From Pseudomonadota bacterium (GTDB taxonomy: Bacteria; Pseudomonadota; Gammaproteobacteria; Steroidobacterales; Steroidobacteraceae), in the NCBI GenBank assembly GCA_021849615.1, contig JAJZSQ010000017.1:1-39475 (forward strand): a DNA stretch of 39,475 nt. Direction: 5' to 3'. The notes beneath the pieces are model-generated. The model worked only from the letters and a program-made list of their open reading frames with translations, was not told the DNA's origin and ran no database searches. How positions within the stretch are numbered: the stretch's first letter is position 1; every line of letters starts with the position of its first letter. Positions 1 through 39,475 of this stretch are shown piece after piece. The position numbers and the translations under genes are program-made.

Positions 1-1266
1 GCAGGCGAAGGCACCGCGGGCATTGGCACGCGGCCAGAGCACTCCGGCGAGGAACACCGCCGCCACCGGCGGGGTGAAGTAGGCGAGCACCGCCTGCAGG
101 TACTGCCAGAGCGAGGGGAAGCGGGCGATCTGCGGCACCCAGGCGGCCGAAACCAGCATGGCGAGTGCGGTGGCGATGCGCGCGACCCGCACCGTGCTGC
201 GCTCATCGAGATGGGGACGGGCGCGGCGGATGAAGTCGATCGACAGTACGGTGGCGGCGCTATTGTAGGTGGCCGAGAGCGAGGCCATCAGCGCGCCGAG
301 GAAGGCCGCCAGGAACACACCTAGCACCCCGGGCGGCAGCAGCGTCAGCGCCAGGCGGATGTACGCGTCATCGTCGCGGTGCAGGTGGGCGAAGAGCGCC
401 CGACCCGCGAGCCCCGGAGCGACGATGAGCGCGAGCGAGGTGAGCTTCAGCGCCCCGGTGAGCAGCGCCCCGCGCTGCCCGTCGGCGACCGAACGGGCGG
501 CGAGCGTGCGCTGCACGATCGACTGGTTGGTGCACCAGTAATAGAGCGCGAGCACGGGCATCCCGAAGAGAAGGCCCGTCCAGGGCATGTATGGGTTGCT
601 CGCCGGCAGCACCAGGTGCAGGTGCTGCGCGGGATTGGCGGCGAGTACCGCGTGCCAGCCGCCGGCGGCATGGATCGCGAAGCCTGCGAGCAGGCTCGCC
701 GTCCCGATCATGACCACGCCCTGCAGCGCCTGGGTGCGCATCACTGCGCGCAGTCCGCCGGTGAGGGCGTACAGCGCGGCGAACAGCGCCAGCGGCGGCA
801 CCGTGGCGATGAATGGCAGATGCGGCAGCAGTGCGTGCACCACCAGGGCGGCGCAATAGAGCGCGCCGGCCGCATCGAGCAGGACGTACAGCAGGATCGA
901 GAGCCCCGCGAGCCAGATCCGTGCCCGGCGGTCGAAGCGCCGCTCGAAGTACTCCGGCACGGTGTAGATGCGCTCGGCGAGCAGCCGCGGCAGCAGCCAC
1001 AGGGCGAACACGACCAGCGTGACGGTGGCCACCCAGTCGTAGTTGTAGACGGAGATGCCGAGCGCGAACGCCGAGCCGGTGATGCCGATCAGGGCGCTCG
1101 GGGAGACGTTCGAGCCGATCACCGCCAGGCCGATCACCGGCCAGGAGGCCCGCTGCGAGGCAAGGAAGAACTCGTTGCTCGAGACGCTCCGGCGCGAGCC
1201 TCTGAGGCCGATCACGAGCACGCAGGCAAGGTATGCCGCAACGACAGCCCCATCGATGAATCTCAA
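1..1266 (-). CDS. Sodium/solute symporter (SSS/SGLT family), 3' end outside the window
   Basis: This is an inner-membrane Na+-coupled symporter of the SSS (SLC5-like) family, probably for a sugar. About 422 residues are visible and the C-terminus is cut off by the left edge. The translation shows repeated hydrophobic helices and family stretches such as GSNVSPSALIGITGSAF near the N-terminus, YYWCTNQSIVQRTLAARS in the middle and LQAVLAYFTPPVAAVFLAGV near the cut end. No ATG gives the expected N-terminus. A TTG at 1266 gives MRFIDGAVVAAYLACVLVIG, a typical SSS start, and it lies six bases after an in-frame stop. It diverges from the GH3 gene at 1613, so it may import the sugar released by that enzyme. 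Family is secure; the substrate is inferred only from context. Confidence 0.88.
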   Translation of the reverse strand, partial: MRFIDGAVVAAYLACVLVIGLRGSRRSVSSNEFFLASQRASWPVIGLAVIGSNVSPSALIGITGSAFALGISVYNYDWVATVTLVVFALWLLPRLLAERIYTVPEYFERRFDRRARIWLAGLSILLYVLLDAAGALYCAALVVHALLPHLPFIATVPPLALFAALYALTGGLRAVMRTQALQGVVMIGTASLLAGFAIHAAGGWHAVLAANPAQHLHLVLPASNPYMPWTGLLFGMPVLALYYWCTNQSIVQRTLAARSVADGQRGALLTGALKLTSLALIVAPGLAGRALFAHLHRDDDAYIRLALTLLPPGVLGVFLAAFLGALMASLSATYNSAATVLSIDFIRRARPHLDERSTVRVARIATALAMLVSAAWVPQIARFPSLWQYLQAVLAYFTPPVAAVFLAGVLWPRANARGAFAC

Positions 1267-1370
1267 CGCTCACGACCTCGCAGCGCGCACCGGAGCGGCG
1301 CGCGGTCCGCGCAGTGAATAACATCCACCATTTAGTTGTCGAGTCTGCGGCCGCGCAACGCACTCGTCGA

Positions 1371-1424
1371 TTGACAGTATCGGCGCCGTGCAGGATACTC
1401 AAGTTGGACTGGAAACGATTCCAG
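1371..1424 (+). promoter_or_regulatory. Promoter and LacI-type operator of the first GH3 gene
   Basis: A perfect -35 TTGACA (1371-1376) is followed after 17 bases by GATACT (1394-1399). Starting about three bases after the predicted transcription start is CTGGAAACGATTCCAG (1409-1424), a dyad with six-base perfect arms and a central CG, as in LacI/GalR-family operators. A repressor bound here would block initiation or early elongation. The remaining 1267-1370 and 1425-1597 hold nothing else that I recognise. Confidence 0.65.
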
Positions 1425-1612
1425 GCTAGCTGGGTCACTCTGTGCGCCTGGCCCCAGAAAGGTCCTGCGGTGCGCGCCGCCCGACCGGTCGTACGGCGCG
1501 AGAGCGCCGCTGGCGTCCATACCGGGGGGAAATCCGCGAGCAGTGCGCCGCGCCGCGCCGCTCGAATCGATCGAGGTCCCGTGCGCTGGGATTCTCCGGA
1601 GTTCAAACAGTG

Positions 1613-3871
1613 ATGCATCGAATCAGGGGATCCTTTGTGCCCGCAGCGCTCATGCTGGGGCTGCTCGGGGTGCATGGAGCGTGGGCGGGTAACGCGCGCC
1701 CGTGGCTGAACCGGAAACTCTCGCCCGATGAGCGCGCGGCGCTCGCAGTGCGCGCCATGACGCAGAAGGAGAAGCTGCGTCTGGTGTACGGCTACTTCGG
1801 CTCGGCCATGCCGGGCACCCACTACGTGCCGCCGCGCGCCGTGCGCATGGGCTCGGCGGGCTACGTGCCGGGCGTGCCGCGGCTCGGGATCCCGCCGCAG
1901 TGGGAGAGCGATGCCGGCCTCGGTGTGGCGACTCAGCGCGCCTCGAGCGACGTGTTCCGCGAGCGCACCTCGCTGCCCTCGGGGCTTGCGACCGCAGCGA
2001 CCTGGAACCCGCAGCTCGCCGAGCGCGGTGGGGCGATGATCGGCGCCGAGGCGCGCGCCTCGGGGTTCAACGTGCTGCTCGGGCCGGGCGCGGACCTGGT
2101 CCGCGAAGTGCGCGGCGGACGGGATTTCGAGTACGTGAGCGAGGACCCGCTGCTCACCGGGGTGATGGCCGGCGCGCAGATCCGCGGCATCCAGTCCCAG
2201 CACGTGATCGCGGTGCTGAAGCACTTCGCCATGAACGACCAGGAGACCGGTCGCATGGTGTACGACGCGCGCATCGGGCGCGCCGCGGCGCGCGAGTCGG
2301 ACCTGCTCGGCTTCGAGCTCGCCATCGAGCGCGGCCATCCGGGGGCGCTGATGTGCGCCTACAACCGCACGCGCGGGCATTACAACTGCGAGAACTCCTG
2401 GCTGCTGCGCCACGTGCTCGACGGTGACTGGGGCTTCCGCGGCTACGTCATGAGCGACTGGGGCGCCACGCACAGCACGGTGCGCTCAGCGCTCGCCGGG
2501 CTCGATCAGGACTCGGCGTCGAGCGTGTTCGATCACCGTCCGTACTACGGGCCGGCGCTCGCGCAGGCGGTGAAGGACGGCCGGGTGCCCGAGCGGGTGC
2601 TCGATGAGATGGACCTGCGCATCCTGCGCTCGATGTTCGCCGTCGGGGTCGTGGATCATCCGATCAAGCGTCAGGCGCACATCAATTTCGCGGCCGACAA
2701 GGCGGTGGCCGAGGCCGACGAGGAACAGGGCATCGTGCTGCTGAAGAATGCCGGGGCGGTGCTGCCGCTCTCGAGCACGGTGCACCGGATCGCGGTCATC
2801 GGCGGTTACGCCGACCGCGGCGTGATCGACGGCGGTGGTTCGTCCACGGTGTTCCCGGTCGGCGGCAGCCCCGTGCGTGGGCTCGGGCCGAAGGACTTCC
2901 CGGGCCCCGAGGTCTATCTGCCTTCGGCGCCGCTCGGCGCGATGATGGGGCAGGCACCGCAGGCGCGCTTCCGTTACGCCTCGGGACGCAACCTCACCCA
3001 TGCGGTGCAGGTGGCGAAGTGGGCCAACCGGGTCGTGGTGTTCGTCACGCAGTGGGCGGCCGAGAGCATCGACGTGCCGCTGGATCTGCGCACGCAGAAC
3101 CGGCTGGTGGCGGCCGTGGCGCGGGCCAATCCCCACACCGTGGTGGTGATCGAGAGCGGCGGACCGGTGCTGATGCCGTGGCTCGGCCAGGTGGCCGGCG
3201 TGCTCGAGACCTGGTTCCCCGGCACCGGCGGTGGCACGTCGATCGCCCGGGTGCTGTTCGGTGCGGTGGATCCCTCCGGGCACCTGCCGGTGAGCTTCCC
3301 AGCCTCGACCGCCGAACTCGCGTTCCCGCAGCTGCCGGGTGCGGGCCTGCCGCCGGGCAAGCCGTTCAGCATCGACTACGGCCGCCAGGGCGCGGCGGTC
3401 GGCTACCGCTGGTACGAGCTGAAGCATCGCAAGCCGCTGTTCCCGTTCGGCTTCGGGCTGTCGTACACGCGCTTTGCCTACCAGGGGCTGCAGGCATCGC
3501 TCGTGCACGGTCGTCTGGTGGTGCACTTCACGGTGCGCAACATCGGTGGGCGCGTGGGGGCCGCGGTGCCGCAGGTGTACGTTGCGCCTGCCGACGGCTC
3601 GGTGCCGCGCCGGCTCGCTGGCTGGCGCAAGGTGCGCCTCGCCCCCGGGGCCGAGCGCACGCTCACGGTGACCGTCGATCCGCGGCTGCTCGCCGAGTTC
3701 CACACCAAGTCCCAGCGCTGGGTCCGTGCGGCCGGATCGTACGAGCTGTCGCTCGGGGATTGCGCCGAGCACCTGGTGCACACGGTCCGTATCCACCTGC
3801 CCGCCTGGCAGCACTCGGCCCGCTGGCCGGTCGGCTACCGCAGCGCGGCGGTCCCGCTCCGCGCGCCCTGA
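1613..3871 (+). CDS. Secreted glycoside hydrolase family 3 beta-glycosidase
   Basis: The 752-residue product is a GH3 exo-acting beta-glycosidase, probably a beta-glucosidase or related enzyme, exported by a signal peptide (about 1-25, cleaved near AWAG). The N-terminal TIM-barrel domain contains FEYVSEDPLLTG (172-183), the KHF motif (203-205) and GYVMSDWGA, where Asp282 is the predicted nucleophile. The second alpha/beta domain spans roughly 360-620 and a fibronectin-III-like domain lies near 640-740, introduced by PFGFGLSYT. The frame stays open upstream to 1442, but the signal peptide argues for ATG 1613. GTG 1610 is equally possible, eight bases after GGAG at 1598-1601. The gene diverges from the SSS symporter and has its own operator-bearing promoter. 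Substrate specificity cannot be read from the sequence. Confidence 0.92.
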   Translation: MHRIRGSFVPAALMLGLLGVHGAWAGNARPWLNRKLSPDERAALAVRAMTQKEKLRLVYGYFGSAMPGTHYVPPRAVRMGSAGYVPGVPRLGIPPQWESDAGLGVATQRASSDVFRERTSLPSGLATAATWNPQLAERGGAMIGAEARASGFNVLLGPGADLVREVRGGRDFEYVSEDPLLTGVMAGAQIRGIQSQHVIAVLKHFAMNDQETGRMVYDARIGRAAARESDLLGFELAIERGHPGALMCAYNRTRGHYNCENSWLLRHVLDGDWGFRGYVMSDWGATHSTVRSALAGLDQDSASSVFDHRPYYGPALAQAVKDGRVPERVLDEMDLRILRSMFAVGVVDHPIKRQAHINFAADKAVAEADEEQGIVLLKNAGAVLPLSSTVHRIAVIGGYADRGVIDGGGSSTVFPVGGSPVRGLGPKDFPGPEVYLPSAPLGAMMGQAPQARFRYASGRNLTHAVQVAKWANRVVVFVTQWAAESIDVPLDLRTQNRLVAAVARANPHTVVVIESGGPVLMPWLGQVAGVLETWFPGTGGGTSIARVLFGAVDPSGHLPVSFPASTAELAFPQLPGAGLPPGKPFSIDYGRQGAAVGYRWYELKHRKPLFPFGFGLSYTRFAYQGLQASLVHGRLVVHFTVRNIGGRVGAAVPQVYVAPADGSVPRRLAGWRKVRLAPGAERTLTVTVDPRLLAEFHTKSQRWVRAAGSYELSLGDCAEHLVHTVRIHLPAWQHSARWPVGYRSAAVPLRAP

Positions 3872-3891
3872 TCCCCCCGGGGCGCATCCCG

Positions 3892-3924
3892 CCTGCCGGG
3901 GCCGCGTAGCGCGGCCCCGGCAGG
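3892..3924 (+). terminator. Strong hairpin after the GH3 gene
   Basis: A perfect 15-bp inverted repeat (arms 3892-3906 and 3910-3924, loop TAG) begins 20 bases after the GH3 stop. It has no T-tract, so it may be a 3' stabilising hairpin or a bidirectional stop rather than a classical intrinsic terminator. The rest of 3925-4114 shows nothing recognisable. Confidence 0.5.
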
Positions 3925-4114
3925 ACCGGGCGAGCCCGGCGGCCCGGTCATCGGCCCCTCAAACGGCGTGCTGCGGCGCGGGAGGCTGGAGGCTGACCGG
4001 CGCGTGCCGGCCGGGCGCAGATGTTGCTTCCTGTGACTTGGGACACACCCGAGGGGCGCCTCGGATCGGATGATCATCCTCGGCTGAGGCTGATGCGAGC
4101 CGGGAAAAGATGTC

Positions 4115-7100
4115 GTGGTGATCGCGCTCGTCGTACCCACGTTGTACCTTCTGGCTGGCGCGATCGTCGGCGCGATGCTGCACGTTCTGGCGGCTGCGGC
4201 GGCGCGCCGGACGGACCGTTCGGCCCTGCTGGCGTTCGCGGGCATGGCCCTGTTCGCCGCGCTCGCCGCAATCTTCAGCGCCCAGAGCCTGCAGGCCGTG
4301 ACGGTCGCGCAGTTCCTGCGCGCCCTGAAACTGAATCTCGATTGCATCATTGTGGCGACGGGATGCGTCGCGGCATTCGTGGCGCTTTACGTTGGACATC
4401 ATGGGTGGCGGGCGCGTGCACTGCTCGGGGCCTGCGCGGCCGGCTGCGCGGCTCTGATCGTCGCCAACGAGGTGTTGCCGTACGGCATCCAGTATCGGCG
4501 CTTCAGCGGACTCACTGCGCTCAGGCTGCCCTGGGGCGAGACCGTCACGCGCGGCGTCGGCCAGAGCGGACTGCCGGCGTTCCTCGGGGTGCTGCTGCTC
4601 TACGGGGTGATGATTTACGCAACCTGGGCGCTGTGGGGGCACTACCGGCGCACTCGCGAGCCGGGCGCGCGGTGGCTGTTCATCGCCCAGGCGTGTTTCG
4701 TGCCGCTGGCGGTCTTCGGGCTGCTGGTGCGCCTGGCGGTCGTGCACGGCTTCGAGCCTGGACCGCTCGGGTTCCTGCTGGTGGTCGCGGCGATGAGTGC
4801 GACGGTCATGTGGGAGACGCAGCATGCGCTGCGGCTCTCCGAGCAGCGCTTCCGGGTACTGTTCGAGCGTGCCCCGGCGGCGATGGTGGCGATCGACGCG
4901 GCCAGCGGTCGCATCGTGCAGGCGAACGCCGTGGTCTGTGTGCTGAGCGGTTACGAGGCGGGTGAGCTGGTCGGCAAGACGGTCGGGGAGTTGAGCGAGG
5001 CGACCCAGTCGCCGCAGACGTCCGAGCGGTTTGCGGCGCTGCGCGCCGGGACCTGCGAGGAGCAGCGCCTGGAGTGGATTCTGCGCGACAGAAGCGGCGA
5101 GCCGCATGTCACCGATTGCTCAGTGACGGTGCAGCGGGATGCCGGTGGCCGGGTGGCGACACTGATTGCCTGTCTGATCGACGTCACCGAGCGCAAGCGC
5201 ATGGAATCGGCCTTGCGGCGCGAGAGCGGCAAGAACCTTGCGCTGCTGCGCAATTCGAGCGACGGTGTGCACATCCTCACGCCCGAGGGGCACCTGATCG
5301 AGGCGAGCGACTCGTTCTGCGAGATGCTCGGCTACCCGCGCGAGCAGGTGATCGGCATGCACGTGTCGCAGTGGGATGCGCTGTTCACGCCCGAGCAGCT
5401 CGTGGCGATCCTGCATGACCGCTTCGGTGAGCCGCGCCGCACGGTGCTCGAGACCCGGCACCGGCGCCGCGACGGCTCGGTCATCGAGGTCGAAGTCAGC
5501 TCCGTGGCGCTGCGCCTCGGCGACACGCCGGTGCTGTTCAATTCCTCGCGCGACATCACCGCGCGCAAGCACGCCGAGACGCGCCTGCGCGAGAGCGAAA
5601 TACGTCTGCGCACCCTGATCGAGCAGTCGCCCGTCGGCATCTCCTTCAGCCGTGATGGCACCACGATCGATGTCAACGCCCGCTACGCCGAGATGTTCGG
5701 GTACCGCAATGCCGCGGAAGTGCTCGACACCCCGTACCTGGATCGCATCGCACCGCGGGCACGCCCGGCGGTGAGCGAGATCATCGAGCGGCGCCGCGCC
5801 GGCCATGACGCGCCCGCCGAATATGAGACCGTCGGGCTGCGCCGCGATGGCAGCGAGTTCCCGGTGTTCGTCAGCGCACGGCGGATCGTCCTCGAGGACG
5901 GTCCGCTCACCGTGGCCTGCATGCTGGATTTCACCGAACGCAAGCAGTTCGAGGATCGGATCCGCCAGCTGGCCTTCTTCGATCAGCTGACCCGTCTGCC
6001 GAACCGCGAGCTGCTGCAGGATCGGCTGCGTCAGGCGATCTCCGCAAGCGTGCGGACCGACCGTCACGGGGCGCTACTGCTATTCGGACTCGACAACTTC
6101 AAGAGCATCAACGAGACGCTGGGTCACGCCGCCGGCGATGCTCTGCTGCAGCAGGTGGCCACCCGCCTCGCCGGGGAAGTGCGCGACGGTGATACGGTGG
6201 CGCGCATGGGCGGGGACGAGTTCATGGTGCTGCTGGAGGACCTAGGGCCGCAGCCCTGGGCGGCGGCGGCGCATGCCGAATCGTTCGGCCTGAAGATCAT
6301 GCGCATGCTCAGCTCGCCGCAGGGACCCCTGGGCGATCAGGTGCACGTCAGCTGCAGCGTCGGTGCGACGCTGCTGCCGGGGCAGCAGATGGGCGCACAC
6401 GATCTGATCCAGCAGGCCGACATCGCGCTGAACCAGGCCAAGGCGGCCGGGCGCAACACGTTGCGCTTCTTCGACCCGCACATGCAGCAGGTGGTCAGTT
6501 CACGTGCTGCGCTCGAGGGCGAGCTGCGCAAGGCGGTCGGTGCCGGGCAGTTCCTGCTGCACTATCAGCCGCAGGTCGATGCGACCGGGCGGCGCATTGG
6601 TGCCGAGGCGCTGTTGCGCTGGAACCATCCGGTGCGCGGTCTGGTGCCCCCGGGGGAGTACATCGGACTCGCCGAGGAGACGCAGATGATCCTGCCGATC
6701 GGCGAGTGGGTGATCGACACCGCGTGTGCGCAACTGGCGGCCTGGCGCGACGCGCCGGACACCCGGGAGCTGACGCTCGCGGTCAACGTCAGTCCGCTGC
6801 AGTTCCAGCAGCCGCAGTTCGCCGAGCAGGTGCGCCGCGCCATTGGCCGCCACGGCATCGAGGCGCGGCGGCTGAAACTCGAACTGACCGAGACGATGCT
6901 GCAAGGGGACGTGCAGAAGACGGTCATGACCATGCGGCGCCTGAAGGAAGAGGGCGTGCAGTTCTCGCTCGATGACTTCGGGACCGGCTACTCGTCCCTG
7001 CAGTATCTGAAGCAGCTACCGCTCGATCAGCTGAAGATCGATCAGACGTTCGTGCGCGACATCGTGACGGACCCGAACGACCGGGCGATCGTCGCGACCA

Positions 7101-7255
7101 TCATCGCCATCGCCCGCCATCTCGGCCTCGATGTGATCGCCGAGGGCGTCGAGACGCAGGCGCAGCTCGAGGTGCTGCGCGAGTGCGGCTGCAGCCGCTA
7201 CCAGGGCTATCTGTTTGGGCGTCCGGCCGAGGCGCAGCGGCTGTTCGGGACGTGA
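4115..7255 (+). CDS. Membrane PAS-PAS-PAS-GGDEF-EAL cyclic-di-GMP turnover protein
   Basis: The 1046-residue protein begins with about seven predicted membrane helices (residues 1-230), which form a sensor region I cannot assign to a named family. Three PAS domains follow (roughly 240-365, 370-490 and 495-615); the first two end in the typical TERK/TARK junctions and the third in FTERKQ. The GGDEF domain has an intact MGGDEF motif (698-703). The EAL domain has EALLR (831-835), NVSP, ELTE, DDFGTGYSSL, LKIDQTFV and EGVET, so both diguanylate cyclase and phosphodiesterase active sites look complete. The start is GTG 4115, because the ATG at 4110 meets a stop at once. The gene stands alone, convergent with hipA 17 bases away. 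The signal sensed and the net activity are unknown. Confidence 0.9.
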   Translation: MVIALVVPTLYLLAGAIVGAMLHVLAAAAARRTDRSALLAFAGMALFAALAAIFSAQSLQAVTVAQFLRALKLNLDCIIVATGCVAAFVALYVGHHGWRARALLGACAAGCAALIVANEVLPYGIQYRRFSGLTALRLPWGETVTRGVGQSGLPAFLGVLLLYGVMIYATWALWGHYRRTREPGARWLFIAQACFVPLAVFGLLVRLAVVHGFEPGPLGFLLVVAAMSATVMWETQHALRLSEQRFRVLFERAPAAMVAIDAASGRIVQANAVVCVLSGYEAGELVGKTVGELSEATQSPQTSERFAALRAGTCEEQRLEWILRDRSGEPHVTDCSVTVQRDAGGRVATLIACLIDVTERKRMESALRRESGKNLALLRNSSDGVHILTPEGHLIEASDSFCEMLGYPREQVIGMHVSQWDALFTPEQLVAILHDRFGEPRRTVLETRHRRRDGSVIEVEVSSVALRLGDTPVLFNSSRDITARKHAETRLRESEIRLRTLIEQSPVGISFSRDGTTIDVNARYAEMFGYRNAAEVLDTPYLDRIAPRARPAVSEIIERRRAGHDAPAEYETVGLRRDGSEFPVFVSARRIVLEDGPLTVACMLDFTERKQFEDRIRQLAFFDQLTRLPNRELLQDRLRQAISASVRTDRHGALLLFGLDNFKSINETLGHAAGDALLQQVATRLAGEVRDGDTVARMGGDEFMVLLEDLGPQPWAAAAHAESFGLKIMRMLSSPQGPLGDQVHVSCSVGATLLPGQQMGAHDLIQQADIALNQAKAAGRNTLRFFDPHMQQVVSSRAALEGELRKAVGAGQFLLHYQPQVDATGRRIGAEALLRWNHPVRGLVPPGEYIGLAEETQMILPIGEWVIDTACAQLAAWRDAPDTRELTLAVNVSPLQFQQPQFAEQVRRAIGRHGIEARRLKLELTETMLQGDVQKTVMTMRRLKEEGVQFSLDDFGTGYSSLQYLKQLPLDQLKIDQTFVRDIVTDPNDRAIVATIIAIARHLGLDVIAEGVETQAQLEVLRECGCSRYQGYLFGRPAEAQRLFGT

Positions 7256-7272
7256 GCTGCGGACACCGCCGC

Positions 7273-8601
7273 TTACGATCGAGCGGCGGAATCCTTGCGG
7301 GGAAAGTCGAGCCGCAGCGCCGAGCGGATCTGATCGCGCTGCCGGGGCCACACGCCCGCCTGCTCTGCATACCTCGGCCAGCGCTGCACGACCGTGCGCA
7401 CCTCATCGAGCAGAGCTTCAGCACGTCCACGCTTCAGGCCCGCCGTCGCGGCGCAGGTGCGGAAATCCTCCAGGGTGAACCCGTCCCGTTTGCCATTGAT
7501 CGTCATCTGGTGTGAGCCGGTCCAATGCCCCACCGGGTTGTAGGCATAGGTCACGTCGAAGGCCGGGGCGAGTGACCACTCGCCCTGCGGGTTCATCAGG
7601 AACGCGATGTTCTTCACGTGGTCGTCCTGGTTTCGGGCGACGACGTTGAACACCATGCGGCGAAACAGCTGCTCGGTGGCCTGCATCGGCAACTGCAGCC
7701 GCCGGATGACGCCAAAAGCCTGCTCGTAGGAGTGCGCGCCGGCGGCATTGAAGTCCAGATCGGCGAGCGCAGCGAGCGACTGCATGTGCAGCTTGCCGCC
7801 GTCTTCGGTGCGATCGAAGCGGCGGGTCATGAAGTGCCGCCGTCCCCCTTCCTCCAGGATCCGGCATTCAGTCATCTGCAGGCCGGCGTCCCGTGCCATC
7901 AGCCCATAGGCATATTCGATGACGGTGTAGCCCTGGGGATCCTCCAGTTCCTTGTCGCGGTTGCCGCTCACGCCGTCGAACTTCAACAGCCAGTAGCCGA
8001 AGCCTGCCGGCGCGGTGACCTGCCCGGAACGCACCTCGTTGGTCTCGGGGTTCCAGGCGATGATGGCCTTGGCACGAGCACCGCCCGCCGAGGTTCCGAC
8101 CCGCAGCAGATCCTGGAGCGCACCGTTGCGCCGTGCGGCGGTAAACGAGTCGTGCAGTGCGCTGCGGCGCTCGAGGATGTCGGCGGCAAGTTCAACCAGA
8201 GCGTCGACGCGGATCGTGCTCGTGCGTCGATGCCGCGGACCGGTCACCGGGGCGAACTCCAGCGCGCCCATGCCGCGCGTACCGATGTAACAGAGGCGCT
8301 CGATGGCGTTGAACGTCTCGGGTGAGCGGCCTTGTGTGGCAAGCCAGGCGTTGATCAGTGCGGTGCCGAATTTGTCGGGCAACGAGTCGGCCAGCAGTCC
8401 CGGCAGGCCGTGGAAGGAGATCCGTGGGAGCGACGGGAACGTGTAGATGCGCGAGGCGAGCGGCATGCTGAGCGGGGCGACTTCGATCCTGCTGCGCGCG
8501 AAATGCGGATCGTACTGAAATGCCGCGACGTCGCGTCCCTCATCCAGGGAGACTGCGGCGATGCGCCGCCCCCAGAGTCTCACCTCGGCCGTCGTGCTCA
8601 T
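7273..8601 (-). CDS. hipA: HipA-family serine/threonine kinase toxin
   Basis: This 442-residue protein belongs to the HipA kinase family; E. coli HipA phosphorylates glutamyl-tRNA synthetase and causes growth arrest. The sequence shows a Gly-rich loop (GTSAGGARAK, 169-178), the catalytic NQDDHVKN segment (324-331; Asp326 and Asn331 match E. coli HipA Asp309 and Asn314) and a metal-binding Asp in APAFDVTY (Asp349). All key kinase residues are therefore present. The start at 8601 overlaps the hipB stop in an ATGA, which indicates translational coupling. A longer open frame reaches 8655 but runs into the hipB coding region. Whether the target is the same as in E. coli cannot be told. Confidence 0.88.
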   Translation of the reverse strand: MSTTAEVRLWGRRIAAVSLDEGRDVAAFQYDPHFARSRIEVAPLSMPLASRIYTFPSLPRISFHGLPGLLADSLPDKFGTALINAWLATQGRSPETFNAIERLCYIGTRGMGALEFAPVTGPRHRRTSTIRVDALVELAADILERRSALHDSFTAARRNGALQDLLRVGTSAGGARAKAIIAWNPETNEVRSGQVTAPAGFGYWLLKFDGVSGNRDKELEDPQGYTVIEYAYGLMARDAGLQMTECRILEEGGRRHFMTRRFDRTEDGGKLHMQSLAALADLDFNAAGAHSYEQAFGVIRRLQLPMQATEQLFRRMVFNVVARNQDDHVKNIAFLMNPQGEWSLAPAFDVTYAYNPVGHWTGSHQMTINGKRDGFTLEDFRTCAATAGLKRGRAEALLDEVRTVVQRWPRYAEQAGVWPRQRDQIRSALRLDFPRKDSAARS

Positions 8602-9023
8602 GCGCGGGGCTTGCCCTTCGCGGTGTCGGGCCGTTGTGCGGTGGGGGGATCCCACGTCCAGGGCTTCGCCGCGGCGGCATGGCCCGAAGACCCCGTGGGC
8701 TCGGCATCCTCCGCCGTTGCACGGGCGTGAGTCACGCGCTGGCGCTGTTTGCCCCGCAACTTCAGCTGCGCGATCGGACTCACCGGCAGTTCCGGGATCA
8801 GTCGATCGAGCCCTTCGATCAGCTGCAACACGCGCAGCACGCGGATGAAGGTGAGCAGCTCCGTGCCCTGTCCTCTCTCGATCCGCTCCAGGGTGCGCTT
8901 GCCGATGCCGGCCTGTTCGGCGAGCTCGGCCTGGGTGAGGTTTGCCGCGATGCGATGCTGCTCGATGCGCTGGCCCAGCGTCAGCAGGGCAGCGGGATCG
9001 GTCAGATCAGAATAGACTTTCAT
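8598..9023 (-). CDS. hipB: HipB-family antitoxin / XRE-type repressor
   Basis: The 141-residue protein has an N-terminal XRE helix-turn-helix (LGQRIEQHRIAANLTQAELA followed by EQAGIGKRTLERIERGQ, about 17-53). It is expected to bind HipA and repress the hipBA promoter. ATG 9023 is preferred; an upstream TTG at 9059 would add twelve residues, and neither has a strong Shine-Dalgarno sequence. About 60 residues after the folded part are rich in Ala, Pro, Thr and Lys and look disordered. Antitoxins often have such a protease-sensitive tail, but this one is long for the family (E. coli HipB is 88 residues). The stop overlaps the hipA start. Confidence 0.85.
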   Translation of the reverse strand: MKVYSDLTDPAALLTLGQRIEQHRIAANLTQAELAEQAGIGKRTLERIERGQGTELLTFIRVLRVLQLIEGLDRLIPELPVSPIAQLKLRGKQRQRVTHARATAEDAEPTGSSGHAAAAKPWTWDPPTAQRPDTAKGKPRA

Positions 9024-9065
9024 AAATCGCCGTAAATTGCGAGTAATGTTGGAATTCAATTAGGA

Positions 9066-9168
9066 CTCGTTATACATGGCGAATTATACGCTAAAAAAAG
9101 ATATGTGTAATTCGTTATATATGGCGAATTAAACAGATAATTCGTTTCTATTCGTCATTATTGACGAA
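9066..9168. promoter_or_regulatory. Array of three TTCG-N10-CGAA operators at hipBA
   Basis: Three dyads share the form TTCG-N10-CGAA: 9066-9083 (left arm CTCG), 9111-9128 and 9151-9168. The first two are near-identical over 19 bases (9068-9086 and 9113-9131, one mismatch). The third sits inside a perfect 10-bp inverted repeat (arms 9148-9157 and 9162-9171, loop TTAT). Centres are 45 and 40 bases apart, close to four helical turns, so bound dimers would lie on nearly one face. Site 1 overlaps the transcription start and site 2 touches the -35. HipB is the obvious ligand. The stretch 9172-9257 holds nothing recognisable. Confidence 0.7.
9083..9111 (-). promoter_or_regulatory. Promoter of hipBA
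   Basis: On the minus strand a perfect TATAAT (9088-9083) lies 17 bases downstream of ATTACA (9111-9106). Transcription would begin near 9076, leaving a leader of about 53 bases before hipB. The hexamers are bracketed by two copies of the dyad listed separately. Confidence 0.65.
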
Positions 9169-9257
9169 TAGAGGCATACATGGTTGGGGCAGGAAGCCTG
9201 GCCTTCAGCCTCGCCCGAGAGGCTGCCCTCGACCCGGATTGGTCCCCTGGGGCCGGC

Positions 9258-10004
9258 TCAGATCTCGATGCGCGAAAACCGCCAGGCGCCGACGAGGGTC
9301 AGGACGACGGCGAGGCCGCCCATGACCACGAGGTCGAGCAGGCTGGTGAAATGCCCGCGCGCGATCAGCGCGCCGCGCAGCCCGTCGACCCCGTAGGTCA
9401 GCGGATCAATCCGGGTGAGGGCGGCGAGCAGCACCGGCAGGTGCTCGAGCGGATAGAGCGCACCGGAGAGGAAGAAGATGGGCATGACGAGGAAGTTCAT
9501 CACCATCTGGAAGCCCTGCATGTCGCGCAGAGTCGAGCCGACGGTGGTGCCGACGGCGGTGAACACCACCGCAATCAGCGCCAGGAACGCCAACCCGAGT
9601 GGCAATCCACCGACGCCCACGGGACGAAAGCCGGCCGCGACCGCCACGGCCGCGACCAGCAGTCCCTGGATCAGCGCGGTGGTGGCAGCCCCGCAGGTGC
9701 GCCCGATCATGATGTGCAGCCGCGGCACGGGTGCGACCAGCGTCTCCTTCAGGAAGCCGAACTGCCGGTCCCAGATCAGCTGGATGCCGGAGAACAGCGA
9801 GGAGAAGAGCACCGTCATCGCAATCACGCCCGGGGCGACGAACTGCAGGTAGTTGCCTTCGCCGCCGCGGCGGAACACCGGGGAGAGGCCGTAGCCGAGG
9901 GCCAGCAGGTACAGCAGCGGCTGGCCGAGCGAGGCCGCAATCTGCGCCCGGGAGCGGAAGTAGCGCTTCAGTTCACGCAGCCACAACACATAGATCGCGC
10001 CCAT
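9258..10004 (-). CDS. ABC-2 type exporter permease
   Basis: The 248-residue membrane protein has about six hydrophobic segments and fits the ABC-2 (DrrB/NodJ-like) permease family. A conserved stretch is MPIFFLSGALYPLEHLP, followed by DPLTYGVDGLRG. It pairs with the ATPase gene ten bases upstream and is translated from a good Shine-Dalgarno sequence (GAGGAG, seven bases before ATG). Together they would form an exporter for a drug, lipid or polysaccharide; the substrate cannot be inferred. Confidence 0.88.
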   Translation of the reverse strand: MGAIYVLWLRELKRYFRSRAQIAASLGQPLLYLLALGYGLSPVFRRGGEGNYLQFVAPGVIAMTVLFSSLFSGIQLIWDRQFGFLKETLVAPVPRLHIMIGRTCGAATTALIQGLLVAAVAVAAGFRPVGVGGLPLGLAFLALIAVVFTAVGTTVGSTLRDMQGFQMVMNFLVMPIFFLSGALYPLEHLPVLLAALTRIDPLTYGVDGLRGALIARGHFTSLLDLVVMGGLAVVLTLVGAWRFSRIEI

Positions 10005-10014
10005 CCGTCGCTCC

Positions 10015-10803
10015 TCAGCGGCCGCGCCACGCGCGTGCGGCCATGCGCATGCGGTCCGCGGCGGTCCCGCTCTCTTCGCGAATGTCGGTGCCGGTCAAGG
10101 CGAGGAACGCCTCCTCGAGGGTCGCCGAGCCGGTGCTCGCTTTGAGCTCTGCCGACGTACCGAGCGAGACGATCCGGCCGTGGTCGATGATGGCGATGCG
10201 TCCGGCGACGCGGTCGGCCTCGTCCATGTAGTGCGTAGTGAGGAATACCGTGACGCCCTCGTCCTGATTCAGGCGCTTCACGTGGCCCCAGAGCTGGTTG
10301 CGGCTCTGCGGATCGAGGCCGAGCGTCGGCTCATCGAGAAACAGGATGCGTGGGGTGTGCAGCAGTCCGCGCGCGATCTCCAGCCGCCGCATCATGCCGC
10401 CGGAGTACTGCTTGACGAGTTCCTCGCGCCGGTCCCACAGTCCGAACAGACTCAGCAGCGCCTGCATGCGCTCCCGGCGCACCTTGCGCGGCACGTGATA
10501 GAGCGCGCCGTGCAACTCCAGGTTCTCCCAGGCCGAGAGGTTCTGATCCAGACTCGGATCCTGAAACACGATGCCGATGCGCTGGCGCACTTCGGTGGGC
10601 TGTCGGGTGGGATCGAGGCCGTCGATGCGCACGGTGCCCGAGCTGGGGGCGAGCAGCGTGGTGAGGATCTTGATGGTGGTGGTCTTGCCGGCGCCGTTCG
10701 GGCCGAGGAAGGCGAAGATCTCACCGCGCTCGACCTGAAAGGAGATGTCGTGGACGGCGAGGAATTCGCCGAACTTGCGCGTCAGGTGCTCAACGACGAT
10801 CAC
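10015..10803 (-). CDS. ABC exporter ATPase, DrrA-like
   Basis: This 262-residue nucleotide-binding subunit has Walker A GPNGAGKTT, signature YSGGMMRR, Walker B ILFLDEPT and the switch histidine in LTTHYMDEADR. The C-terminal extension after the core resembles DrrA/CcmA-type drug or lipid exporters. The start chosen is GTG 10803, preceded by AGGGAGG at eight bases. The frame is open to an ATG at 10839, which lacks such a site. It lies 60 bases downstream of the response-regulator gene on the same strand, so it may be co-transcribed with the sensory block. Confidence 0.88.
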   Translation of the reverse strand: MIVVEHLTRKFGEFLAVHDISFQVERGEIFAFLGPNGAGKTTTIKILTTLLAPSSGTVRIDGLDPTRQPTEVRQRIGIVFQDPSLDQNLSAWENLELHGALYHVPRKVRRERMQALLSLFGLWDRREELVKQYSGGMMRRLEIARGLLHTPRILFLDEPTLGLDPQSRNQLWGHVKRLNQDEGVTVFLTTHYMDEADRVAGRIAIIDHGRIVSLGTSAELKASTGSATLEEAFLALTGTDIREESGTAADRMRMAARAWRGR

Positions 10804-10863
10804 GCGGAAGGCCTCCCTGGAGTCAGGCGTTGCGAGCATAACATGCCGCCCACGTCGCTCGCG

Positions 10864-11475
10864 TTACAGCCAGCCCTTCTGCCGCGCGATGCGGGCCGCC
10901 TCGATGCGATTCGCCGCGCCGAGTTTACTGATCGCCTCGGAGAGGTAGTTGCGTACCGTTCCTTCCGAGAGCGACAGCTCTGTGGCGATTTCCGCCCCGG
11001 AGCGCCCCTCGCCGGCGCGCCAGAGGATCTGCCGCTCCCGCTCGGTGAGCGGATCCGGATCGCTCGCCCAGGCCTCGGCGGCGAGGTCCGGATCGATGAC
11101 CCGCTCGCCGCGGCGCACGCGCCGCACGGCATTGGCGAGCTCCGCGGCCGGCCGGTCCTTCAGCAAATAGCCGCGCGCGCCGGCCTCGAGCGCCCGGCGC
11201 AGGTAGCCGGGCCGGGCGAAGGTGGTGAGGATGACCACCTGGGTCTGCGGGTGGCGGGCGCGCACTTCGGCCGCGAGCGTCAGTCCGGTCATCTCGGGCA
11301 TCTCGATGTCGGTGACCAGAACATCGGGGTGCTCGGCGGCGACCGCCTCGAGCGCCTGACGCCCATTGGCGGCGCGCGCGCACACCGTCAGATCCGCCTC
11401 GGTTTCCAACAGCGCCGCGAGCGCCCCGAGGATCATCGCCTGGTCTTCGGCGAGCACCACCCGGATCGTGCTCAT
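10864..11475 (-). CDS. NarL/FixJ-type response regulator (DesR-like)
   Basis: The 203-residue regulator has an N-terminal receiver domain (acidic pair Glu10-Asp11, phospho-acceptor Asp56 in LVTDIEMPEMTG, Lys in YLLKDRPAAELANAV) and a C-terminal LuxR-type helix-turn-helix (PLTERERQILWRAGEG to VRNYLSEAISKLGA). Its ATG overlaps the stop of the histidine kinase gene as ATGA. The layout (ABC ATPase, permease, DesK-like kinase, this regulator) is the arrangement seen for DesKR-type systems linked to an exporter. It probably controls its own operon and possibly the second exporter just downstream. Confidence 0.92.
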   Translation of the reverse strand: MSTIRVVLAEDQAMILGALAALLETEADLTVCARAANGRQALEAVAAEHPDVLVTDIEMPEMTGLTLAAEVRARHPQTQVVILTTFARPGYLRRALEAGARGYLLKDRPAAELANAVRRVRRGERVIDPDLAAEAWASDPDPLTERERQILWRAGEGRSGAEIATELSLSEGTVRNYLSEAISKLGAANRIEAARIARQKGWL

Positions 11476-12590
11476 GAGGCGCTCGCCGGGGTCACCGCCG
11501 CCGGGATTTCCACGCGCAGCCGCGTGCCTTGCTGCGAGTCGATGGCGATGCGTCCCCCGAGCGCCGCCAGCCGCTCGCGCATGCCCCTCAACCCGTTGCC
11601 CTCGTGCTCGACGCCGCCGCGCCCGTCGTCGCTGATCTCGAGCAGCGTGCGCTCGGGGCTCGAGGCGATGGTGAGGTAGCAGCGTGCCGCGCGCGCATGG
11701 CGCACGATATTGGTGACGCACTCGCGCACGACCAGCGCCAGGGTGCTCTCGATGAGCGGTGTGAGGCGCGGGGGTGGATCGGTGCACTCGAAACGCACGC
11801 CGGCCAGCGCGAGGGTCTGGCGGGCTCGGGCGAGCTCCGCGGCGAGCCCCTCGCAGCGGTAGCCGCTGATGGTCTCGCGGACCTCGGCGAGGGCGCGCCG
11901 GGCGGTCTGCTCCACTTCGGCAATTTCCCCGCGCGCCCGGGTCGGATCGGCGCCGATGAGCCGCCCGGCGAGCTCGGACTTCAGCACGATCAGCGAGAGG
12001 GTGTGACCGAGGACGTCGTGCAGGTCCCGGGCAATGCGTTCGCGCTCGGCGACCTGGGCAAGGTGCTCGATCTGTTCCTGGGCGAGGTTGAGCCGGGCGT
12101 TGGCGCGCGCGCGCAGCGACCAGAACAGACTGCTGATGCCCGACGGCACGGCGAAGAACGCGAAGATGCCCCAGGTCCACACGCCGTAGTGCAGTACCCA
12201 GCCTTCGGCGGCGGCGAGCGCCGCGGCAGCCGAGATGATGAGGCCGCCGATGAGTGCGGAGTCGGTCACTGCGGCGGCGAATGAGGCGACGTAGACGAAC
12301 ACGACCCCGGCCCCGGCATTGAGCCAGTAGGCGCCGATCCCGAACAGCGCCATGGCCGCGACCAGCAGCCGTTTGGTGCGCCGCGAGCTGGCCATGATGG
12401 CCGTGCCGAGATACAGAGCGAGGAAGCACGCGAACAGCAGCGTGGTCGTCACCCACGCTGCCCACGTGCCGGTCTGGGCGGCCTGGACGAAGAAGAACAC
12501 CGAGTAGCACAGCCACACCAGGTTGATCAGCGGCCCGCGCCGATCGGTCGGTGTCTTGCAGGTGGGATCAGTGCGCGTCGGTTCGCTCAT
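11472..12590 (-). CDS. DesK-like sensor histidine kinase (HisKA_3)
   Basis: The 372-residue kinase has about four to six membrane helices in residues 22-150, then a coiled linker and a HisKA_3 dimerisation domain whose phospho-acceptor is His191 in IARDLHDVLGHTLSLI. The HATPase_c domain follows, with the N-box in VVRECVTNIVRHARA and the G1 and G2 boxes in ISDDGRGG and GNGLRGMRERL. With no large periplasmic loop, it probably senses a membrane state or the neighbouring exporter, as DesK and LiaS do. The start overlaps the stop of the upstream permease gene (ATGA at 12590-12587). The frame stays open far upstream, but that part lies antiparallel to no signal and overlaps real genes. Confidence 0.92.
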   Translation of the reverse strand: MSEPTRTDPTCKTPTDRRGPLINLVWLCYSVFFFVQAAQTGTWAAWVTTTLLFACFLALYLGTAIMASSRRTKRLLVAAMALFGIGAYWLNAGAGVVFVYVASFAAAVTDSALIGGLIISAAAALAAAEGWVLHYGVWTWGIFAFFAVPSGISSLFWSLRARANARLNLAQEQIEHLAQVAERERIARDLHDVLGHTLSLIVLKSELAGRLIGADPTRARGEIAEVEQTARRALAEVRETISGYRCEGLAAELARARQTLALAGVRFECTDPPPRLTPLIESTLALVVRECVTNIVRHARAARCYLTIASSPERTLLEISDDGRGGVEHEGNGLRGMRERLAALGGRIAIDSQQGTRLRVEIPAAVTPASAS

Positions 12591-13372
12591 GGGCTTCTCG
12601 TGTCGCTCAGCAGGAACGTAATCCAAGCAGCGGCGAACATCAACGCGCTGAAGCCGGCGAGCACCAGCCAATGCGTGAGCGCCCCCTGACGCGGGGCGAA
12701 GTGGAACACGGCGAGTGCGAGCTCGGCCAGGTGGTAGGTCGGCAGCACCGGGGCGATGGTCTGCATCCAGTGGGGCAGCTGCGCCACCGGGATCCAGAAC
12801 CCGGAGAACAGGCACAGCGGCAGGTACACCAGGTTGATCAGTCCCGCCCCGGCATTGGGCGGCACCACGAGCGCGATCACGAGCCCGAGGGCCGTGAACG
12901 GCACCGACCCGATCAGCAGGATCAGGGCGAGGTGCAGCGCCTGCCCGAGGGTCATCGTGACGCCCGCGGCCCAGTGGCCGAGCGCGATGAGCAGCCCGAG
13001 CACGAGCAGTGCGAACACGGCGCTCGCGGTCAGCTTGGCCGCCAGGTACGCCAGGCGCGGCATGGGGCTCGCCCATTTGAGTTCGAGCCAGCCCTGCGCG
13101 CGCTCGAAGGCGATGCTGAGCCCGATGCCGAACAGGCACGCCGAGCCGAGTCCCATGCAGCTGTAGCCGACGATCAGGTACAGCGCCGCCTGCGGATTGT
13201 TCTGTCCGAGCCCGAACACCGCATAGAAGAGGACCGGCAGCCCGAGCACGGACAGGGCGTAGACGCGGTTGCGCGCCAGGCGGATGAACTCGTATTGGAT
13301 TTCGCGCAGAGCGGCGCGCAGCCGCCAGGCAGCGGGCAGGGACGGTGTGTCGGTCAGGGTGAGGGTATTCAT
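12587..13372 (-). CDS. ABC-2 type exporter permease of the sensory operon
   Basis: This is a membrane protein of 261 residues (263 from the alternative start at 13378) with about six hydrophobic segments. It resembles ABC-2 type permeases found with DesKR-like systems; LINLVYLPLCLFSGFWIPVAQLP is the typical pre-C-terminal stretch. ATG 13372 overlaps the stop of the ATPase gene as ATGA, so translation is probably coupled. Its substrate is unknown. Confidence 0.88.
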   Translation of the reverse strand: MNTLTLTDTPSLPAAWRLRAALREIQYEFIRLARNRVYALSVLGLPVLFYAVFGLGQNNPQAALYLIVGYSCMGLGSACLFGIGLSIAFERAQGWLELKWASPMPRLAYLAAKLTASAVFALLVLGLLIALGHWAAGVTMTLGQALHLALILLIGSVPFTALGLVIALVVPPNAGAGLINLVYLPLCLFSGFWIPVAQLPHWMQTIAPVLPTYHLAELALAVFHFAPRQGALTHWLVLAGFSALMFAAAWITFLLSDTRSP

Positions 13373-14319
13373 GGGCACACTCCGGGGACGGACCCTGCGC
13401 TTGCGGCGGTCGGCGCGAGGGCGAGGATCGCATCCTCGAGACTTGCCGCACTGACTTCCAACTCGCTGAGGGAGTCATCGAGCGGCAGCAGCTCACGCAG
13501 TACACGCTGCGGATCGTGCGCGAAGAGGATGACGCCGCCGCGGTCCGCTTCCACGGCCGTGACGGTGGGCAGGGCGCGCAGCGCGGTTGGATCGATCTGT
13601 GTGCGACAGCGGATGCGAGCGGCCGCGACACTGTGTTTGATCTCGGCCGGAGTGCCGCTGCGCACAGTGCGGCCGCGCTCAAGGAGCACGACCTGGTGTG
13701 CGAGCGCATCGGCCTCCTCCAGGTAATGGGTGGTGAGTAGCACGGCCTTGCCGGCGGTGGCGAGCGCGCGGATCTCATTCCACAGCTGCCGTCGACTCTG
13801 TGGATCGAGTCCGACGGTGGGCTCATCGAGGCAGACCACGGCCGGATCGCCGCTCAAGGCGAGCGCGAGCAGCACGCGTTGCTTCTGGCCGCCGGAGAGG
13901 GTGCCGAAGCGCTGGTGCTCGAGCGCACTGAGTCCGGTGCGCATCAGCAGCTCGGCGGTCGGCAGGGGGCGCGGATAGTAGCTGCGGAACAGCTCGATGT
14001 GCTCGCGCACGCTGAGGGTGTCCGGCGCGCGGGCGACCTGCAGCATCGCGCCGAGCGAGGTGCGAGCCTCGCTCGAGCGCGGGTTGCGGCCGAGCACCTC
14101 GGCGTGGCCGCTGTCGGGGCGGGTGAGGCCAAGGAGCACGCGCACCGCGGTGCTCTTGCCGGCGCCGTTCGGTCCGAGCAGCGCGGTGATCTGTCCGGCG
14201 AGGAGCTCGAGTGAGAATCCATCCAGCGCCAGATGCGCCCCGAAGCGCTTGCTCACCGAGTGCAGCGCCGCGAGCGGCGTGGGATGACCGGGGAGGTTCG
14301 AACGGACGGCTGGGTGCAT
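13369..14319 (-). CDS. ABC exporter ATPase of the sensory operon
   Basis: The 316-residue ATPase has Walker A GPNGAGKST, signature LSGGQKQR, Walker B VVCLDEPT and the H-loop LLTTHYLEEADAL. A C-terminal domain of about 80 residues follows the nucleotide-binding core. GGAG lies ten bases before ATG 14319. This is the first gene of a four-gene unit (ATPase, permease, kinase, regulator) in which each start overlaps the previous stop. The unit probably detects and exports a membrane-active compound, by analogy with Des/Lia-type modules; that role is inferred. Confidence 0.9.
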   Translation of the reverse strand: MHPAVRSNLPGHPTPLAALHSVSKRFGAHLALDGFSLELLAGQITALLGPNGAGKSTAVRVLLGLTRPDSGHAEVLGRNPRSSEARTSLGAMLQVARAPDTLSVREHIELFRSYYPRPLPTAELLMRTGLSALEHQRFGTLSGGQKQRVLLALALSGDPAVVCLDEPTVGLDPQSRRQLWNEIRALATAGKAVLLTTHYLEEADALAHQVVLLERGRTVRSGTPAEIKHSVAAARIRCRTQIDPTALRALPTVTAVEADRGGVILFAHDPQRVLRELLPLDDSLSELEVSAASLEDAILALAPTAASAGSVPGVCP

Positions 14320-14389
14320 GGGTATCGCTCCGGGGCGCGAACAAGTGCGTGCAGCGTGACGCCCGGCGGCGGTGTGCGGCAGTGCCCCG

Positions 14390-14417
14390 TGTCAGGGGAC
14401 AGGGGTGACAGATGTCA
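14390..14417. promoter_or_regulatory. Two tandem TGTC/GACA dyads upstream of the sensory ABC operon
   Basis: TGTCAGGGGACA (14390-14401) and TGACAGATGTCA (14406-14417) are each palindromic and their centres are 16 bases apart. They lie 70-100 bases upstream of the ATPase start. A dimeric response regulator binding its own promoter would fit, but no clear hexamers are visible, so this is a candidate only. Confidence 0.35.
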
Positions 14418-14470
14418 TGGGTGTCTCCCCGGGGTGAGGCCGGCCCCGGGGGGGCTTCCCGGGCGATCAA

Positions 14471-14486
14471 CAATTCGATAGCATTG
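14471..14486 (+). promoter_or_regulatory. Possible ArsR operator
   Basis: CAATTCGATAGCATTG is an imperfect dyad (CAAT-N8-ATTG) ending six bases before the arsR start codon. ArsR proteins usually bind such A/T-rich dyads over their own promoter. The match is short and no -10/-35 pair is convincing. Confidence 0.35.
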
Positions 14487-14491
14487 GAAAG

Positions 14492-14830
14492 ATGAAATCC
14501 GAGGATGCGATTGCGGTGTGTGGTGCGCTTGCCTCCGAGCCGCGGCTCGCGCTCCACCGCCTGCTGGTGCGGCGCGGGCCGCAAGGCTTCACCCCGGGGG
14601 AACTTGCGCGCCGTCTGCGCATGCCGGCCCCGACGCTGTCGTTTCATCTGAAGACGTTGGTGGCCGCCGAGCTGGTGGTGAGCCGCCGGGTGGGACGCCA
14701 CCTCTACTACAGCCCGAATTTCACCCGCATGAGCACGCTGATCGAATTCCTGACCGCCAAGTGCTGCACCCTCGGGGCAGCCGACGCGGCGGGCTCCTGC
14801 GGCCCGCCGTGCACGCCGGCGAAGCGTTGA
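14492..14830 (+). CDS. arsR: ArsR-family arsenic-responsive repressor
   Basis: The 112-residue winged-helix repressor has its recognition helix around MPAPTLSFHLKTLVAAELV (44-62). The N-terminal segment lacks the classical ELCVCDL site. Instead the C-terminus carries Cys91-Cys92, Cys103 and Cys107, the arrangement known from the Acidithiobacillus ferrooxidans type of ArsR, in which three C-terminal cysteines bind As(III). It is the first gene of arsR-acr3-arsC and would release the operon when arsenite binds. One base separates it from acr3. Confidence 0.92.
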   Translation: MKSEDAIAVCGALASEPRLALHRLLVRRGPQGFTPGELARRLRMPAPTLSFHLKTLVAAELVVSRRVGRHLYYSPNFTRMSTLIEFLTAKCCTLGAADAAGSCGPPCTPAKR

Positions 14831-14831
14831 G

Positions 14832-15902
14832 ATGTCCCGCTTCGAGCGGTATCTGAGTCTCTGGGTAGTGCTGTGCATGGCCGCCGGCACGCTCGCCGGG
14901 CGGGTCGCGCCCGGAGTGTTCCAGCATATTGCGGCGCTCGAGCTTGCCGAGGTCAATTTTCCGGTAGCGGCGCTGATCTGGCTGATGATCGTGCCGATGC
15001 TGACGAAGGTGGATTTCACGGCACTCGCCTCGGTGCGCGAGCACTGGCGCGGGATGGGCGTGACGCTGTTCGTCAACTGGGCGGTCAAGCCGCTCTCCAT
15101 GGCGCTGCTCGGCTGGCTGTTCCTCGAGCATCTGCTGCGTCCGTGGCTGCCCGCCGGTATGGTCGGCAGCGCGATCGCCGGACTGATTCTGCTCGCCGCC
15201 GCGCCATGTACCGCCATGGTGTTCGTGTGGAGTCACCTCGCCGGCGGTGAGCCGCATTTCACGCTCACACAGGTGGCGCTGAACGACACGCTCATGGTGT
15301 TCGCGTTCGCCCCCATCGTCGCGCTGCTCCTTGGCGTGGCGGCGATCACCGTGCCCTGGACTACGCTGCTGCTCTCGGTGGTGCTGTACATCGTCGCCCC
15401 GGTGTTCCTGGCACAGGCGTTGCGCCGCGCGCTGCTTGCGCTCGGCGGGCCGCAGCGCCTCGAGCGGGCGCTGCGGCGCTTCCATCCGATCGCGCTCGGC
15501 GCGCTGCTTGCGACGCTGGTGCTGCTGTTCGGATTCCAGGGCGAGCGCATCCTGGCCGCGCCGCTGGTCATTGTCGTGATCGCGGTGCCGATCGTGATCC
15601 AGGTGTATTTCAATTCCGCGCTCGCTTACGTCCTGAACCGCTTCGTCGGCGAAGCGCACTGTGTGGCGGCGCCGTCGGCGCTGATCGGTGCGAGCAATTT
15701 CTTCGAACTGGCGGTGGCCGCGGCCATCAGCCTGTTCGGGCTCGGTTCCGGTGCGGCGCTCGCCACCGTGGTGGGTGTCCTGGTCGAAGTGCCGGTCATG
15801 TTGTCAGTGGTGGCGCTGACCCGCGCGACGCGCGGGTGGTATGAGCGCGGCGGGGCCGTGCGCCGGCGCGCGAGCGGCTGTACCCCTGGGGAGTTACACT
15901 GA
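14832..15902 (+). CDS. acr3: Acr3-family arsenite efflux permease
   Basis: This 356-residue inner-membrane protein has about ten helices and exports arsenite. Family marks include the conserved Cys126 in [16 protein letters not shown] and the conserved Glu in [16 protein letters not shown]. It lies one base after arsR, and its TGA overlaps the arsC ATG by one base, so the three genes are one operon. It is of the Acr3 rather than the ArsB type. Confidence 0.94.
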
Positions 15903-16315
15903 TGCGGATCCTGTTTCTGTGTGTGGCCAATTCGGCGCGCAGTCAGATGGCCGAGGGCCTGGCGCGGCGGCTGCTGCCGACGTGCGAGGTGCTGAGCGCC
16001 GGCTCGCGGCCCTCCCGAGTCAACCCGTACGCGATCGAAGCGATGCGCGAACTCGGCATCGATATCGGCAGACAGCGCTCGAAGTCGGTGAGCGAGATCG
16101 ACCCGGCGGGGCTCGAGCTGGTCGTGACTCTGTGCGCCGAGGAGGTCTGTCCGGTGCTGCCCGGGCGGGTGCGCCGGCTGCACTGGCCGATCGATGACCC
16201 GGCGACGGACGACCCTCAGGTCGGTGCCGAAGAGCAGCGGGCGCGCTTTCGGGTCGCGCGCGAGGCGATCCGCGCCCGCCTGGTCGCGCTCGCCGCGGAA
16301 CTGACGCCGCGCTGA
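15902..16315 (+). CDS. arsC: Arsenate reductase, low-molecular-weight phosphatase type
   Basis: The 137-residue enzyme reduces arsenate to arsenite for export by Acr3. It belongs to the family that shares the LMW tyrosine phosphatase fold: Cys7-X5-Arg13 in [12 protein letters not shown], then Cys78 and Cys83 in [13 protein letters not shown]. The second and third cysteines suggest the thioredoxin-coupled mechanism of the pI258 type, though they are five residues apart instead of seven. The WPIDDPA loop supplies the acid Asp. The stop at 16315 closes the operon; no clear terminator follows. Confidence 0.92.
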
Positions 16316-16589
16316 GATCCGCGCCCGAGAGCAGGGCGGGCGGCGGGTGGGCCACGCGTTTCAACATTCGGCTCGACCTGGGTCAGTCCGTGGGGCGTGA
16401 CCACTCCGCCCGGTAAGAGGTCTGGGTGCGACTGGCGAGCCGCAAAGGCGCACCGATGGCGGTGGGGGTGTGCCTGGCGCCCGAGCGCCAGGCAACGCTA
16501 CGACATGTCGAGTTGCGCGCTGCTCGAGACGGAAAAAAAGTGCCCGATCGCCTATTCTGCCGCAATCGCGCAGCGGATCGGGGTGGGGA
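16316..16589. other. Stretch without a recognisable gene
   Basis: Short open frames exist on both strands, but none resembles a family I know and none has a convincing ribosome binding site. It leads into a decayed methyltransferase gene and may itself be relic DNA. Confidence 0.4.
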
Positions 16590-16915
16590 ATGCGAAATAT
16601 TGCCAGGCCTATAGCGTTCATCATCGCGCCAACGAATCACGGCTGCCTCATAGTCAATAGATTGGATTAAAAACAATCGATGTCGAGGGGATGGAGGAGG
16701 CGGTGCTTGCCGAGGCGATGGAGACCGTCTCGAAATTCAAGCCAATTCCGTTCGTCGAGAACAACCAGTCGAATAAGGAAAATTTCGCTGCATACCTGGC
16801 GCAACATGGATGCAAGACGTACAACATCGCAATGAACACGTTGGCCATTCATGTGACGGACCCGCTCGCGCATCATTCGACGATCCAGGGCGATTCGCTG
16901 AACTTTACCGCGTAA
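16590..16915 (+). pseudogene. Remnant of an FkbM-family methyltransferase gene
   Basis: Two fragments in different frames read as the two ends of one protein. The first (16590-16670) encodes RPIAFIIAPTNHGCLIVNR, like the N-terminus of some FkbM-type methyltransferases, preceded by a GGGGTGGGG ribosome-site-like run. The second (16661-16915) opens right after a TAG and encodes LKTIDVEGMEEAVLAEA, then KPIPFVENN and CKTYNIAMNTLAIHVTDP. These correspond to the (L)KIDVEGME acidic motif and the C-terminal part of the FkbM fold. The central part, including the SAM-binding glycine loop, is missing and the frames do not match, so the gene is dead. Base composition is visibly less GC-rich than the neighbours, which suggests acquired DNA. 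Confidence 0.68.
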
Positions 16916-17152
16916 CATCGGGGGGCGAGCGCCAGAGTGTCCTGCGGCGCCTGATTCGGGTGATTCGACGGCTAATGCCCGCGGCGGGTTTACCGTGCAG
17001 CAGGTGCGATCGGGTCGTCAGAGGCGCGGTGCGAGAGCCGGTCCGGAAGTTTCAAGCGTGGTGTGCTCGGCTCGATAGGGGCAGGGTTGCTGGCGCGGGT
17101 GGCTCGAGGCGGCTCCCCGTGCATCGATGGCCGAGTTGCACCGGCTGCATCA
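16916..17152. other. Spacer without a recognisable gene
   Basis: This stretch lies between the methyltransferase remnant and the end of the minus-strand MFS gene. I see no credible gene, repeat or terminator in it. Confidence 0.4.
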
Positions 17153-18583
17153 TCATGACGGCGGTCTCGGTGCGGCCGGAGGCCGGGCGGCCTCGACGGC
17201 AGGCGCAGACGCACGGTGACGCAGCCGTGGGCCTGAGAACAGCTGCGAGATCTCCTCGAGCGTTCTGCCGCGGGTTTCGGGGCCCAGCGTCGCGACGAAC
17301 GCCAACGCGGCGATGGCGAACAGCCCGTAGCCGAGGAACGTCCCGGTCGGCCCCCAGTGCGCGAGCTCCCATGTGAATATCAGCGTCACGCCGGCGCTGG
17401 TGAGCGAGTTCCACAAGCAGATGGCGGACATGGCGAATGCGCGCTCGCGGTCAGGAAAGATTTCAGCCACCATGACCCAGGTCACCGGTCCGAACGACAC
17501 GGCGAACGCGGCGACGAACACGATGATGCCGGCGAGTACGAGGGCCGGATGTGCCACCGCTGCGCCCGCGCCGCCGGTGACCCGGAACGCCCAGGCGATG
17601 GTGAGCAGGGCCACCGCCATGCCGGTGCCTCCGGCAAGCAACAGCGGTTTGCGCCCGACCCGGTCGATCAGGCTCATCGCCACCAGGGTCATCCCGACAT
17701 TGATCAGCCCGACCAGCACCGATTGCTGAAAGGCGCTCGCGAGGCTGCCGCCGGCTTGGGCGAGGATCGTCGGCAGGTAGTACAGGACGGCGTTGATTCC
17801 GGTGACCTGCTGGAAAAATGCGAGCCCCGCGGCGAATACCATGGCCAAGCGCAGCCGCGCTCCCAACAGCGTCCGCCACGAGCCGGCGCGCGGCTCGAGC
17901 GGCTGCGGCCCGATCTTCTCGAGCTCGCCGGCCGCCGCGTTGGCGTGAACGGCGCGCATCGCCTCGAGTGCCTGGTGCCGTCGGCCGCGAGCGAGTAGCC
18001 AGCGCGGGCTTTCCGGCACCGTCAGCAAGAGCGCGAAGAACACCAGTGCGGGGATCGCTTCCACGCCGAGCATGGCAGCCCAGCCGCGCGCACCGATCGA
18101 GAGCAGCAGATCGTTGGAGAGGAACGAGGCCGCGATGCCCATGACGATCATCAGCTGATTGGTGGCAACCAGCAGCCCGCGCCGATCAGCCGGAGCGATC
18201 TCGGTGACGTATAGCGGCACGACGAGGATCGCCGCACCCACCGCGAGCCCGCCGAGGACACGCGCCAGAATGAGCACGAGGAAGGTATGCGCGGCGGCCG
18301 CGAGCAGCGAGGAGGCGAAGAAGACGGCTGCAGTCAGTTGCAGCACCGTGCGGCGCCCGAGTCGGTCGGCGAGCGGCCCGGCGCACACATTGCCGGCCAT
18401 GGCGCCCCAATCGAGACAGCTGACCATCCAGCCGAGCTGGAGGCTGTGGGCCGCGCCTTGCAACCCAAAATAGGAGCGGATGAACGGCAGGGCCCCGGAA
18501 ATCACCGTGGCGTCGAAACCGAGGAGGAATCCCCCGAGCGCCGCCACCAGGGCGATGCGCATACTGCGTGCTGTATCCGCCAT
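17153..18583 (-). CDS. MFS sugar:proton symporter (XylE/GalP-like)
   Basis: The 476-residue inner-membrane carrier belongs to the sugar porter family. Twelve helices are expected, and the sequence shows GFDATVISGALPFI in helix 1, DRLGRRTVL in loop 2-3, PESPRWLLARGR after helix 6, QQVTGINAVLYYLP in helix 7, DRVGRKPLL in loop 8-9 and PETRGRTLEEI at the end. These are the classic sugar porter signatures. It is divergent from the GH3 lipoprotein gene, so the likely cargo is the monosaccharide released by that enzyme. Glucose, xylose and galactose cannot be told apart from this sequence. Confidence 0.92.
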   Translation of the reverse strand: MADTARSMRIALVAALGGFLLGFDATVISGALPFIRSYFGLQGAAHSLQLGWMVSCLDWGAMAGNVCAGPLADRLGRRTVLQLTAAVFFASSLLAAAAHTFLVLILARVLGGLAVGAAILVVPLYVTEIAPADRRGLLVATNQLMIVMGIAASFLSNDLLLSIGARGWAAMLGVEAIPALVFFALLLTVPESPRWLLARGRRHQALEAMRAVHANAAAGELEKIGPQPLEPRAGSWRTLLGARLRLAMVFAAGLAFFQQVTGINAVLYYLPTILAQAGGSLASAFQQSVLVGLINVGMTLVAMSLIDRVGRKPLLLAGGTGMAVALLTIAWAFRVTGGAGAAVAHPALVLAGIIVFVAAFAVSFGPVTWVMVAEIFPDRERAFAMSAICLWNSLTSAGVTLIFTWELAHWGPTGTFLGYGLFAIAALAFVATLGPETRGRTLEEISQLFSGPRLRHRASAPAVEAARPPAAPRPPS

Positions 18584-18771
18584 GCAAAGTTGACCGCGCT
18601 CAGTGCGCAGGAAGGCCTTTTAGCATGATCCTGCGTCCTGCACCACGCTCGGCCTGAAGATCCCGCTGCCGCTTCGCACCGGGGCGCCCACGCGTGGCCC
18701 GAGGCGAAGCGTCGCAGCGCGATGTGTGTGTTGACTGTACAGCGCGCGCATCGCAGACGGTGGTGCGGCTC

Positions 18772-18816
18772 TTGACAATTCGGGAACTGGCCGGCAGTCT
18801 TGTGAAACCGGTTGCA
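18772..18816 (+). promoter_or_regulatory. Promoter -35 and LacI-type operator upstream of the second GH3 gene
   Basis: TTGACA (18772-18777) is followed by a poor -10 (CAGTCT at 18795-18800 with 17-base spacing). TGAAACCGGTTGCA (18803-18816) is a dyad with a central CG of the LacI/GalR type (TGNAANCGNTTNCA form). Its position relative to the -35 resembles that of the operator upstream of the GH3 gene at 1613, but the sequence differs. It sits in the divergent region and could also affect the MFS gene. The part 18584-18771 shows nothing else. Confidence 0.5.
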
Positions 18817-19154
18817 GAACTCATCTGAGCGTGGTGGCCCGCGGGTCGCCCGGCCGGCCGCAAGCAGAGGATCTGTCAGCGCGGCAGCGGGGGTACAACG
18901 TGATGCGCAGCGGTACGATTCCGACATCACGGCGCTGTCCGTTGCGCAAGGCCCGCAGCGCGGCTCGTGAGACGCGCCGAACGCGCTGCACCAACGACTC
19001 GCCTGCCGTCTCCCTGCTTCCGCCCGCGCCGGCAGGCGCAATGGGGTGCGATGCCCGGATCATGGGAAACGAACGGCTGCGCGCGCGGCTTCTGTGGACA
19101 ACCCGTGCCGGCTGCGTCAGGATTTTTCTCGAGTGTGTCTTCAGGAGACTGGAT
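18817..19154 (+). other. Long leader of the second GH3 gene
   Basis: About 340 bases separate the operator from the start codon. The frame of the GH3 gene stays open through most of it, but the translation is Arg-rich and unlike any export signal. A 9-bp inverted repeat (19000-19008 and 19030-19038) is the only structure noticed. Nothing identifies a riboswitch. Confidence 0.35.
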
Positions 19155-22064
19155 ATGACGTCTCGATTCACCCAACCTACCCGTGGCGTGCGGTTGTTGC
19201 TGCTGGCGGCCGTTGGCGTCGCAGCGCTCGGCATGAGCGCGTGCAGCACCAAGACCGAGCGGGCGGCGACACTGCCGGGGCCCGTGGGTACCGCTGCAAA
19301 CTGCCCCTGGCTCAATCGGCATTTGCCGATCGCACGGCGTGTGGCCCTGATCATGGGCAAGATGACCCTGGCGGATGAGATCGGGATCGTCGAGGGGCAT
19401 GGTACGCATCCGTACGTGGGTGACATCGCGGCGAACGCCGCGCTGTGTCTGCCGCGGATCGGGCTGGAGGATGGCCCGAACGGCGTCGGGGATGGCATGA
19501 CGGGTGTCACGCAGCTGCCCTCGGGCGCCTCGCTTGCGGCCACGTTCTCGCGCACCCTGGCCTACGCGTACGGACGGGTGATCGGCGCCGAGCAGGCGAC
19601 CAAGGGGTCGTCGGTCGATCTGGGCCCGACGGTGAACATCGACCGTGATCCGCGCTGGGGCCGGGAGTTCGAGAGCCTGTCGGAGGATCCGCATCTGACC
19701 GGCGAAATCGCCGCGGCCGAAATCCGCGGCATCCAGAGCGAGGGGACCATCGCCCAGGTGAAGCATTTCGATGCGTATAACCAGGAGACGAACCGCAACA
19801 CGCCGATGGATCAGGTCATCGTGTCCCGCCGCGCGCTGCACGAGATCTATATGCCGGCGTTTCGCACCGCCATCGATACCGGCAAAGTCGGCTCGATGAT
19901 GTGCTCCTATGCGACGGTGAACGGGCATTACAGCTGCCAGAACCCCTACCTGCTCACCGACGTGCTGCGCGGGGAGTGGAATTTCGGCGGGTTCGTCACG
20001 TCGGACTGGATCGCGATCCACAGCGTATCGGCGGCCGCGGCCGGCGCCGACCTCGAGGAGCCTACCGATCGGTTCTTCGGCCGCCCGCTGCAGCAGGCGG
20101 TGACTCAGGGCAAGATTCCGCGCGTGGTGCTCAACACCATGGTCGCGCGCATCCTGCAGCAGCTGTTCCGCTTCGACTTGTTCAATCATCCACGGTCCGC
20201 CACGACCACCGCGGTGGCGACCACGGCGGCGCATCAGGGGACCTCGACCCGGATCGCGGAAGCTGGCACGGTTCTGTTGAAGAACACCGGGCACCTGCTG
20301 CCGCTGGCGGGCACCGGGAAGATCGCGCTCATCGGTCCGGCGGCCTCGGCGCAGGTCACCACCGGCGGCGGCGGCAGCGCGCAGGTCGTCCCGTCGGCGA
20401 CGATCAGTCCGCTCGCCGGCATGGAGGCGCTCGCCGGCAAGTCCCGGATCACCTACACCCAAGGGCTGCCGACCCACGCCGAACTGAAGCCGATTCCCGG
20501 TGCGGACTTGTCGTGGTCCCATGCCGGCCCGAGCGCGGGCCGGAAGGATTGGGTGGCGCTGACGCTGCGGCCCCCGGAGACGGGCACCTACGTCATCGGT
20601 TTCACCAATGATTGCGGGTGCTACAGCGCCCTCAGCGTCGCGATCGACGGCCGGACGCTGATCAACAATCCGGGCACGCCGCCGAATCCGACCTATTCCG
20701 CCGCGGTTCACCTGAATAAAGGCCAAGCGTATCGGCTGACGGTGACGGGCGCCCTGATGAGCGCTGCGCTGCCGAAGGCGACCCGTGCGAAGCTCGAGAA
20801 GATACGCGGGCTGATGCGCACCGGCGGTCCGGGGGACGCCCTCACTTGGGCGAAGCCCACGACCGTGCGCGCCGATATTCAACAGGCGGTGGCCGCGGCG
20901 AAGGCGGCGCAGGTGGCAGTGGTCGTGGTGGCGGATGACACCGAGACCGAGGGGGCGGATCGGCCGGATCTGCGCCTGCCGTCGGCGCAGAACGCACTGG
21001 TGAGCGCGGTGGCGCGCGCCAACCCGCATACGGTGGTGGTGGTGCAGGCCGGCGCGCCGATCGCGATGCCGTGGCTGCACCAGGTGCCGGCCATCCTCGA
21101 CACCTGGTATCCGGGGCAGACCGACGGCACGGCGCTGGCGAACGTGCTGTTCGGCAAGGTCGATCCGAGCGGGCATCTGCCGGTGACTTTCCCGGTGAAG
21201 CTCGCGGACGTACCGGCCGCGAATCCGGCGCGTTTCCCCGGCATCGGCGGCAAGGTGCACTACTCGGAGGGCATTCTGGTCGGCTATCGGTGGTATGACG
21301 CCCGGCACATCAAGCCGATGTTTCCGTTCGGCTTCGGGCTGTCCTACACGCGCTTTCGGTACAGCGATCTGAAGGTGAGCCGCCGCGATGTCGACGGCGT
21401 GACGCCGATCCGGATTAGCGCGCGTGTGACCAATGACGGGCGCGTGAGCGGGGCGGATGTTGCGCAGCTGTATCTGAGGCTGCCGGCCGCCACCGGCGAG
21501 CCGCCGCGCAAGCTGGTGGGCTTTAAGCGCGTGACGCTCGCGCCGGGGCACTCGAAAGTAGTGCACTTCACCATCACGCCGCGTGAGGAGTGGTGGTGGG
21601 GCCATGACGGGTGGACCGAGACCGCCGGGACGTACCGGGTGTATGTCGGGGATGCCTCGGGGCTTGCCGAGCTGCCGCTGCGGGACTCGTACACCATGAC
21701 AACGTCGATTGGCGATCGGCAGGTATCGGTGGCGGCGCCAAAGGCCTTCAAGCCGGGCGTTCGTGCCCTGGTGCGGGTGACCCTCGGCGGCGGCGGCACC
21801 GAGACGCTGCAGGATGCGAGCGTGAGCCTGAAGGTTCCGGGCGGCTGGCATGTCGAGCCGGTCGGTCCGGTCAGCCGCGCTAAGCTTGCACCGCATGCTG
21901 CGCTGACGGCGCAATTCGCCGTGACGCCGCCGTCGTGGGGCGTTTCGCGGTACGTGACGCTCTATGGCACAGCCGATCTGTCCCACGCAGCCTGTGCCCA
22001 CGGGGCCGCGCATTGCGACGGCACTCGTCGTAATGGCGGCGCGATGGTGCGCCTCAGCCCATAG
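19155..22064 (+). CDS. GH3 beta-glycosidase lipoprotein with PA14-like and NEW3-like domains
   Basis: The 969-residue enzyme starts at ATG 19155, seven bases after AGGAG, and has a lipoprotein-like signal ending in GMSAC (Cys30). The GH3 barrel shows DGPNGVGDG (106-114), REFESLSEDPHLTG (170-183), KHF (203-205) and the nucleophile Asp284 in GGFVTSDW. The second domain is interrupted by a PA14-like insert (about 450-535: WVALTLRPPETGTYVIGF and GCYSALSVAIDGR), which in related GH3 enzymes shapes the substrate entrance. A fibronectin-III-like domain (about 750-850) and a C-terminal NEW3-like beta domain (about 870-960) follow. It diverges from a sugar porter. PA14-bearing GH3 enzymes include beta-glucosidases; the exact substrate is open. 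Confidence 0.92.
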   Translation: MTSRFTQPTRGVRLLLLAAVGVAALGMSACSTKTERAATLPGPVGTAANCPWLNRHLPIARRVALIMGKMTLADEIGIVEGHGTHPYVGDIAANAALCLPRIGLEDGPNGVGDGMTGVTQLPSGASLAATFSRTLAYAYGRVIGAEQATKGSSVDLGPTVNIDRDPRWGREFESLSEDPHLTGEIAAAEIRGIQSEGTIAQVKHFDAYNQETNRNTPMDQVIVSRRALHEIYMPAFRTAIDTGKVGSMMCSYATVNGHYSCQNPYLLTDVLRGEWNFGGFVTSDWIAIHSVSAAAAGADLEEPTDRFFGRPLQQAVTQGKIPRVVLNTMVARILQQLFRFDLFNHPRSATTTAVATTAAHQGTSTRIAEAGTVLLKNTGHLLPLAGTGKIALIGPAASAQVTTGGGGSAQVVPSATISPLAGMEALAGKSRITYTQGLPTHAELKPIPGADLSWSHAGPSAGRKDWVALTLRPPETGTYVIGFTNDCGCYSALSVAIDGRTLINNPGTPPNPTYSAAVHLNKGQAYRLTVTGALMSAALPKATRAKLEKIRGLMRTGGPGDALTWAKPTTVRADIQQAVAAAKAAQVAVVVVADDTETEGADRPDLRLPSAQNALVSAVARANPHTVVVVQAGAPIAMPWLHQVPAILDTWYPGQTDGTALANVLFGKVDPSGHLPVTFPVKLADVPAANPARFPGIGGKVHYSEGILVGYRWYDARHIKPMFPFGFGLSYTRFRYSDLKVSRRDVDGVTPIRISARVTNDGRVSGADVAQLYLRLPAATGEPPRKLVGFKRVTLAPGHSKVVHFTITPREEWWWGHDGWTETAGTYRVYVGDASGLAELPLRDSYTMTTSIGDRQVSVAAPKAFKPGVRALVRVTLGGGGTETLQDASVSLKVPGGWHVEPVGPVSRAKLAPHAALTAQFAVTPPSWGVSRYVTLYGTADLSHAACAHGAAHCDGTRRNGGAMVRLSP

Positions 22065-22095
22065 GCCGCGGTGGCTTTGAGCAGCGACCCGGGTC

Positions 22096-22127
22096 GGCCC
22101 CGCCGGAGATTCCGGCGGGGCCTTTTT
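22096..22127 (+). terminator. Intrinsic terminator after the second GH3 gene
   Basis: A perfect 12-bp stem (GGCCCCGCCGGA, loop GAT, TCCGGCGGGGCC) is followed by TTTTT at 22123-22127. It starts 32 bases after the GH3 stop and separates this unit from the TonB-receptor locus. Confidence 0.9.
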
Positions 22128-22148
22128 GTGCGCCCGACACGGGCGCAC
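22128..22148. terminator. Second hairpin directly behind the terminator
   Basis: GTGCGCCCG and CGGGCGCAC form a perfect 9-bp stem with loop ACA immediately after the T-tract. It may back up the first terminator. From 22149 to 22322 nothing recognisable is present. Confidence 0.5.
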
Positions 22149-22322
22149 TTTGGACGACCCGGCCTGTACGTCACGCCCCGGATCATGGCCGACTGAGGGC
22201 GGGTTTCATGCTGCACCCGGCAGGCTCAAAGCCCCATGACCCGGGCGGGATGAAGGGGACGGAGGCGGCCGATTTCCGAATCTGATGCGGTAGGGGTCAC
22301 TGCCCCCCTTCGGAGCTCATGG

Positions 22323-22350
22323 TTGACAGCGCTGTCATCCGCGGTATGCT
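22323..22350 (+). promoter_or_regulatory. Promoter with built-in LacI-type operator
   Basis: TTGACA (22323-22328), a 16-base spacer and TATGCT (22345-22350) form a good sigma-70 promoter. The -35 is part of the perfect 14-base palindrome TGACAGCGCTGTCA (22324-22337). The same design occurs on the minus strand upstream of the GH2 gene. The core agrees with the motif reported for the LacI-type N-acetylglucosamine regulator NagR of Shewanella (AATGACARCGYTGTCATT, from memory). It lies about 550 bases upstream of the TonB receptor start. Confidence 0.7.
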
Positions 22351-22417
22351 CTGCGGCCATGGGGTATGGGGGGGCAGAAGCACATGATCGTGGACGCCGT
22401 ATCGACGGGCCGCATCC

Positions 22418-22452
22418 GCGGTGTTGCGCGACGTCGAGTCGCGCAACACCGC
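22418..22452. repeat. Perfect 15-bp inverted repeat in the receptor leader
   Basis: Arms 22418-22432 and 22438-22452 (GCGGTGTTGCGCGAC and its complement) enclose the five-base loop GTCGA. No T-tract follows. In an RNA started at the upstream promoter it would be a very stable hairpin about 60 nucleotides from the 5' end. Confidence 0.7.
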
Positions 22453-22756
22453 TTCACCCCCGCGAACACTGGCCTCGAATCGCGTCTCGTGCGGTGCAGG
22501 GTGCACCCGATCGACGGCGTGGCGGCGCGAGCCGCGGTTCTCTCGCCGGTGTGCCGCGCCCTTGGGGATTCCCACCGAGGATCGAATGCGCGATACGGCA
22601 CCGGCTGCTCTCCTCCCTGTACGACACCGCTGACAGATTTCGATGCGGGCCGAGCGAGGGGGCGCGGTGCTCAGCGGCTCAGCCTTGTGGCGCTGGTGGC
22701 CCCCGCGCGCGGCTCCACTGTGAGGGGAGCGTCCGAGTGCGCGGTATGTCGCGTTC
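22453..22756. other. Gene-free part of the receptor leader
   Basis: Open frames cross this stretch on both strands, but none encodes anything recognisable or has a good start. It separates the operator-bearing promoter from a second promoter nearer the receptor gene. Confidence 0.4.
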
Positions 22757-22786
22757 TTGACACGCCGAAAACAGCAGGCGTATTTT
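22757..22786 (+). promoter_or_regulatory. Second, proximal promoter of the TonB receptor gene
   Basis: TTGACA (22757-22762), an 18-base spacer and TATTTT (22781-22786) precede an A/T-rich leader of about 110 bases that ends in AGGGGAG before ATG 22906. No operator dyad is visible here, so this promoter may give constitutive expression. Confidence 0.55.
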
Positions 22787-22905
22787 AAAAAATAAGCTCT
22801 TTGAAGCGAACGCAGTTTTTCGTGGTAATAAGACAACAATCGGGAAGCGCTGCGTTCCACCAGATGTTTGAGTCGTTGACGTTCTAAACTGAGGGGAGAA
22901 TTGGC

Positions 22906-25900
22906 ATGTCGCATCGCAAAGAGAAGCGCGCCAGGCGTTCGTACTGCGCGTTTAATACGGGAATTTTGACAGCGCTGACGATCGAGGCGCTGATGCTGGC
23001 GCCGCAGACCGTGCGCGCGGCGGTCCCGGTCCAGAAGTCATCGTCGGCGCGCACGACGACGCGCGCCTTCACCCGCCAGACGTTGCTGGCCCGAAACGGC
23101 ACCCAGCCTGTCACTGGCGCGGCAATGACAGCGTTGACATCGGCGTCGGGCGCGCGCGGCGCATCGGCCGCAGCCTCGAATGGCGGCGCGGCCGCTTCGG
23201 GCACTTCAACCGGGCCGACGCAGCTGAAGGAAGTCATCGTGTCGGGCTTTCGCGAGTCGCTGGAAAGCGCGCTGAACGCAGAGCGCCGCGCGATTCAGCC
23301 GATCGAAGTGGTGAGCCCGGAGGACCTCGGGCAGATGCCCGATCAGGACGTCGCCGAGTCCCTGCAGCGGCTGCCCGGCATTCAGATCAACCGCGCCAAT
23401 GGGTTTGGCACCCAGGTGCTCGTCGAGGGTCTGAGTCAGAACATCATCGAACTGAACGGCGATGACTTTCTCACCGGCCGCGAATTCTATACCTCGGGGG
23501 AGGCCGCCAACGGCGGCGCTGGGGCTAACTTCCAGTACAATTCACTGGAGAGCGTTCCGAGCTCCGAGGTCAGCGGCATCGACGTGGCACTGAACCCGAC
23601 GGCAGCCGATCTGTCCGGTGCGATCGGCGGTACCATCAACCTGCGCACGCAGAACCCGCTCACCCTGCCGATGGGGCTCACCCTGGGCGGCAACGTCAAG
23701 GGCGTGGACTCACAGGGCACGAGCGGCATCACGCCGAACGCGTCGCTGGTCGCGGGGTACAAATTCAACAGCCGCTTTGCGGTCTACGCCAGCGTCTCCT
23801 ACTCCAAGTACAAGACCTTGGACAAGGAGTTTGAGGCCTACAACCGCACGCCGTGGGTGACCACCAATTCCGCGCTGACGCCCCCGGCAAGTGGCGGGAC
23901 GACGCTCGCCGATTATTCGCAGCTCTCTCAGCATTACATCCTGCCGGAGCTCGCGTACCTCAGCAACATCACCGACAATCGCAACAACGAAGGGGCGACG
24001 CTGGGACTGGCCTGGCGGGTGACGAATTCCGTCACCACGCAGCTGCGCTGGTTCTACTCCGGGGAGCGGGACACGCAGATCAATTACTCCAATAAGATCT
24101 ACTTCAATGGGGCGGGCAACACGGCGTTCCCGATCACCGGCATCGATCCGGCGTATCCGTACTCGATCGACGGCAACGGAGTCGTGCAGAGCGGCACCTT
24201 TACCGCCAACGGCGCCGAAACGGCCACGCTCTATCAGGGCACGAGTGATCACGCGAACAACTTCCAGTGGCAGACTGATTTCAACAACGGCGGTGCGCTG
24301 AGCGGTAATCTCGGGGTCTTCTACTCGAAGATGAGCTCGAACATGCAGGCGGCCCAGCAGGACACCGAACACGGCCTGTACGAGACCTCCGCGGGCATAC
24401 CGACCAGTCCTGGCGCGCCGGGCTGCAACAACGGCGGTGCGGTCTGCGGGACGGATCCGTATGCCAGCCCGGGATACAATTTCACGTACTCGAATGGCGG
24501 CACGTCGGGTCTGCCGACGGTCTCCTATCCGACCAACGTGCTGTCCAATCCGGCCTACACGACCTTCAAGTCGGCCTGGGCGTGGGCAAACCTTGGTCAG
24601 GAGACGCTCAAGGCCGTCAAGCTCAATCTGCATTGGAAGCCGTCCGGCGTCCGTGCGACGACGATTTCGGCGGGGGCGCGCTACGGCACGAATGACGTCA
24701 GCGAGACGTTCGGGCGCTACCTGATCAACGGCAACGTGATCGGAATTCAGCCCGGATGCGCCACCTGCAGCACCTGGCTGTACTATCAGGATCCGGGCTA
24801 TTCAAACCCGAATATCCCGTATTCGACTGGCACCAGTGCGCCGGGCCTGATGGAGACGGTGAACAATTTCGGGTCAGGCCCGATGACGGTGAAGAATCCG
24901 TACGCCGGTGGCATGACCAATCCGTCCACCTTCCTCAATACCGTGTGGAACGGTGCCGGGGTGACGAACAACACCGAGCGGTTCTTCCCGGACACGCTGA
25001 GCTCGTATTCGGTCAACTATCGGCAGATTGCGTCCTACCTGATGGCGGATATCGGCTCGCCGGAAGATCACTATCACATCAATTTCGGCGTCCGGGTCGT
25101 CAACACCAAGATCACGATCGATGGTGCGCAACAGGCGCCGGTGCCGTCGTATTACGGTACGGCGTCCTGGAATGGCGTGAATTCGAACAATATCCCCATC
25201 CAGAACGTGCAGAGGTACACCGATATCCTGCCGACGTTCAACTACACGCTCGAGTTGACCGACTCTCAGCAGGTGCGACTGAGTGCGGCCCGTGTGACCG
25301 CGCCGGTCAACCTCGCGCAGCTCGGCGTCGGTGAGGCGTACAACTTCACCCGCTCCGGTTCCGGTACGAACTTCATCTTTGCCGGCGGCAGCGGTGGCAA
25401 TCCCGCGCTGCAGCCGTACCGGGCGGATCAGTTCCTGCTGGGGTACTTCAACTACTTCGCGCGTGGTGCGGTGGCCGAACTGCAGGGCTTCTACAAGCAG
25501 GTCGACAGCTTCCCGTACACCGCGAACGTGGCGACGACCGTCAATGGCGTCACTGCGAACGTCACGCAGCCGGAGAATGGCAAGGGCGGTGACATCTACG
25601 GGGTGATCATCGGCACGGAATACCCGTTCACGGGTCTGCTGAGGGGATTCGGCGTCGACTTCAATTACACGTTGTCGAAGTCGGAGATGAACCTGAACGT
25701 CCCGCTGACGTACACCAACAGCATCCCGTTCCCCGGCGTGTCGGAGAATTCGCTGGCGGCGACGGTGTACTACCAGCGCTACGGGTTCTCCGGACGCTTG
25801 GCGTACACGTATCGCTCCAAGGCGATCAGCGACAATGTCGAGGGTTCGACGTTCAGTATCCAGGGCGCGAACGGTCAGCCGCAGGCGCTGGAGGTCTGGC

Positions 25901-26085
25901 AGGCTCCCTACGGGGAACTTGATGCGCAGGTGGGTTACGACTTCAATAAGCACTTCGGCATAGTCCTCTCGGCGACGAATCTCACCGATGCGGCGACGCA
26001 CGACTATCTGCAGTGGCCGAACCAGCCCTTGACCTACGACAACTGGGGCCGGCGATTCTTCTTCGGATTCCACTTCCGCAACTGA
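22906..26085 (+). CDS. TonB-dependent outer-membrane receptor
   Basis: The 1059-residue receptor has a signal peptide (about 1-39), an unusual Ala/Ser/Gly/Thr-rich linker (41-105) and a TonB-box-like EVIVSG (109-114). The plug domain (about 130-240) contains DLGQMPDQDVAESLQRLPG and LVEGLSQNIIELNGD. The long 22-strand barrel follows, with cysteine pairs in presumed outer loops (GCNNGGAVCG and GCATCST), and the protein ends in FFFGFHFRN. The size and plug sequence match the TonB receptors of xanthomonads and Caulobacter that take up plant or animal oligosaccharides. GGAG lies seven bases upstream of the ATG. A halogenase-like gene follows after seven bases, so the two are one operon. Confidence 0.93.
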   Translation: MSHRKEKRARRSYCAFNTGILTALTIEALMLAPQTVRAAVPVQKSSSARTTTRAFTRQTLLARNGTQPVTGAAMTALTSASGARGASAAASNGGAAASGTSTGPTQLKEVIVSGFRESLESALNAERRAIQPIEVVSPEDLGQMPDQDVAESLQRLPGIQINRANGFGTQVLVEGLSQNIIELNGDDFLTGREFYTSGEAANGGAGANFQYNSLESVPSSEVSGIDVALNPTAADLSGAIGGTINLRTQNPLTLPMGLTLGGNVKGVDSQGTSGITPNASLVAGYKFNSRFAVYASVSYSKYKTLDKEFEAYNRTPWVTTNSALTPPASGGTTLADYSQLSQHYILPELAYLSNITDNRNNEGATLGLAWRVTNSVTTQLRWFYSGERDTQINYSNKIYFNGAGNTAFPITGIDPAYPYSIDGNGVVQSGTFTANGAETATLYQGTSDHANNFQWQTDFNNGGALSGNLGVFYSKMSSNMQAAQQDTEHGLYETSAGIPTSPGAPGCNNGGAVCGTDPYASPGYNFTYSNGGTSGLPTVSYPTNVLSNPAYTTFKSAWAWANLGQETLKAVKLNLHWKPSGVRATTISAGARYGTNDVSETFGRYLINGNVIGIQPGCATCSTWLYYQDPGYSNPNIPYSTGTSAPGLMETVNNFGSGPMTVKNPYAGGMTNPSTFLNTVWNGAGVTNNTERFFPDTLSSYSVNYRQIASYLMADIGSPEDHYHINFGVRVVNTKITIDGAQQAPVPSYYGTASWNGVNSNNIPIQNVQRYTDILPTFNYTLELTDSQQVRLSAARVTAPVNLAQLGVGEAYNFTRSGSGTNFIFAGGSGGNPALQPYRADQFLLGYFNYFARGAVAELQGFYKQVDSFPYTANVATTVNGVTANVTQPENGKGGDIYGVIIGTEYPFTGLLRGFGVDFNYTLSKSEMNLNVPLTYTNSIPFPGVSENSLAATVYYQRYGFSGRLAYTYRSKAISDNVEGSTFSIQGANGQPQALEVWQAPYGELDAQVGYDFNKHFGIVLSATNLTDAATHDYLQWPNQPLTYDNWGRRFFFGFHFRN

Positions 26086-26092
26086 GGCTGAC

Positions 26093-27625
26093 ATGACCGA
26101 CGAGCGGCGAATTCGTTCGATCGCCATCGTCGGCGGGGGAACCGCCGGGTGGCTCGCGGCCAGCATACTGGCCCGGGCCGCCCCGGCGGGGACCGCGATC
26201 AGCGTGATCGAATCGGGGCAGATCGCCCCGATCGGGGTGGGCGAGGCGACCATTCCGCCGTTCATCGATCTGCTGCGCTTCCTGGGAATCGATGAGCCCG
26301 AGTTCGTACGCACGACCGGTGCAACCTACAAGCTCGGGATCGTGTACCGGGACTGGTCGCTGCCCGGCCACGAGTATTGGCATCCATTCGGAACGTTCGG
26401 CACGACGATCGAGCGCCGGCCGTTCCATCATTATTGGCACCGCGCGCTCGCCGCGAACCGAAATCCCCGGATCGGGGAGTTCAGTCTCTGCGCGGCGCTC
26501 GGTGAGGCCGGGAAGTTCCGCTTCCCGGACCCGCGCGCCCAGGGAGCGGCGGCGGGCCTGCGCTATGCGTTGCATTTTGACGCAACGACAGTGGCGGGTT
26601 TTTTGCGTCAATTTGCCGCCGGACTCGGCGTGCAGCGCCTTGAGCGCACGGTGGCGACGGCGACGCGTCGGGCGGATGGCTTCATCGAGGAACTCGTGTT
26701 CGCCGATGGAGGACGTCTGCAGGCGGATCTTTATATCGACTGCAGCGGCTTTCAGGGAGTGCTCATCGAGCAGGTCCTGCACAGCGGATACGTCGACTGG
26801 CGCGCGCTTTTGCCGTGTGATCGGGCGGTCGCGGCGCCGACGGCGATCACGGGCAACCGGCCACCGTATACCCTCGCGAGCGCGCGTGCATCCGGCTGGC
26901 AGTGGCGCATTCCGCTGCAGCACCGCTTCGGCAACGGGTACGTGTTCTCGAGTGCGCATGTCAGTGACGCTGCGGCGACCGATGATTTGCTGGGCAAGGC
27001 GGGCACGCCGCTCGCCGAGCCGCGCGTGCTGCGCTTCACGGCCGGCCATCGCTGCCACCTCTGGAGCCACAATTGCGTCGCGCTAGGTCTGGCCTCGGGC
27101 TTTCTCGAGCCGCTCGAGTCGACGAGCATCCAGCTGGTCATCAATGGCGTGTTCAATCTGCTCGATCATTTCCCCGATCGGGCGTTCGATCCGGCCAATA
27201 TTGCGGCCTACAACCGGGAGCTGACCGAGGAGCTCGAGCAGATCCGCGATTTTCTGATCCTGCATTACTGGGGGACTCCGCGCGATGACACCCCGTTCTG
27301 GCGGGACGTGCACGCGGTGCGGTTGCCGGAGAGTCTGCGCCAGCGGATCGAGCTGTATCGGGGTACGGGGCGGATCAGGACCCGCCCCGGTGAACTGTTT
27401 ACCGATCTGTCCTGGTTCTACATCTTTGCCGGGCTCGGCATGCGTCCCGCGGCACCGGACCCGATGATCGATGAGGCCGTGCTCGCGCGCGCCGAGAACG
27501 CGCTCTATTCGCTGCGCCAGAACATCGCGCGCGAGGTCCGCGCGGCTCGCTCGCACGAGAGCTACTTCGCCCCGGGCCAGCCGGCGGCCGCGCAGGGCCT
27601 GCCGGCGTCCGCCGAAACGGCCTGA
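26093..27625 (+). CDS. Tryptophan-halogenase-like flavoprotein
   Basis: This 510-residue protein belongs to the flavin-dependent halogenase family. It has the FAD-binding IAIVGGGTAGWLAAS (10-24), a Lys80 in TYKLGIVYRDW at the place of the catalytic Lys79 of PrnA, the family motif WQWRIP (269-274) and GFLEPLEST (336-344), which carries the conserved glutamate. Key residues of a halogenase are therefore present. Family members next to TonB receptors are common in glycan-scavenging proteobacteria, but their substrate and even their halogenating activity are unproven. Start and spacing (GAGG just before ATG, seven bases after the receptor stop) support co-translation with the receptor. It converges on the FHS permease gene with 14 bases between stops. 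Confidence 0.88.
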   Translation: MTDERRIRSIAIVGGGTAGWLAASILARAAPAGTAISVIESGQIAPIGVGEATIPPFIDLLRFLGIDEPEFVRTTGATYKLGIVYRDWSLPGHEYWHPFGTFGTTIERRPFHHYWHRALAANRNPRIGEFSLCAALGEAGKFRFPDPRAQGAAAGLRYALHFDATTVAGFLRQFAAGLGVQRLERTVATATRRADGFIEELVFADGGRLQADLYIDCSGFQGVLIEQVLHSGYVDWRALLPCDRAVAAPTAITGNRPPYTLASARASGWQWRIPLQHRFGNGYVFSSAHVSDAAATDDLLGKAGTPLAEPRVLRFTAGHRCHLWSHNCVALGLASGFLEPLESTSIQLVINGVFNLLDHFPDRAFDPANIAAYNRELTEELEQIRDFLILHYWGTPRDDTPFWRDVHAVRLPESLRQRIELYRGTGRIRTRPGELFTDLSWFYIFAGLGMRPAAPDPMIDEAVLARAENALYSLRQNIAREVRAARSHESYFAPGQPAAAQGLPASAETA

Positions 27626-27639
27626 GCGCCGGCGCCGGA

Positions 27640-28971
27640 CTACAGCTCGCCGCGCGCGGGGGCGAGCCTATCTGATCGGATGGCGCCGATCGCGAAGGCG
27701 CAGATGCACAGGTAGGCCAGCATCGGTACCAGGTACGCGGACCGAAGGCCCGTGGCGTCGGCCACCTGCCCGACGATCACCGGCAGCACGGCGCCGCCGA
27801 CGATGGCCATGCACAGCAGACCCGAGGTCGCCGCGTTCGAGGCGCTCGAGCGCTCCAGGGTCAGTGTGAAGATGACCGGGAACATGATCGAATTGAACAG
27901 GCCCACGGCGAGGGCGGCCCAGCCGGCGAGCGCTCCGGGCGCGTGGCTCACGGTCAGGCACAGGGCGGCGGCGATGGCCGCGGTGCCCGCGAGCAGCACC
28001 GGTGCGCGCAGCCGGCGCAGCAGTCCGCTGCCGATGAAGCGGCCGACCATCGCGCCGCCCCAGTACAGACTGACCCATTTGCCGGCTTGCTCGAGCGGGA
28101 TATCGAATACGTCCGGGCGATGCAGGAAAATCGCCATCGCGCTGCCGATCGAGACTTCCGCGCCCACATAGAGAAAGATGGCGGCCGCGCCGAGCACCGC
28201 CCAGCGCGAGCGCAATGCTTCGCGCAGCGCGCCGCTGGCCGGTGCCGAGGCGTGCGCGTGCGCGTGTACCGAATCGTGTTGCGGCGTGGACTGCGGCAGG
28301 CGGAGCTTGCCGCGCACCGAGGTGATGAACAGCGCCAGCAGCGCGATGAGCGCGGCCACGGCAAGAAATGCGACGTCGATGTGGTGCAGGGAGGTCATGC
28401 GCTGCGCCGCGGTGATGGGCCCGGCGTGCAGGGTGAAGATCCCGCCGGCGAGCAACACGCTGGAGGCGAGATACGGGGCGATGGCGGTGCCGAGCGAATT
28501 GAAGGCCTGCGAGAGCGTCAGGCGGAAGTGAGAGCGCTCCGGCGGCCCCAGTGCGGCGGCGAGCGGATTGGCGGCGACCTGCAGGATGGTGATGCCGCTG
28601 GCGATGATGAACAGCGCCACCAGCACCTGGGCAAAGGTGCCGATGGCGGTCGCGCAGGGGACCCAGAGGCACCCGGCGATCATGATCCCGAGGGCGGTGA
28701 GAATCGATCGGGCGTACCCCAGGCGCTTCAGCAGCGCTGCGGCGGGCAGCGAGATCACCCCGTACGCCATGAAGAAGGCGAACTGCGTGAGCATCACTTC
28801 CGCATAGGAGAGCTGGAAGATCGATTTCATCGCCGCGATCAGCGGATCGACCGTGACCGTGATGAAGCCCCACGCGAAAAAGAGCGTGGTAATCGAGGCG
28901 AATGCGCCCCGTTGCGCTCCGTGAGGAGTAACCGTGGCGTGGGCGGGCGAGGGCAGGGGCTCAGTGCGCAT
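27640..28971 (-). CDS. FHS-family sugar permease (FucP/GlcP/NagP-like)
   Basis: The 443-residue inner-membrane carrier belongs to the fucose:H+ symporter branch of the MFS. Typical stretches are FFAWGFITVTVDPLI in helix 1, FFMAYGVISLPAAALLKRLGY, then QVAANPLAAALG and LTLSQAFNSLGTAIAP. Related carriers import glucose, galactose, fucose or N-acetylglucosamine. It lies 90 bases downstream of the GH2 gene on the same strand and is probably transcribed with it. That would make it the uptake system for the monosaccharide or short product formed in the periplasm. The NagR-like operator upstream of the GH2 gene makes an amino sugar one possible cargo, but this is inference. Confidence 0.88.
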   Translation of the reverse strand: MRTEPLPSPAHATVTPHGAQRGAFASITTLFFAWGFITVTVDPLIAAMKSIFQLSYAEVMLTQFAFFMAYGVISLPAAALLKRLGYARSILTALGIMIAGCLWVPCATAIGTFAQVLVALFIIASGITILQVAANPLAAALGPPERSHFRLTLSQAFNSLGTAIAPYLASSVLLAGGIFTLHAGPITAAQRMTSLHHIDVAFLAVAALIALLALFITSVRGKLRLPQSTPQHDSVHAHAHASAPASGALREALRSRWAVLGAAAIFLYVGAEVSIGSAMAIFLHRPDVFDIPLEQAGKWVSLYWGGAMVGRFIGSGLLRRLRAPVLLAGTAAIAAALCLTVSHAPGALAGWAALAVGLFNSIMFPVIFTLTLERSSASNAATSGLLCMAIVGGAVLPVIVGQVADATGLRSAYLVPMLAYLCICAFAIGAIRSDRLAPARGEL

Positions 28972-29061
28972 GGGCTCTGTACATCCAGGTGATTCGCCGA
29001 GGGGGCAGGCGTGAGCGATCAGGTCCGCCCGCGCCCACGGTGGCGCAGATCGGCGCTGAGT

Positions 29062-32000
29062 TCAATGACCGTGCTCGATCGGCACGCTCGTGCCGAGGGC
29101 ATTCCATCCCTGCAGCTGCACGCGTGCGCAGCGCGCGCCCTGGCGCGGGCAGCGGATGCGGATCTGCCGGTGCTCACCGGGCATCAGTGTCACGAAGTTC
29201 GTGCCGTAGTAGGACGGCAGGACGCGGTGACCGTGGGCATCGAGCGCAGTGACCTCGAGTGCCACGGCGGGTTCCGTGCCGCGATTGGTGAGCGTGACCG
29301 TGTAGCGATGCTCGCCGCCGGTGGCATCCGAGTCTGATCGCTGCGCGGTGACGACGACCGGCTGCGCGCGCAGCGTGTCGAGCGCACGCAGGCTCTTGGA
29401 ATGCGCGCCCTGCCAGTAGACGTTTTCGCTGAGCACGCGGCCGGCGCGGTTCGCGAGGCGCAGTTGCACGAACACCAGTGGACGGGTGCGCAGCCAGCGC
29501 TGCAGGGGCAGGGCGTGCAGCGTGGTCACGGCGTTGGCGACGGCGTTCACGGGTAGCGCTTGCTGTGCGAGCACTCCTCCGTGCAGGGACACGATGCGCA
29601 CCCGCACCGTCAGATCCGGTTGCGCGGTCCGGGTGGTGTTGACCACCGCGAGAGCAAAATCCGGCAGGTTCATCTGCACGTGCAGCGGCTGGCAGGCCTC
29701 CTTGACGCCGTAGTACGCCCCGGCGGTGGCGTAGTCCGAGGTGTAGATCTGCCAGATGTTGCTCGGCCAGGCCGGCTGGGTCATCCACAGCAGCCGCCCG
29801 CTGTTGCGCTGCCAGAGACCTGCGTTGAAGCCTTCGAAGATCGCCCGGTAGCTGACGTAGTCCATCAGCTGCGCGCGCCGCTCGAAGCCGGCGAGCGAGC
29901 GTGGCGTGCCGAGCTCGCGGTCCAGGGCGCGCATGAACACGCGCACATCGCCGTTGCCGCCGAAATTCCAGTCGTGATAGGCCCAGGTGTCACTCGGCGG
30001 CCAGAGATCCGCGCGCGGCATCATGGCTTCCAGGGAGCGCAGCGAGGCGAGCGAGGGCGTGCCGACTTCCACGGAGAACCCGCGCGCGAGCCGGGTGAAA
30101 TACTGGCGTGGCGGCCGATAGTCGTACGGTCCGCTGCCTTGCAGGTTCACCCGGTTCGAGCTCGGCAGGTACAGCCGGGTGCCGTCGAGGGTTTGGATCA
30201 GCCGATCGAGGCCGTCGTTGATGATCGGCTGTGGAACGCCCTCGTTGCGCCCGAACCAGACCGCGATCGACGGATGGTTGCGGTAGCGCTCGATCACGTC
30301 GCGGGCATTGGCGAGGAACAGCCGCGGGTTTTCGGCCTGCAGCTGGAAGTTCTGGGTCGATTCCCAGAAATCGTTCAGCACCAGCAGACCGTAGCGGTCG
30401 GCCAGGCGGTAGAAAGACGGTTCGGTGTCCTGGCCGAGCCAGTTGCGGATGATGTCGAGGTTCGCCTGGCGGGTGAGGCGGAAATACGGCGCGAGTCGCC
30501 GGCGCGAGATGCGCTTCATCGCATCATCGGTGCCCCAGCTGCCGCCGCGAGCGGCGATCCGTACGCCGTTGACGCGGATCACCAGGTACGGCGCGAGCGA
30601 GGTGTCGCCCACCGGGCGTACGGCTGGGGAGTGCTCCCCGGCGCGCGTCAGTGAGGCGGCCCACCCGTTGGGGGTGCGGTTGATGGCGCGGTGGCGCACG
30701 TCGATCAGTGGGCCGGTGCCGTCGAGCCGTCCGACGGTCGGATCGACGACGACCCGGCGCAGTTGGCCCCGGCGACCGAATAGCGACAACTCATAGCTGA
30801 TCTCACGGATGCCGAAGTGCAGCGTGCGCTCATCGGCGGCGCGCCGGCGGCCGGACGGCAGCGCATCGTCGTAGACACGCAGCGTCAGCCGGTACAGGTA
30901 CGGAGCGCCGTAGCCGTTCGGCCACCACAGGTGCGGATGGCGCACGTGCAGCGCCGGAAACGAGGCCGGTGTCAGGTGGATGCGCGTCGTGCCTGGCGGC
31001 AGGTGCACCGTGTCGCGCACTGTGATGCCGCCGAAGCTCGCCACCAGCGTCGCCGGCACGGCGTGCCGATGCCGGTTCTCAAGCGAGACGCCGATCGACA
31101 CGTCGGCGCGGTTGAGTTTCGGCAGCGGCAGATGCGTCACGACGTGCGGGGCGTGCAGCAGCAGCTTGCCGCTCGAGTGAATCACCACCTGCTGCCACAG
31201 GCCGGTATCGCGATCGCGCACCGGCGGCATCCAGTCCCAGCCCTCCGTGGCGATGAACGTCGGTCCGTCGAGTGCGAGGTGTCCGCCGTTGTTGCCCGGG
31301 CCGGCGGCGATCGACTTCTCGTAGGGGATGCCGGGGTGCGGCGGCGGCGCGACGCGCACCGCCAGCACGTTCAGCCGGTCCGGGATGATGTCGGCGCTCA
31401 CGTTGAACCGGCCGCGCCGGAACGCCCCGCGTGTCGTGCCGATCCGCTTGCCATTGAGCCAGATCGTGCCGGCGTAATTGATGCCATCGAAGCGCAGCGT
31501 GAGCTCGCGGCCGTCCCAGCGCTTCGGAGCCACGAACGCGGTGCGGTACCAGTAGGCCTGGCGCGCGAGCCGCTCGGGGATGAGCAGATCATTCAGCCCG
31601 TAGTACGGGTCAGGGTAGCGCCCGCGGGTCACCAGTGTGGTGAGCACCGTGCCGGGAACGACGGCCCGGTACCAACTCGCTGTGGAATACGTGTCCTCCG
31701 AGAGCACCGCACCGCCGACGGGTACCTTCGGGGCTGGCTCGAGCTGCCATCGCTCGAGCACCCAGCGGCCAGGGGCGCTGTGGCGCAGGGCCGGTTGCGG
31801 GCGCACCGGTTCGGCCTGCGGGTAGGTTCGGCGGCTCGCCGCCGCGGGGGGCTGCTGCCAGTGCCCGAGCGGGGTGCGCGACTTCGGCAGTGTCCAGGCG
31901 GGTTGCGGATGCTGCAGGCCGCGCCAGGAGCGTTTCTGCAGCGGCCAGCCGGCGCCGACGCGATAGAACTCGATGAGCCCGACATCGGGCTTTGCCGCGG

Positions 32001-32628
32001 CGAGGCGTTGGAGCGCCGCGGCGCTCAGTGCGCGCCCCTGGATGCGCCAGTGCGCGACGGAGCCGCCGAAATGTGGCCCCGCGCCGAGTGGCGCGAGGGT
32101 GACTTGGGCCGGCGCGGCCGCAGGCGTCGCGCTGCGCACGGCGACCTGACGACCGTCGACATAGAGGCGCGCGACCTGTCCGTCATATGTCGCGGCGAGC
32201 GCACTCCAGGTGCCGGGACGCAGCGGCACCGTCGTGCGCACCGACGCGCCGCCGCTGAGGTTCAGTTGCACGCGGCCGTCCGCGAGGGCCAGGCAGTCAC
32301 AGCGTTCGCCGCGGACCGTCCCGAGGCCGCCGAGGATCACGGTGCCCGGTTGATGCAGCGCGGGTCGCACCCAGGCGCTGATCGACCATGCCGCGCCGGG
32401 TTGCAGCAGCGGCGCGGTGCCGGGCAGCGGCCGCTTCAAGCCAATGCCGCCGGCGAGGAAGGTGGCGTTGTAGGGACCGAGCGCGTGCAGCGTGGGACGG
32501 TGTGCGCTCGCGCCGATCGCGGCGAGGGTGTGGAGCCCCAGAAACACGCTCAGCGCCGCAGCGCCGATCGGAATGTGCCGGCGCCAGCGGTACGGGCTCG
32601 ATCCGGGGCGACGAATGCTTGTGCTCAC
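29062..32628 (-). CDS. Large exported GH2 glycosidase with LamG-like N-terminal domain
   Basis: The 1188-residue enzyme starts at GTG 32628, six bases after AGGAG. An N-terminal signal anchor (about 17-42) is followed by a LamG/concanavalin-like domain (about 55-215: WSISAWVRPAL, WSALAATYDGQVARLYVDG). The GH2 sugar-binding domain (about 285-480: YWYRTAFVAPKRWDGR, GTIWLNGKRIG), the immunoglobulin-like domain with HLWWPNGYGAPYLYRL and the TIM barrel come next. Predicted acid/base is Glu796 in WFGRNEGVP and the nucleophile Glu854 in FSVEVGTPS. The C-terminal third is beta-rich. The barrel resembles the endo-beta-mannosidase/exo-glucosaminidase part of GH2 (WPSNIWQIY, YYGVKEACQPLHVQMNL). Beta-mannoside and beta-glucosaminide are the main candidate substrates. 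It heads an operon with the FHS permease. Confidence 0.88.
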   Translation of the reverse strand: MSTSIRRPGSSPYRWRRHIPIGAAALSVFLGLHTLAAIGASAHRPTLHALGPYNATFLAGGIGLKRPLPGTAPLLQPGAAWSISAWVRPALHQPGTVILGGLGTVRGERCDCLALADGRVQLNLSGGASVRTTVPLRPGTWSALAATYDGQVARLYVDGRQVAVRSATPAAAPAQVTLAPLGAGPHFGGSVAHWRIQGRALSAAALQRLAAAKPDVGLIEFYRVGAGWPLQKRSWRGLQHPQPAWTLPKSRTPLGHWQQPPAAASRRTYPQAEPVRPQPALRHSAPGRWVLERWQLEPAPKVPVGGAVLSEDTYSTASWYRAVVPGTVLTTLVTRGRYPDPYYGLNDLLIPERLARQAYWYRTAFVAPKRWDGRELTLRFDGINYAGTIWLNGKRIGTTRGAFRRGRFNVSADIIPDRLNVLAVRVAPPPHPGIPYEKSIAAGPGNNGGHLALDGPTFIATEGWDWMPPVRDRDTGLWQQVVIHSSGKLLLHAPHVVTHLPLPKLNRADVSIGVSLENRHRHAVPATLVASFGGITVRDTVHLPPGTTRIHLTPASFPALHVRHPHLWWPNGYGAPYLYRLTLRVYDDALPSGRRRAADERTLHFGIREISYELSLFGRRGQLRRVVVDPTVGRLDGTGPLIDVRHRAINRTPNGWAASLTRAGEHSPAVRPVGDTSLAPYLVIRVNGVRIAARGGSWGTDDAMKRISRRRLAPYFRLTRQANLDIIRNWLGQDTEPSFYRLADRYGLLVLNDFWESTQNFQLQAENPRLFLANARDVIERYRNHPSIAVWFGRNEGVPQPIINDGLDRLIQTLDGTRLYLPSSNRVNLQGSGPYDYRPPRQYFTRLARGFSVEVGTPSLASLRSLEAMMPRADLWPPSDTWAYHDWNFGGNGDVRVFMRALDRELGTPRSLAGFERRAQLMDYVSYRAIFEGFNAGLWQRNSGRLLWMTQPAWPSNIWQIYTSDYATAGAYYGVKEACQPLHVQMNLPDFALAVVNTTRTAQPDLTVRVRIVSLHGGVLAQQALPVNAVANAVTTLHALPLQRWLRTRPLVFVQLRLANRAGRVLSENVYWQGAHSKSLRALDTLRAQPVVVTAQRSDSDATGGEHRYTVTLTNRGTEPAVALEVTALDAHGHRVLPSYYGTNFVTLMPGEHRQIRIRCPRQGARCARVQLQGWNALGTSVPIEHGH

Positions 32629-32803
32629 GACACGCTCCTGCGCGGTCGATGCCCGCGTCTTGAAAACACTCTCGCCCGCGCATTGCGAGGGCATCGACGC
32701 GGCGCATCACGCCGCCCTTGCGTCTGCGGCTCGGCGGTCCGCGTCAGCGCGGGCACCCGAGAGCGTGCGAGCCGTGGGTCGCGGCGTTGCGCGTCCACCC
32801 GCT

Positions 32804-32831
32804 ACGATAATTGAACTGTCAGCGCTGTCAA
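32804..32831 (-). promoter_or_regulatory. Promoter with built-in LacI-type operator of the GH2-permease unit
   Basis: Read on the minus strand, TTGACA (32831-32826), a 16-base spacer and TATCGT (32809-32804) form the promoter. The dyad TGACAGCGCTGACA (32830-32817) contains the last five bases of the -35. Geometry and sequence copy the site at 22323-22350; one arm base differs. The transcript would start near 32797, about 170 bases before the GTG start of the GH2 gene. Confidence 0.7.
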
Positions 32832-32905
32832 TAGCTCGGCCGTGCAGCGCGCGTCGAGGGCGTGACTGACGAGCGTCGCCGCGGCGCCGAACCCGACCGA
32901 TTAGA

Positions 32906-34000
32906 ATGCGCACCATGAACATCTCAGGCACTGCCTTTCGCACCCTCTGGCCGCTGGCCTCGGGTGCCGTGCGGGTCATCGATCAATCCCGTCTGCCGTT
33001 TGAGTTCGAGACGCGAGACCTGACGAGCCTCGAGGAGGCCGCACACGCGATCCGCACCATGATCGTCCGGGGCGCGCCGCTGATCGGCGCGACGGCGGCC
33101 TACGGTCTGGCGCTCGCGCTGCGAGCGGACGCCTCTGACGAACGGATCGCCGAGGCCGCTCAGGTGCTGCGCGCGACGCGCCCGACCGCGGTCAATCTCG
33201 CCTGGGCGTTGGAGAGAGTGCGCCGCAGCCTCGCCCCGCTCCCGGTGGCGCAGCGCGCGGCGGCGGCATTCGCCGAAGCGGGACGCATTTGCGAGGAGGA
33301 CGTCGAGCAGTGTCGGGCCATCGGCATGCACGGTGCGAAGCTCATTCGCGAGCGCTCGGAGCACCTCAAGCGTCGCGTGAATGTCCTGACGCATTGCAAC
33401 GCCGGCTGGCTCGCTTGCGTGGACTGGGGGACGGCGCTGGCGCCGATTTACGCTGCATACGATGCCGGCATCGACGTTCACGTCTGGGTTGACGAGACGC
33501 GCCCGCGCAATCAGGGCGCATCGCTGACGGCATTCGAGCTCGGCGCACACGGCGTGCCGCACACCGTCATCGTCGATAATCTCGGCGGACATCTGATGCA
33601 GCACGGCGAGGTGGATCTGGTCATCGTCGGCAGCGATCGGACCACGGCCGGTGGGGACGTGTGCAACAAGGTGGGCACGTATCTGAAGGCGCTCGCCGCC
33701 CACGACAACGGCGTGCCGTTCTATGCCGCGCTGCCGGTGAGCACCCTCGACTGGGCTCTCACGGAGGGGCGGGACATCGAGATCGAGGCGCGCGATCCGG
33801 ACGAGGTGACGCACATCACCGGTCTCGGAGCGGCCGGTCGGCCCGAGCGGGTGCGCGTGGTGCCCGAGACCAGCCCGGCGCTGAATCTCGCCTTCGACGT
33901 GACGCCGCGCCGTCTGGTGACCGGTCTGATCACCGAGCGGGGCGTGTGCGCCGCGAGCCGCGCCGGGTTGCTGCAGCTGTACCCGGAGCGCGCGGCATGA
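32906..34000 (+). CDS. mtnA: S-methyl-5-thioribose-1-phosphate isomerase
   Basis: The 364-residue enzyme converts 5-methylthioribose-1-phosphate to the ribulose form in methionine or methylthioadenosine salvage; related activity acts on 5-deoxyribose-1-phosphate. It shows MIVRGAPLIGATAAYG (52-67), catalytic Cys164 in LTHCNAGWLA, Asp244 in VGSDRTTAGGDVCNKVGTY and the eIF2B-like fold pattern. Two starts are possible, ATG 32906 and ATG 32915; neither has a clear ribosome site, and the first is used here. Its stop overlaps the next gene's start as ATGA, so the aldolase-like partner is translationally coupled. It diverges from the GH2 gene without sharing its operator in any obvious way. Confidence 0.93.
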   Translation: MRTMNISGTAFRTLWPLASGAVRVIDQSRLPFEFETRDLTSLEEAAHAIRTMIVRGAPLIGATAAYGLALALRADASDERIAEAAQVLRATRPTAVNLAWALERVRRSLAPLPVAQRAAAAFAEAGRICEEDVEQCRAIGMHGAKLIRERSEHLKRRVNVLTHCNAGWLACVDWGTALAPIYAAYDAGIDVHVWVDETRPRNQGASLTAFELGAHGVPHTVIVDNLGGHLMQHGEVDLVIVGSDRTTAGGDVCNKVGTYLKALAAHDNGVPFYAALPVSTLDWALTEGRDIEIEARDPDEVTHITGLGAAGRPERVRVVPETSPALNLAFDVTPRRLVTGLITERGVCAASRAGLLQLYPERAA

Positions 34001-34698
34001 GCGGCGCGGCTCGCGATGTGCAACTGCGCCGTGCGCTCATCGAGGCGTGCCGCGACCTGCAGCGGCTCGGGCTGACGCAGGGGACGTCGGGCAATGTCAG
34101 CATCCGCCGCGATGCGGATTCGTTCTTCGTCAGCCCCACCGGGCTTGCCTACGACTCACTCGAGCGGGAGGACATTCCGCTGATGCGCCTCGACGGGCGC
34201 TGGTATGGCCGCCGCCGGCCTTCGAGCGAGTGGCGCTTCCACCGCGACATCCTGGCTGCGCGCCCCGAGGCGGGCGCCATCGTGCACGCGCATCCGCGCC
34301 ACGCCACGGCGCTGGCCTGCACGGGGCGGGGCATCGCGGCGTTTCATTACATGGTGGCGGTCGCGGGCGGCACCGACATCCGCTGTGCTCCCTACCACAC
34401 GTTCGGCACGCAGGCGCTCTCGGATGCCGCGCTGGCGGCGCTCGAAGATCGCCGGGCCTGTTTGTTGGCGCATCACGGGATCATCGCGCTCGGGGCCGAC
34501 GTCACCGCCGCGCTCAGCCTGGCGGCGCACGTCGAGGACCTCGCGGCGCAATACGCTACGGCGCTCGCGATCGGTGGCGTGGCGGTGCTCGATGCGGCCG
34601 AGATGGCGCGAGTGGTGGAGAAGTTCCGCACCTACGGGCATCAGGACGCCGAGGATGTGGACCTTCAGCATGCCGGGGAGTCACCGCCGGCCCTCTGA
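33997..34698 (+). CDS. Class II aldolase of the fuculose-phosphate aldolase type
   Basis: The 233-residue protein aligns by eye with E. coli L-fuculose-1-phosphate aldolase (FucA) along its length: QRLGLTQGTSGNVSIR, PSSEWRFHRDI with catalytic Glu78, zinc ligands His97 and His99 in VHAHPRH and His160 in LLAHHG, and YHTFGTQALSD. Placement after mtnA suggests the DHAP-shunt aldolase (Ald2), which splits 5-methylthioribulose-1-phosphate or 5-deoxyribulose-1-phosphate into DHAP and an aldehyde. A methylthioribulose-phosphate dehydratase (MtnB) is the alternative, since both belong to the same superfamily; the FucA-like sequence makes it less likely. No kinase or phosphorylase gene for the pathway is in the window. 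Confidence 0.85.
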   Translation: MSGAARDVQLRRALIEACRDLQRLGLTQGTSGNVSIRRDADSFFVSPTGLAYDSLEREDIPLMRLDGRWYGRRRPSSEWRFHRDILAARPEAGAIVHAHPRHATALACTGRGIAAFHYMVAVAGGTDIRCAPYHTFGTQALSDAALAALEDRRACLLAHHGIIALGADVTAALSLAAHVEDLAAQYATALAIGGVAVLDAAEMARVVEKFRTYGHQDAEDVDLQHAGESPPAL

Positions 34699-34706
34699 GC
34701 GGCGTC

Positions 34707-35579
34707 TCAGTGCTGGCGGGCGCGCCGGTCGAGCACGACGCGCGCCAGGATGTTGATGATCAGCACGAAGCCGGTGACCAGCAGCGCTGCGGCATAGGCG
34801 AGCGCGTTCGCCGAGGCGAACGGCTCGTTGATGAACGTCCAGATCGCGTACGTCAGATAACCGATCGGCGAGTGCGTCAGGTGCCCGTCCCACAGATAGT
34901 TCGACCAGCCGGCGGTGTACAGCAGCGGGGCGGTTTCCCCGACCGACACGGCGAGCGCGAGCAGGATTCCGGTGAGGATGCCGGGCATCGCCGCCGGCAG
35001 GCACACCCCGAGGATCACGCGCCGATCATCCGCGCCGAGGGAGTAGGCGGCATCGCGCAGATCGTTCGAGACCTGCCGCAGCGCCAGTTCCGTGGTGCGG
35101 CAGATGTAGGGCAGGCTGATGATGGCGAGCGCGATGGAGCCGGCGGCCACCGAGAAGCTCCAGCCGAGCCACTCGACCATGCCGACGTAGCCGAAATACC
35201 CGACCACGATTGAGGGGACGCCAACCAGCACATCGGCGAGGAAGCGGATCGCCACGGCCCAGCGGGTGAAGCGGTACTCGGCCGAATAGATGCCCGCGGC
35301 GACCCCGAACGGCACGGCGAGCAGCAGTGCGCCGCCGGAGAGCACCAGCGTGCCCTCGATGGCATTGAGCAGCCCGCCGCCGCTGCCCTGGGTGATGGTG
35401 GTAAGCACCGAGAGCTTCAGCGCGCCGACGCCGCGCACGAACACCACCTCTAGGATCCACACCATCAGCACCGAGAGCACGATCAGGCAGGCACCGGTGA
35501 ACGTCCAGCCCGAGAGGCTCGCGAGGCGACGCGAGAGGCGGATCTGATGGGTGCTGCGGGTCGGGGCGAGTGCGTTCAT
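34707..35579 (-). CDS. pstA: Phosphate ABC transporter permease PstA
   Basis: The 290-residue inner-membrane subunit pairs with PstC to carry phosphate. About six helices are visible, and the ATPase-contact (EAA-like) loop reads DLRDAAYSLGADDRRVILGV. The motifs GVPSIVVGYFGYVG and ALAVSVGETAPLLYTAG are typical of PstA. It starts four bases after the pstC stop. The operon ends here: the next gene downstream is on the other strand, so pstB and phoU are absent from the usual place. Confidence 0.94.
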   Translation of the reverse strand: MNALAPTRSTHQIRLSRRLASLSGWTFTGACLIVLSVLMVWILEVVFVRGVGALKLSVLTTITQGSGGGLLNAIEGTLVLSGGALLLAVPFGVAAGIYSAEYRFTRWAVAIRFLADVLVGVPSIVVGYFGYVGMVEWLGWSFSVAAGSIALAIISLPYICRTTELALRQVSNDLRDAAYSLGADDRRVILGVCLPAAMPGILTGILLALAVSVGETAPLLYTAGWSNYLWDGHLTHSPIGYLTYAIWTFINEPFASANALAYAAALLVTGFVLIINILARVVLDRRARQH

Positions 35580-35583
35580 GGGC

Positions 35584-36552
35584 TCAGACCATCACCGAGC
35601 GCTGGCTGTTGTTCCACACCATCAGCAGCACCCGGGCGAGTGCGTTGACGAGGATCGAGATGATGGCGAGCACGAAGGCGATCTCCGCCAGCGAGCGCAC
35701 CGCGAGTCCGGTCGGATCCTGCAGCGCGCTGTCGAGCTGCGAGACGATGAATGCGGCCATGGTCGAGACCGGGTCGTAGATGCGGTGCGGCAGGTAGTTC
35801 AGCGCGTTGCCGCTCACCATCAGCACCGCCATGGTTTCCCCGAGCGCCCGGCCGAGCGCGAGGAACGTCGCGCCGATCAGCGTTTTGCGGGTCCCGGGGA
35901 GCATGACCTTCCAGAGCGCCTCGAAACGGGTCGCGCCGAGTCCGAGCGCCGCCTCGCGCAGCGATGCGGGCTGGCTCACCAGCGCATCACGCAGCGTCGC
36001 GGCGATGATCGGCACGATCATCAGCGACAACACGATGCCGGCGGTGAGTAGGCCGTAGCCGCTGCCGGTCGGGGCGGCGAAGAACGGGATGAACTTCCCG
36101 ACCGTGCGGCCGATGAGCGGGTAGAGGTGCTGACCGAGGAACGGGATCACCACCACGTAGCCCCACAGCCCGAACACCACGCTCGGGATCGCCATCAGCA
36201 GCTCGACGAAAAAGGAGATCCACGGGCGCAGCTGGCCGGGGACGGCCTCGGCGAGGAAGATGGCCGCACCGACACCCATCGGCAGGGCGATGACGAGTGC
36301 GATCAGGGTCGAGAGCAGCGTGCCGACGACCAGAAAGAGGATGCCGTAAGTGGCGCCCGGCTGGACCTGCACGCCGTGGCGCATGATCGGATCGGCGTAG
36401 AGGTTGCCGAGGTTCCACACGTCGCGGAACACGAAGCCCCAGCCATTGAAGTGCATGGCCGGCCAGGAATACAGCGCCAGGAAGACCAGGATGGCGACGA
36501 GGGTGGCGGGCAGGATGCCCGCGACGAGGGCGAGCCAGGCTCTGAACTTCAT
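35584..36552 (-). CDS. pstC: Phosphate ABC transporter permease PstC
   Basis: The 322-residue permease has about six membrane helices. Typical stretches are GILFLVVGTLLSTLIALVIA, ELLMAIPSVVFGLWGYVVV, the EAA-like loop SLREAALGLGATRFEALWKV and LGRALGETMAVLMVSGN. ATG 36552 (MKFRAW) is preferred; a TTG at 36561 would add three residues. It lies 114 bases downstream of pstS behind a strong hairpin and just before pstA. Confidence 0.94.
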   Translation of the reverse strand: MKFRAWLALVAGILPATLVAILVFLALYSWPAMHFNGWGFVFRDVWNLGNLYADPIMRHGVQVQPGATYGILFLVVGTLLSTLIALVIALPMGVGAAIFLAEAVPGQLRPWISFFVELLMAIPSVVFGLWGYVVVIPFLGQHLYPLIGRTVGKFIPFFAAPTGSGYGLLTAGIVLSLMIVPIIAATLRDALVSQPASLREAALGLGATRFEALWKVMLPGTRKTLIGATFLALGRALGETMAVLMVSGNALNYLPHRIYDPVSTMAAFIVSQLDSALQDPTGLAVRSLAEIAFVLAIISILVNALARVLLMVWNNSQRSVMV

Positions 36553-36608
36553 GGCGGGCAAGGATGGCCGCTCCGCTTCGGCGATGCAACGGGTACGTGT
36601 ACAAGGGA

Positions 36609-36650
36609 AGGCCGGTCGTACCCCCCCTCCGTGCGGGGTACGACCGGCCT
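36609..36650. terminator. Intercistronic hairpin between pstS and pstC
   Basis: A perfect 14-bp stem (arms 36609-36622 and 36637-36650, AGGCCGGTCGTACC and complement) with a 14-base loop lies 16 bases after the pstS stop. No T-tract follows on the minus strand, so it may attenuate transcription or protect the pstS message, giving more binding protein than permease. Confidence 0.65.
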
Positions 36651-36666
36651 CGAGGGGGCGGCCTCC

Positions 36667-37749
36667 TCAGTGGATCATCGCGACTTGCGCCTTGCTCAGC
36701 GCGACGATCGGGGCCGGCAGGGCCACGAAGCCGACCGACTTCATGAAGTGCGGGGAGTTGCCCTCCTGCGGGCTCAGCGCCCAGTTGAAGAACTCCCGCA
36801 GCGCCGCGGCAGTCTGCGCATTCGGCTGCGCCGCGTTCACGATCGCGTACTCGTAGTTGATGATCGGGTAGGAGTTCTTGCCCGGGGCGAAGATCAGGCT
36901 GATGCGCTCATTGCGCGGCGTATGCGCCGCCGTGGCGTTCACCGCGGCCTGCACGCTCGCCGGGGTCGGCAGCACGAACTCGCCGGCGCGGTTCTGGATG
37001 GCCGCTTCGCCGAGACCGGCCTTTTCGGTCGCGCTCTTGTAGCTGATACCGATGTAGGCGATCGAGTAGGGCGTGCCCTTGCAGGCGTTGACCATGCCCG
37101 GGTTGCCTTCCGCGCCGATGCCGCCTTCGACGGCCGGCCAGCTCACCGAGGTGCCGTAGCTCACCGAGTTCATCCACGCCGGGGTGCTGAACGACAGATA
37201 CTGGGTGAAGATGAATGTGTCACCGCTCCCGTCGGTGCGGTGCACCAGGACGATCTGCTGGTGCGGCAGACGCACGCCGGGGTTCAGCCGGGCGATCATC
37301 GGGTCATTCCAGTAGCGCACGCGGCCGGAGTACATCGCCGCCAGCACCGGACCGCTCAGCTTCAGGTGCATGCGGTTCAGGCCCGGGACGTTGTAATTGA
37401 TCATCTGCGAGGAGATGGCGAGCGGGATGTTCAGCATCGTCGGGTGCATGCGCACCAGAGCGGGGCTCATGTAGGCATCCGAGGCGCCGATCTGGGCGAT
37501 GCCGGAGACGGCCTGGGAGATGCCGGTGCCGCTGCCAGTGGACTGGGTCGTGATCTGTACGCCCGGGTGGGACTTGGCGTAGACCGGGACCCACAGGTTG
37601 AACAGCGGGTACAGCAGCGAGGAGCCGGTCTCCAAGAGGCGCTCCTGCGCCGCCATCGCGGCGTGCGCGCCCGCCATCGTGCACACCGCCAGGGTGGCCG
37701 TGAGGATCAGGGAAGCCCGCCGCCGCGCGGGGCCGGATTTCATGCTCAT
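36667..37749 (-). CDS. pstS: Periplasmic phosphate-binding protein PstS
   Basis: The 360-residue protein has a signal peptide (about 1-34, cleaved near AMAAQE). The phosphate-binding segments TGSSLLYPLF and STGSGTGISQ are present, followed by RTDGSGDTFIFTQYL and a C-terminal half ending in FFNWALSPQEGN. It delivers phosphate to PstC/PstA. ATG 37749 is chosen because it gives a compact signal peptide; the frame stays open to 37878 but crosses the Pho box and promoter. The gene is preceded by a Pho box and is the first of pstS-pstC-pstA. Confidence 0.94.
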   Translation of the reverse strand: MSMKSGPARRRASLILTATLAVCTMAGAHAAMAAQERLLETGSSLLYPLFNLWVPVYAKSHPGVQITTQSTGSGTGISQAVSGIAQIGASDAYMSPALVRMHPTMLNIPLAISSQMINYNVPGLNRMHLKLSGPVLAAMYSGRVRYWNDPMIARLNPGVRLPHQQIVLVHRTDGSGDTFIFTQYLSFSTPAWMNSVSYGTSVSWPAVEGGIGAEGNPGMVNACKGTPYSIAYIGISYKSATEKAGLGEAAIQNRAGEFVLPTPASVQAAVNATAAHTPRNERISLIFAPGKNSYPIINYEYAIVNAAQPNAQTAAALREFFNWALSPQEGNSPHFMKSVGFVALPAPIVALSKAQVAMIH

Positions 37750-37811
37750 GGGAGTACCTTTTGCAGAACTGGAGGACGCGAGTGGCACACGAGGATTCTC
37801 TACGGCGCGGT

Positions 37812-37845
37812 AGCGTACGCTGGCCATATGACGATTTTGTGACAG
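37812..37845 (-). promoter_or_regulatory. Pho box and promoter of the pst operon
   Basis: On the minus strand, CTGTCACAAAATCGTCAT (37845-37828) closely matches the PhoB binding consensus CTGTCATAAAACTGTCAT. Ten bases further lies TACGCT (37817-37812), a usable -10 in the standard Pho-promoter position. The operon should be induced by phosphate starvation through PhoB. Confidence 0.8.
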
Positions 37846-37895
37846 TCCAGTGTAATATATTAAAATGTTTATAAACAAAGGCTTGGGGGCATTTT

Positions 37896-38324
37896 ATGCG
37901 TCATGGCCGACGATTGGACGTTCGCGTCCGCCGGATCTATGACTCGCCCGGCGACGACGGTCTGCGGGTGCTCGTCGACCGGCTCTGGCCCCGCGGCATC
38001 ACGCGCGAGCGTGCCGCGCTCGATGCCTGGATGACGGCGCTCGCGCCGAGCGCGCCGCTGCGCCGCTGGTTCGGCCACGACCCCGAGCGCTGGGGTGAAT
38101 TCCGCCGCCGCTACCGCGGGGAACTCGCCACCCAGAGCGCGCCCCTGGAGGAGCTGCGCGTGGCGGCGGCGCACGGGCCGGTGACGCTGCTCTATGGTGC
38201 GCGCGATGCCGAGCACAACCACGCGCTCGTGCTGCGCGAGGTCCTGCTCGGACCGGTGGTGCGCACCGGGGCGGGGCAGACACCCCGGCGCAGATCGGCT
38301 AAGGTGCGCCCCATAGGGGGGTGA
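37896..38324 (+). CDS. DUF488 family protein (YeaO-like)
   Basis: The 142-residue protein shows the DUF488 pattern: RVLVDRLWPRGITRERAALD near the N-terminus, then EFRRRYRGEL and a C-terminal VTLLYGARDAEHNHALVLREVL. It is soluble, with no signal or membrane segment. The biochemical role of the family is unknown. It is divergent from pstS, with the Pho box in the shared upstream region, so phosphate control is possible but unproven. Confidence 0.85.
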   Translation: MRHGRRLDVRVRRIYDSPGDDGLRVLVDRLWPRGITRERAALDAWMTALAPSAPLRRWFGHDPERWGEFRRRYRGELATQSAPLEELRVAAAHGPVTLLYGARDAEHNHALVLREVLLGPVVRTGAGQTPRRRSAKVRPIGG

Positions 38325-38368
38325 CGCGCCAGCGGCGCGCGCTCTCGATGACCCGAAAGAATCGAATA

Positions 38369-39475
38369 ATGACCACACCTGCATCCGAGAGCGCCGGTGC
38401 GCTCGGCGAGTTCACCCTTCGCGGCATGGTCATCGGGGTGCTCATCACCCTGGTGTTCACCGCCGCCAATGTGTACTTCGGCCTGAAGGCCGGTATCACC
38501 TTCTCCACCTCCATCCCCGCCGCGGTCATCTCCATGGGCATCCTGCGTGCGCTGCGCGGGGCGACCCTGCAGGAGAACAACATCGTGCAGACGGTGGCCT
38601 CGGCCGCCGGGACCCTCTCGAGCATCATCTTCGTGCTGCCGGGGCTGGTCATCGTCGGCTGGTGGACCGGTTTCCCGTTCTGGATGTCCTTCCTGGTGTG
38701 CGCCACGGGCGGCATCCTCGGGGTCATGTACACCATCCCGCTGCGCCGGGCGCTGGTGACCGATTCGGACCTGCCCTACCCGGAGGGCGTCGCCTGTGCC
38801 GAGGTGCTCAAGGTCGGCTCCGGGCAGGCCCAGAACGCGGACATCGAGGCGGTCGAGACCGGCGGGGCGGGACTGAAGGCGGTCGTGGTCGGCTCGCTGG
38901 TCTCGGCCGCTTTCTACGTCGTGGTGCAGACCCAGATCTTCACCAGCGACGTGGTGCGCTACTTCCGCATCGGCAAGGCGGGCGCCGCGAGCGGATTTGA
39001 CTTCAGTCTGTCGTTTGCGCTGTTCGCGATCGGCCACCTGGTGGGCCCGGCGGTCGGCATCGCGATGCTGATCGGTGCAGTGATCGGCTGGGGCTGGGGC
39101 GTGCCGCACTTCCTGCTGCTGCACCCGGCCTCCGGGGCGGCCGCGGCGGCGGCCCAGGGGGCCTGGGATCACTACGTGCGCTTCGTCGGCGCCGGCACCA
39201 TCGGCATGGCGGCGATCTGGACGCTCGGCACCCTGGTCAAGCCGGTGCTCAAGGGGCTCTCCGGCGCGATGGCCTCCTCGCGGGCGCGCAAGAGCGGCCA
39301 GGGCCACACCCTGGCGCGCACCGAGCACGACATCCCGGTCGGCACCGTAGGGCTGATCTCACTCGCCTGCCTGGTGCCGGTGGCCTGGCTGCTGTGGCAC
39401 TTCAGCCGCACCAGCGGCCTCGGCTCGCATGCGCTGCTGCTGTCGATCGGCGGGGTGATCTTCGTCGCCGTCATG
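38369..39475 (+). CDS. Oligopeptide transporter (OPT) family protein, 5' part
   Basis: The visible 369 residues belong to the OPT family of proton-coupled peptide or metal-chelate transporters and continue past the right edge. Marks are GVLITLVFTAANVYFGLKAG in the first helix, TFSTSIPAAVISMGILRAL, ENNIVQTVASAAGTLSSIIF and DLPYPEGVACAEVLKVG. Complete bacterial members are about 600-700 residues, so roughly half is seen. ATG 38369 has only a weak ribosome site (GAAAGA). It lies 44 bases after the DUF488 gene and may be co-transcribed. Confidence 0.92.
   Translation, partial: MTTPASESAGALGEFTLRGMVIGVLITLVFTAANVYFGLKAGITFSTSIPAAVISMGILRALRGATLQENNIVQTVASAAGTLSSIIFVLPGLVIVGWWTGFPFWMSFLVCATGGILGVMYTIPLRRALVTDSDLPYPEGVACAEVLKVGSGQAQNADIEAVETGGAGLKAVVVGSLVSAAFYVVVQTQIFTSDVVRYFRIGKAGAASGFDFSLSFALFAIGHLVGPAVGIAMLIGAVIGWGWGVPHFLLLHPASGAAAAAAQGAWDHYVRFVGAGTIGMAAIWTLGTLVKPVLKGLSGAMASSRARKSGQGHTLARTEHDIPVGTVGLISLACLVPVAWLLWHFSRTSGLGSHALLLSIGGVIFVAVM

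What the first reader, a model, noticed from the sequence alone, without database searches (positions are those of the whole stretch)
9066..9168. Three phased TTCG-N10-CGAA dyads cover the hipBA promoter
The dyads are centred 45 and 40 bases apart. Two of them overlap the transcription start and the -35 of an ATTACA-N17-TATAAT promoter, and the third lies upstream. This is a clear operator array with a sequence unlike the TATCC-N8-GGATA box of E. coli HipB. It offers a defined binding rule for this HipB branch, and the phasing suggests DNA bending or cooperative higher-order HipBA complexes.
Basis: partly seen in the sequence, partly recalled or inferred. Interest (0 to 1): 0.5.

Follow-up and report, generated by a model that had tools for sequence, protein, structure and literature searches.

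The report
Paired operators of a hipBA promoter
The control region of a bacterial toxin-antitoxin operon carries four copies of what looks like its repressor's binding site, laid out as two pairs exactly 40 bases apart, and relatives in several bacterial phyla keep this 40-41 base distance even where the letters of the site have changed, which points to a fixed shape of the repressor-toxin complex on DNA.

Summary
The dyads are real, but there are four, not three: centres 9034.5, 9074.5, 9119.5, 9159.5 (40-45-40).

A motif-free repeat test on those 80 still peaks at 41 bp, and again in 18 plasmid loci and 18 loci of a distant HipA group. E. coli-type loci peak at 27/28 bp (K-12: 28-39-28).

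So operator letters change while the 40-41 bp pair distance stays. Best reading: a HipB(A) autorepression array whose unit is a pair of operators held at that distance by neighbouring HipB2A2 complexes touching. Binding, cooperativity and contact are inferred; bending was not tested. Multi-operator hipBA autoregulation is known; the sequence, the spacing and its constancy are a new variant.

The parts
9025..9044 (.).
   Evidence: matrix score 26.4 bits at centre -11.5; a box centred 8-13 bp before the reference start in 46 of 60 KRTxER loci
9065..9084 (.). Operator O2 (ATTCGCCATGTATAACGAGT on the - strand); overlaps the -10 by two bases and the expected transcription start
   Evidence: 20.6 bits
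9110..9129 (.). Operator O3; overlaps the -35 hexamer by two bases
   Evidence: core is an exact TTCG-N10-CGAA; 27.4 bits
9150..9169 (.). Operator O4: perfect 8-bp arms ATTCGTCA/TGACGAAT around a 4-base centre, upstream of the promoter
   Evidence: core is an exact TTCG-N10-CGAA; 26.2 bits
9083..9111 (-). sigma70-type promoter, ATTACA (9111-9106), 17 bp, TATAAT (9088-9083)
   Evidence: in 14 relatives with exact 40/46/40 geometry a TATA block abuts O2 and a weaker TTG block abuts O3
8598..9023 (-). hipB, 141-aa XRE-type antitoxin/repressor; predicted recognition helix residues 42-49 KRTLERIE
   Evidence: HTH_31/HTH_3 above cut-off; couple_hipB TIGR03070 matched below its cut-off (39.3 of 71.65 bits); predicted fold, Foldseek hits to 4ghj and HipB structures
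7273..8601 (-). hipA, 442-aa HipA-family protein (kinase-type toxin by family), start overlaps the hipB stop (ATGA)
   Evidence: HipA_C and Couple_hipA above gathering score

Best explanation
The four dyads are operators through which HipB, alone or as HipB2A2, represses its own hipBA promoter. O2 and O3 bracket the core promoter (-10 at O2, -35 at O3); O1 lies in the leader next to the start codon and O4 upstream. The functional unit is a pair of operators 40-41 bp apart (O1-O2 and O3-O4): one HipB dimer with its two HipA sits on each, and the two complexes of a pair touch through HipA (or HipB), which makes repression cooperative and sensitive to the HipA:HipB ratio. Because the distance is set by the shape of the complex and the letters by the HipB recognition helix, the letters drift (TCGYC here, other palindromes elsewhere) while 40-41 bp is kept. 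Shown here: sites, spacing, conservation, helix association, promoter-like layout. Inferred: binding, repression, contact between neighbouring complexes, cooperativity.
For: Four sites in the window, 40-45-40. 88 upstream regions: 163 sites against 2.2 in dinucleotide shuffles (30 of the 88 supplied or were scanned for the training sites). 140 hipA-linked loci: KRTxER helix 59 of 60 with >=2 sites, other helices 0 of 80 (five have one); outside training 31 of 31 and 0 of 80. Of 134 successive distances 74 are 40 and 12 are 41; of the other 48, 35 are 42-47. In 14 loci with identical geometry the sites are 60% identical and the spacers 39% (box columns were picked by the matrix, which favours them). 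Motif-free repeat test: lag 40 in KRTxER loci, lag 41 in the 80 others; a test on dyad symmetry alone gives the same lags. Among 47 of these with HipB below 60% identity to each other, 40 or 41 is the best lag of 24-60 in 27.4 (ties split), about 2.5 expected; repeats match within a locus at 12.55/18, between loci at 8.58/18, so this is not shared flanking sequence. Replication: 18 plasmid loci, lag 41 first, 14 of 18 individually at p<=0.05; 18 loci of a distant HipA group, lag 41 first, outright best in 9 and tied in 2. E. coli-type loci: 27/28 instead.
Against: No binding or expression data. The 21 KRTxER loci sampled for the tree form one HipA group (SH-aLRT 94, quick tree), so 59/60 against 0/80 is close to one evolutionary event, not 140 independent ones. 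The lag z-values are inflated by shared ancestry: inside hipA coding sequence unrelated lags reach z 10.2, and 9 of 59 KRTxER loci exceed their own shuffle at 40/41 there. 19 of 47 diverged non-KRT loci do not exceed their own 95% shuffle at 40/41. In the most distant non-KRT bin (HipA <46%, 16 loci) lag 41 (z 4.1) barely leads lag 52 (z 4.0). Locus L091 has the KRTxER helix and no box. L042 and L044 have two boxes but no HipA match. The palindromes of the other helix classes come from a fit that imposes 40/41, cover 56 of the 80 loci, and fit some members badly (L142, L187, L109, L115, L124). A first dyad test was nearly blind. That HipA supplies the contact is analogy with E. coli.
Confidence: 0.75

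Rival explanations
1. HipB binds the four boxes independently; the 40-41 bp distance is kept by promoter layout (one box at the leader, one at the transcription start, and so on), not by contacts between complexes.
For: O2 and O3 sit at fixed places relative to -10 and -35 in 14 loci; for Legionella HipBST, with three evenly spaced operators, the authors consider intermediate occupancy possible, in contrast to E. coli cooperativity (PMC10653801, passages).
Against: O3-O4 lies upstream of the core promoter and keeps 40-41 bp as strictly as O1-O2, whereas the promoter-spanning O2-O3 distance is the one that varies (26-47). 15 of 60 KRTxER loci have just two boxes, in 14 of them one pair at 40-41.
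Confidence: 0.2
2. The dyads are RNA structures in the hipBA leader (hairpins) rather than DNA operators.
For: O1 and part of O2 would be transcribed and are inverted repeats.
Against: O3 and O4 lie upstream of the predicted start and have the same consensus and spacing; no terminator-like site was found in 8800-9400; box letters go with the HipB recognition helix. No RNA folding was run.
Confidence: 0.03
3. The boxes belong to another regulator (host XRE or global factor) that also controls hipBA.
For: Binding by HipB itself was not tested.
Against: The boxes travel with hipBA across genera and phyla and differ where the HipB helix differs. In the 3.19-Mb own genome a tight pattern matches 9 places (3 for the reversed control), but it finds only O4 of the four window boxes, so this is a weak test for other targets.
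Confidence: 0.03

Closest known systems
E. coli K-12 hipBA operators (TATCC-N8-GGATA, four sites)
   Same: hipB-hipA operon; four palindromic operators as two pairs with equal spacing inside the pairs (28-39-28 in K-12, measured; 40-45-40 here); a TATAAT next to an operator (by eye); HipB of XRE fold.
   Different: Letters (TATCC against TCGYC); spacing inside a pair (27/28 in the 29 E. coli-type loci as a group, against 40/41); the promoter lies between the two pairs here; HipA on the other side of a branch with SH-aLRT 100 in the quick tree.
Legionella HipBST operators (PMC10653801, passages read)
   Same: HipB-type repressor with several conserved operators at larger distances than in E. 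coli.
   Different: Three operators with 53-bp gaps, six-letter repeats, tripartite system with split HipA.
Caulobacter crescentus hipBA1/hipBA2 (PMC7029023, passages read)
   Same: Series of identical inverted repeats upstream of hipBA.
   Different: Described there as spaced consistently with the E. coli complex; clade I by PMC8262856 (section 5).
PDB 4ghj (Vibrio vulnificus regulator) and 9u9g (HipB of P. fluorescens 2P24)
   Same: Closest solved folds to this HipB.
   Different: I know of no operator or spacing for them; a library search for HipB with this strain found 0 papers.

Membership tests
hipBA type II toxin-antitoxin module | HTH antitoxin gene directly upstream of and overlapping or adjoining a HipA-family gene | tested here: met
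   hipB 8598-9023, hipA 7273-8601, ATGA overlap; HipA_C and Couple_hipA above cut-off
hipBA type II toxin-antitoxin module | HipA is a toxic kinase neutralised by HipB | not testable with these tools
   residues G169-A172, D326-H328, K330, N331 and D349 (loop and kinase-type motifs, labels recalled) are invariant in 31 aligned HipAs; activity not tested
hipBA type II toxin-antitoxin module | HipB represses its own promoter at palindromic operators | tested here: inconclusive
   operators present, conserved and associated with the HipB helix; binding not tested
E. coli-type HipBA (taken as clade I of PMC8262856) | TATCC-N8-GGATA operators | tested here: not met
   boxes are TCGYC-N6-GRCGA
E. 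coli-type HipBA (taken as clade I of PMC8262856) | 27/28-bp spacing inside operator pairs | tested here: not met
   40 bp in the window, 40/41 in relatives; E. coli-type 27/28
E. coli-type HipBA (taken as clade I of PMC8262856) | HipA groups with E. coli HipA | tested here: not met
   opposite sides of a branch with SH-aLRT 100, quick tree of 89 sampled HipAs; phmmer to E. coli HipA only E 1.2e-4. The published clade number of this branch was not determined
E. coli-type HipBA (taken as clade I of PMC8262856) | four operators in two pairs of equal spacing, as in K-12 | tested here: met
   40-45-40 against 28-39-28

The most novel reading that the evidence does not exclude
In HipBA toxin-antitoxin systems the distance inside an operator pair is a ruler set by the toxin-antitoxin complex: 40-41 bp in a large branch spread over several phyla, 27-28 bp in the E. 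coli branch. Operator letters turn over with the HipB recognition helix while the ruler is frozen, so neighbouring HipB2A2 complexes must touch on DNA, in a geometry different from the one known for E. coli.
Probability: 0.6. Interest if true: 0.65.

Novelty: new variant of a known kind. Interest (0 to 1): 0.55.

Why it matters
The E. coli picture, in which neighbouring HipBA complexes meet on paired operators and the hipA7 change is thought to disturb HipA dimerisation there (PMC7029023, passage), rests on one clade; PMC8262856 (section 5) says that the characterised hipBA modules from E. coli and Caulobacter are all clade I. A constant 40-41 bp pair in another branch, with letters that change, predicts a second geometry of toxin-antitoxin assembly on DNA that can be tested by changing the distance by 5 bp. 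The pairing of helix and operator (KRTxER with TCGYC, others provisional) gives a starting data set for how XRE repressors change specificity, and the spacing gives a way to find operators upstream of unstudied hipBA operons.

Tried and rejected
Chance: the bare pattern alone is not convincing in one window, and TTCG-N10-CGAA occurs at 104 places in the own genome (reversed control 21); the comparative data carry the case. Helical phasing of the distance between pairs: values 26, 27, 35, 36, 38, 42-47 looked like steps of about 10 bp at first, but 42-47 is filled in and two of the short values (L038, L041) rest on weak boxes (9.5 and 11.8 bits); not claimed. Dyad symmetry by maximising over 21 centres: nearly blind (40/41 at 4.57/4.51 against 4.43, sd 0.05); replaced by a joint-dyad lag test, which for the E. 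coli-type set leads only narrowly (27: z 7.9, 28: 7.3, 57: 7.0). Extra regulon: 9 hits genome-wide with a tight pattern, control 3; the pattern misses three of the four window boxes; not followed further. A regular expression for HTH proteins accepted just 30 of 144 candidate antitoxins and was replaced by a profile. Careful tree not finished; the quick tree is used. The HipA model was not used. Literature searches bearing on HipB operators or spacing: (open-licence library only; Schumacher 2015 and Wen 2014 are not held and were not read; other papers in the listings were seen as listings only).

Rows dropped: one search dropped L001, L035 and L036 (copy of the window's locus, truncated, copy of L006). 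For some searches, L001-L004, L035, L036, L126, L133 and L174 were left out beforehand (duplicates, truncated, or other HipA groups); of the 183 loci offered 147 had a HipA match; L042, L044, L054, L092 and L108 were among those without one, and the two of them with two boxes (L042, L044) are therefore not in the 60. Five of the 147 gave no antitoxin ORF (L162, L186, L173, L190, L027), L103 lacked the reference column and L161 had no upstream, leaving 140. L125, the own-genome paralogue, stayed among the 80. E. coli-type set: L221 and L222 gave no usable antitoxin; L220's chosen ORF is probably not hipB but was kept among the 29. Tree: a random sample, 21 KRTxER, 39 other, 29 E. coli-type. Plasmids: 18 of 64 records fetched, chosen by hand for variety.

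Full report
WHAT IS THERE. On the minus strand of the window hipB (8598-9023, 141 aa) and hipA (7273-8601, 442 aa) overlap by ATGA. HipA has both HipA Pfam domains above cut-off; HipB is a XRE-type HTH protein. Upstream lie four dyads, not three, with centres 9034.5, 9074.5, 9119.5 and 9159.5 and spacing 40-45-40. Two are exact TTCG-N10-CGAA, one is CTCG...CGAA, and the unreported one, ATCG...CGAG, lies directly before the hipB start codon. The promoter ATTACA-N17-TATAAT sits between the second and third.

THE REAL CONSENSUS. From 85 sites in 30 loci (the window's included) the palindromic matrix reads WAnTCGYC-N6-GRCGAnTW. The seed sites were chosen by TCG-N10-CGA, so those letters are fixed by construction.

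HOMOLOGUES. HipB was sought in 396 genomes of the order (82 with a match) and in the species-genome contigs (51 loci); HipA in 369 genomes of the class (50 with a match) and 398 of the phylum (19; the sets share some genomes). In 88 upstream regions the matrix finds 163 sites, 2.2 expected from shuffles. In the larger set of 140 hipA-linked loci, those with recognition helix KRTxER (60, the window's included) have at least two boxes in 59 cases (31 with four, 13 with three, 15 with two), and those with other helices in 0 of 80 (five have one). Outside the training loci the figures are 31 of 31 and 0 of 80. Contigs with at least two boxes include Planctomycetota (L041, L042), Kiritimatiellales (L051), Acidobacteriota (L046) and Myxococcota (L039) besides Gammaproteobacteria; these are metagenome-assembled, so contig assignment rests on the record titles. 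The exception, L091, has a G+C-rich upstream without any box. The KRTxER loci sampled form one group in the quick HipA tree (SH-aLRT 94), so this association is strong but rests on few evolutionary events.

SPACING. Of 134 successive distances between boxes 74 are 40 and 12 are 41; the other 48 include 35 of 42-47 (46 alone 25 times), 26, 27, 35, 36 and 38, a few very short ones with weak boxes (19, 21) and two of 85/86 where an inner box is not found. In 14 loci with exactly 40/46/40 the boxes are 60% identical and the spacers 39%; apart from the boxes a TATA block against O2 and a weaker TTG against O3 stand out. So the promoter is bracketed by the inner boxes and the pair is the fixed unit; 14 of the 15 two-box loci are one such pair.

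THE SPACING OUTLIVES THE LETTERS. A test without any motif asks at which distance a stretch of 18 bases upstream of hipB best repeats itself. KRTxER loci peak at 40; the 80 others peak at 41, in all three bins of HipA identity, in the most distant bin only just (z 4.1, lag 52 at 4.0). A test on dyad symmetry alone gives the same lags. z-values must not be read as probabilities: inside hipA, shared coding sequence gives z up to 10.2 at unrelated lags; there 3 of 80 (other helices) and 9 of 59 (KRTxER) loci exceed their own 95% shuffle at 40/41, and 240-420 bp upstream of hipB 6 of 136. Upstream of hipB it is 28 of 47 diverged non-KRT loci and 19 of 19 diverged KRTxER loci. The cleaner count is: among the 47 non-KRT loci with HipB below 60% identity to each other, 41 is the best lag between 24 and 60 in 16.4 and 40 in 11.0 (ties split; 1.27 expected per lag). 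The repeats match within a locus at 12.55/18 but between loci at 8.58/18; 24 of 47 reach 13/18, against 2 of 136 in the upstream control. A fit with the distance held at 40/41 gives different palindromes for different helix classes (eight classes, 56 of the 80 loci), for example wwTGmGy for RRTxTR (8 loci), wATGnrknA, individually TGCGTCA, for RSTxTR (6), wAyAGnC for LN/LG..K[AS] (16), GCTTr for VTAIKG (4) and ATCAy for VATLRR (4). These are provisional, and some members fit badly.

REPLICATION AND CONTRAST. Eighteen plasmid loci chosen by hand from 64 records peak at 41, then 40, with nothing at 27/28; 14 of 18 reach p<=0.05 against 200 of their own shuffles. The 14 are Alpha-, Beta- and Gammaproteobacteria, Bacteroidota and Bacillota; the Actinomycetota (0.15) and Campylobacterota (0.12) loci, one Hymenobacter (0.36) and the Vibrio (0.07) do not reach it. 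Eighteen loci of the group of the own genome's second HipA also peak at 41, outright best in 9 and tied in 2, though not in the own-genome copy itself. E. coli-type HipA loci (32 of 369 genomes; 29 usable with K-12) peak at 27, with 54, 56 and 28 next and nothing at 40/41. K-12 itself has its four TATCC-N8-GGATA boxes at 28-39-28. The E. coli-type HipAs and those of the 40/41 set lie on opposite sides of a branch with SH-aLRT 100 in the quick tree; the second-HipA group is represented there only by L125, on a long branch.

HOW IT MOST LIKELY WORKS. HipB reads the box with helix 42-49 (KRTLERIE in the predicted fold, mean pLDDT 82.5; closest solved folds 4ghj and HipB structures). HipB2A2 on O2 and O3 would block RNA polymerase at the start and at -35; O1 and O4 are the partners of O2 and O3. 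That the partner distance is constant while the promoter-spanning distance and the letters vary is best explained by contact between the two complexes of a pair. In E. coli, HipA dimerisation within HipA/HipB/operator complexes is described in the literature (passage in PMC7029023; the original structure paper is not held and was not read). Here binding, repression and contact are inferred.

WHAT IS KNOWN. E. coli: four operators, cooperative binding, 70 degree bend (PMC3920265, passage). Legionella HipBST: three operators with 53-bp gaps (PMC10653801, passages). Caulobacter: repeats at E. coli-like intervals (PMC7029023, passage). PMC8262856 (passages and section 5): the characterised E. coli and Caulobacter modules are all in clade I; hipBA also fills clades II and IV-VIII. 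I found no description of a 40-41 bp pair in the searches listed; the library holds open-licence papers only.

VERDICT. A real, conserved operator-like array, better than described; the kind is known, the sequence and above all the kept 40-41 bp distance are a new variant, and they make a direct prediction about how these complexes assemble on DNA.

Noticed in passing
window 8598-9023 and relatives (alignment A1): HipB of this branch ends in a variable tail with a nearly invariant tryptophan (W124 here, W-x-W in many); E. coli HipB also ends in a tryptophan. It may be the part that enters HipA.
   Followed up: no
L126 and L193-L220: E. coli-type hipBA promoters repeat at 27/28 and again at 54/56 bp, so three evenly spaced operators may be common there, although K-12 itself has 28-39-28.
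   Followed up: partly
window 9025-9044: O1 ends one base before the hipB ATG and occupies the place of a Shine-Dalgarno sequence; 46 of 60 KRTxER loci have a box centred 8-13 bp before the reference start, so HipB binding or the box itself may matter for translation start.
   Followed up: no
L091: A relative with the KRTxER helix and a 65% identical HipA but a G+C-rich upstream without any box: promoter lost, replaced or misassembled.
   Followed up: no
L042, L044: Two HipB relatives with two boxes each but no HipA match in the locus held: solitary antitoxin, another partner, or a HipA too distant to see.
   Followed up: no
G000:C217:1160-2404 and G000:C52:2992-4143: The own genome has two further longer HipA homologues (and a short match on C4); the C52 stretch has an in-frame stop, the C217 copy has an HTH gene upstream but no 41-bp repeat although its group has one.
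   Followed up: partly
window 7255-7273: hipA ends 17 bp from the end of a convergent 1046-aa ORF (4115-7255, +) that looks like a PAS-GGDEF-EAL protein by eye; no terminator search was made there.
   Followed up: no

Follow-up and report, generated by a model that had tools for sequence, protein, structure and literature searches.

A BrvH/Xcc4156-like flavoprotein encoded beside a TonB-dependent receptor in a glycan-uptake locus

The closest described relatives of the flavoprotein analysed here are the flavin-dependent halogenases (FDHs) BrvH, from Brevundimonas BAL3 (PDB 6frl), and Xcc4156, from Xanthomonas campestris (PDB 6y1w). Both have short loops and brominate indole derivatives, not free tryptophan; both prefer bromide in vitro and were published without an assigned native substrate, for which their authors propose molecules of peptide size (PMC5945002, PMC7336383). 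The BrvH gene adjoins a second halogenase gene, and the paper describing it makes no mention of TonB (PMC5945002). As established for relatives, enzymes of this family make a flavin hydroperoxide from FADH2 and O2; halide attacks it, and a conserved lysine and glutamate steer the hypohalous acid (PMC5945002). A third solved structure, 9luq, is given by its entry title as a tryptophan halogenase of Pseudoalteromonas sp. L11; no paper on it was found in the literature search.

Kinship with BrvH and Xcc4156

The flavoprotein of the window (the whole stretch of DNA analysed, 39,475 nucleotides) is a full-length PF04820 protein, with 544 bits. The motifs named in the first-pass annotation are intact and were placed as follows: GGGTAGW at residues 14-20, Lys80, WQWRIP at 269-274, and Glu339 and Glu342 within LEPLESTS. 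K80, W269, W271, E339 and E342 are invariant across 42 aligned homologues. With the PF04820 profile, GxGxxG, the catalytic lysine, WxWxIP, the glutamate and the fold all present, the protein is a member of the FDH superfamily, and by analogy its intact catalytic residues make the family chemistry likely.

The AlphaFold2 (AF2) model (pLDDT 92.8) has BrvH, Xcc4156 and 9luq as its top PDB matches (TM 0.90-0.91), with RebH, Thal and PrnA ranking behind them, even if the TM of RebH and PrnA is still ~0.9. The same three structures are the closest by sequence (9luq is the best match, at 422 bits), and PrnA and RebH are clearly behind. Identity reaches 42% in the structural match with BrvH and 40-41% with Xcc4156, compared with 32-34% for RebH and PrnA. 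In a maximum likelihood tree of 55 rows (quick search, SH-aLRT support only, pyrrole halogenases outside), a 35-row clade (support 99) unites the flavoprotein with BrvH, Xcc4156 and 9luq, whereas PrnA, PyrH and the Trp-6 halogenase 6nsd occupy a branch of their own (support 95). Both tryptophan-binding loops, 1 and 2, are short or absent in the alignment (loop definitions from PMC7336383). By clade membership and short loops, the flavoprotein is a new member of the already known BrvH/Xcc4156 group; neither its placement nor its loops are those of the PrnA/RebH or PyrH/SttH groups, which supports a position outside the tryptophan halogenases.

The window protein has its fold in common with PrnA, RebH and PyrH, along with the FAD motif, WxWxIP and the catalytic Lys and Glu. 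At the halide site, however, the alignment places Ser345 at a position that is Gly in PrnA. BrvH has the LEPLESTSI halide site in common with the flavoprotein, as well as the short loops; for BrvH, indole bromination has been assayed. Xcc4156 likewise has an open site without the Trp-closing loops, but carries Asn where the flavoprotein has Ser345. The members of another branch, the 2pyx/9ltb/9lu2 group, are receptor-linked too, typically with SapC, but differ by EPLEA(S/T) changes at the halide site. One homologue of the window genome (L085, 4599-7256 on G000:C176) lies in an unusually long frame of 899 aa, on the PrnA/PyrH side of the tree.

The receptor-flavoprotein pair and its surroundings

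The features of the locus are listed in Table 1. The receptor scores 440 bits with TIGR01782, above the curated cut-off of 310, and 35.5 bits with the Plug profile; its AF2 model is a beta-barrel (mean pLDDT 71). The flavoprotein gene starts seven bases past the receptor stop, exactly as first annotated. A GAGG overlapping this stop, just 5' of the flavoprotein ATG, could serve as the ribosome site. Because the gap is so short, a GAGG precedes the second ATG, no terminator was reported between the two genes and a weak promoter-like site lies upstream, the receptor and the flavoprotein are likely carried on one transcript. The GH3 gene is set apart from the receptor by the terminator-like hairpin.

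Table 1. Features of the window discussed in the text (positions from the first letter of the window)
Feature	Position	Strand	Details
Large PAS-GGDEF-EAL protein	4115..7255		
HipA-like kinase	7273..8655		HipA_C, Couple_hipA
Sugar transporter, MFS, PF00083	17153..18583	-	326 bits
LacI-type operator-like palindrome TGAAACCGGTTGCA	18803..18816	.	Exact match to TGNAACCGGTTNCA; predicted only
GH3 glycoside hydrolase, lipoprotein-like signal	19155..22064	+	GH3 N and C domains, Fn3-like, PA14; likely start ATG 19155, read from the sequence, within longer ORF 18831-22064
Strong intrinsic terminator-like hairpin, 3' of GH3 gene	22096..22122	+	12-pair stem, 11 G-C, then TTTTT
Sigma-70-like match, 5' of receptor	22757..22786	+	TTGACA-18-TATTTT; weak, 2 found vs 1.6 expected, near chance
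TonB-dependent receptor, TIGR01782 (Xanthomonas/Caulobacter type)	22906..26085	+	ORF 1059 aa; signal-peptide-like N terminus
Receptor Tyr399 codon, candidate modified or sugar-contacting aromatic	24100..24102	+	Alignment column 871; AF2 strand 376-399
Receptor/flavoprotein junction	26086..26092	+	GGCTGAC, 7 nt (sequence)
FDH homologue, PF04820, BrvH/Xcc4156-like	26093..27625	+	ORF 510 aa
MFS transporter, convergent with flavoprotein gene	27640..28971	-	MFS_1 83.6 bits
GH2-type glycoside hydrolase	29062..32694	-	Profile matches: exo-beta-glucosaminidase Ig domain, laminin-G-like domain

With the GH3 and GH2-type hydrolases and two MFS transporters around the pair, "glycan-uptake locus" is a fair description. 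The sugar transporter and GH3 genes diverge, and the palindrome TGAAACCGGTTGCA sits between them. By eye, LacI-like regulator genes are also seen at other homologue loci of the same genome. No signal peptide is visible by eye in the flavoprotein, which is hence probably cytoplasmic and would need to encounter the receptor before export.

Recurrence beside TonB-dependent receptors

The first-pass annotation held that such genes are found repeatedly next to TonB receptors in glycan-using proteobacteria, and the analysis bears this out. Among 40 related genomes, 69 of the 105 family members have a TIGR01782 receptor within 6 kb, and 35 are directly 3' of one on the same strand; another 33 are on contigs without a detected TIGR01782 receptor, many of these contigs being short. 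Enzyme and receptor copy numbers are correlated (rho 0.73), in a sample where 25 of the 40 relatives come from one genus. Another order, sampled with 25 genomes, has 23 of its 33 members within 6 kb of a receptor, and the enzyme is 3' of the receptor for all 16 linked receptors. When 94 genomes were sampled evenly across the class, the enzyme was present in five, the receptor in four and both in three; with the window genome removed, the overlap of two has a hypergeometric chance of ~0.004 (calculated by hand).

The recurrent gene orders are TF, TFF, TFSC, TSCF and TFSCF (T, receptor; F, enzyme; S, SapC; C, Cupin_8). Modules of receptor, homologue, SapC (PF07277) and Cupin_8 are seen at L265-L267, L270-L273, L279, L043, L044 and L207, and four halogenase homologues stand in tandem beside one receptor at L027, L028 and L041. 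In Caulobacter vibrioides (L034), two homologues come after a receptor. The sampling is uneven, the 67 public loci having been picked with patterns derived from the window flavoprotein. The linked enzymes do not form a separate clade, an arrangement that had been put forward for checking: they turn up on most branches of the tree, of which the known tryptophan halogenases are one small branch. Enzyme and receptor distances are correlated (Mantel 0.40, against a null maximum of 0.075), a value that vertical descent of the operon could explain alone; the simple correlation drops to 0.16 among distant pairs.

The window genome (3.2 Mb, 87% complete) has about ten family members. Among the neighbours of these copies are TonB receptors, xylose isomerase, GH31 and GH32, as well as a pfkB kinase together with SapC; a PTS-like gene, read from sequence only, is close to one copy. 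The genome has two Cupin_8 genes, and both lie at homologue loci, as judged from their positions.

The BrvH/Xcc4156 kinship, the missing Trp loops, the receptor linkage and the lack of a match to the NRPS condensation domain in the 87%-complete genome make it very probable that the flavoprotein assists glycan uptake as an accessory enzyme and is no natural-product halogenase. The earlier proposal of a role outside the tryptophan halogenases and tied to transport is partly supported, in its first part by the trees and the missing loops, and in the tie to receptors by the recurrence beside them; an action on transport components or on the glycan stays hypothetical. No paper describing a link of halogenases with TonB, SapC, cupins or glycan utilisation surfaced in a search whose partial coverage is no proof of novelty, and neither Blanvillain 2007 nor the Shewanella sugar-utilisation paper mentions halogenases. 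The literature searched did not contain the general point, that sugar-uptake receptors have the BrvH/Xcc4156 group largely as their accessory, and novelty is not claimed for it. If the whole group travels with sugar-uptake receptors, only a few proteins or imported compounds need to be considered in the search for its substrate, and the question becomes directly testable. Moreover, such abundant genes should not be annotated as tryptophan halogenases or taken as signs of antibiotic synthesis.

Possible targets of the enzyme

The preferred reading, with a probability of about 0.4, is that the flavoprotein serves a TonB-receptor glycan-uptake operon as an accessory enzyme and, by chemistry of the BrvH/Xcc4156 type, acts on a protein-borne aromatic, most likely on that of the cognate receptor. 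An aromatic on a protein is the best guess because the site is open, no single glycan is common to the neighbours and the partners are the receptor, SapC and Cupin_8. Following the family chemistry, the enzyme would receive FADH2 from a separate reductase and consume O2 as well as, probably, halide, and the product would be hypohalous acid, or the flavin hydroperoxide only; Lys80 and Glu342 would direct this oxidant onto an electron-rich aromatic at the open, solvent-exposed site. It is a guess that the cognate receptor, as a precursor still in the cytoplasm, most likely offers the target in one of its aromatic side chains, and a further guess that the modification tunes glycan binding or assembly. 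A short-chain flavin reductase (PF01613) is present in 13 of 14 control genomes and was not detected in the window genome, possibly because of incompleteness, in a search that had Fre-type reductases of the E. coli kind outside its scope. A broader proposal is speculative and rather unlikely: FDH-like enzymes, sometimes with SapC and the Cupin_8 hydroxylase-like protein, would be a module that halogenates or hydroxylates receptor aromatics post-translationally, and the tryptophan halogenases would then be a side branch of a protein-modifying family.

An alignment of 74 linked receptors (two of which appear to be duplicates: L013 and L014 equal L197 and L198) and 29 unlinked ones was scanned for aromatic columns that track linkage. 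Column 871 ranks first among 689 aromatic column traits, with Trp in 52 of the 74 linked and three of the 29 unlinked receptors. Having been picked as the best of many, this column was retested on the receptors of the other order, where Trp is found in 11/16 linked vs. 8/44 unlinked receptors (Fisher p 4e-4, kinship ignored). In independent pairs, nearly all the informative ones go in the expected direction, with only about four of them and a median p of 0.125. A module gene was sought within ~4 kb downstream of the eight unlinked Trp-bearing receptors of this order and was found for none. At this column, both Trp and Tyr are missing from eight of the linked receptors. The window receptor has Tyr: Tyr399 closes barrel strand 376-399 of the AF2 model, before a long loop of low confidence that, from the strand order, should face outward. 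Aromatics at the rim and outer loops of sugar receptors commonly bind sugar. Sugar binding could therefore explain the Trp enrichment equally well, the linked receptors being maybe simply sugar receptors, and column 871 is a lead only as regards a modified residue. A second enriched Trp column (2230) failed the independent-pairs test.

Among the rival explanations, the least probable makes the enzyme a normal natural-product halogenase of indole or tryptophan, with the other genes of its pathway located elsewhere and the receptor importing the product. The PF04820 assignment and the full catalytic set would suit such an enzyme, but it stands apart from PrnA, PyrH and the Trp-6 halogenase, it has no Trp-binding loops and most of its paralogues are beside receptors or sugar genes. 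The NRPS condensation domain (PF00668) had no match in the 87%-complete window genome, polyketide genes being outside this search; hence, the combination that would have spoken against the first annotation, a placement among tryptophan or pyrrole halogenases and a natural-product cluster elsewhere, was not encountered, in a tree that covered PrnA, PyrH and 6nsd but no pyrrole halogenases. It is very improbable as well that a conserved glycan operon carries the gene as a neutral passenger, functionally untied to the receptor. Descent can preserve synteny, and many copies of the 40-genome sample belong to one genus, but the linkage spans Alphaproteobacteria as well as two gammaproteobacterial orders and comes with differing enzyme clades, arrangements and tandem copies. 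Furthermore, purifying selection acts on both genes: compared with the two closest orthologues, dN/dS is 0.10-0.15 (enzyme) and 0.03-0.08 (receptor).

The main rival, possible but doubtful, has the enzyme act on a small aromatic or aglycone imported with the glycan (an aryl glycoside or a phenolic ester), in detoxification or catabolism. Such a role would account for the receptor linkage without protein modification; glycoside import would fit the GH3 and GH2 hydrolases and the sugar transporters nearby, and BrvH takes small indoles in vitro (PMC5945002). On the other hand, the sugar genes beside the other copies are so varied that they imply no common aromatic ligand and speak against one common aromatic glycan substrate, and an aromatic-catabolism gene was not recognised beside the window copy. 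An activity independent of halide is unlikely, though less so than the neutral passenger: a flavin monooxygenase or oxidase on a halogenase scaffold would hydroxylate an aromatic residue or molecule, like the protein-Trp oxygenases QhpG, LodB and GoxB. In its favor, the profiles of QhpG (E 1e-4; 1.5e-9 for a paralogue) and LodB show a likeness below threshold, with 21 bits against a curated cut-off of 240 and 18.7 against 400, respectively. The halide-site Gly is replaced by Ser or Ala in nearly all receptor-linked members, and the EPLEASA members are also changed at the residues preceding this position. However, BrvH and Xcc4156, with Ser and Asn at the halide site, both brominate, and the invariance of WxW, Lys80 and Glu342 likewise speaks against this rival.
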